Of a stretch of 41,635 nt of DNA, positions 1 through 41,635 are shown piece by piece. The notes under the pieces were generated by a model. That model was not told where the DNA came from and made no database searches. It saw nothing but the letters and a program-made list of their open reading frames with translations. This stretch comes from a virus: positions 1 through 41,635 of IMG/VR virus record IMGVR_UViG_3300024520_000169. One strand, written 5' to 3'. Position 1 is the first letter of the stretch, and each line of letters begins with the position of its first letter. Position numbers and translations under genes: made by a program.

Positions 1-140
1 CAGGTGCAGCGTGTAGGGATGATAATTCACGTATTCAGCCTCGGCCGGGTGGTATTGCACGACCGTATCCTCGGCGTCCCAAAACAGGGCCTTGATGAGA
101 CACGTTTCCTCCCAAGTCGGGGTGCGCGGAAAGGTCGATA
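1..140. repeat. Terminal direct repeat, left copy
   Basis: The first 140 bases recur at 41496-41635 with a single difference (C127 here, T41622 there). A gene reads through the join without a frameshift, so the sequence closes into a circle of about 41,495 bp. This is either an assembly overlap of a circular or circularly permuted genome or a real short terminal redundancy; sequence alone cannot tell which. Confidence 0.95.
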
Positions 141-351
141 GGTCGCCCCTTCTGAGGCTCACCGAGACATGCTCCCAACCGAAACCATCCGACACGATGC
201 AGAAGAATCGTTTGCCGCCCCTGCGTCTGACGAGAAACGCTCCGTTATTGCCATCGGCCGGTGAGCTCGCAAGCTGGAGTAAATGTTCCTGGCCGCGGGT
301 GACGAACCATGCTTTGGTTAACCGGCTGTTTCCGGGCACCTTGAAGCTCAT
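1..351 (-). CDS. DUF7694-like phage protein, 5' part, continues across the circular junction
   Basis: Start ATG is at 351-349, overlapping the stop of the upstream gene (ATGA). The frame is open for 117 codons to base 1 and continues at 41495 for 17 more codons to a TAG at 41442, giving 134 residues. Motifs include DGFGWEHVSVS, PTWEE, KALFW, QYHP, EYVNYHP and LHLW. From memory these match the DUF7694 family, small phage proteins of unknown function with a conserved Trp/His-rich core. It lies in the middle of the leftward early operon. The family name is recalled, not searched; the open frame across the junction is seen directly. Confidence 0.8.
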   Translation of the reverse strand, partial: MSFKVPGNSRLTKAWFVTRGQEHLLQLASSPADGNNGAFLVRRRGGKRFFCIVSDGFGWEHVSVSLRRGDLSTFPRTPTWEETCLIKALFWDAEDTVVQYHPAEAEYVNYHPYTLHL

Positions 352-527
352 CTATTTTCCTGCTTCCGGCAGGCTACGGGTCCGTCGTGCACCTGGATGG
401 CCTCCAGGATTAAGCCCATCGCCGCGAGCTCCGCGGCGCGCGAGCACTGGCAAAAATGATGCTTGCACGCCCGCGGCAGAGGTGGCGCGACGTACTTCTT
501 AGGCTTTGATTTGATTTTCACGGGCAT
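348..527 (-). CDS. Small basic protein with Cys/His pairs, unknown function
   Basis: A 59-residue protein starting MPVKIKSKPKK. The start at 527 is preceded by AGGAGG at good spacing; a longer in-frame start at 557 lacks this. The N-terminus is Lys-rich, followed by a CKHHFCQC cluster that could bind a metal. The stop overlaps the start of the DUF7694-like gene, and the start overlaps the end of the upstream DUF7007-like gene, so it is translationally coupled in the early operon. I do not recognise a family. Confidence 0.7.
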   Translation of the reverse strand: MPVKIKSKPKKYVAPPLPRACKHHFCQCSRAAELAAMGLILEAIQVHDGPVACRKQENR

Positions 528-847
528 GACACCGCCTCCTCGATGGCCTCGAGCCATTCGGGTTTATAGCCGGCGAGCATGTCTCGCGCGTTCTTCAGGG
601 CGGTGGGGAGGTAGTGGGCGTCGGCGCCGTGTTCCCGGAGCTCACGCTCGAACACCAGGTAGGGCACCGCCCAGTCAATATCCTCCTCCCAATAGCGGCG
701 GTCGCCGGTGAACGGCTTGATCGCCCACGGGATTTGCTCCTTACGCTCATCGCTCAAGACAACGCCCCCGTGGCTGGCCGTGGTCACGAACTGAATGCCC
801 GGCGCGAGCTCCTCGATCGTCTGGGTGTGCCCCCATATCGTTTCCAT
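518..847 (-). CDS. DUF7007-like protein
   Basis: 109 residues with AGGAG six bases before the ATG. The N-terminal half carries IWGHTQTIEELAPGI, FVTTASHGGVVLS and YWEEDIDWAVP. From memory this matches the DUF7007 family (W-G-x-x-Q ... APGI ... TxSHGG ... WYEEDxDW), found in phages and conjugative elements next to other accessory domains. The function is unknown. It sits in the early operon between the 232-residue hypothetical gene and a small basic protein. The match is good over the whole length, but no function should be inferred. Confidence 0.82.
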   Translation of the reverse strand: METIWGHTQTIEELAPGIQFVTTASHGGVVLSDERKEQIPWAIKPFTGDRRYWEEDIDWAVPYLVFERELREHGADAHYLPTALKNARDMLAGYKPEWLEAIEEAVSCP

Positions 848-864
848 TTCAATCTCCTTGGTCG

Positions 865-1563
865 CTACGCAACCAGTTGAAGCTGTTTCGGTCCTGCCTC
901 CGCTTCCCGCGCCTTGGCGAACCTGTCACGCATGAAGCGCGCCAGTGCCACGGCGCCGTCGATGTCGGTGGTGATCCGAATTTCTGCGGAGCCGTAGCTC
1001 CGAATCCCGAATTCTTGCCGGCCGTCGTAGCCGGGGAAGGTGGGGTAGAACTTGGTTTCGTCGCTCCTGTTGTGGCCCCGCGCCTCGGTGCCGAGGGCCG
1101 CGGCGAGCTCGGCGGCGCCCTTCTCGTAGGCGTCCCATTTCCGGTCGAATTCCCGCCGGCGCTCCTGGATGCCCTCGAACATGGGCTCGTAAGGCTCGAT
1201 GACCTTGCGGCGCACTTCGGCGGCTACGCGCTTGGCGTCACGCCCCCAGGCGAATGACATCGAAGGAGGGGCCTCGTCGTACCCGACGGCGCCCCAGGCG
1301 CGCAGCCCCATGATGTTGAATTCCTCGTGCCGCGGCGGGCTCGGGTCCACTTCGACGCGCTTCTTCCAGGTGTTGAGCCTGAAGCTGACGGCGAGGCCAT
1401 CCTCGCGGCGCATTTCGAGCCAGTGTGAAATCTCCTCGCGCGGGACCGGGGAAAAGGTGTATTTCGTCCCGGCTGCGGCGTAACTCATAATCTCGACGGC
1501 GACGGCCTCGAGCCCATTCTTCATTTCGGCCCGGGTGCGTGCCTGTACGTCCCAATCAGTCAT
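865..1563 (-). CDS. Hypothetical early protein, 232 residues
   Basis: The chosen start is MTDWDVQARTR at 1563, preceded by GAGGAG; the open frame extends to 1629 without a comparable ribosome site. The protein is mixed, with many charged residues. A central Arg/Glu-rich segment (EPMFEGIQERRREFDRKWD) is likely an amphipathic or coiled-coil helix. The C-terminal part around GIRSYGSAEIRITTDIDG looks strand-rich. I recognise no catalytic motif or family. It lies about 12 bases downstream of a small zinc-ribbon gene and 18 bases upstream of the DUF7007-like gene, so it is co-transcribed with the early block. Confidence 0.75.
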   Translation of the reverse strand: MTDWDVQARTRAEMKNGLEAVAVEIMSYAAAGTKYTFSPVPREEISHWLEMRREDGLAVSFRLNTWKKRVEVDPSPPRHEEFNIMGLRAWGAVGYDEAPPSMSFAWGRDAKRVAAEVRRKVIEPYEPMFEGIQERRREFDRKWDAYEKGAAELAAALGTEARGHNRSDETKFYPTFPGYDGRQEFGIRSYGSAEIRITTDIDGAVALARFMRDRFAKAREAEAGPKQLQLVA

Positions 1564-1574
1564 TTCCGTTCTCC

Positions 1575-1778
1575 TCACATAATCGCCAGCGCCAAATCCT
1601 CGGCCCCGTAGACCTTGGACTCGCCGCAACTCTCGCAGCGGTAGGCCTCGGCATCGGGTTCGACGCCGTGCTGTTTGTGCCCACAGGCGATGCAGAAGCC
1701 GGCGTATTCGGTGCCGGCCATGCTGGCCCGGACGACTCGCTCAAGCCGTTTCAGAGTGATGCTTTTGTGGAATTTCAC
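1575..1778 (-). CDS. Small zinc-ribbon protein
   Basis: 67 residues. The start is GTG at 1778-1776, overlapping the stop of the upstream gene (GTGA) and preceded by AAGGAGG. Two cysteine pairs, CIAC and CESC, about 20 residues apart form a typical zinc ribbon (FCIACGHKQHGVEPDA ... YRCESCGESKVYGA). Such short ribbons in phages bind nucleic acid or host proteins, but the partner cannot be read from sequence. The Cys pattern is certain; the role is unknown. Confidence 0.8.
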   Translation of the reverse strand: MKFHKSITLKRLERVVRASMAGTEYAGFCIACGHKQHGVEPDAEAYRCESCGESKVYGAEDLALAIM

Positions 1779-1972
1779 GCCCCGGCCTCCTTGAGCATAA
1801 CGAAGGGGTCGGCGCTGACGCTGTTCCTGTAGCGGCGGAACAGGTGCATGTTGGCGGGGTTGATGGGCCCGCTTAAACGGCCATTGTGTGCGGCGAGAAT
1901 GATTGACGCGGCAAGTTGTCGGCCGTGCTGATCAACCATTCGTTGCACGATTTTCTGAAGTTCAGGATTCAT
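1775..1972 (-). CDS. Hypothetical protein, 65 residues
   Basis: Starts MNPELQKIVQRMVDQHG with GGAGG just upstream of the ATG. Predicted largely helical, with no cysteine cluster or membrane segment. Its end overlaps the GTG start of the zinc-ribbon gene. The upstream edge lies only 12 bases from the 117-bp inverted duplication that forms the tail of the DUF2958 gene. No family recognised. Confidence 0.65.
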   Translation of the reverse strand: MNPELQKIVQRMVDQHGRQLAASIILAAHNGRLSGPINPANMHLFRRYRNSVSADPFVMLKEAGA

Positions 1973-1983
1973 GCAGCCTCCGC

Positions 1984-2100
1984 AGATGCCCCTTCTTACC
2001 GCGTTCTCAGCCCGAGCGGCGCCAAGCGCCGGCGCCTACTGCGGCGCCTACGCCGCCGTATGAGCATCGCCGGCGCCGCTTTCTGGCTCGGGGTGGCAAT
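1984..2100 (+). repeat. Inverted 117-bp duplication, copy A (fragment of a small membrane-protein gene)
   Basis: This stretch is identical, base for base as far as I can read, to the reverse complement of 38264-38380. The other copy is the central part of a 51-residue membrane-protein gene (codons from Asp4 to Ile42). Here that gene has no start or end and lies antisense to the DUF2958 gene, supplying its last 35 or so codons and its stop. Around the circle the two copies are in opposite orientation and bracket about 5.1 kb of early genes. Confidence 0.9.
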
Positions 2101-2433
2101 GCTGGCCGATTCCAGCCGCTTGTCCACGTCCCGAAGGCGCTTGTTCCTGAAGTACAGGTCGCGCTCGATGGCCAATCCGAGGGGGCCGCGGGCGCTCTGA
2201 AGGTCACTCAGGAGGAAGGGGCCGTACTCGCTCTCGAACCCCTCCACGTACCCGTAGAAGTACCAGTCATCGCCCTGGCGCTCGGCCTCGAGCACGTACC
2301 AGGTCCAATTGCTGTCGGGGGTAAAATACTTGGCGAGGATCGGGCGGTTGCCCTGGTCGTCGTATTTCTCCTCGCCGGAATAGAGCGGGTGCTTCTCGAA
2401 CAGCCGCTCCAAGGCTTTAGTGGTGAGTTCCAT
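1996..2433 (-). CDS. DUF2958 family protein with a foreign C-terminal tail
   Basis: 145 residues, starting MELTTKALERLFEKHPLYSG with AGGAGG upstream at 2433; an upstream in-frame extension to 2565 overlaps the previous gene and is not used. The core (KYFTPDSNWTWY, GDDWYFYGYV, LSDLQSARGPLGL, IERDLYF) is a clear DUF2958 domain, common on phages and integrative elements and of unknown function. The domain ends near LRDVDKRLES. The remaining Arg-rich tail (RRRRRRSRRRR) is encoded by the antisense of the 117-bp duplication, so the original C-terminus was probably replaced. The domain call is strong; the function is unknown. Confidence 0.9.
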   Translation of the reverse strand: MELTTKALERLFEKHPLYSGEEKYDDQGNRPILAKYFTPDSNWTWYVLEAERQGDDWYFYGYVEGFESEYGPFLLSDLQSARGPLGLAIERDLYFRNKRLRDVDKRLESASIATPSQKAAPAMLIRRRRRRSRRRRLAPLGLRTR

Positions 2434-2434
2434 A

Positions 2435-2647
2435 TCAATCGACCTCCTGGGCCTCGTAGGCCCTGCTGGGGATTTGAAACTCGGGTCGCGAGTGCTTGCG
2501 CTGGTTTTCGTTGAAGATCCCGACGCACCCGCGGCAAATTGCCTGGCGCACGCCGGCTTCATCACGAAGCGAGGGCACCAGGTCTGCGTTGTAGGACATG
2601 AGGCGACCGCACGAGAAGCACGGGCCGTGGACTAGCATGTAGGCCAT
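2435..2647 (-). CDS. Zinc-finger-like protein, first gene of the leftward early operon
   Basis: 70 residues, ATG at 2647 with AAGGAG upstream. Two Cys pairs (CFSC and CRGC) flank a helical linker, a pattern seen in small phage zinc-binding proteins. It is the promoter-proximal gene: the sigma70-type promoter at 2709-2681 predicts a leader of roughly 30 bases. The next start (DUF2958) begins two bases past its stop. Specific function unknown; an early host-takeover or regulatory protein is plausible by position only. Confidence 0.8.
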   Translation of the reverse strand: MAYMLVHGPCFSCGRLMSYNADLVPSLRDEAGVRQAICRGCVGIFNENQRKHSRPEFQIPSRAYEAQEVD

Positions 2648-2680
2648 TGGTCACTCCTTTCTGTTGAACACCCCAACTAA

Positions 2681-2709
2681 ATTATAGTCCCGGGCATACT
2701 TGCGTGCAA
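2681..2709 (-). promoter_or_regulatory. Sigma70-type promoter for the leftward early operon
   Basis: Read on the reverse strand: TTGCAC (2709-2704), a 17-base spacer, then a perfect TATAAT (2686-2681). The predicted start of transcription is near 2674, about 27 bases before the first ATG. It is the best consensus promoter I found in the window and points into the early genes. Confidence 0.85.
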
Positions 2710-2809
2710 CGCGCATTTCGGGCATTGTTCGCACCATGCGTGGATAACCCTTCCCGCTACATCGGGCCCTGCCCCTTCCTCCCCCCATAGCAGAGCCCGA
2801 TTTAACCTC

Positions 2810-2845
2810 GGCCGGGGCCTTCTCCCCGCCCGGGGCTTTTTTTTT
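2810..2845 (+). terminator. Terminator-like GC hairpin followed by nine T residues
   Basis: A stem pairing 2810-2817 with 2824-2831 (one C-C mismatch, six-base loop) is followed by CGGGGC and then T9 at 2837-2845. It faces right and would block rightward transcripts entering the control region, or attenuate a rightward transcript that starts upstream. The stem is imperfect and the T run begins five bases after it, so the call is tentative. Confidence 0.35.
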
Positions 2846-2913
2846 CCTGTAGCGAGTGGCATAGTGCGTCCACGGGATTCCTTCTAGGGACTTTCATGGC
2901 ACACCAGCAGTTT

Positions 2914-3002
2914 CCTTCAGTCACCGCCCGGGGTTCGTCCTCGCGTGTTTGTGCCAACACTCCCTCGTGGTTGAACATCCCGCCCGGGCGGTGAGCTGAA
3001 GG
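2914..3002. repeat. Long inverted repeat (cruciform) in the control region
   Basis: Left arm 2914-2932 and right arm 2983-3002. TCACCGCCCGGG pairs perfectly with CCCGGGCGGTGA, and the outer CCTTCAG/CTGAAGG pair after a one-base bulge at 2995. The enclosed loop is 50 bases. Total pairing is 19 bp, well beyond chance. It may be an origin element, a protein-binding site or a structured leader RNA. Confidence 0.8.
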
Positions 3003-3226
3003 GAATTGTGTCGGCGCCGACCCAGGTCTGCGCCTCTCCTCTCTCCTCCTCTCCACCCCGACCGGGGCATAGCGTGGGCTATGTGCGCGGGGTCGATAAA
3101 CGCACGCGCAGGCGCGACCGATGGCCGGCTCCGGTCGGGTATTGGTGCCTCACCAACCGCTCCAGGAATGGGGGGGTTGGGGGGGCGCTCCCTCCGGCCT
3201 TCCAGCCAGGCATTGAGGGTAGAAAG

Positions 3227-3715
3227 ATGAAAGATCAAGATCACTTAGTGCTCTCCGACCGAGAGCGAGAGATATTCAACCAACTGGCGGCCCCGATTCT
3301 TGAACGACTATCGGCGCTCGAGAATCTGGTCAATCCGCCGCAGGACATCAAAAAGGAAATATGGGATCTGGGCGCGACGATGTTCCACATGGAACCTGCC
3401 CGCTGGCGGTCTCTGGTGGGGAAGCTCATCAAAACGTGCGGGGACGAGCGAGCTCTTGAAGTGCTACGCGCGGCCGACAATCTCCAGACGATGGACCCCA
3501 TGTCCTACCTGGGCGCCGCCATTGCACAAGGCGAGAAAGGCCCGGTGTGGAAAATGACCGACGACGAGCTCGTGGAAGAAGCGGCCCGCCTGGGCCTCTC
3601 CACCATCAACACGAGCCGACAGGAGCTACAGAACCTTGTCCAAGCAGCGCAGCAACGCCAACGCAAACACGGGACCACTTGCCAAGGATTCGGGGCCGAC
3701 GCCATCGGGACATGA
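3227..3715 (+). CDS. Putative replication-associated protein, first rightward gene
   Basis: 162 residues, starting MKDQDHLVLSDRERE; the ribosome site is weak (GAGG about nine bases upstream). The frame opens earlier, but the upstream part is shadow-like. The middle (EPARWRSLVGKLIKTCGDERALEVLRAADNLQ...DPMSYLGAAI) resembles the C-terminal helical module of phage replication-initiation or helicase-loader proteins. The end (MTDDELVEEAARLGLSTINTSRQELQNLV) looks like a SAP-type helix-extended-loop-helix. It is the first gene after the control region. Its function is inferred from weak similarity and position, and it could be an unrelated accessory protein. Confidence 0.65.
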   Translation: MKDQDHLVLSDREREIFNQLAAPILERLSALENLVNPPQDIKKEIWDLGATMFHMEPARWRSLVGKLIKTCGDERALEVLRAADNLQTMDPMSYLGAAIAQGEKGPVWKMTDDELVEEAARLGLSTINTSRQELQNLVQAAQQRQRKHGTTCQGFGADAIGT

Positions 3716-4064
3716 CGGCCGGTGCCACTTCACGCATAACGGTGCGCGGTGCCCGTTGCCAGGGAGCGGCTCCGCAACCCTGAGTAGGGGCGGGCTCATG
3801 CTCTGTTTGCACCACCAGAATTTCACTAACCAGCGCCACGACTTGGCGCAGGACGAGCACTTTCGGATCTTCGCAGAAAAGGCCAACGTGCAAGAATGGA
3901 TTGAGGCGAACTATCCGCCGGAGCTCCGCGACATGCTCACGGCGCTACTCGAGGCTCATCCCGAGTGGCGCCGAGGGCCCCAAGAAACACGCAGCCAGTA
4001 TGTGGCGCGAATGCGTGCCATCCAGGCCCCGCTGGCCGGGGCGGTCAAGAGGATGCCCACATGA
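3636..4064 (+). CDS. Zinc-binding phage protein with CRCPLPG-type motif
   Basis: 142 residues from a TTG at 3636, with AGGAG upstream, overlapping the end of the previous gene by about 80 bases. The key region is CHFTHNGARCPLPGSGS...GGLMLCLHH, a Cys/His arrangement recurrent in phage replication-region proteins (C-x-H/R ... G-x-RCPLPG ... C-x-x-H). The C-terminal half is helical (FAEKANVQEWIEANYP). A replication role is inferred from location. The start is uncertain because TTG is weak and no in-frame ATG precedes the zinc motif. Confidence 0.65.
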   Translation: MSKQRSNANANTGPLAKDSGPTPSGHDGRCHFTHNGARCPLPGSGSATLSRGGLMLCLHHQNFTNQRHDLAQDEHFRIFAEKANVQEWIEANYPPELRDMLTALLEAHPEWRRGPQETRSQYVARMRAIQAPLAGAVKRMPT

Positions 4065-4354
4065 GCGCGGACTCGGATGAATTAGCGGAGCTCAAGACCA
4101 TCTCACAAATGTATGACGGTTGGTGGCTCGCAACGTCGCCAACCGAGTGCGGCCAGGCACAGCTTATGGATATGCGCCGCGCCTACTTCTCCGGGTTTTT
4201 CCAGTGTTTGCACGCAGTTCGGCGGGTCTCAACCGATCACCCCGAAGCCGAGGCGTGTGCGTATTTCCAGGCGCTTCACGACGAGTGTGCCAAGTTCTTT
4301 GATGTTAGCCGCCTAACTATGGAAGGCATCAAGTACCCCGAGGCCTCCACCTAG
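4061..4354 (+). CDS. Hypothetical protein, 97 residues
   Basis: The ATG overlaps the stop of the upstream gene (ATGA). The composition is helical and acidic with several aromatic residues (MYDGWWLATSP, MRRAYFSGFFQCLHAV). No cysteine cluster, membrane segment or family signature. It is translationally coupled within the small-gene cluster between the zinc protein and the DUF1064-type nuclease. Confidence 0.7.
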   Translation: MSADSDELAELKTISQMYDGWWLATSPTECGQAQLMDMRRAYFSGFFQCLHAVRRVSTDHPEAEACAYFQALHDECAKFFDVSRLTMEGIKYPEAST

Positions 4355-4355
4355 C

Positions 4356-4823
4356 ATGGCCGGACCCGCCGTATTCATTCGCAAACCCGGCGGGTTCGGT
4401 ACTCGCCTGGGTGGGTACGGCATGAGCCATAAGATTTGGACGTGTCTGGCCTGCCGTGCCTGGCACGAGAAAAAGAAACCCCCGTGTTGCGAGCGGTGTG
4501 GGGGAAAGAGTTTTCTACACTACGACAGCCACGGCGAGGCGCGATGGTTCGTCGGTCTCATGCGTGAGCTCGATGCCGGCAACATCGAGGAGCTCGAGCA
4601 CCACCCCCGCTATCCGATTCACGTCGCGCTGGTGCCTAACCTGGCCTGCACGACTCGCGTGTTCGAGTACGTAGCCGACGCCGAATACGTGCGCGCCGGT
4701 ATGCTCATCACGGCAGACTTTAAGCCGAAGGCCGAGGCCGGCCTCGACCCCGTGTTCAAACTCAAGCAACGGTGTTTCGAGGCTGCATACGGCCGCAAAA
4801 TCAATATCGTCACAGAGAGGTAA
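4356..4823 (+). CDS. DUF1064-type nuclease with N-terminal zinc ribbon
   Basis: 155 residues. The N-terminus has a CLAC ... CCERCGG zinc ribbon. The rest follows the DUF1064 pattern: FHYDSHGEARWFVGLMRELDAG-like helix (here LHYDSHGEARWFV), then PRYPIHVAL, then YVRAGMLITADFKP and LKQRCFEAAYG. DUF1064 proteins are predicted PD-(D/E)xK or restriction-like nucleases of phages, often suggested to act like Holliday-junction resolvases. Candidate catalytic residues are Glu of GEARW, Asp of ADFK and the following Lys. Start 4356 directly follows the previous stop; an internal ATG at 4422 is an alternative. The family call is fairly firm; the substrate is unknown. Confidence 0.8.
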   Translation: MAGPAVFIRKPGGFGTRLGGYGMSHKIWTCLACRAWHEKKKPPCCERCGGKSFLHYDSHGEARWFVGLMRELDAGNIEELEHHPRYPIHVALVPNLACTTRVFEYVADAEYVRAGMLITADFKPKAEAGLDPVFKLKQRCFEAAYGRKINIVTER

Positions 4824-4828
4824 ATCCA

Positions 4829-5242
4829 ATGGCATCGCAGAAAGGAAAAGGCACGGCAATTGAGCCGTTGAGCCCCGAGAAACAGGCTCTCGACAACGCC
4901 GAGGTCCACGACGCAATCCGAGACCATTGTCAGCTGCTCGCCTCCAAGGTGGCCGAGCGCAAGGTGATCAACACCGCGATCAGCCACTCGCGCACGAAGC
5001 TCGTAGACCGCGGGCTGAACCGTAAGGCGATGACGATTATCGAAGCCGTCGCGCGCATGGAGGACCAGCACCGTGAGGGCTTCGCGCAGACGCTTATCCT
5101 GGGGCTGAAGTCCATCGGCCACCCGCTGCAGCAGGATCTATTCATCGAGCCCGAGGAGGAGGCACCGCCGCCCGAGGAGAAGGCTCCACAGGGGCGGCGG
5201 CGCAGCAAACCAGTCAAGCCGGATCTGCGCCCGGTGCAATGA
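4829..5242 (+). CDS. Helical protein with sliding-clamp-type QQDLF motif
   Basis: 137 residues, starting MASQKGKGTA with AGAGGT upstream. Residues about 25-95 are predicted helical with a basic face. This is followed by HPLQQDLFIEPEEE; QQDLF (residues 101-105) matches the bacterial beta-clamp-binding pentapeptide QL(S/D)LF. The tail is acidic and Pro-rich, then basic (GRRRSKPVKP). The region preceding the motif slightly resembles GapR/DUF2312-like DNA-binding proteins, but I cannot confirm this. It probably acts in replication by contacting the host sliding clamp. Confidence 0.7.
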   Translation: MASQKGKGTAIEPLSPEKQALDNAEVHDAIRDHCQLLASKVAERKVINTAISHSRTKLVDRGLNRKAMTIIEAVARMEDQHREGFAQTLILGLKSIGHPLQQDLFIEPEEEAPPPEEKAPQGRRRSKPVKPDLRPVQ

Positions 5243-5505
5243 CCGAGCGCCCGCGTGACCTGAACCGGGTCAAGGCGGCGGCTTTGACGCGCTCGCGGGA
5301 ATGGGTCCGCGAGATGCGTAAGGCCGGCACGGAGCTCAAGCGGTTCGGGGTAAACACATGGAAAGAGCTCTCTTTGCGCCGTGCTCGTGCCGAAATGAAT
5401 GCGTATTACAAGCGGCACGGTCGCAGCTACCACACCCCGCACGCCGGCGCCGCCGAACTGGCTCGCGCCCAACGAGAAGGATCGCCCGCATGGCACGCCT
5501 GGTAA
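5239..5505 (+). CDS. Hypothetical basic protein, 88 residues
   Basis: The ATG overlaps the upstream stop (ATGA). Rich in Arg and Lys (MTERPRDLNRVKAAALTRSR), it is predicted to be mostly helical. No cysteine cluster or membrane segment. Strong basic charge suggests nucleic-acid contact, which is inference only. A 19-codon open frame (5490-5549) follows and may just bridge to the next ribosome site. Confidence 0.6.
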   Translation: MTERPRDLNRVKAAALTRSREWVREMRKAGTELKRFGVNTWKELSLRRARAEMNAYYKRHGRSYHTPHAGAAELARAQREGSPAWHAW

Positions 5506-5545
5506 AACGAGAAGCGATGACACGCGCAGCACTGGAGGAAGTGAA

Positions 5546-5767
5546 GTGAGTATGCCCGAACCCACCCTGCCACAGTTTGCTGCTGCACTCGCCGTGAAGG
5601 ACGCGGAAATCGAACGGCTGCGGAAGGCGCTGGAAAAGGTCTTAGAATTTGAGTCACGCTATCACGAATGGTTGTGGGGGAAAAGTCCATTCCCGCACGA
5701 GGAGGCAGACCGATTGCACGACATCATGCTTCGGCAGGTACGCCAAGCGCTGGAGCAGAAGCCATGA
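5546..5767 (+). CDS. Small coiled-coil protein
   Basis: About 73 residues. GTG at 5546 is placed seven bases after GGAGGA; ATG at 5552 is the alternative. The sequence AALAVKDAEIERLRKALEKVLEFE has a heptad pattern and should form a coiled coil, followed by a Trp/Tyr-rich turn and a second helix. Short coiled-coil proteins of this kind are common in phage accessory regions. The stop overlaps the next ATG. Confidence 0.65.
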   Translation: MSMPEPTLPQFAAALAVKDAEIERLRKALEKVLEFESRYHEWLWGKSPFPHEEADRLHDIMLRQVRQALEQKP

Positions 5768-5946
5768 ACCACCCGCTCCCCCTGCTCATGGTCCTGGTGA
5801 TGGTACATCAGCCGTTCGGCTCCTACGCTGTACTCCAGCGAGGCCTGCCGGAAGGCCATTGCCAGGCCCTCGCGATGAGGATGAACTTCGACCTACAAGC
5901 CGCCGGTGTCTATGACCGTCGCGCGGAGTGCCGTCATGAAGAATGA
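5764..5946 (+). CDS. Small exported or membrane-linked protein
   Basis: 60 residues, coupled to the previous gene by ATGA. The N-terminus MNHPLPLLMVLVMVHQPFG is hydrophobic and could be a signal or membrane segment, although it lacks a strong positive N-region. Two cysteines follow (GHCQAL, AECRHE). No family recognised. The overlap of its 3' end with the next gene is short. Confidence 0.55.
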   Translation: MNHPLPLLMVLVMVHQPFGSYAVLQRGLPEGHCQALAMRMNFDLQAAGVYDRRAECRHEE

Positions 5947-6313
5947 CCTCGAGAAGCCGCCGGCGCCCCAGCCGCCCGCAACCGTTCCGGAAATGGTGGC
6001 CTACGCGGCGGCGCATCCTATCAGGCCCGGCGTGCCGCTCGAGGCCCACGATCCCATCGTCGCGGACCTGGGCGCCGATCATCTCCTCATGGTCGTCGTC
6101 GAATGGTCCGTGCCAGACCAGGCTTTCATGTATCACGCCAGCCTCTCGCGGAAACGGGGTGAGCTCGAGCCACTGGTGGGCATCAGCCTAGCGATGCTCG
6201 CGACTTTCCAGGAGCTCCTCGGCATTCCAGCCCGGTGGGCCTTACATCACTCCATCGTTCACTGGTTCTGGCGCCAGGAGGACGACCAGACCCCCAATTC
6301 GCCGGAGGAGTAA
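5936..6313 (+). CDS. Hypothetical protein, 125 residues
   Basis: The chosen start MKNDLEKPPAPQPP at 5936 overlaps the previous gene by 11 bases; a start at 5906 is possible. After a Pro-rich N-terminus the body has strand-like and helical parts (LLMVVVEWSVPDQAFMY, FQELLGIPARWALHHSI). No known motif. It is part of the run of small co-directional genes before the virion block. Confidence 0.65.
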   Translation: MKNDLEKPPAPQPPATVPEMVAYAAAHPIRPGVPLEAHDPIVADLGADHLLMVVVEWSVPDQAFMYHASLSRKRGELEPLVGISLAMLATFQELLGIPARWALHHSIVHWFWRQEDDQTPNSPEE

Positions 6314-6318
6314 TCAAA

Positions 6319-6570
6319 ATGAAATTCTTATTGATCATGCAGTTATTCGTGAACGGCGCCCATGTGAGCACCGAGCAGGCAAGGGTGCTGGACAAGGCAC
6401 ATTGCGATGCCGCCGTGACGACTTGGGAAGCCGAGAATAATAGGTTATTGGCTAACCCCCATCCTTTCGACCCTACCCGAGTTCAAGGAAAAGCAATCTG
6501 CATCAAAGTTAGCTTGCTGACGGACGGAGAGAAAATACTGCCGATTATTCTCCCGCTGGTCTTGGGGTAA
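6319..6570 (+). CDS. Hypothetical protein with hydrophobic N-terminus
   Basis: 83 residues with a strong GGAGGAG upstream of the ATG. The start MKFLLIMQLFVNGAHV could be a signal-like segment or a buried strand. The middle is polar (ARVLDKAHCDAAVTTWEAEN) and the C-terminal end hydrophobic (ILPIILPLVLG). The pattern (Met-Lys, short hydrophobic strand, Cys-containing helix) is familiar from small phage proteins of unknown function. Confidence 0.65.
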   Translation: MKFLLIMQLFVNGAHVSTEQARVLDKAHCDAAVTTWEAENNRLLANPHPFDPTRVQGKAICIKVSLLTDGEKILPIILPLVLG

Positions 6571-6575
6571 GGGCG

Positions 6576-6950
6576 ATGGCTGACGCCGAAAGCACCCAGA
6601 AAAGCCTATCCACGATTGAAATGATCCGGAACGCTCTAGCTAGTGAGCCGGCGTCGGTGCCCGAGGAGTTCCCCGACCCGGGGGCTTTGATGGTGCGCCG
6701 CCAAGCGTCACGCCCGGATCCCGAGCACCTGATGGTCATCATCACGACGCACGATCGCGACGAGGACACCCTCTCCTTGTTGCTGACCGTGTTCAACGAC
6801 AAACGGGAGGCCCCCCCAGACCCGAAATGGGTCGAGATGTGCGAAGGCGAGGTTTCCGAGCTCCTGGGCCCCCCGGACCTGAAGGTGATTCGCCACAACA
6901 TCCATTGTTGGAGCTATACCGTGCCAGCCTCGCTCGTGCGTGATATGTGA
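6576..6950 (+). CDS. Hypothetical protein, 124 residues
   Basis: Starts MADAESTQKSLSTIEMIRNAL five bases after the previous stop. It contains a strand-rich centre (HLMVIITTHDRDEDTLSLLL) and an acidic segment. No catalytic motif is visible. The stop overlaps the GTG start of the next gene. Confidence 0.65.
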   Translation: MADAESTQKSLSTIEMIRNALASEPASVPEEFPDPGALMVRRQASRPDPEHLMVIITTHDRDEDTLSLLLTVFNDKREAPPDPKWVEMCEGEVSELLGPPDLKVIRHNIHCWSYTVPASLVRDM

Positions 6951-7144
6951 GTGAAAGTGACTACAGCCACATCGACGGGTGGGAGCCGGGGTGGGAGCCC
7001 GCCCCCTGCCCGGACTGCGGCCGAAAAGAGGCGTGCGCGTACTGCCTCCGGCGCATCGAGTGTCTCGTGGAGGAGATCGCGGGACGGCTGCGCCCGATGC
7101 CAACTGACCTATTTCCCGCCCTTCTCCGCCCCCCGCTGCCCTGA
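6947..7144 (+). CDS. Small zinc-ribbon-like protein ending the accessory block
   Basis: 65 residues from a GTG that overlaps the previous stop (GTGA). It contains CPDCGRKEACAYC and a later Cys, so a zinc site is likely. The acidic, Trp-rich N-terminus (DGWEPGWEPAP) is unusual. It is the last gene before the promoter at 7160. Confidence 0.6.
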   Translation: MSESDYSHIDGWEPGWEPAPCPDCGRKEACAYCLRRIECLVEEIAGRLRPMPTDLFPALLRPPLP

Positions 7145-7159
7145 TTGTCGTCACCAAAC

Positions 7160-7188
7160 CTGACACCATAAAAAGCGTCGGCTATTCT
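7160..7188 (+). promoter_or_regulatory. Candidate promoter for the virion block
   Basis: CTGACA (7160-7165), a 17-base spacer and TATTCT (7183-7188) match sigma70 boxes at 5/6 and 4/6 positions. It lies in the only gap between the accessory and structural genes and precedes the gene at 7220. A phage or host alternative factor may be used instead. Confidence 0.5.
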
Positions 7189-7206
7189 TTCGGCACACCC
7201 GAAAGA
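7186..7206 (+). promoter_or_regulatory. Stem-loop overlapping the -10 box and predicted start
   Basis: TCTTTCGG (7186-7193) and CCGAAAGA (7199-7206) form a perfect 8-bp stem with a five-base loop. It overlaps the promoter candidate and lies just upstream of the first virion gene, so it could be an operator, a 5' mRNA stabiliser or a terminator lacking a T tract. Confidence 0.55.
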
Positions 7207-7219
7207 GGCTGATCGCCCG

Positions 7220-7537
7220 ATGTCAGTACGTCCGTCCCGTGACGGCATCATTATTCACAAACCTTCGTCGTCCCGTGACGGCGTGTCACATCCATTGAAT
7301 AATGCCAATGTTTTCCAATTCGGGGAGTCGAACCGTTCTGCAGAGGGGCGGGTCAAGTCCCAGGTAGAGTTCTCTCTAAAGAGCCGTGATGCGAATTTCG
7401 ACGTGGTTATTCACATCTTTAACCGTGGCCGGGAGGAGTACATCATCAACGTTCGCCCGGCTGGCGCCATCCATCCGTTGGACCCCGATTGGTGGGATGT
7501 TCCGCTTCCACGTTTGCCGGGAGCGTCTTCGCTATGA
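7220..7537 (+). CDS. Hypothetical protein at the head of the virion block
   Basis: 105 residues, GAGG about ten bases upstream. The N-terminus has two related segments (RPSRDGIIIHKPS and PSSSRDGVSHPLN). The middle is strand-rich (DVVIHIFNRGREEYIINVRPAG). The stop overlaps the next start (ATGA), tying it to the virion-surface genes downstream. No family recognised. Confidence 0.65.
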   Translation: MSVRPSRDGIIIHKPSSSRDGVSHPLNNANVFQFGESNRSAEGRVKSQVEFSLKSRDANFDVVIHIFNRGREEYIINVRPAGAIHPLDPDWWDVPLPRLPGASSL

Positions 7538-8295
7538 CGCGCGTATGGGATGAAAAACTCGAGGGAACCGGCTATGAGGAGACCTGGAATATTGGGGAAA
7601 CTGTCACCGCCGGCAATACGCTAGACGAGGATCAGGCAACCAGCGGGGTTACTGGCGCCCCGGGGAATTGGCACGCGCAGTGCTTAAAGTGCGAAACGAC
7701 CGCGATTAGTTCAAACGCATACATCTATCACTCCGAGGACTTCGGTGGGACGTTGTATTACCGGCTCGGCTTTATCATAGCCGCCGAAAATTTGGCGAAT
7801 GACGGCACGCTAAACCTAGCGTGGTACGCCGATTCGACGTTCTCCGGCGGTTTGTTTTGTATGCTTTTCCAGAATACCGGCGGCGATCTCGTGATTACCG
7901 TCTCGATCTACACCGACTCAACCAACACTTTCCAGAGCTTTTCGTCTTTTGCCACGGTTTCATTGGATACCCCCTATGTTTTTGAGTTCGTGGTAGACGA
8001 GAGCGCCGGAGCAGCCGGGGAATGGGATTGGTGGCTGGATGGCGTGCGGCAACCGAACGATCAGGACGCTAGCGATCCCGTGACGACGCCAGGCAATTTA
8101 GGTACGGGGTATCTGCGCCCGACTGAGCTTTTGCAAGGGATTGTGACGGCTTCCGTTGGCGGAACGAATACGGTGTACATGGATAACATTGCCATCGACA
8201 ACGCCGAGCGGGTCGGGTTGCCCCCCACCGCCGATCCGCTGCCGCCGCTTCTCCCTCCCTTTGAGGACAATGCAAATACTCTTTTGAGGATGTGA
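7534..8295 (+). CDS. LamG/concanavalin-like virion surface protein
   Basis: 253 residues. The chosen ATG overlaps the upstream stop; a longer frame from 7489 runs into the previous gene. The pattern is of alternating strands with aromatic residues (YYRLGFIIAAENL, VFEFVVDESAGAAGEWDWWLDGVRQ, NTVYMDNIAIDNAERVGLPP). This matches concanavalin-like or LamG jelly-roll domains found on phage fibres and capsids, which typically bind sugars. The fold is inferred from the pattern only. It precedes other virion-surface genes in one operon. Confidence 0.6.
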   Translation: MTRVWDEKLEGTGYEETWNIGETVTAGNTLDEDQATSGVTGAPGNWHAQCLKCETTAISSNAYIYHSEDFGGTLYYRLGFIIAAENLANDGTLNLAWYADSTFSGGLFCMLFQNTGGDLVITVSIYTDSTNTFQSFSSFATVSLDTPYVFEFVVDESAGAAGEWDWWLDGVRQPNDQDASDPVTTPGNLGTGYLRPTELLQGIVTASVGGTNTVYMDNIAIDNAERVGLPPTADPLPPLLPPFEDNANTLLRM

Positions 8296-8298
8296 ACA

Positions 8299-8763
8299 AT
8301 GTCAGGACTTGTGTACGTGGTACGAGCAAACATCGCGACCGTCACGGCCGCTAAAACACTTCTGCAAATCAAAGCTGGCGCATCGACACCCCTCGAGTTG
8401 ATTCGTGCCGAAGTTTCCAACAGCACAAGCGAAGTATCGGATACCGGGGAGATACAAATTCTGGAGAAAACAGCGGCGGCGACCGTGACATCTTTTACGC
8501 CGGTCCCCTATAACCGGGGTCTTGGGCCGACAGCGAAGGCCGTAGGTGGGACGACAGCAACCGGGCATACGGCGACGGCCGAAGGCACCGACGGTGACAT
8601 TCTCTACAATCGTGGGTTCAACGTGCTCAACGGACACGTATGGCTCCCCACACCGAAGGAGCGTATCGTCATCGATCCGGGCGTGATCGTGGCTCTTAAA
8701 AGTGCGATCACCATTACCTCGGTCACGCTGATCGCCTTATTGGTATTTGAAGAACTCGGCTAA
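8299..8763 (+). CDS. Phage structural protein, 154 residues
   Basis: GAGG lies upstream of the ATG and the stop overlaps the next start. The sequence (VYVVRANIATVTAAKTLLQIKA, QILEKTAAATVTSFTPVPYNRG, GFNVLNGHVWLPTPKERIVI) resembles a small strand-rich family found among podovirus and siphovirus structural genes. In that family a GFNVLNG-like segment is followed by P-x-P-E-R-I-V-x-P. The role is unproven; a decoration or fibre-associated protein is likely from position. Confidence 0.65.
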   Translation: MSGLVYVVRANIATVTAAKTLLQIKAGASTPLELIRAEVSNSTSEVSDTGEIQILEKTAAATVTSFTPVPYNRGLGPTAKAVGGTTATGHTATAEGTDGDILYNRGFNVLNGHVWLPTPKERIVIDPGVIVALKSAITITSVTLIALLVFEELG

Positions 8764-10730
8764 TGTCCGAGCACGTCTATCGGCCTCCCTCGTATTCGGA
8801 ATATGAGATACGAGGCGTCACCGTCGCGCTTCTGTTTGCGGACGTTGGGGCGCCCGTCACGGTCAACGCTCCACTCAAGACTTTCACGCTCACCCTGTTC
8901 ACCCCGGCGACGCATACCGGCGTCACCGTCGATGCTCCGCTCAAGACCTTCACGCTTACTCTGTTCACGCCGGCCGTGCACTCCGGTGTCACGGTCAACG
9001 CGCCGCTCAAGACGTTCACACTCACACTGTTCACTCCCACGGTGCATTCCGGCGTCACGGTCGATGCTCCACTCAAGACCTTCACGCTCACCCTGTTTAC
9101 ACCAGTTGCAGCGACCGGCGTACAGCTCGAGGCCCCGCTCAAGACCTTCACACTCACGCTCCTGACGCCGAGCTCCATCGCGACCGGCGTACAGCTCGAG
9201 GCCCCGCTCAAGACCTTCACTTTGAGCCTCGGCACGCCCTCGGCCGAGACCGGGGCATCGGCCGCAGCGCCGCTCAAAACTTTTACCCTGACTCTGTTCA
9301 CGCCCGCCGTGCACTCTGGCGTCACCGTCGATGCACCGCTCAAGACCTTCACGCTTACTCTACTCACGCCAGTCGCCGCGACCGGGGTCCAGCTCGAGGC
9401 CCCCCTCAAGACGTTTACTCTGACGCTCCTTACGCCGGTGGCCGCAACGGGCGTACAGCTCGAGGCACCCCTCAAGACTTTCACTCTGACACTATTTACC
9501 CCGTCATTGGCGGGCGGCGTTGCGATTGACGCCCCCCTCAAGACCTTCACCTTGACGTTACTGACGCCGAGCTCCATCGCCACCGGCGTCCAGCTCACGG
9601 CCCCCCTCAAGACGTTTACGCTGACGCTCCTCACGCCGGCAATCCATACCGGCGTCACCGTTGACGCGCCCCTCAAGACGTTCACCTTGACTCTCTTGAC
9701 GCCGGTTGCCGCGAGCGGTGTCACCGTTGAGACTCCCCTCAAGACGTTCACGTTGACTCTGTTCACCCCGTCACTGGCGGGCGGTGTCGCGGTTGACGCG
9801 CCACTCAAGACGTTCACGCTCACACTCCTGGTGCCGGTGGCCGCAACGGGCGTGCGATCGGTCGCCCCGCTCAAGACGTTCACTCTGACGCTCCTCACGC
9901 CGGTTGCCGCAACGGGCGCCCAGGCGGTCGCTCCACTCAAGACATTCACACTCACCCTGTTCACCCCCACGGTGCATTCCGGAGTGACGGTCGATGCGCC
10001 GCTCAAGACTCTGACCCTGACGTTGCTCACGCCCGTCGCCGCGAGCGGCGTCACGGTCGATGCGCCCCTCAAGACGTTTACGCTGAGTCTGTTGACGCCC
10101 ACGGTCTCGGCCGGCGCTACCGAGGTCATTGTCGAAACGCCTTACCTCATCTTCACGCTGACGTTGTTCACGCCGGCGCTCATGACCGGCGTCACGGTCG
10201 ATGCTCCGCTCAAAGCCTTCACCCTGGTCCTGCCGTTGCCGGCGGTCGAGACCGGCGTCACGGTGGCCGCGCCCCTCAAGACGTTCACGTTGCAGCTGTT
10301 CGCGCCGACCGACATCGGCGGCCTGCCGGTGGCCGTCCCGGTCAAGGTGTTCACGCTGCAGCTGTTCGCGCCGGTCCCGGCCTCGGGCGCTGTTGTCGAG
10401 GCTCCGCTCAAGACGTTCACGCTTACGCTCCACACGCCGAGCCAGGTACTCACCGGCATCGGCATCCGAGCGCCCCTCAAGACCTTCACCCTGACGCTGC
10501 TCACCCCCGATGTGGGTGGTGGCGTCGTGGTGCGCCCCCTCGTCAAGACCTTCACGCTTCTGTTGTTCCCGCCGGTGGTCAAGGTGGGGATCAGCGCCCC
10601 GACATCACTCGGGGAAGGCATTGCGCTACTATCCGCTCCCGTGGGCTCCACCATGCTCGATGGCGTGACGGGCGCCTCGATGCTGATTCCGGCCCGGGGC
10701 TCCATCATGACCATCGCCAAAGCAGGATGA
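8763..10730 (+). CDS. Giant tandem-repeat protein, 26 units of about 22 residues
   Basis: 655 residues; ATG overlaps the previous stop by one base (TAATG). A 36-residue N-terminus is followed by 26 units (residues 37-613) of consensus PLKTFTLTLxTPxxxxGVxVxA, then a 42-residue tail rich in Gly and Ala. Each unit contains two likely beta strands (KTFTLTL and GVTVDA) separated by Pro/Gly turns, which suggests a fibrous or solenoid-like surface structure. Units 19-20 diverge (ETPYLIFTLTL), as does the last (LVKTFTLLL). Adjacent genes encode other virion-surface proteins. I know of no named family; the structural role is inferred. Confidence 0.8.
   Translation: MSEHVYRPPSYSEYEIRGVTVALLFADVGAPVTVNAPLKTFTLTLFTPATHTGVTVDAPLKTFTLTLFTPAVHSGVTVNAPLKTFTLTLFTPTVHSGVTVDAPLKTFTLTLFTPVAATGVQLEAPLKTFTLTLLTPSSIATGVQLEAPLKTFTLSLGTPSAETGASAAAPLKTFTLTLFTPAVHSGVTVDAPLKTFTLTLLTPVAATGVQLEAPLKTFTLTLLTPVAATGVQLEAPLKTFTLTLFTPSLAGGVAIDAPLKTFTLTLLTPSSIATGVQLTAPLKTFTLTLLTPAIHTGVTVDAPLKTFTLTLLTPVAASGVTVETPLKTFTLTLFTPSLAGGVAVDAPLKTFTLTLLVPVAATGVRSVAPLKTFTLTLLTPVAATGAQAVAPLKTFTLTLFTPTVHSGVTVDAPLKTLTLTLLTPVAASGVTVDAPLKTFTLSLLTPTVSAGATEVIVETPYLIFTLTLFTPALMTGVTVDAPLKAFTLVLPLPAVETGVTVAAPLKTFTLQLFAPTDIGGLPVAVPVKVFTLQLFAPVPASGAVVEAPLKTFTLTLHTPSQVLTGIGIRAPLKTFTLTLLTPDVGGGVVVRPLVKTFTLLLFPPVVKVGISAPTSLGEGIALLSAPVGSTMLDGVTGASMLIPARGSIMTIAKAG
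8871..10601 (+). repeat. 66-bp coding tandem repeat array (26 units)
   Basis: Units are mostly 66 bp, occasionally 69 or 75 bp (units such as PSSIATG add one codon). The protein consensus is nearly invariant at P-L-K-T-F-T-L, but third positions differ between units (for example CTCAAGACTTTC, CTCAAGACCTTC, CTCAAGACGTTC). The array is therefore held by protein selection and is not a recent DNA amplification. Confidence 0.95.
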
Positions 10731-10734
10731 ACCG

Positions 10735-11028
10735 ATGAGCGAACAGAAATCCCCCGCCATCCACATTGCCGGCCGTCAAACGCTGCATATTCCGGGGAAA
10801 CGTGTGTATCCAGGCCGCGACGAGTTTGCGCTCCGCTGCAGCTGTGGCTCGATGCGCTTCCGTGTGTTCATGGTTCCTGACCCGGCTCTTGACAAGAAAT
10901 GGGCCCGTTGCGGGTCTATAGTCTGTCTGAACGTCAAGTGTCAGCGAGTCATCGGGGTGACGCCCGAGGGCATCCTCGACACGGACGGCGAAGCACAGAA
11001 CGTCAAACGAGAGGACCGCGAACTATGA
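10735..11028 (+). CDS. Zinc-ribbon protein among virion genes
   Basis: 97 residues with AGGA upstream of the ATG. A CSCGSMRFRV ... CGSIVCLNVKCQ pattern gives two Cys pairs fitting a zinc ribbon. The N-terminus (IHIAGRQTLHIPGK) is strand-rich. Stop and next start overlap (ATGA). A role in virion assembly or regulation is possible by position; no family recognised. Confidence 0.65.
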   Translation: MSEQKSPAIHIAGRQTLHIPGKRVYPGRDEFALRCSCGSMRFRVFMVPDPALDKKWARCGSIVCLNVKCQRVIGVTPEGILDTDGEAQNVKREDREL

Positions 11029-11234
11029 GCACACCCCGATATGAGGCGGTCAAAGCCGCACGGGAGAAGCTGGTAGCCAAGATGGTGTTCGGCACCGCCA
11101 AGCCCGGCGCCGAGAACCGGCTCGAGCAATATGACCAATCTCTGAAGCGCCTCGAGGGCGCCAAGAATCGCCGCGAAGAAACACCCTCAGTCGGTGGGAA
11201 CGGTGTAACCATCAACGTCGGCCCCGAGGAATAA
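11025..11234 (+). CDS. Small helical protein
   Basis: 69 residues, coupled to the upstream gene through ATGA. Mostly helical and basic (YEAVKAAREKLVAKMVFG, RLEQYDQSLKRLEGAKNRREE) with a short strand-like end (VTINVGPEE). No family recognised. Confidence 0.6.
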   Translation: MSTPRYEAVKAAREKLVAKMVFGTAKPGAENRLEQYDQSLKRLEGAKNRREETPSVGGNGVTINVGPEE

Positions 11235-11267
11235 CCTCACCACGGGCCTGCACCGAGGACACCACCT

Positions 11268-11696
11268 ATGGCAGTCACGATTTCCAACTACAACAAGCTC
11301 ATCGAGTACGCTGGCGATAACACGATGGACTTGGATGCCGATACGTTCAAGGGTGAGCTCTACAACTCGACCCACACGTTCACGGCCACACACACGCAAC
11401 GCAGCACCATTTCCGCGAACGCCCTCGGCACTGGCAACGGCTACACGGCCCTCGGTCAAAACCTGACAACCCCAACTTGGGTGGAGGCCACCGGCACGGT
11501 CACTTTCGACGCGGCAGACCAGGTGTGGACGGCCAGCGGGGGCTCCATCGGGCCTGCGCGCCACATGGTCATCTACGATGACACCGCGACCAATGACGAG
11601 CTCATGCTCAACATTGATTTCGGCCAGGACGAGACTGCCGGCGACGGCACGGATTTCCGTGTCAACTTCAACGCAAGCGGTATTTTCCAGATCTAA
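11268..11696 (+). CDS. Virion structural protein of a widespread small phage family
   Basis: 142 residues with GAGG upstream. The sequence includes DLDADTFKGELYNSTHTF, SANALGTGNGYTALGQNL, VWTASGGSIGPARHMVIYDD and FGQDETAGDGTDFRVNFNASGI. From memory this matches a common family of about 130-150 residues encoded next to tail or capsid genes in many tailed phages and prophages; its biochemical role is not established. The conserved GSIGPAR and GDGTDF motifs make the family match good. Confidence 0.75.
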   Translation: MAVTISNYNKLIEYAGDNTMDLDADTFKGELYNSTHTFTATHTQRSTISANALGTGNGYTALGQNLTTPTWVEATGTVTFDAADQVWTASGGSIGPARHMVIYDDTATNDELMLNIDFGQDETAGDGTDFRVNFNASGIFQI

Positions 11697-11706
11697 CAAC
11701 CCAGAA

Positions 11707-11743
11707 GGGGCCGGCGTGCTACCGATGACAGTGCGCCGGCCCC
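11707..11743 (+). other. Perfect 10-bp GC hairpin between virion genes
   Basis: GGGGCCGGCG (11707-11716) pairs with CGCCGGCCCC (11734-11743) around a 17-base loop. There is no T tract, so it is more likely an mRNA-stability or processing element than a classical terminator. It sits in the 64-base gap between the structural gene and the fibre-like gene. Confidence 0.7.
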
Positions 11744-11760
11744 GCATACGAGACTGAGCG

Positions 11761-13284
11761 ATGGCAGTCCCACGCCCTCGCGTGCTTGCGGACATGACGA
11801 CGGCGATGATCCGCCGGCACGAGTTCGACTGGTCGGGCGCGCTGCTCGGCGCGACCATTGTCCCGGAGTCCGTGGCCTGGGCGAGCTCCCCGCCTGGCGC
11901 TTTGTTTACCCGCCTGGCAGTCGAGGGGGCCGGTACGCGAACGAGCCTCGACATTGAGATCCCCATTGCCGGCCACCCGACCCTGTACGAGCTCCGATGC
12001 AAGTTCACCGATTCCAGCGGGCGCATACACGAGACTGAGCCGGCGCTCGAGGTCGATGTCTACGACACGCTGGGGCTGCCCGGGGCCGTCGAATTCCCGG
12101 CAGTGATTCCGGGCGACGCTGTGACCGTCGAGGTACCCAGCATCCTGGTTCTGACTCTGACGCTGCTCACCCCAACGGTGAGCGCGGTCAATGGGTGCTT
12201 CTACGTCGAGTTCGGTCGCACTAATGACAACTGGGATGCCGTTGTCTACGCACACGGAGACAAGACGGCGACCTTCATCAGCACATCCCAGATAGAGCTC
12301 CTCGAGGACGGCACCCCGCGGTTGTGGTTCCTGCCGATGGGCGCGGATTCCTTCGTCAACGTGGCGTCGGTCGATGTGGGCGGCGCCTGCGGAGTCATCG
12401 ACACGCCCTACGGATATACGCGCCTGCCGTTCGTTGATACCGGCCTGGGCGATTCGGTGGACATTGACACGGGCACCGCCGTTACGGCCGTTATCCGCGA
12501 CTCCGAACACCTCGAGCCCCCGCTTGAAACGTGTGAACCGCTCAACCTCTGCCACGTCGAGGGCGGGGCTCCCACTGACCTCACGCGCATCACGGTAAGT
12601 TGCTGGCTCCGTGTCGATGCCTTCACCGGCACCGAGTCGCATTACTTCGACGGCGGGCTCAACCCTGCAAATCACAGCTATCTACGCTTCAAAGCTGACA
12701 AGCTCGATCTCACTCATGAAGATGGCGAAGGTAATATTACCGTCCAGCAACGGAGCTCGACGCAGTATTCGGTTGCCACCATCTATCATGTGATGTGCAG
12801 CATCGACACGAATCTGGCGGTGGCCGATGATCGGGTGATTTTCTACATCGATGGTGTGCGGCTCACCGCCATTGAGGCACGCACCAACCCGGCGCTCGGC
12901 CAGGTAATGGATTGGCTCCAAGAGGCGCCGCTCACCACCGTCATCGGCGCGCGGCAGGACGGCGCAAACCACTTCTTCGATGGCGACATTGCGCTCTACT
13001 ATGTCATCGACGGCCAGGCGCTCGCCCCGGCACAATTCGCGTCGGGCGGCGCTCCCATCACCTACACTGGCACTTATGGAAACCGGGGAGTCTTTCTCGA
13101 CTTTGAGGACAATACCCACTTCGGGAATGACGTGTCCGGCAATGGCAACGATTTCACGGACTCGGGCTTCGGCCCCGAGGATCAGTTATCCGACAATGGG
13201 TTTACCTGGTGCCACTTTGACAGCCCCGCCAATCTGTCGCAGGCATTCGGCGGCAAGCGGTGGCGCTTTCTTGACCCGGACTGA
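11761..13284 (+). CDS. Fibre-like virion protein with LamG-like C-terminus
   Basis: 507 residues. Residues 1-103 are paralogous to the whole protein encoded at 13296-13607 (both begin MA-PRPRV and share GRIHETEP). Residues about 119-145 (VTVEVPSILVLTLTLLTP) are a single unit of the same repeat that builds the 655-residue protein upstream. The C-terminal 300 residues are strand-rich with LamG-like features (FYIDGVRLTAIEA, FFDGDIALYYVIDGQAL, FLDFEDNTHFGNDVSGNG), typical of carbohydrate-binding fibre domains. The domain order is Ig-like, repeat unit, LamG. Likely a surface adhesin; its place in the virion is unknown. Confidence 0.7.
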   Translation: MAVPRPRVLADMTTAMIRRHEFDWSGALLGATIVPESVAWASSPPGALFTRLAVEGAGTRTSLDIEIPIAGHPTLYELRCKFTDSSGRIHETEPALEVDVYDTLGLPGAVEFPAVIPGDAVTVEVPSILVLTLTLLTPTVSAVNGCFYVEFGRTNDNWDAVVYAHGDKTATFISTSQIELLEDGTPRLWFLPMGADSFVNVASVDVGGACGVIDTPYGYTRLPFVDTGLGDSVDIDTGTAVTAVIRDSEHLEPPLETCEPLNLCHVEGGAPTDLTRITVSCWLRVDAFTGTESHYFDGGLNPANHSYLRFKADKLDLTHEDGEGNITVQQRSSTQYSVATIYHVMCSIDTNLAVADDRVIFYIDGVRLTAIEARTNPALGQVMDWLQEAPLTTVIGARQDGANHFFDGDIALYYVIDGQALAPAQFASGGAPITYTGTYGNRGVFLDFEDNTHFGNDVSGNGNDFTDSGFGPEDQLSDNGFTWCHFDSPANLSQAFGGKRWRFLDPD

Positions 13285-13295
13285 GGACTGAATAG

Positions 13296-13607
13296 ATGGC
13301 TACACCGCGCCCCCGCGTCTGGAGCGACATGAGCTCCAACGAGAAACGCGAGCATTACCTCGAGTGGCGAGCTCCGCTGCGCGGCGCCGCAATCTCCTCG
13401 GTGGCGTGGGTCTCCGACCCGACAGGCCCGACGTTCTCCGCCGCGGCCGTGGTAAATGGTACGCGCACCAACATCGACATTACCGCCCCGGCCGTGTCGG
13501 GCGATGTCACCTACAAGATCCGGTGCAAAGTCGTGGACGCCACCGGGCGCATCCACGAAACTGAGCCCCCCGTGGAGCTCCGGGTGCGACCAGGTGGGAA
13601 TTTCTAA
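13296..13607 (+). CDS. Stand-alone Ig-like domain protein, paralogue of the fibre N-terminus
   Basis: 103 residues, starting MATPRPRVWSDMSSN. It aligns along its full length with the first 103 residues of the 11761-13284 product, with shared VAW, P-G, TRT-DI and GRIHETEP segments. Predicted to be a single Ig-like beta sandwich. It probably arose by duplication of, or donated, the N-terminal domain of the neighbour. Likely an additional virion-surface protein. Confidence 0.7.
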   Translation: MATPRPRVWSDMSSNEKREHYLEWRAPLRGAAISSVAWVSDPTGPTFSAAAVVNGTRTNIDITAPAVSGDVTYKIRCKVVDATGRIHETEPPVELRVRPGGNF

Positions 13608-13887
13608 CGTAACAACCCTCTCCGATGAGTCGTTCGACAACGGGGAGATCCGAGTGAAACGCGCGATAGAGACCGAATTTCAGAAGCGAGGAATTCAGGA
13701 TCTCGTGCGCGTGACACGCTCCGTCTACTCAGACATTTACGGCAGTTTCTACGTCACCGTGAGATTCCCGCAGGCCACACTAACTTGGCCGGTGGCGAAT
13801 CCACGGGTGGCGGTGGCTGCCGCGGAGGGCGTCATGCAAGCATATTTACTGGATTATCCAGACGGCTTGCCGGCGCTGGTTCCATAG
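13594..13887 (+). CDS. Hypothetical protein before the terminase genes
   Basis: About 97 residues if the GTG at 13594 is used. A GTG at 13654 has a better ribosome site (GGGAG) and would give 77 residues. The sequence is mixed helix and strand (RVKRAIETEFQKRGIQDLVRVTRSVY, YVTVRFPQATLTW). No family recognised. It lies between the virion-surface genes and the packaging genes. Confidence 0.6.
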   Translation: MGISNVTTLSDESFDNGEIRVKRAIETEFQKRGIQDLVRVTRSVYSDIYGSFYVTVRFPQATLTWPVANPRVAVAAAEGVMQAYLLDYPDGLPALVP

Positions 13888-13913
13888 CGAACCGGAGTCG
13901 GTACCGGCGCGAC

Positions 13914-22879: not shown

Positions 22880-23403
22880 GACCTCGAGGAATCCTAGAAG
22901 AAACCTCGAGATTGAAACCTCGAGGGAGTGCCGGGAAAATCACCGTCACGCGCACCCACGACGCCACGCTCGTCCACGAGCTCCTCACGCACCCCGATAT
23001 ATGGGACGCCTCGACCGATGACGGCACGCCGCCGGTCGATGAGTTCGAGCCCGTGATGGACGATGCGCTGTTCTATCTGGTGCCGCACGCCGACGACCTG
23101 GCAATGGGGATTTTCTTGTTGCTCCCCAAGACTTCAACGACGTTCGAGTGGCACACGGGCATCCTGAAAGAGTACCGGGGCAAGCACGCCATCGAGGCCG
23201 TGGAGCGCGGTGTTGAGTGGATGCGCGATAATGCCGGCGCACTCAAGTTAATCACTTGGGTCGAGACCGACGCCCGTAACGTCTATATTTTCGCCAAGGC
23301 CTGTGGCTTCAACGTCGAGGGCACGAGCCGGGCCGCGGTCATGAAACACGGTCAACTTAAAGACCAATACCTCATGGGTAGAGTGCTATGCCAATTGCAA
23401 TAG
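22876..23403 (+). CDS. GNAT-like protein (DUF2824-type) in the tail region
   Basis: 175 residues from a GTG overlapping the previous stop. Contains DALFYLVPHADDLAMGIFLLLPK, EWHTGILKEYRGKHAIEAVERGVEWMR and ITWVETDARNVYIFAKACGFNVEGTSR. The RGK and the N-x-x-x-F-x-x-x-x-G-F pattern are typical of acetyltransferase-like folds, and similar proteins sit beside tail genes in other podoviruses. Activity is not established. Three CCTCGAG repeats are packed into the first 50 bases. Confidence 0.75.
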   Translation: MRPRGILEETSRLKPRGSAGKITVTRTHDATLVHELLTHPDIWDASTDDGTPPVDEFEPVMDDALFYLVPHADDLAMGIFLLLPKTSTTFEWHTGILKEYRGKHAIEAVERGVEWMRDNAGALKLITWVETDARNVYIFAKACGFNVEGTSRAAVMKHGQLKDQYLMGRVLCQLQ

Positions 23404-24080
23404 TCGCAGCCGCCGCCGTCGTCGGCGCTGCCGCCATCGGTGCGTCGGGCCCGAGCAGCATCAACGAGCAAAGAGCGCAAGCTCTACGAAAAGAGGCCGA
23501 AAAAAAGGCTCTTGCGGAGTCTGAAGAAGGCTTTGAGGAGCAACAGGCGGCACTCGAGCCGTTCCTGCAAGTAGGCCGCCAGGCCATCGGCACGTTGGGG
23601 ACCGACGTTGAGGAGCTCACGCGCCCATTCAGCACGGAAGATTTCCAGGCCGACCCGGGGTTTCAGTTCCGCGTCCAGCAGGGCGAGCGCGGCGTCAATA
23701 ACTTTCTGGCCTCTCGAGGCCTCGCCGACTCCGGCCGTGCCGGCAAAGAGCTCTCGCGCTTCAATCAGTCCGAGGCGACCAATGAGTTCGATCGCGCGTT
23801 CGGGCGCTTCCAGGAAACGCAGGGCAACCGTTTCAATCGACTGCTTTCCCTGGCGAACGCCGGCCAGAACGCCACGAACCAGCTGGTCGGCTCCTCGAGG
23901 CAAAAGACCGCGACCAACGTCAACACGATCCTCGGAACCGGCAATAAGAATGCCGCGAGTCAATCCATGATCGGAGACATTGAAAACACCGCGACTGCGC
24001 GCCGCGGTGACGCCATTGCCGGCGCCGCCAAGAGTATCGGCAGCTTCGGCGCGAGTAGCTTGAGCTCGGGGGCAACGTAA
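23388..24080 (+). CDS. DNA transfer (ejection) protein, P22 gp7-like
   Basis: 230 residues. A hydrophobic start (IAIVAAAAVVGAAAIGASGP) is followed by helical sequence with FSTEDFQADPGFQFRVQQGERGVNNFLASRGLADSGRAGKEL-type motif, shared by gp7-like ejection proteins. The C-terminal part is Ala/Gly/Asn-rich. Such proteins are carried in the head and injected with the DNA to form a channel through the envelope. The start overlaps the upstream gene by 16 bases. Confidence 0.8.
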   Translation: MPIAIVAAAAVVGAAAIGASGPSSINEQRAQALRKEAEKKALAESEEGFEEQQAALEPFLQVGRQAIGTLGTDVEELTRPFSTEDFQADPGFQFRVQQGERGVNNFLASRGLADSGRAGKELSRFNQSEATNEFDRAFGRFQETQGNRFNRLLSLANAGQNATNQLVGSSRQKTATNVNTILGTGNKNAASQSMIGDIENTATARRGDAIAGAAKSIGSFGASSLSSGAT

Positions 24081-25183
24081 TGGCGACCAATATGTTCGCG
24101 CCTTCCGGCGTCAGCTCCTCGGACTTCCCCGAGGTCAACCAAATCGCGAACGCCGCGGCCGTCATGGCGCGCACCAAGCGCGAGAATCAAATGCAACCCG
24201 GGCGCCTTCGCATCCAGGGGCAGAGCGAGCAAATCAACGCCTTCACCATCGGCCAGGGCCAGCGGACCGAAGGGAAGCAGGCGGAGCTCGACGCCATCAT
24301 GGCGCGTATGGACGAGGGCGACCCGCTGGCGATGCGGGACTTGATTCGGCACGACCCGAAGAAAGGCAAGTCGCTGCTCGATGGCATGGCCAAGGAACGC
24401 AAGGTCTCGACCGATCGCGTGCTCGAGATGGGGACGGCAATCAGCCGCGCCGCAATCATCGCGGGCGGCGACCCGGAGCTCTATCCACGGTTGCGCGATA
24501 CGCTACAGAAACGCTACCCCGAAATGACCGACGCTGACATGCCGCTCGAGTATTCGCCCAACTTTGCCAAGCGTTCCGTCCAGGCATTGAACGGACTTCA
24601 AGAGCTCCGCAATGTGACCGGGGCCGGACTGAAAAACGTCACGAAAGACGTGGGTGTTCCGGGACAGCCAGGTGCGCGTCAGCTGGCCTCGTTCAATCCG
24701 GCCACGCCGAGCCAGCTCACCAACGTCGGACCGCCCAAGACACCGGCCCTTGCCAAAGGCACCAAGGGGAGCGGCGGCAACGCCGGCGTCGGGGATGGCA
24801 CACGCAAAGACATCAAAGCCGCCGACTCGAACGCAATCTCGCGTGAGGCTCAATTCGCGTTCGGGGGCATCATAGACCCCGCCAGCGGTGAGCTCGTGAT
24901 CCTCGACCCGAAGCCGCGCCGGGATGCGACCCGTGTCGCTGCTCGAGCAGAGAAAATATGGGCAACCAACAACCGCCCAGATGGCCCTGGTTTGGGCCAC
25001 CGGGAGGCGGTGTTGCAGGCCATGAACGAGCTCGGGCTTTTCCCGGAGGAGGAAACGCAACAGGCACCCGGGACCACCGTCCGAGACCAGCGCAGCGCCA
25101 CTGGCAAATCGGTGGACCGCACCGGCACCCAAAAGAGCAACGCGGCCGACCCGAAGAATATCCGGGGCTTCCTCGAACGCTAG
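24080..25183 (+). CDS. Probable second ejection protein
   Basis: 367 residues; ATG overlaps the previous stop (TAATG). Long helices with many charged residues (AAAVMARTKRENQMQPGRLRIQG, LDAIMARMDEGDPLAMRDLIRHD) precede a Gly/Ala-rich low-complexity segment. Its position between the gp7-like and giant polyvalent genes matches the internal head proteins of P22-like phages (gp20/gp16 positions), but I see no family-specific motif. Confidence 0.7.
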   Translation: MATNMFAPSGVSSSDFPEVNQIANAAAVMARTKRENQMQPGRLRIQGQSEQINAFTIGQGQRTEGKQAELDAIMARMDEGDPLAMRDLIRHDPKKGKSLLDGMAKERKVSTDRVLEMGTAISRAAIIAGGDPELYPRLRDTLQKRYPEMTDADMPLEYSPNFAKRSVQALNGLQELRNVTGAGLKNVTKDVGVPGQPGARQLASFNPATPSQLTNVGPPKTPALAKGTKGSGGNAGVGDGTRKDIKAADSNAISREAQFAFGGIIDPASGELVILDPKPRRDATRVAARAEKIWATNNRPDGPGLGHREAVLQAMNELGLFPEEETQQAPGTTVRDQRSATGKSVDRTGTQKSNAADPKNIRGFLER

Positions 25184-25186
25184 CCG

Positions 25187-28100
25187 ATGGCCGGTGATCT
25201 CGTTTCGTTCCGAAAGCGCAACCCGGAGTACGACGATCTCTCCGATGTTGAGCTCGTCACCGGGCTGCAGGGGCGCTACAACGAGGAGAACAAGAGCAAT
25301 GTCTCGTTTGAGGACTTCTCAGGCGCCATAGGCTTTGCGGTCGAATCGCGGGTGATTTCAGGGCCCAGCGCCGAGGCCCCACCAGTGCCCGCCCAGGCGC
25401 CACAGCCAGCCGCCCCGCCAGCTGGACCTGTGGTGCAAGTCCCGGAGAACGCGCGTATACCCGCATCCGTAGGCCCCCAGGCGCCCGCTGAAGCGGCGCC
25501 CGGGGAGATGCGTCCACCGTCCACCGAAGGGCTAACCGGCCTCGAGCTCCCCCCAGAGGGGTTTGCACTGACTGGCGAGAACATCCAGCCCAGCATCGAG
25601 GGCGGCCGGGCGCTCACCGAATCCATTGACCGCTTTGCGCGCGGGGAGGCCCCCGCCGGCCAGCCCCAGGAGATCCCCGACCTCCCCATCCGAAAGCCGT
25701 CCGAGATTATGGCCGAGGGTGACGCGACAACCGCTAAGGCTGCGAAAGAGACCCGCACCGCATTCCCGGAGAAGCAGGCCCCGCGGGATTTCACAGAGGA
25801 ACTGTTCACCGACTACCCGATTCTGGCGTTGGCCACGATGATCGAAAGCGTCGTGAACCCGAAACAGGGCCTCGCCGAGACCGCCGCACGCCGCGTGAAG
25901 GGCATCGGCGCCGGCGCCATCACCGCCGGTGGTGGGATGATCGGCTACATCGGCAACAAGGCGAACATACAGGCGCTCAAGGAAGGCAGCCTCGCCGCGG
26001 AGGAGCTCGCTGGGGAGCTCACGCCGGCCGACCCCGCGTTCATTGACACGTTGATGCAGGGGTTCGGCTCGAGTGCTGCCTTTTGGATCCCCGGTATCGG
26101 CATCGCTCGAGGGGCCGGCGCTCTCGCTAAGGTGTCGGAGACAATGGCGCTATGGGCTGGCGCTGGCGCATCGGGAGCGATGGAAGCTGCCGCCGAGGCC
26201 GGCAATGCGTTCAATGAGCTCGTGCGCGAGGGTGTCGAGCCCGAGGAGGCCGAGCGCCGCGCCGATGAGGTTTTTCTAGCTAACGCCGCCCTGGTGACAC
26301 TGTTCAACCGTTTCGGTGTGTTCGGTGCCCGGGGTCAGGCGCAGGCCCGGGCGCTGCTCACGGCCACAGCCGAGGGTATTCAGGAGGCCGGGCAGAGCAT
26401 CATCGGCAACATCGCGACCGACCGGCCGGTAGACGAAGGCCTGAAAGAATCCGCCGCGGTGGGTTTCATTGTCGGTGGTGGCGCGAGCCTCGCGACCGGC
26501 GGCGGTGTGCTGCCGGAGCAGGAAGCCCCGCCGGCGCCGACTGTCGAGGAGGCCCCGGCACCAACACCGCCAACACCGCCAACACCGCCAACACCGCCAA
26601 CACCACCAACACCGCCACCGGCGCCTGAACCGGCCGCGGTTGCTCCTACCCAACCCCAGCCCCCAGCTGCCGGCGCCGAGGTAGGGTTCCGCGGCCAGCC
26701 GGCGGAATCGTTCACCCCTCGAGGGGATGCCGTCGATTCTGTTTACCGCCTGGTGCCCATCGGGGAGCTCATCACAAGCCACGATGATGCAGACAACATC
26801 AACCCGAATTTCCCCGCCGAGCTCCAGCCTCGAGACCGGACCCGCGCCGCGAGCCGTCAACAGATTGCGAAGATTGCGAACAATCTGCGCGTCGATGCGG
26901 TGCTGGGCGCCGGCGATGTGGCAACCGGAGCCCCGACCATCGGCGACGACCTGGTGGTGGAGTCCGGGAACGGGCGGATCATGGGGATGCGCCGGGCGCT
27001 CACCGACCAGCGGGGGGACGAGTACCGCGCCAAGTTGGCCGAGCGCGCAGAAGAATTCGGGTTCACTCGAGAGCAGGTGGAATCCGACCCGACGCTGGTG
27101 CTGGTACGTGAGCGCCAGGCCGGCGCCATCGACCGGGCCGAGTTTGCGCGTCAGGCGAACGAGGGCACGAGCGCCGCATTCTCATCGGCCGAGACCGCCG
27201 CCGCCGACGCTGCGCGTATCACAGACGACGACCTGTCCATCTTCAATCCGAGCGAGGATGGAAACGTGCTCGCCTCGAGCAATCAGGGGTTTCTGCGCGC
27301 CTTCCTGCAAAAGCTCTCCCCCACCGAGGCCGCCGCCCTGTCCGATAAACAGGGACAGCCGACGCGGCAGCTCGCCGAGCGTGTTAACGCCGCCATCTTC
27401 GCCAGGGTCTACGGTGACGAGCGGCTAATCGCGCTGCAGGCCGAGGCCGCGGACCCGGAGATCCGGAATATCCTGAATGCACTCCAGGCGGCGGCGCCGG
27501 CGTTTGCCAAGGCGCGGAGCGTGGACCCGGAGCTCGGTGGGCTGAAACTGTCCGAGGCCATCGCCGAGGGCGCGGAGCTCGTGCGGACGGCCAAGCGTAA
27601 AGGCCAGGCCGTCGAGGAGCTCATCGGGCAGCAGGATGCTTTCAGCGCCGGCACGCCCGAGGGTATCGGCTTTGCGCGCTTCATGGCGCAGAATAACCGC
27701 AGCGCCAGGCGCATGGGCGAGGCCTTCCGCACTATCGGCGAATTCCTCGAGAACGAGCTCCGAAGTCGTCAGACTGAAGATATTTTTGGCAAAGAGCCGG
27801 CATCCACCGCCGACCTATTGAAAGCCGTCAATGCGGCCATCGAGAGGCAAAATGCCACACAAGGACAAGCCCCCGGGGGCGCAACCCCGGACCTCTTTGG
27901 CGCCCGCCCCGGCGCAGACACGGCGACTCGAGCTCCTCAACCGCCTCGTGCAGCTGGGCCTGGCCGCGGGCAATCAGCTGGAAAACAAAGAGCCGCCCCT
28001 AGTGATACCGAAGCGCCTCAAATCTTCACGGGCAAGACGAATTTAGGTAAAGGCAAATTTGGGGCAGACATTCGCCTAGCCGGAAGCGAGTCGACTCATG

Positions 28101-31100
28101 CCGACGGCACGAAGCGGCAATTGATGGTCGACCCTGCCGGGGGATTCTTTTGGGGTCACTATGCGGAAACAACTTCGCGAGAGGGGGAGATTGGCGCCGA
28201 AGGGGAGCACCGAGCTTTTGAGCCGGCGCTATTCGATGGGAGTAAGGACGCCCGAGCAGCCGCAGAGACAACGCCAGCAAGCAAAACCGAGCCGGGGGCC
28301 GCTCCTAGTGGTCCCGCCGGCCCTCGAGGCACCGCCGATACAGAAGCCGCTGCCAAGGTCCGCGAAAGGCTCGAGCGCCGCGCCACCGACAAACTAATCT
28401 CGAGGACCGCCGCCGCGGCGAACAAGGCCAAGGCCCGGCTCAAGCTGTTCGACCAGCTCGTGGCCGACCCCGAAGCCACGGCCGAGCTCGAGAACGAGCG
28501 TGGCCAGGGCGCCATCATCACCCCGGACACCCTCACCCCCGGCAAATGGCGCGTGACATTCTTCGACACCGGCGGCCTATCTGGGCATGAAGTGTTGCCG
28601 ACCCGCCCCGAGGCGCTGTTCTCGGCGCTGTCCGAGGGCTACGACCAGACGGCCCCGGGCAAGCTCGACGCCTTGTTCGGAACGCCAGCATTCCAGGCCG
28701 GCATGGAACAGGTGGAGCAAATTCGCAAAGCCAACGCCGAGACCTTCAGGCCGACCAAGAAGAAAGCTAAGAAGAAGACCGCGAAGAAAAAGACCAAGAA
28801 GAAGACCGCCAAGAAGACCGCCACGGGGAAGGTGAAACGCTTTGGCGAGGGCGATCAGGTCCAGGTGCTCGAGGGGCCGATGGCAAAGCGCCAGGGCCAA
28901 GTCGATAGCCAGGATGGCGACCGCGTAACCGTGCGCTTATCGCCGTTCGGCAGTAAGGCCGGAAGAACGGAAGTGCTTTCCTCGAGGATACTCAAGCTCG
29001 AGCGCACGATGGCCGAGCGGGACGCCGACACGCTCCGAAACTTCCCGAAGGGTACGCGCGGCGTCATCGAGGAGGGCGGTACGAGCTATTTTCTCGAGGA
29101 CGCAGGCTCACCTGGTGAGCCCCAGCTCGACCTATTCGCCCCGCCTGACCGACTGAGGCCGGTGCCGCCGACCAAGCCGCGGGTCAAGCAAGTGAACATC
29201 GGCGTCGTGCGCTCCCCGATCGACACGGTAAACACCGTTGAGGATGCCGTGAGCGTGTTCGCCCCGTTCCGCAAGGATCCCCAGGAAGTGGTCGTGGCTC
29301 TGGTGCTCGACAAGAACAACAAAATCATCCGGGTCATTCGCCACAGCATCGGCGCGACGACCGCGGCCTTCGTGGACACCGCAATCCTTGTCGGCTCCGT
29401 GTCTGAGACCCCGAACGCGGCGAGCGTCTATGTTGCTCACAATCATCCGAGCGGGGGCGTGCAGCAGAGCTCTGCCGACCTTGTGTTCACGGAGAACATC
29501 GCGCGCACCATGCGCGGGAGCGGCATTAAGTTCGAGGCGGCGGTAGTGGTGGCGCCTAACAGCCCCGTCGCGAGTTACCTTCCGATTTCAGAGCTCACTG
29601 GTCGGGGGAACGAGAAACTAACGAGCGTCCAGGCGGCCCGGCGCACCATCGAGATCCCCATCACCGGCCGGCGCTTCGTGCGCTTCGGCACTGACATCAA
29701 CGCAGCGGTCAACGCCAACGATACGTTGATAGCTAGGCGGCTTGCGGGCCGCCAAAAGGGGTCAGGGTTGGTGCTCATCGACCAACAGAATAAGGCCTTG
29801 AAATTCGTGCCGATGACCATCGAGGAAATGGGCGAGCTCCGCACCCGCCGCAAGGGCATTGGGACCACGAAAGTCTTGGCCGAGGTCGCGCGCCAGAATG
29901 CGACCGGCGCCATTGTCGTCGGCCAGGTCGATAATGACATCGACGCGCAGACCGCCGTGACCGCCATGCGGAACACCGGCACGTTCCTGGTGCAATCGGG
30001 GTTGCGTATCCTCGACGCGGTGCTGGTGGGCAGCTCTGGCGAGGCCTCGGCGCAACGCTCGTTTCGGCAGGACAAGCTCGCGCTCGTGAAAGCCGGCGAC
30101 GAGCCGTTCGCGATGGAAGGGCCTAGTCAGACCCAATCGGGGCGGGGAACACCGAGGCGGCGAAGCGTCTCGGGAGAGGCGGGCGGGGCGGTGCCGACTT
30201 CGCCGGCATTGGCGCCACCGACCACCCAGGCGCCGGCGTCCGGCTCCCAGGTCTCGACGCGCCCGGAGCCGTCCGGGAGCTCAACGAGCCGCGCCACGGT
30301 GCCATCAACGACCGCGGGGGAAATTACGACTTCTGAGCGTTTGGGCACGATTGATCCAACCTCTAAACGTATTATCAACCAGGGGTTTAGTGATGTCGAT
30401 GCACTCGAGCGCATGGCGCACGCGAGCCAGCCGGACCTTGAGGCGGCGCTGCGCGAGATTGCCGAACTCCCCGGGGTGGAATTCCTGGCGACCCGCCCGA
30501 AAGACCGCCCCGGTCTCGACCAGAAAATCGGCCAGGACCGCCCCGCCAACACCATCAGCGACTACCTGGGCGGGCGCATCACCGCGGATTCCCGGCAGTC
30601 GATGGAGGCGGCGGTGGATGCGCTGCGTGAGCGGTACCGCATTGTGGAGCTCGAGGACTTCCTGGACCGGCCCAAGCAAGGCTATCGCGCTGTGCACGCC
30701 CAGGTCGAATTTCGCCCGGGGTTCACGGTTGAGATTCAGATTGTCCCGACGCCCATCGCCGGCGTCATGGAGCAAACGCACAAGATTTACGATGACTGGA
30801 AGCGCCTCAACCTCGAGACACTGACGCCCGAGCAGATGCAGGCGCACCGCAAGGCAATGGCGGAAATGGATCAGATCTTCGGTAAGGCCTGGTCGCAGTT
30901 CGAGCACGCCTCGAGGCCCGCGGTCCAGGAAGCCCGGGCGCCTGGTGCGATGCCGGTTCCGCTCCTGCGCGGCCAGCCGAAGCAAGGGGCGCCCCCGGGC
31001 CAGCCGGCGCCGACCACGCCGCCCACGGGGTTCGGGGTGCTCAAGACGCCCATCGCCCCAGACACGCCCATCCGGCGCGAGAAGATTCTCCGCGATCTCG

Positions 31101-34100
31101 AGCGGGCGCTCGGCTTCAAGATCTACACCGGGCGCATGAAGGGCAAAAAGAGCCGGCTCGGGTTCTATCGGCCGCACCTCGAGGAGCTCCGCATCAAGCA
31201 CAACAACGACCTGGAAGTGACCGCCCACGAAGTCGCCCACTTGATGGACGATCGCGACGGCTCGCTCTCGTTGCTCTACCGCCAGGAACCCTATGCGACC
31301 GAGCTCAAGGGCATCGCCTACCCGAGCGCCAAGAATAAGCTCGAGGAGGGGTTCGCCGAATTCATGCGGGCCTTTCTCAGCCAGGAGGAAACCGCCGTGC
31401 TGCGGGCACCGGCGTTCTACGATGCGTTCGTCAACCACATCGAGGGTACCGAATGGCAGGCGGCACTCGAGGAGGCACAAGCCTCGATGCACGCCTGGTA
31501 CCGCCAGGGCGCACTGAACAGTGGCAAGTCGAAAGTCGGCCCCGAGAAAATCGGCTTTTGGGACTGGTTCACGAGCAAAACGAAACGCTGGGATGACACG
31601 GCGCAGGGCGCCATGTGGGACAACTTGCAGGGCTTCAAGGTGGCCGAGCGCGAGCTCTCCGGCACGATTTCGGACGCTGACCTCTCGCCGTACAAAGCCG
31701 CGCGCCTCACGCGCGGGGTGCGTGCGGTCCAGGTGGCCGTACTCAATCACGGCACCATCGGTATCGCGCGCGGCGGCGAGACCTTCACCCTCAAGGGGGG
31801 CCTCGGCGCCGGCAAAGACGTTCGCGTAACGGCCTCGCGCGGAGACATCATCTACACGGGGGTTGGACTTCGCCAGGTGTTCGAGCCTGTGGCCGACGAC
31901 CTCGAGAATACGATGCTCTACTTCACCGGCCGGCGAGCCCAGGAGCTCATGGGACAGGGCCGCGAGAATTTGCTCGAGCAAGACGAGATCGACGCCTTCC
32001 TGGCGCTCGGTGAGGCGAACCCGCGCATCCCCGAGGCCTTCGACGCCTACCAGGCGTTCCTCGATCGCATGTTCGATTTCTACGTAGACGCCGGCATCGT
32101 GTCCGAGGAGTCCCGCGCCGCCATGCAGGCGATGAATCGGAACTATGTGCCGTTCCACCGCGTGCTCGAGCAGGCCACCGGCGAGAAACTGGTGAGCCGC
32201 TTTCAGCCGTTCCGGCGCCTGCGGGGCGGTACCGCCAACATCAAGGACGTATGGGAAAACATCACGGGCAGTGTCCAGAGCCTTATCGACGTGAGCGTGC
32301 GCAATATGGCGAAGCGGCGCATGTACGACATGATTGACACCCGCCAGGGCGCCGCCGAGTTCGCCGTGAAGATTCCCCCGGACACGAAGGCCCTCGCGGT
32401 GCAGAAACAGCAGGTGACAAAGATTCTCAATAACGTGGGGGTGCTCGACACCGCCGGCAATCCCATCGCGGACGCGACCCTCGATACGAGCCGCCTGGCG
32501 GATATGCTGACGTTCTTCACCTTCGGCAATGCGCCCATCGGGGACAACATCGACACGGTAATGCGCAACGGCAAGCGGGACTATTACGAAGTCGCGGATC
32601 CGCTGTTCCTGAAGTCCGCGCTCTCCTGGGGCTTCAAGCCGACGCATTGGATCGTCTCGGGCATGTCCGCGGTCAAGCGCACCCTGACGACCGGCGTCAC
32701 CTCGTTCCCGCCGTTCTGGGCGTTCAACCTGATTCGGGACATGCTCAACGGCTGGAGCCTCAAGCGGTCCAACATGATCCCGGTGATTGACACGCTCCGC
32801 GGGCTAGTGAGCCGGCTCAAGAGCGATGACGCCTATTGGGCGTACATGGCGAACGGCGGTGGCTTCGGCACCCAGGCGCAGGCCGAGTCCCGCAAGCTGA
32901 ACCGGCGCCTCGAGAAGCTGTATGTAGGAAGTGGCATCAACCCCCGCAACGTGTTGCACACGCCCGCCCGCCTGTTCGACTGGTGGGTGAGTGTCGGAGA
33001 GTCGTTCGAGTACGGCACGCGGCTCGGCGAATTCAAGAAGTCGCTCGCACAAGGCAAGTCCATCCAGGAGGGCACGTTCCGCGGGCGCGAGGTCTCGAGT
33101 GATTTCGCGATGCGCGGGTACTCTGATTTCGTGCGCTTCTTCATCAGCACCGTGCCTTTCCTGAACGCCCGGCAACAGGGGCTCTACAAGAACGAACGCG
33201 AATTGTTCGAGCAGCGCGGCAAGCAGCGCAAGCTGCCCAAAGGGGACAATGCCGGCAAGGTGGTGGCGCGCTCGCTCCTGGGGTTCACGCTGCCGTCGTT
33301 GCTCCTGTGGTGGTACAACCACGACGACCCCCGCTACGAGGCACTCCCGGATTGGATCAAGGATCTGCATTGGGTGATTTTCTACGGCGCCGGCGAGGGT
33401 GATTTCGTGCTCATTCCTAAGCCGTTCGAGCAGGGCGCCCTGTGGGCGACCATCCCCGAGCGCACCCTCGAGCTCATCAAGACCCGCGACGGCGAGCAGT
33501 TCGCCGAGGCGATCGTCTGGGTGATTTCGGAAATGCTCAACTTCAGCCTGGTGCCCCAGGTCATCCACCCGATGGACGAGCACCGGACCAACAGCAACTT
33601 TACCGGCGGCAAGATTATCCCCGACGACCTCATTGACGTGGACCCGACGCAGCAGTTCCGCCCCTGGACCTCGGAAACGGCGATCTTCCTGGGTAATCAC
33701 ACCGGCACGTCGCCGATTCTCATCGACCACTATCTCCGCGGGTACTTCGCCACGATGGCCACCTGGAGTCTCATGGCGACCGACGCCGGCCTCGAGGCAG
33801 CCGGCGCGACTGGTCAGCGGGGCGAGATACCCCCGCGCGATTTCGAGGATTACGAGATTGTTCGGCGTTTCACGCGCTCGGTGCCGCTTCGCAGCACTTC
33901 GTTCGCGGATGAGTTTTGGGACATGAAGGAGCAGATCCGCCAGGTCGTGAGCACCTACAATCTAATTTTGAAGCGGGGCGACGATCCCTCGGATTACATC
34001 AACCCGGCGGAACGGGCGGTCCTGTTCGCGACCTCGAGGGCTGCCGGTCAGGTCGGCGCCGAGATCAGCAAACTGAACAACACCATGAGGTTGGTTCGGA

Positions 34101-34261
34101 ATAACAAAATCATGACTGGCGAGGCCAAGGCAGCGGAGCTCAAGCGCATTCGTGCGGCGCGTAATGAGATATTCGAACGGGCGGCGAAAAGCCTGTCCCG
34201 CAATCAGCTCAAGCGGCTGCAGGAAAAACTGCGGCGGCCTGGCAGGAGTGAAGGTCGATGA
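25187..34261 (+). CDS. Giant polyvalent ejection protein, 3024 residues, multi-domain
   Basis: Regions in order: residues 1-450 contain Gly-rich hydrophobic helices (GSSAAFWIPGIGIARGAGALAK). About 458-480 is a TPP repeat. About 518-890 is a ParB/DdrB-like domain (ESGNGR, 592-597). About 1187-1218 is Lys-rich (KKTAKKK) followed by a KOW-like motif. About 1332-1468 is RadC/JAMM (H1418-x-H1420, D1431). About 1712-1892 is RelA/SpoT-like (D1792, R1797, GYRAVH 1832-1837, E1849, Q1851). About 2014-2058 is zincin HEVAH with EEGFAEF. About 2470-2790 resembles LPD38. This is the polyvalent-protein layout, in which enzymatic and DNA-binding domains are injected with phage DNA. Individual activities are inferred from motifs. 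Confidence 0.9.
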   Translation: MAGDLVSFRKRNPEYDDLSDVELVTGLQGRYNEENKSNVSFEDFSGAIGFAVESRVISGPSAEAPPVPAQAPQPAAPPAGPVVQVPENARIPASVGPQAPAEAAPGEMRPPSTEGLTGLELPPEGFALTGENIQPSIEGGRALTESIDRFARGEAPAGQPQEIPDLPIRKPSEIMAEGDATTAKAAKETRTAFPEKQAPRDFTEELFTDYPILALATMIESVVNPKQGLAETAARRVKGIGAGAITAGGGMIGYIGNKANIQALKEGSLAAEELAGELTPADPAFIDTLMQGFGSSAAFWIPGIGIARGAGALAKVSETMALWAGAGASGAMEAAAEAGNAFNELVREGVEPEEAERRADEVFLANAALVTLFNRFGVFGARGQAQARALLTATAEGIQEAGQSIIGNIATDRPVDEGLKESAAVGFIVGGGASLATGGGVLPEQEAPPAPTVEEAPAPTPPTPPTPPTPPTPPTPPPAPEPAAVAPTQPQPPAAGAEVGFRGQPAESFTPRGDAVDSVYRLVPIGELITSHDDADNINPNFPAELQPRDRTRAASRQQIAKIANNLRVDAVLGAGDVATGAPTIGDDLVVESGNGRIMGMRRALTDQRGDEYRAKLAERAEEFGFTREQVESDPTLVLVRERQAGAIDRAEFARQANEGTSAAFSSAETAAADAARITDDDLSIFNPSEDGNVLASSNQGFLRAFLQKLSPTEAAALSDKQGQPTRQLAERVNAAIFARVYGDERLIALQAEAADPEIRNILNALQAAAPAFAKARSVDPELGGLKLSEAIAEGAELVRTAKRKGQAVEELIGQQDAFSAGTPEGIGFARFMAQNNRSARRMGEAFRTIGEFLENELRSRQTEDIFGKEPASTADLLKAVNAAIERQNATQGQAPGGATPDLFGARPGADTATRAPQPPRAAGPGRGQSAGKQRAAPSDTEAPQIFTGKTNLGKGKFGADIRLAGSESTHADGTKRQLMVDPAGGFFWGHYAETTSREGEIGAEGEHRAFEPALFDGSKDARAAAETTPASKTEPGAAPSGPAGPRGTADTEAAAKVRERLERRATDKLISRTAAAANKAKARLKLFDQLVADPEATAELENERGQGAIITPDTLTPGKWRVTFFDTGGLSGHEVLPTRPEALFSALSEGYDQTAPGKLDALFGTPAFQAGMEQVEQIRKANAETFRPTKKKAKKKTAKKKTKKKTAKKTATGKVKRFGEGDQVQVLEGPMAKRQGQVDSQDGDRVTVRLSPFGSKAGRTEVLSSRILKLERTMAERDADTLRNFPKGTRGVIEEGGTSYFLEDAGSPGEPQLDLFAPPDRLRPVPPTKPRVKQVNIGVVRSPIDTVNTVEDAVSVFAPFRKDPQEVVVALVLDKNNKIIRVIRHSIGATTAAFVDTAILVGSVSETPNAASVYVAHNHPSGGVQQSSADLVFTENIARTMRGSGIKFEAAVVVAPNSPVASYLPISELTGRGNEKLTSVQAARRTIEIPITGRRFVRFGTDINAAVNANDTLIARRLAGRQKGSGLVLIDQQNKALKFVPMTIEEMGELRTRRKGIGTTKVLAEVARQNATGAIVVGQVDNDIDAQTAVTAMRNTGTFLVQSGLRILDAVLVGSSGEASAQRSFRQDKLALVKAGDEPFAMEGPSQTQSGRGTPRRRSVSGEAGGAVPTSPALAPPTTQAPASGSQVSTRPEPSGSSTSRATVPSTTAGEITTSERLGTIDPTSKRIINQGFSDVDALERMAHASQPDLEAALREIAELPGVEFLATRPKDRPGLDQKIGQDRPANTISDYLGGRITADSRQSMEAAVDALRERYRIVELEDFLDRPKQGYRAVHAQVEFRPGFTVEIQIVPTPIAGVMEQTHKIYDDWKRLNLETLTPEQMQAHRKAMAEMDQIFGKAWSQFEHASRPAVQEARAPGAMPVPLLRGQPKQGAPPGQPAPTTPPTGFGVLKTPIAPDTPIRREKILRDLERALGFKIYTGRMKGKKSRLGFYRPHLEELRIKHNNDLEVTAHEVAHLMDDRDGSLSLLYRQEPYATELKGIAYPSAKNKLEEGFAEFMRAFLSQEETAVLRAPAFYDAFVNHIEGTEWQAALEEAQASMHAWYRQGALNSGKSKVGPEKIGFWDWFTSKTKRWDDTAQGAMWDNLQGFKVAERELSGTISDADLSPYKAARLTRGVRAVQVAVLNHGTIGIARGGETFTLKGGLGAGKDVRVTASRGDIIYTGVGLRQVFEPVADDLENTMLYFTGRRAQELMGQGRENLLEQDEIDAFLALGEANPRIPEAFDAYQAFLDRMFDFYVDAGIVSEESRAAMQAMNRNYVPFHRVLEQATGEKLVSRFQPFRRLRGGTANIKDVWENITGSVQSLIDVSVRNMAKRRMYDMIDTRQGAAEFAVKIPPDTKALAVQKQQVTKILNNVGVLDTAGNPIADATLDTSRLADMLTFFTFGNAPIGDNIDTVMRNGKRDYYEVADPLFLKSALSWGFKPTHWIVSGMSAVKRTLTTGVTSFPPFWAFNLIRDMLNGWSLKRSNMIPVIDTLRGLVSRLKSDDAYWAYMANGGGFGTQAQAESRKLNRRLEKLYVGSGINPRNVLHTPARLFDWWVSVGESFEYGTRLGEFKKSLAQGKSIQEGTFRGREVSSDFAMRGYSDFVRFFISTVPFLNARQQGLYKNERELFEQRGKQRKLPKGDNAGKVVARSLLGFTLPSLLLWWYNHDDPRYEALPDWIKDLHWVIFYGAGEGDFVLIPKPFEQGALWATIPERTLELIKTRDGEQFAEAIVWVISEMLNFSLVPQVIHPMDEHRTNSNFTGGKIIPDDLIDVDPTQQFRPWTSETAIFLGNHTGTSPILIDHYLRGYFATMATWSLMATDAGLEAAGATGQRGEIPPRDFEDYEIVRRFTRSVPLRSTSFADEFWDMKEQIRQVVSTYNLILKRGDDPSDYINPAERAVLFATSRAAGQVGAEISKLNNTMRLVRNNKIMTGEAKAAELKRIRAARNEIFERAAKSLSRNQLKRLQEKLRRPGRSEGR
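26563..26616 (+). repeat. 9-bp tandem repeat encoding Thr-Pro-Pro
   Basis: Six copies of AACACCGCC (the fifth reads AACACCACC) encode six Thr-Pro-Pro triplets. This forms a linker between the hydrophobic N-terminal region and the ParB/DdrB-like domain of the giant protein. The near-identical units suggest recent slippage, so the linker length may vary between isolates. Confidence 0.9.
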
Positions 34262-35325
34262 CAGTATTCTATCTAGGCAATCCCAGGTTCCGGGCCTTCA
34301 CCGCGGGTGGCCTACCGCTCGCCGGCGGCAAGCTCTATACCTACGTTGAATCGACCGCGACCCCGAAGGCGTCCTACTCGGAGCCGACCGGGGTCACGGC
34401 TCACGCGAACCCCATCATTCTTGACGCTGACGGCGGCGCCGAGATATGGCTCGACGGGCGCTACAAGCTACAGCTCGACAATTCGGCCGACGTGCTCCAA
34501 TGGACGATGGACAAGGTGTTCGGCGTTGGCTTCGTGGACGCAGCCGCGGCTGCCACCGAGTGGGTGCCGCAAACCGCGGACACCCCGGTTTTCATCGACA
34601 CGACCAATTTCTCCGTGACGGGCGACAAGCGCACCACCTACCAGGTGGGCCGGCGCGTGCGTGCGACCGTCACCGCGGGGACGCTCTACGGCACAATTAG
34701 CGTGTCGGCGTTCGTGACCGTTACGACCGTTACGGTTGTCTGGGATAGCGGGGTGCTGGATGCGGGCCTTTCGGCCGTCGCAGTCGGGTTCATCAGCGCG
34801 ACCAACCCCAGCATCAACTGGCAGGCCGTTGATGATGTCGAGCACTCGACGGTGGTCGCCGGCACGCGCATGTTGTTCCAGCAATCGACACCGCCGACCG
34901 GCTGGACAAAGGAAACGAACGCGCTCTATGACGATGCCGCGCTGCACCTGGTCACGGGCGCGGTGGGGACTGGCGGAACGGACGTATTCACCGCGGTTTT
35001 CGGCCCCAGCAAGGACACCCTCGGTCACGCACTTACCGTTAACGAGCTCGCTATTCATAGTCACACGCTCGGCGCGACCTCGATGGATGCGGCTGGCGCA
35101 CACACGCATACCCTTCCGGCCACTAATGTCCTGGCCACCGGGACGGCAGAAACGGGGCCGGGCGCCGCCGACGCTGCAACCCACGGTGGGACGACCGGCT
35201 CGGACGGCGACCACACCCATACATTCACTGGCGGCACCGATAACACCGGCTCCAACGCGCCGCATATCCACGGTCTCACGATGGCACTGAAATACGCCGA
35301 GTGTTGCATCGGGGTTAAAGATTGA
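34258..35325 (+). CDS. Tail fibre with HxH metal-binding C-terminus
   Basis: 355 residues, ATG overlapping the previous stop. The N-terminus (FRAFTAGGLPLAGGKLYTYVESTATPK, ANPIILDADGGAEIWLDGRYKL) is a common phage fibre attachment domain that binds the tail. The C-terminal region carries repeated HxH pairs (HSH, HTH, HTH, HIH) separated by Gly/Thr-rich loops. In the T4 gp37 tip HxH pairs coordinate iron and stabilise the receptor-binding needle. This is the likely host-recognition protein. Confidence 0.85.
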   Translation: MTVFYLGNPRFRAFTAGGLPLAGGKLYTYVESTATPKASYSEPTGVTAHANPIILDADGGAEIWLDGRYKLQLDNSADVLQWTMDKVFGVGFVDAAAAATEWVPQTADTPVFIDTTNFSVTGDKRTTYQVGRRVRATVTAGTLYGTISVSAFVTVTTVTVVWDSGVLDAGLSAVAVGFISATNPSINWQAVDDVEHSTVVAGTRMLFQQSTPPTGWTKETNALYDDAALHLVTGAVGTGGTDVFTAVFGPSKDTLGHALTVNELAIHSHTLGATSMDAAGAHTHTLPATNVLATGTAETGPGAADAATHGGTTGSDGDHTHTFTGGTDNTGSNAPHIHGLTMALKYAECCIGVKD

Positions 35326-35576
35326 TGAACTTCTTCAAGCGCGAGAAAAAACCGCTCTGCCCGCTTATCGAGCGCGCCTGCATCCAAGAGCGGTGCACAC
35401 TCTGGCAGCACATCACCGGCCAAGACCCACAGCAGGCCGGCAAGACCATCGACATGCACGATTGCGCGCTCCGTTGGAATGCCGTTCTCCTCATCGAGCA
35501 GAACCGCCAGGTGTCGCAGCTGCACGCTAGCATCAACCAGCTGCGCAACACCCTCGGCATCCCGAAGGCTGGATGA
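35325..35576 (+). CDS. Conserved small four-cysteine phage protein
   Basis: 83 residues; ATG overlaps the fibre stop (TGATGA). Contains PLCPLIERACIQERCTLWQH and DMHDCALRWNAVLLIEQNRQVSQL. Related proteins with PCI-x-x-x-C-R-W and GCA-x-W-x-P-x-L-L-I-E-N are frequent in tailed phages, often near lysis or fibre genes. The cysteines could bind a metal. The function is unknown. Confidence 0.75.
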   Translation: MNFFKREKKPLCPLIERACIQERCTLWQHITGQDPQQAGKTIDMHDCALRWNAVLLIEQNRQVSQLHASINQLRNTLGIPKAG

Positions 35577-35884
35577 CGCTCCGCCAAAAACAATCGCGAT
35601 TCGCACACATGGTTGCGCTGTTGGTCCTGCACGCGGAGCAGCTCGGGTACGAGGTCACGTATGGCGATGCCTTCCGCAGCCCGCGCGTGCGCTACGGCCT
35701 CAAGACTTCACTCCACCGTTCCCGCTTGGCGGTGGATCTCAATCTGTTCAAGGGCGGGCGCTACTTGTCATCAACGAAAGCCCACGAGCCGCTTGGACTA
35801 TATTGGGAGTCAATAGGCGGAACCTGGGGAGGTCGATTTGACGATGGCAATCACTATAGCCTCGAGCATCGGGGCGTGAAGTGA
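35573..35884 (+). CDS. Endolysin, M15-type peptidase
   Basis: 103 residues, coupled by ATGA to the preceding gene. The metal site is readable: S46-x-H48 ... D55 (SLHRSRLAVDLNLF) and N93-H94 (DGNHYSLEH). This is the VanY/L-alanyl-D-glutamate peptidase family that cuts the peptide part of peptidoglycan. It is short but complete for the catalytic core. No signal peptide, so release depends on the nearby holin candidate. Confidence 0.88.
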   Translation: MTLRQKQSRFAHMVALLVLHAEQLGYEVTYGDAFRSPRVRYGLKTSLHRSRLAVDLNLFKGGRYLSSTKAHEPLGLYWESIGGTWGGRFDDGNHYSLEHRGVK

Positions 35885-35898
35885 ATGGAGGAACGACT

Positions 35899-36087
35899 AT
35901 GAAACTTGGGAATCTGACACGCACCGACAAAGTGTGGGTGCCACTGGTTATCGCCAGCGTGGCGGTGGGGGTCCATTACGGGCTGTTTTCTGAGGAACAA
36001 GGATCGTTTCTGACGGAGAATGCCCCCTTCTTCGGCATCATGCTCGTACAGGGCGCCGCCGTGTTTCTGACGACAAACCGATCATGA
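35899..36087 (+). CDS. Holin candidate
   Basis: 62 residues with GGAGG upstream of the ATG. Two hydrophobic segments (VWVPLVIASVAVGVHYGLF and FFGIMLVQGAAVFLTT) separated by a short acidic loop, and a charged N-terminus. This topology next to an endolysin suggests a class II holin, which would perforate the inner membrane. Not a recognised family, so the call relies on size, topology and position. Confidence 0.6.
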   Translation: MKLGNLTRTDKVWVPLVIASVAVGVHYGLFSEEQGSFLTENAPFFGIMLVQGAAVFLTTNRS

Positions 36088-36515
36088 GTGCCCAAAAGAA
36101 ACTGTCCGGCTCACTCCTGGTGCTGATGATTGCGGCGCTCATGCTTATGACCGTCGCGCTGACGGGCTGCCCCGCGGCGCCGGTGCACGAGGGCCTCACC
36201 GACGAGCAGCTCGCGGCGCTCACCCCGGATCAACGGGTGTTCGTGCTCGAGGCCGACTACCTGGTGAACAAGTCGGATTTCGTCCGCTACGCCGAGCAAC
36301 CGGCGTGCGTGGCCCCCAACGTGGCCGGCTGCCATGACCCGAAGGTGGTCAAGGAGGTCCGGCGCCTCGACCGGGAGATCCAGGTAGCATTCAAGGCCGC
36401 GCGCGTGGCGACCGGGGAGGACTTAGCCGCCCAGGCGGCACTGATCCGAACGTTGACCAATCGGTTTTACGCGGAGCTCGTAAAGTACGGAATCGCGAAA
36501 GCGGTGGGAGCCTGA
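36084..36515 (+). CDS. Lipoprotein in the lysis region
   Basis: 143 residues. The N-terminus has Lys-Lys, a long hydrophobic stretch and a lipobox ALTGC with Cys29. The mature part is helical with two further Cys (CVAPN, GCHDP). It may act as an outer-membrane partner of the spanin-like protein downstream, or in superinfection exclusion. It is larger than typical o-spanins, so the role is uncertain. The start overlaps the holin gene. Confidence 0.7.
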   Translation: MSAQKKLSGSLLVLMIAALMLMTVALTGCPAAPVHEGLTDEQLAALTPDQRVFVLEADYLVNKSDFVRYAEQPACVAPNVAGCHDPKVVKEVRRLDREIQVAFKAARVATGEDLAAQAALIRTLTNRFYAELVKYGIAKAVGA

Positions 36516-36516
36516 T

Positions 36517-36756
36517 ATGGGATGGGAAGCACTGGTACTGCGTTTCGTATTCATGGGGATCGACTATTGGGCCTCGGCGGTCGAGCACTCGCCCGATCGT
36601 GCCGCGATGGCAAATCCGTTCATTGCTATGGCTCGTAAGATGCTCGAGGAGCAGCGAGGTCCAAATGCCGAGGAGCACGCCGCACTCGATAAACTGCACG
36701 CGGAACTGGACGCGCGCATCGACGCAGTAATCGCCCGGGACGATGCAGCGACGTGA
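36517..36756 (+). CDS. Hypothetical lysis-region protein, 79 residues
   Basis: Starts MGWEALVLRFVFMGIDYWA, one base after the lipoprotein stop. The N-terminus is moderately hydrophobic; the rest is helical and charged (ARKMLEEQRG, LHAELDARIDAV). No family recognised. The stop overlaps a GTG of the next frame. Confidence 0.6.
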   Translation: MGWEALVLRFVFMGIDYWASAVEHSPDRAAMANPFIAMARKMLEEQRGPNAEEHAALDKLHAELDARIDAVIARDDAAT

Positions 36757-36774
36757 GCGCGGGGCTAGCGCGCC

Positions 36775-37092
36775 GTGAAGGTCAAGGAGGTAACGGCATG
36801 GATAGCCCTTGTGGGCCTGTTAATCGGTGGCTTCATAACCCTGGAGCAGCGCCACGCAAGCGCCGGCGGGATGACCGTCCAGAAGATCACATTGATGAAC
36901 CAGCAGGAGACCCTGGCGAACGAGAATCGGCTGGAACGTCTGGAGCGGCAGCTGGAGAGCATCCACCGGCGGCGCACGAATGGACAGAAGTGGCCCGGCG
37001 ACGATGCACTTATCTACGATCTGAACGAGGAGATCCGTATTGCCCGGGAATATCGAACTGCCCTGCGCCAGCAGGCCGCGCAGATAAAATAG
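36775..37092 (+). CDS. Inner-membrane spanin-like protein
   Basis: 105 residues from a GTG. One N-terminal membrane segment (WIALVGLLIGGFITLEQ) is followed by a long coiled coil (NQQETLANENRLERLERQLESIHRR, EEIRIAREYRTALRQQAAQ), the architecture of i-spanins (Rz-like), which bridge inner and outer membranes at lysis. There is no clear ribosome site at this GTG. A different overlapping frame has a stronger start inside this gene (see the entry at 36798). Confidence 0.6.
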   Translation: MKVKEVTAWIALVGLLIGGFITLEQRHASAGGMTVQKITLMNQQETLANENRLERLERQLESIHRRRTNGQKWPGDDALIYDLNEEIRIAREYRTALRQQAAQIK

Positions 37093-37157
37093 TGTTCGCC
37101 GTCGTCGTCGCCCTGGTGCTCGCGCTGATGGCGACGGGCTATGTTGTCCAGTCGTAA
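36798..37157 (+). CDS. Overlapping frame with strong ribosome site and C-terminal membrane segment
   Basis: ATG at 36798 lies seven bases after AAGGAGG, the best ribosome site in this region, within the spanin-like gene and in another frame. About 119 codons are open. The N-terminal 95 are Pro/Arg-rich and shadow-like, but the end is a hydrophobic segment (IVFAVVVALVLALMATGYVV) extending 65 bases beyond the spanin stop. An embedded partner gene (as in Rz/Rz1) is possible, though no lipobox is present. Alternatively only the last 21 codons, from a GTG at 37092, are translated. Confidence 0.25.
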   Translation: MDSPCGPVNRWLHNPGAAPRKRRRDDRPEDHIDEPAGDPGERESAGTSGAAAGEHPPAAHEWTEVARRRCTYLRSERGDPYCPGISNCPAPAGRADKIVFAVVVALVLALMATGYVVQS

Positions 37158-37218
37158 CCCCCTGTAGGGATTTGTAACTCGCCCCGTAACCGTTCCGGCC
37201 CTGGGCTATTGTAAGCAA

Positions 37219-37575
37219 ATGGCCGACATCGACCCGACCCAATGGGGAGCTCTCATCACCGCCACGCTGATCGGAACGGCGGCGATCGTGGGCGCATTTG
37301 CCCGCCCGCTGTTCGAGCATATTTTCCGAGCCCGGAAACTACCGTGCTCGATGTCGGAAACGGCGCTCCTGCAGATTGACGAGCTCCACGAGTGGCATGG
37401 CCCGGATCACATGGGCGAACAAGGATGGCGGGGGCACGGCATGGAGCGCCGCATCGAGCAGCTCGAGGCCTCGGCCGTGACAGGGCTCAAGTCGCTGCGT
37501 GATGGTCAGAGCGAGGTCGCCGACTTACTCCGCACGCTCATCGAACTTCAGAAACGCGGCTCCGGGAGTCTGTGA
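37219..37575 (+). CDS. Membrane-anchored coiled-coil protein
   Basis: 118 residues starting MADIDPTQWGALITATLIGTAAIVGAF. One N-terminal membrane segment, a His/Trp-rich middle (HEWHGPDHMGEQGWRGHG) and a coiled-coil end (RRIEQLEASAVTGLKSLRDGQ). It could be a holin accessory or an anchor; I recognise no family. It is the last rightward gene, followed by convergent hairpins. Confidence 0.65.
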   Translation: MADIDPTQWGALITATLIGTAAIVGAFARPLFEHIFRARKLPCSMSETALLQIDELHEWHGPDHMGEQGWRGHGMERRIEQLEASAVTGLKSLRDGQSEVADLLRTLIELQKRGSGSL

Positions 37576-37662
37576 GGCGATTATTTTCGCCTCAATCGCC
37601 TCAATCGCCTCAGATATAACTTGACTAAGAAATAGGGCGCCGCACTGGCAGCTTGGCGCCCT
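37574..37662. terminator. Convergent-gene terminator region with repeated arms
   Basis: GAGGCG (37574-37579) can pair with any of three CGCCTC arms in tandem CGCCTCAAT repeats (37588, 37597, 37606). A second perfect hairpin, AGGGCGCC (37634-37641) / GGCGCCCT (37655-37662), follows; read leftward it is trailed by ATTTCTT. The region lies between the ends of the rightward and leftward operons, so bidirectional termination is likely. Confidence 0.6.
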
Positions 37663-37686
37663 CAAATGCCAGGGAAGGAGCCCGGC

Positions 37687-38007
37687 TTACGTCGTTGGCG
37701 CCATTCTCTTGAGCGCCTCGATTTGGATACGCGGCTGAATGAGAGGGTGATCCACATGGTCGCGGCAGTCGAAGGCGCGGCACTCATCGGGCCGCACGCT
37801 GTAGATCATGCACCCCGCCGGCGTGAGGTAGATGCAATCGCCGTTGGGCTGCGTGCCTAAGTACGTGTGGCCATCATTCTTGTAGGTGTAATACTGCCAC
37901 GGGGGCTTAGGTGGCTTAATTCGTAGCTGGCGCGGACCCTTGCAGCACTCCCGGCACAGCCCGCACACCAGAGTCGGCTGTGCCGGCTTCTTGGGCTTAC
38001 GCTTCAT
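37687..38007 (-). CDS. YkgJ-type cysteine-cluster protein
   Basis: 106 residues with eight Cys (15, 18, 21, 22, 58, 66, 76, 81), including CGLCRECC, GDCIYLTPAGC, YSVRPDECRAFDC. This is the YkgJ/UPF0153 family, thought to bind zinc or an iron-sulfur cluster; the exact role is unknown. Basic N-terminus MKRKPKKP. It is the final gene of the leftward operon and slightly overlaps the upstream one. Confidence 0.85.
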   Translation of the reverse strand: MKRKPKKPAQPTLVCGLCRECCKGPRQLRIKPPKPPWQYYTYKNDGHTYLGTQPNGDCIYLTPAGCMIYSVRPDECRAFDCRDHVDHPLIQPRIQIEALKRMAPTT

Positions 38008-38233
38008 CGACTTTCAGGAGGGCGAGCTCCCACTCGTGGTATATCGCGAGTGCCTCGCGCGCCACAATTTCCGGCGCGACCAAGTAATTGCCAGCCGCTT
38101 GCCTCCACACGACGTGGGCGGCATCAAATGTCACGGTCCCCGGTACGCCGAAATCTCGCACCAATGCCGCGGCGCGGTACGTCGGTGAGCTCATGACTGC
38201 GGCCAGGGTCACGAGAAACGCCCGGCGTTCCAC
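37997..38233 (-). CDS. Hypothetical early protein, 78 residues
   Basis: GTG start at 38233 overlaps the upstream stop (TAGTG). The N-terminus MERRAFLVTLAAVMSS may be a weak signal segment; the rest is helical (IVAREALAIYHEWELALLKVDEA). The 3' end overlaps the YkgJ-type gene by 11 bases. No family recognised. Confidence 0.6.
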   Translation of the reverse strand: MERRAFLVTLAAVMSSPTYRAAALVRDFGVPGTVTFDAAHVVWRQAAGNYLVAPEIVAREALAIYHEWELALLKVDEA

Positions 38234-38388
38234 TAGGAGCTCACCACGACGATGACCACGATGATTGCCACCCCGAGCCAGAAAGCGGCGCCGGCGATGC
38301 TCATACGGCGGCGTAGGCGCCGCAGTAGGCGCCGGCGCTTGGCGCCGCTCGGGCTGAGAACGCGGTAAGAAGGGGCATCTTCGGTCAT
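38233..38388 (-). CDS. Small basic membrane protein
   Basis: 51 residues, starting MTEDAPSYRVLSP at 38388 with AGGAG upstream and ATGA coupling to the winged-helix gene. An Arg-rich segment (AKRRRLLRRLRRR) precedes one membrane helix (AAFWLGVAIIVVIVVV). Codons 4-42 are the source copy of the 117-bp inverted duplication found antisense at 1984-2100. The Arg cluster would keep the N-terminus in the cytoplasm. Confidence 0.75.
   Translation of the reverse strand: MTEDAPSYRVLSPSGAKRRRLLRRLRRRMSIAGAAFWLGVAIIVVIVVVSS
38264..38380 (-). repeat. Inverted 117-bp duplication, copy B (source gene)
   Basis: Reverse complement of 1984-2100. This copy lies within an intact small gene with start, stop and ribosome site, so it is probably the donor. 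Both edges fall inside codons, with no flanking direct repeats or transposase. Confidence 0.9.
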
Positions 38389-38678
38389 AGCAATTGCTCC
38401 TGTTTCGGTAAAGGTCGCCGAATGTTGAGCACGTAGGCCGTTCGCCCGGTGATGCGGCACGGGCGTTTCCCGCATTCCTGGATGAAATGCGCCTTGATGA
38501 GCTCGTTCACGCGCCCACAAACAGCGTTTATCGCCACACCGGACGCCCGGCTTAACTCCTGGCGCGTCAACAGTGGGCGTGAATAGAGAACCTGGCCTAG
38601 CCGCACCGACTGAGCGCCCGTAATCCCTCGCTTTCGCACGTATTCGTAGGCCTCGTGCGATGTATCTCGAACGCTCAC
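38385..38678 (-). CDS. Winged-helix DNA-binding protein
   Basis: 97 residues from a GTG at 38678 with GAGGAA upstream; a longer frame from 38723 overlaps the preceding gene. The sequence GAQSVRLGQVLYSRPLLTRQELSRASGVAINAVCGRVNELIKAHFIQECGKRPCRITGRTAYVLNI is a winged helix: recognition helix (AINAVCGRVNEL), then a wing (RITGRTAYVL). A likely transcriptional regulator; its target could be the control region at 2648-3226. Confidence 0.75.
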   Translation of the reverse strand: MSVRDTSHEAYEYVRKRGITGAQSVRLGQVLYSRPLLTRQELSRASGVAINAVCGRVNELIKAHFIQECGKRPCRITGRTAYVLNIRRPLPKQEQLL

Positions 38679-38935
38679 GGGATATTTTCCTCGTCCTTGG
38701 TCTCGATGCGGTGGCGCTCGCACGCGGCCTTGAGCTCCTCGACGGTCTCAAAGCTGCCACCGTGTGCCCACCAGTCCATCGCCGCTGACATGACCGCCAC
38801 GGCGCTTGCGGGGGCGTAGTGGTCCTTCAGGGTGCGATTGCGCATCGCGGCACGACACTGAGAAGTGCAGAACTTTTGCCACGGCCGGGTTCGTGTGAAC
38901 GCGCTACCGCACGCGGGGTTGTGACAGTTTGACAT
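38675..38935 (-). CDS. Small zinc-finger protein
   Basis: 86 residues with GGAGG upstream of the ATG at 38935; a start at 38968 has no such site. The N-terminus holds CHNPACGSAF ... KFCTSQCRAAMRN, a CxxxxC/CxxxC zinc-binding pattern. The remainder is helical and acidic (VEELKAACERHRIETKDEE). A nucleic-acid or host-protein adaptor is possible. Confidence 0.75.
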   Translation of the reverse strand: MSNCHNPACGSAFTRTRPWQKFCTSQCRAAMRNRTLKDHYAPASAVAVMSAAMDWWAHGGSFETVEELKAACERHRIETKDEENIP

Positions 38936-38980
38936 CGGGTACCTCCAATTGGTTAAACGCAAATACACGCATTGTAGGGC

Positions 38981-39769
38981 CTAGCCGGCCAGGTCTGGAG
39001 CGACCTCCTTGATACGCTCTCGATACGCTGTAATGAGCGGCAGCTTCCCCTTTCCCGGTACCTTGTTGATGGCGTCCATGATGACCGTGAGCTCGTCCAC
39101 CGAAGCTGCGAGCTCGATGCTCTTGAGTAACTTCGCGGTGTCCGGGCTCTCCTCCCCGTTCCCCCTCTCAGGCTCGGGGCGCTGCGGGGCGCCCTGGTCG
39201 GGCTTGCCGCCGGTATCCTCGAGGTCTTGCGCGAACACGTCCGAGGCGGCGGTCGAAGTCAGGCAGGCGTCTACGCGGGCCCGCTTGGTGGCCATCTTCA
39301 GCGTGGTGTTGTAGTAGTCAGCGGGGTTCGTGCGGACCTGTTGGACGGCGTTTCGTCCATAATATTTAATCCGCTTATTGTCGTCGGGGGCCTTCTCGTA
39401 TTCCCCCTTGTGCGCCTTGCGCCAGGCGTATTTTTCCTCGGCCCAGGAGCACGCGCCGATGCCATAGCCGATGGTGTTGCCGGTCGGGATATGGAACACG
39501 CGCACGATGACCCGGAAACCGTCGCCGGTCTCCTCCACGGTCTCGGGCACGCAGCCCAGGCGGAACGTGGTCAAAATCAGCTCGGCGCCGGCCTTGTAGA
39601 GCGTGTTTTCCTTGGTGCCCGGGATGATCCCGTAGTGCACGTTGGGTTTCATCACTTCGTGCAGCACTTGCTGAATCAGATTGACGTGACGCTTCACGTC
39701 CATGACGGTGAGCGCACCTTCGGCACCGCCGAAGGTGTCAAGGGATTGTGGGATTGCAGGCTGTTTCAT
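38981..39769 (-). CDS. Probable single-strand annealing recombination protein
   Basis: 262 residues. Contains VMKPNVHYGIIPGTKENTLYKAGAELIL, PTGNTIGYGIGACSWAEEKY and a conserved NTTLKMATKRARVDACLTSTAASDVF segment. This HYG-IPGT-x-LYKAGAE family is common in phages next to YqaJ-type exonucleases and is suspected to be a RecT/Rad52-like annealing protein. The KMA-KRA-V-A segment resembles the end of annealing domains. A short gene separates it from the nuclease. Confidence 0.7.
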   Translation of the reverse strand: MKQPAIPQSLDTFGGAEGALTVMDVKRHVNLIQQVLHEVMKPNVHYGIIPGTKENTLYKAGAELILTTFRLGCVPETVEETGDGFRVIVRVFHIPTGNTIGYGIGACSWAEEKYAWRKAHKGEYEKAPDDNKRIKYYGRNAVQQVRTNPADYYNTTLKMATKRARVDACLTSTAASDVFAQDLEDTGGKPDQGAPQRPEPERGNGEESPDTAKLLKSIELAASVDELTVIMDAINKVPGKGKLPLITAYRERIKEVAPDLAG

Positions 39770-40047
39770 GTGTAAATCTCCTCAATGAGTCCGCGTGGGT
39801 CGAAGTTGACCTTCACCCATTTGCCGGATGTAACTTTCGCCGGCGTCGGTAAGCGCCACGTCCAATCGCCGTGCCCTATGTCGGTGCGAACGTGGTATCG
39901 AATGCTGGTAATCGTCCAGTTTCCAGTTGCGTGAATGCGCCACTGTTTCGTGTCGTTCGCAAGCACTTGGCGCGCGAGCACTCGTTTCCCGTTCAAGAGT
40001 GTTACGTGTATCCGGAAATCGCCGAGGCTGGGGACATCAATCTTCAT
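39766..40047 (-). CDS. Hypothetical protein within the recombination module
   Basis: 93 residues, coupled by ATGA to the nuclease upstream and by overlap to the annealing protein downstream. Strand-rich (FRIHVTLLNGKRVLARQVLAN, TITSIRYHVRTDIGHGDWTWRL) with a small basic face. Likely a small beta-barrel, perhaps an accessory factor for recombination; inference from position only. Confidence 0.65.
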   Translation of the reverse strand: MKIDVPSLGDFRIHVTLLNGKRVLARQVLANDTKQWRIHATGNWTITSIRYHVRTDIGHGDWTWRLPTPAKVTSGKWVKVNFDPRGLIEEIYT

Positions 40048-40916
40048 TGGAAATTGACGAATTTGCGGCGCTTGAGCAGCACCGCGCCATTGCCGGTGTG
40101 TTTCTGGGCGATGGTGTCGCCCCCGGGCAGGTAGCCGAGGGAGTGCTCGCCCATTTCTGCGAGGACATGGGCCTTGGCCCCGTCAACCACCGCCTGGTAC
40201 TGCGCGCGGCGCTTGCGGGCATCCTCGAGCACGTCCCACCAGTGATCCACTTGCTTGTCGAGGGTGACGCTCGTGCCATCGGTGCCGGGATAGACTCGCT
40301 TCATGAGCTCGAGCGTGGTGCCGTGGTCGAAGTCCCACCCGGGCGGCGTGCCAGCCTTCACGTACTCCATGAACGTGCGCTCGGCGCTCATCAACTGCAG
40401 GCCAACCTCGGGATCGCGATTGATGGTGTAGCGTCGGAATTCTCGCGAGACCAGGAAAAACACCGCCACGTCCCACGCGCCGGCCTTCACAATTTCCATG
40501 TAGTGGATAACCTGCATGAGCGCCTCGTCTGGGATCTCGTCAGTTCCATCGAGGCCCCACCCCTCGGGCGTGGCCGCGGTCTTAATCTCCAGGCCCCGCC
40601 GCCTCCGTTGCGCGCCATACGGCACGAGCATCCGATCGGGGTGTGCCACCGCCCACGGATAGAGCGTGTTGCGGTAGGTGCGGTTGGTGTTTCGGACCTT
40701 GTTGCCGGTCTGCTCCACGTACCAGTTGACGACCATCGGCTCCAGCTGGTGCCCCAGAAAGGCGTTGATGGGATCGATGGGATCTGCGGGCATTTCCCCG
40801 CGCATGATGTAATAGAGCTCCCGCGGCGTTTGCCACCGTGAGAGCCCACAAGTCACGGCGGCATCGCTGCCGCCAATCTTGCCCTCTCGGGCCTTGAGTT
40901 GTTCAGTGGTCAGCAT
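40044..40916 (-). CDS. YqaJ/lambda exonuclease-type nuclease
   Basis: 290 residues. The core motifs are GGSDAAVTCGLSRWQTP (15-31), G-HQLEP with Glu59, HPDRM with Asp94 and LEIKTA with Glu110-x-Lys112, followed by a Q-x-x-HYM helix. This is the PD-(D/E)xK fold of YqaJ viral recombinases, which resect double-strand ends to give single strands for the annealing protein. It overlaps the next gene. Confidence 0.9.
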   Translation of the reverse strand: MLTTEQLKAREGKIGGSDAAVTCGLSRWQTPRELYYIMRGEMPADPIDPINAFLGHQLEPMVVNWYVEQTGNKVRNTNRTYRNTLYPWAVAHPDRMLVPYGAQRRRRGLEIKTAATPEGWGLDGTDEIPDEALMQVIHYMEIVKAGAWDVAVFFLVSREFRRYTINRDPEVGLQLMSAERTFMEYVKAGTPPGWDFDHGTTLELMKRVYPGTDGTSVTLDKQVDHWWDVLEDARKRRAQYQAVVDGAKAHVLAEMGEHSLGYLPGGDTIAQKHTGNGAVLLKRRKFVNFQ

Positions 40917-41424
40917 CAGTCACCCCCTTGATGCCTGGCGACTTCATTACGCACGGCTCGCCATCGAGCATCCATGCGGTGAGTTCCTCGAAAGTCTCCG
41001 GGTAGCAGATGGGGAAATTCGAATCAATGATGGCCTGATATTGGCCGTGGAGCTCCAAATCGCCCTCCAGGCCCAGCGCGTGCTCATTGCAAACGGGCAG
41101 CCGCGCGATGATGTCGGCCTGTGTCTCGGTGTAGGCGGCCACCACTTCATTCCGACAACCCCGGCAGCCCTGCGCCACGTCGTAGAGGGTCGCGAAGCCG
41201 ATGCGCCGGAATACGGTCGGTGCCGCCTCAGTCATCGGCTCGCCGGCCGTCCTCGGGGTGGGGATGGCGCAAACAGGGCAAGTGCCGTGCATACTGGTTC
41301 CGAGGGCGGCGCAGATATAAAACACGGGTGCGTGACCCTCTCGGCAAACCTCCACCGCCAGATCCTTAACGGGCACGGGGTTGTCCCCACTGCCTAACCA
41401 GATTCTTGGGTTGGTGTCTTTCAT
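40903..41424 (-). CDS. Cys-rich hypothetical early protein
   Basis: 173 residues starting MKDTNPRIWLGSGDN at 41424; the frame extends to 41496, but that part lies in the DUF7694-like gene. Many Cys (CPVC, CRGCRNE, VCNEHA, PICYPE, EPCVM) suggest a metal-binding fold. Its start lies 17 bases after the DUF7694-like stop, and its end overlaps the YqaJ start. No family recognised. Confidence 0.7.
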   Translation of the reverse strand: MKDTNPRIWLGSGDNPVPVKDLAVEVCREGHAPVFYICAALGTSMHGTCPVCAIPTPRTAGEPMTEAAPTVFRRIGFATLYDVAQGCRGCRNEVVAAYTETQADIIARLPVCNEHALGLEGDLELHGQYQAIIDSNFPICYPETFEELTAWMLDGEPCVMKSPGIKGVTDADH

Positions 41425-41441
41425 TTCCTGTTGTGTCTCCT

Positions 41442-41635
41442 CTAAGCAATCATTTCTGGCGCCGGCGTGGGGAAGCTCCCGCCTGCGTAGCGCCACAGGT
41501 GCAGCGTGTAGGGATGATAATTCACGTATTCAGCCTCGGCCGGGTGGTATTGCACGACCGTATCCTCGGCGTCCCAAAACAGGGCCTTGATGAGACACGT
41601 TTCCTCCCAAGTCGGGGTGCGTGGAAAGGTCGATA
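41442..41635 (-). CDS. DUF7694-like phage protein, 3' part (start lies at the left end)
   Basis: Continuation of the gene at 1-351: codons 118-134 (W-R-Y-A-G-G-S-F-P-T-P-A-P-E-M-I-A) run from 41495 to the TAG at 41442. The 140 bases at 41496-41635 duplicate the left end, including codons 71-117. The P-T-P ending fits the family. Read as one gene on the circle, with no frameshift. Confidence 0.8.
   Translation of the reverse strand, partial: STFPRTPTWEETCLIKALFWDAEDTVVQYHPAEAEYVNYHPYTLHLWRYAGGSFPTPAPEMIA
41496..41635. repeat. Terminal direct repeat, right copy
   Basis: Second copy of bases 1-140. The only mismatch is T41622 against C127, inside the DUF7694-like gene; it exchanges the third base of an Arg or Thr-region codon and is probably strain variation or sequencing error. 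Confidence 0.95.

What the first reader, a model, noticed from the sequence alone, without database searches (positions are those of the whole stretch)
30320..30865. RelA/SpoT-like domain inside the injected giant protein
Motifs of a ppGpp synthetase-type fold are readable: a D-Y-x-G-G-R strand (D1792, R1797), GYRAVH (1832-1837) and E-I-Q (E1849, Q1851). If active and delivered with the DNA, it could change host alarmone or nucleotide pools at once after infection, or make another nucleotide-based product.
Basis: partly seen in the sequence, partly recalled or inferred. Interest (0 to 1): 0.74.

Follow-up and report, generated by a model that had tools for sequence, protein, structure and literature searches.

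The report
Alarmone-synthetase-like domain in phage giant protein
A short-tailed phage carries, inside a giant protein probably injected with its DNA, an intact-looking enzyme domain of the family that makes the bacterial alarm signal ppGpp; its substrate pocket differs from the known ppGpp makers, so what it modifies is open.

Summary
ORF 25187-34261 encodes a 3,024-aa polyvalent protein. Residues 1718-1905 (30338-30901) form a RelA/SpoT-type synthetase domain: Pfam above cut-off on the isolated segment (below it on the whole protein), AlphaFold pLDDT 91.5, best solved match Z 17.0 (the ppGpp synthetase YjbM). Nine of 11 ATP/Mg/acceptor-base residues described for FaRel2 are kept. Injection is inferred: the gene follows two podoviral ejection-type genes and precedes a tail-fibre-like gene, and close sister domains are fused to T7-like internal virion proteins. 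The RelA block is swappable cargo: 0 of 80 giants sharing the C-terminal shell carry it, and the nearest sister has a GNAT-like block there. Product: not settled. The domain belongs to a phage-only clade lacking the G-loop Lys (K-x-[N/S]-G-Y), the Ser of GY[QR]SxH and the Arg of QIR seen in all six solved GTP pyrophosphokinases inspected, and the GxN of adenosine 3'-pyrophosphokinases; GYRAVH is identical to the tRNA-targeting toxin PhRel. I commit to an injected ATP-dependent 3'-pyrophosphokinase, product unassigned. RelA/SpoT domains in phage polyvalent proteins were reported in 2017, so this is a new variant of a known kind.

The parts
25187..34261 (+). Giant polyvalent protein, 3,024 aa, one uninterrupted frame
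30338..30901 (+). RelA/SpoT-type pyrophosphokinase (SYNTH) domain, aa 1718-1905
   Evidence: PF04607; AlphaFold model; VIA Z 17.0
30494..30526 (+). ATP-donor motif R1770-x-K1772...K1780
   Evidence: aligned with RelA, CapRel and PhRel; FaRel2 residues from PMC11782079 passages
30560..30577 (+). D1792-Y-L-G-G-R1797: Mg-binding Asp and adenine-stacking Arg
30671..30697 (+). G-loop P1829-K-Q-G-Y1833-R-A-V-H1837: acceptor Tyr kept; one residue shorter than in RelA and CapRel, no Lys at Y-4
30731..30739 (+). E1849-I-Q1851 (strand 5); followed by I-V instead of I-R
30053..30337 (+). Low-complexity linker upstream of the RelA domain (aa 1623-1717); not shared with the sister giant L062
30902..31057 (+). 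Pro-rich linker downstream (aa 1906-1957), ending at the shared GFGVL boundary
31058..31640 (+). Zincin-like metallopeptidase domain, HEVAH 2014-2018 and EGFAEF 2054-2059
   Evidence: H80, E81, H84, D87 and EGFAEF invariant in 25 of 25 rows; model pLDDT 83.9, weak fold match to Pro-Pro endopeptidases
33326..33823 (+). LPD38 within the conserved C-terminal shell (aa 1958-3014)
   Evidence: shell aligned
26720..27115 (+). DdrB-like ParB domain (aa 512-643)
28847..28939 (+). KOW-like motif (aa 1221-1251), below cut-off
29234..29575 (+). RadC-like JAB domain (aa 1350-1463)
23388..24080 (+). DNA-ejection protein, 230 aa, phrog_598 (P22 gp7 position)
   Evidence: same family in BA3 and Vibrio phage 1.183.O
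24080..25183 (+). phrog_36852 protein, 367 aa (P22 gp20 position)
   Evidence: same family in BA3
34258..35325 (+). Tail-fibre-like gene downstream (weak match)
   Evidence: phrog_2097, E 7.9e-5; Phage_fiber below cut-off
15819..17930 (+). Portal protein (phrog_156)
19006..20262 (+). Major head protein (phrog_283)

Best explanation
The block is an ATP-dependent 3'-pyrophosphokinase domain of the RelA/SpoT fold, carried as exchangeable cargo inside a podoviral ejection-type giant protein. Proposed mechanism: the giant is packaged, leaves the virion with gp7/gp20-like partners, and its central part reaches the host cytoplasm, where the adjacent zincin-like domain may cut it into units. The RelA unit then moves the pyrophosphate of ATP onto the 3'-hydroxyl of an acceptor at once after entry, before phage genes are expressed, damping host functions or defence. 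Shown by computation: fold, conserved donor and catalytic residues, gene order, cargo swapping, purifying selection in sister domains. Inferred: packaging and injection (about 0.75), catalytic activity (about 0.75), proteolytic release (about 0.35). Acceptor: nucleotide (ppGpp, ppApp or another, about 0.5), RNA 3' end such as tRNA CCA (about 0.3), other or inactive (about 0.2).
For: Fold: pLDDT 91.5, Z 17.0 over 170 residues to YjbM with pppGpp, 13.4 Tas1, 12.7 CapRel. Residues: 9 of 11 FaRel2 ATP/Mg/acceptor-Tyr residues kept. Family: phage-only clade of 9 rows, support 99/99. Selection: dN/dS 0.09-0.48 in the 19 of 45 pairs that passed the divergence filter. Ejection: phrog_598 - phrog_36852 - giant order as in BA3; review passages give the order gp14-like, gp15-like, larger gp16 and P22 gp7 = 229 aa. 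Sister giant L050 matches internal virion protein phrog_6651, E 3.5e-15; a gp15-like gene lies directly upstream in 9 of 11 T7-like loci and a tail fibre directly downstream in 9 of 11. Cargo: 0 of 80 shell giants carry it (positive control 12 of 12, most of them rows of the model itself).
Against: No biochemistry and no virion proteomics. S70 of FaRel2 is Gly in all 9 members of the clade and R77 is Gln in the window. The window giant matches no PHROG labelled ejection or internal virion protein; its link to gp16 is position only. A catalytic domain inside a 3,024-aa chain must pass the portal partly unfolded and refold, which is unproven. Two of the 15 aligned RelA-like domains (L029, L033) lost the R64, K74 and R95 equivalents, so degeneration does occur in the wider group.
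Confidence: 0.6

Rival explanations
1. A true (p)ppGpp synthetase that raises the host alarmone at entry, as Iyer et al. 2017 proposed for polyvalent proteins and.
For: Highest structural scores are to ppGpp synthetases YjbM, YwaC and RelP, Z 16-17; H1837, E1849 and Q1851 kept; stated as an expectation in PMC5512222 section 22.
Against: K-x-[N/S]-G-Y, the Ser of GY[QR]SxH and the Arg of QIR, present in 6 of 6 solved GTP pyrophosphokinases inspected (RelA, RelSeq, YwaC, YjbM, RelP, 2be3), are all absent in the window, and the G-loop basic residue varies in the clade (K, M, V, Q).
Confidence: 0.25
2. A tRNA-end (or other RNA 3'-end) pyrophosphokinase like PhRel, CapRel and FaRel2, shutting host translation at entry.
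For: GYRAVH is identical to PhRel (Phrann gp29), which also has Pro, not Lys, at Y-4; PhRel-type genes are the best isolate-phage hits (33%, E 0.05-0.06; E 5e-6 pairwise).
Against: Not in the PhRel clade; deep placement unresolved, 47/4. CapRel has the G-loop Lys, so that feature is not diagnostic. PhRel and CapRel keep QIR/QLR, the window does not. The basic CCA groove could not be tested without coordinates.
Confidence: 0.25
3. A (p)ppApp synthetase like Tas1/Apk1, Apk2 or SaEAS, draining ATP.
For: Z 13.4 to Tas1 and 13.1 to SaEAS; MuF-Apk2 proteins of temperate phages are a precedent.
Against: Adenosine 3'-pyrophosphokinases carry GxN at syn3 (passages of PMC12226406); the window has AxH.
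Confidence: 0.15
4. A catalytically dead or structural remnant, or a decoy that binds a host nucleotide or antitoxin.
For: S70 to Gly; unusual acceptor side; degenerate L029 and L033.
Against: Catalytic Asp, both donor Lys, the Arg pair, Tyr, Glu and Gln invariant in 9 of 9 clade members; purifying selection in sister pairs.
Confidence: 0.15

Closest known systems
RelA/SpoT domains of phage polyvalent proteins (Iyer et al. 2017, PMC5512222)
   Same: RelA/SpoT domain in a multidomain phage protein, in one case with DdrB-ParB; LPD38 and zincins belong to the same class of protein; the same idea of early delivery (passages and section 22).
   Different: Reported there for spirochaete and epsilonproteobacterial (pro)phages and MuF fusions; here a P22-like podovirus record with sisters fused to T7-like internal virion proteins, an unusual acceptor site, and RadC in the same phage protein (stated there to occur only in conjugative elements).
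PhRel (Mycobacterium phage Phrann gp29) and CapRel/FaRel2 tRNA pyrophosphokinases
   Same: Fold, donor site; GYRAVH shared with PhRel.
   Different: Those are toxins of toxin-antitoxin systems; here cargo in a giant protein; QIR is lost; clade distinct.
MuF-Apk2 (p)ppApp synthetases of temperate phages (PMC12226406)
   Same: RSH-fold enzyme in a phage protein linked to the head genes (passages).
   Different: MuF fusion with immunity genes and GxN motif; here an ejection-type giant, AxH, and no HD-type hydrolase found in the record.
Small alarmone synthetases YjbM/RelQ, YwaC/RelP
   Same: Best structural matches, Z 16-17.
   Different: Stand-alone; K-x-[N/S]-G-Y, SxH and QIR present there, absent here.
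uncultured Caudovirales RelA/SpoT proteins in BFVD
   Same: Best predicted-structure match A0A516LGL6, 1,321 aa, TMq 0.80; several are large and DdrB-like or ART-PolyVal-like by name.
   Different: Only names and scores seen; their architecture was not examined.

Membership tests
RelA/SpoT homologue synthetase domain (PF04607 / SYNTH fold) | Match to the curated profile | tested here: met
   30.8 and 31.8 bits on the segment, cut-off 27; but 25.3 bits in the whole protein
RelA/SpoT homologue synthetase domain (PF04607 / SYNTH fold) | Synthetase fold | tested here: met
   pLDDT 91.5; Z 17.0
RelA/SpoT homologue synthetase domain (PF04607 / SYNTH fold) | Catalytic Asp, donor R-x-K...K, acceptor Tyr, E-x-Q | tested here: met
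(p)ppGpp synthetase (long RSH or SAS) | G-loop K-x-[N/S]-G-Y-[QR]-S-x-H as in six solved enzymes | tested here: not met
   window P-K-Q-G-Y-R-A-V-H
(p)ppGpp synthetase (long RSH or SAS) | Arg after E-x-Q-I | tested here: not met
   Val in the window
(p)ppGpp synthetase (long RSH or SAS) | Makes (p)ppGpp | not testable with these tools
   needs an enzyme assay
tRNA-targeting toxSAS (PhRel, CapRel, FaRel2) | Clusters with PhRel or CapRel | tested here: inconclusive
   deep forks 47/4, long branches
tRNA-targeting toxSAS (PhRel, CapRel, FaRel2) | Basic CCA groove and tRNA pyrophosphorylation | not testable with these tools
   no coordinates or assay
tRNA-targeting toxSAS (PhRel, CapRel, FaRel2) | Antitoxin neighbour or fused pZFD | not tested
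   no antitoxin model was searched
Adenosine 3'-pyrophosphokinase (Apk/Tas1) | GxN at syn3 | tested here: not met
   AxH in the window
Phage polyvalent protein (Iyer 2017) | Several unrelated conflict-type domains in one chain, with LPD, DdrB-ParB or MPTase | tested here: met
   LPD38, ddrB-ParB, RadC, RelA_SpoT, zincin motif
Podoviral gp16-type ejection protein | Large ORF directly after gp14/gp7- and gp15/gp20-like genes | tested here: met
   phrog_598, phrog_36852, giant; order from PMC8954989 passages
Podoviral gp16-type ejection protein | Sequence match to an internal virion or gp16 profile | tested here: inconclusive
   window giant matches only PHROGs without an ejection label; sister L050 matches phrog_6651
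Podoviral gp16-type ejection protein | Present in the virion and injected | not testable with these tools
   needs proteomics

The most novel reading that the evidence does not exclude
Several podovirus lineages have loaded their DNA-ejection proteins with a phage-specific branch of RelA/SpoT-fold enzymes whose acceptor is not guanosine but an RNA 3' end (for example the tRNA CCA end) or a new nucleotide, so that host translation or defence is switched off by a virion-borne enzyme within the first moments of infection, the mirror image of the tRNA-pyrophosphorylating toxins that bacteria and prophages use against phages.
Probability: 0.2. Interest if true: 0.82.

Novelty: new variant of a known kind. 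Interest (0 to 1): 0.52.

Why it matters
If the domain is active and injected, it gives a clean test of a 2017 prediction that phages deliver alarmone-type enzymes with their DNA. It provides a family of sister domains in T7-like contigs where virion location can be tested directly, and an RSH branch with an unusual acceptor pocket whose substrate would add to what this fold is known to modify.

Tried and rejected
Chance: rejected by profile scores and fold. The tblastn hit of the domain in Bacillus phage SP-15 (E 5e-3) lies in a gene annotated as terminase large subunit and lacks the aligned motifs; dropped as chance. Synechococcus phage MinM2's giant protein is annotated RelA/SpoT but shows no PF04607 match at E 0.1 and no RelA-like motif set; dropped. 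The Lys of the G-loop as a marker between nucleotide and tRNA acceptors was rejected because CapRel has it. Zincin-like domain as a Pro-Pro endopeptidase acting on PP-rich linkers: best VIA Z only 8.6 over 128 residues at 3.9 A, no Foldseek match at E 0.001, and PP-rich linkers are not general (0.17 PP per 100 aa in the middle of 47 other giants over 2,000 aa against 1.0 in the window); kept as an idea only. A tree to place the domain among known RSH was inconclusive at depth. A self-protection HD hydrolase in the record: none found for PF13328 or PF01966, but the record may be incomplete. Searches that gave no relative of the query; megablast of the first 25 kb against phages, none. Genome contigs gave 2 PhRel-like loci.

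Limits: the 80 giants are those kept of 143 confirmed of 407 matched stretches; ten of their ORFs run off the 5' end, L100 with almost no upstream DNA. In one search, L043-L045, L048/L050 and L052/L053 have identical domains, so the 11 T7-like loci stand for six or seven distinct domains. Alignment A5 left out duplicates (L044, L045, L050, L053), L024 and distant solo domains (L028, L030, L035). Of the 17 stretches, L032, L034, L036 and L041 are chance. The window is in none of the dN/dS pairs printed. The FaRel2 sequence itself was not retrieved: its residues were mapped by motif spacing and through CapRel and RelA. Papers: PMC5512222, passages and section 22; PMC7824862, PMC11782079, PMC11559606, PMC12691689, PMC12226406, PMC8954989 and PMC12373910, passages only; all others, listing only.

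Full report
What is there. ORF 25187-34261 is an uninterrupted 3,024-aa frame. Pfam finds ddrB-ParB (aa 512-643), a sub-threshold KOW motif (1221-1251), RadC (1350-1463), RelA_SpoT (1770-1852) and LPD38 (2714-2879). PF04607 reaches 30.8 bits on the isolated segment and 31.8 in a six-frame search of the record, against a cut-off of 27; on the whole protein it scores 25.3 bits.

Family. The domain alone had no confirmed relative by a single-sequence scan of IMG/VR and only weak hits in 50,697 isolate-phage records (8 records at E 10 or better, among them Phrann gp29/PhRel twice and its neighbour WST1). A degenerate DNA pattern around the G-loop and then an alignment-based scan brought in 14 IMG/VR loci. 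All 14 domains sit in ORFs of 620-1,562 aa, some cut by contig or locus ends. A tree puts the window in a phage-only clade of 9 rows (99/99) with L042 as nearest row (44% identity); the relation to PhRel, CapRel, RelA and SpoT is unresolved (47/4). Sister domains are under purifying selection: dN/dS 0.09-0.48 over the 19 of 45 pairs that passed the divergence filter; none includes the window. Two sister domains give no isolate-phage hit at E 0.1.

Fold and active site. AlphaFold with the 15-row alignment A5 gives pLDDT 91.5, pTM 0.85. VIA Z: YjbM 17.0 (170 residues, 2.9 A), YwaC 16.7, RelP 16.1, Tas1 13.4, SaEAS 13.1, CapRel 12.7, Rel proteins 8.2-12.5, FaRel2 7.3-7.8; the first row outside the family is 7.1. 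Passages of PMC11782079 list the FaRel2 contacts R64, K66, S70, K74, R77, D90, G93, R95, Y128, E145, Q147. By alignment with E. coli RelA, CapRel and PhRel, the window keeps nine of eleven (R1770, K1772, K1780, D1792, G1795, R1797, Y1833, E1849, Q1851); S70 is Gly (also in 9 of 9 clade rows) and R77 is Gln, a position that also varies in CapRel (Asn) and RelA (Lys).

Acceptor side. Six solved GTP pyrophosphokinases whose alignments I could read (RelA, RelSeq, YwaC, YjbM, RelP, 2be3) share K-x-[N/S]-G-Y-[QR]-S-x-H and QIR. The window has P-K-Q-G-Y-R-A-V-H and QIV; sister domains have K, M, V or Q at Y-3 and always Pro at Y-4. Adenosine 3'-pyrophosphokinases carry GxN at this motif (passages). 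PhRel, reported to pyrophosphorylate tRNA (passages), has GYRAVH and Pro at Y-4 but keeps QIR. CapRel has the Lys, so no single residue assigns the acceptor. I therefore do not file this as a (p)ppGpp synthetase.

Delivery. Upstream lie portal, scaffold, major head and head-closure proteins, a phrog_598 DNA-ejection protein (230 aa) and a phrog_36852 protein; a tail-fibre-like gene follows. Thalassomonas phage BA3 has the same phrog_598 - phrog_36852 - giant order. A review of ejection proteins states that gp14-like and gp15-like genes precede a larger gp16 gene and lists P22 gp7 as 229 aa (passages). In the T7-like loci L043-L053 the RelA ORF is preceded directly by a gp15-like gene in 9 of 11 and followed by a tail fibre in 9 of 11, the misses being contig ends; 8 of the 11 carry the region homologous to internal virion protein in the same ORF, while in L051 it lies in the next overlapping ORF and L049 and L053 are cut. 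In L054 it also lies in the next overlapping ORF. In L042, L029 and L033 the RelA ORF is followed by a phrog_684-type virion protein. So related RelA domains ride on at least three kinds of ejection-region protein.

Cargo logic. BA3 and Vibrio phage 1.183.O align with the window giant only at about aa 5-50 and 1958-3014 (about 30% over the long part), and carry a methyltransferase in the middle. Of 80 IMG/VR giants with the C-terminal shell, all 80 have the zincin segment and none has the RelA domain at E 1; the same model finds 12 of 12 positives, most of them rows of the model. None of 13 records with DdrB relatives has PF04607 at E 1. The nearest sister, L062 (52% over the shell), matches the window at 1-49, 62-908, 1292-1622 and 1937-3015, and in the RelA slot carries a GNAT-like block (PF13508, E 0.0085, below cut-off). 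The zincin motif (HExxH...EGFAEF) is invariant in 25 of 25 rows, consistent with the proposal in PMC5512222 that such peptidases release units (passages).

Known or new. RelA/SpoT in phage polyvalent proteins, including together with DdrB-ParB, and the idea of an alarmone-like response, are in PMC5512222. I saw no paper describing RelA/SpoT fused to podoviral ejection proteins in the searches, which cover only the open PMC subset. The verdict is a new variant of a known kind: fold certain, delivery and activity likely, product open.

Noticed in passing
[quoted passage not shown]
   Followed up: partly
28847-28939 (aa 1221-1251): KOW-like motif, below cut-off, after a Lys-rich stretch; in the sister L062 this region is replaced by a longer stretch with a methyltransferase.
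   Followed up: partly
L062:9353-9985: GNAT-like block in exactly the slot that holds RelA in the window: a natural cargo swap between close sister giants.
   Followed up: partly
L029:1220-1810 and L033:8130-8789: RelA-like domains in phage ejection-region proteins that lost R64, K74 and R95 equivalents but keep Asp, Tyr, His, Glu and Gln; degenerate or a different reaction.
   Followed up: no
L051:2425-4425 with 4169-6877, and L054:2360-4219 with 4209-7196: The RelA-bearing part is a separate ORF overlapping the ORF with the internal-virion-protein region: split gene or frame break.
   Followed up: no
L019 (LC711081.1, archaeal plasmid): RelA-like domain lacking the Arg after D-x-x-G, annotated as bifunctional RelA; matches the window's H-K-x-Y segment well.
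   Followed up: no
L016:6329-14740 (Synechococcus phage MinM2): Giant protein annotated RelA/SpoT without any PF04607 match; probably misnamed.
   Followed up: yes
30305-32647, minus strand: 780-aa open frame opposite the giant gene, likely a shadow of the G+C-rich plus-strand codons.
   Followed up: no
40044-40916, minus strand: YqaJ-like viral recombinase (PF09588, E 6e-21).
   Followed up: no
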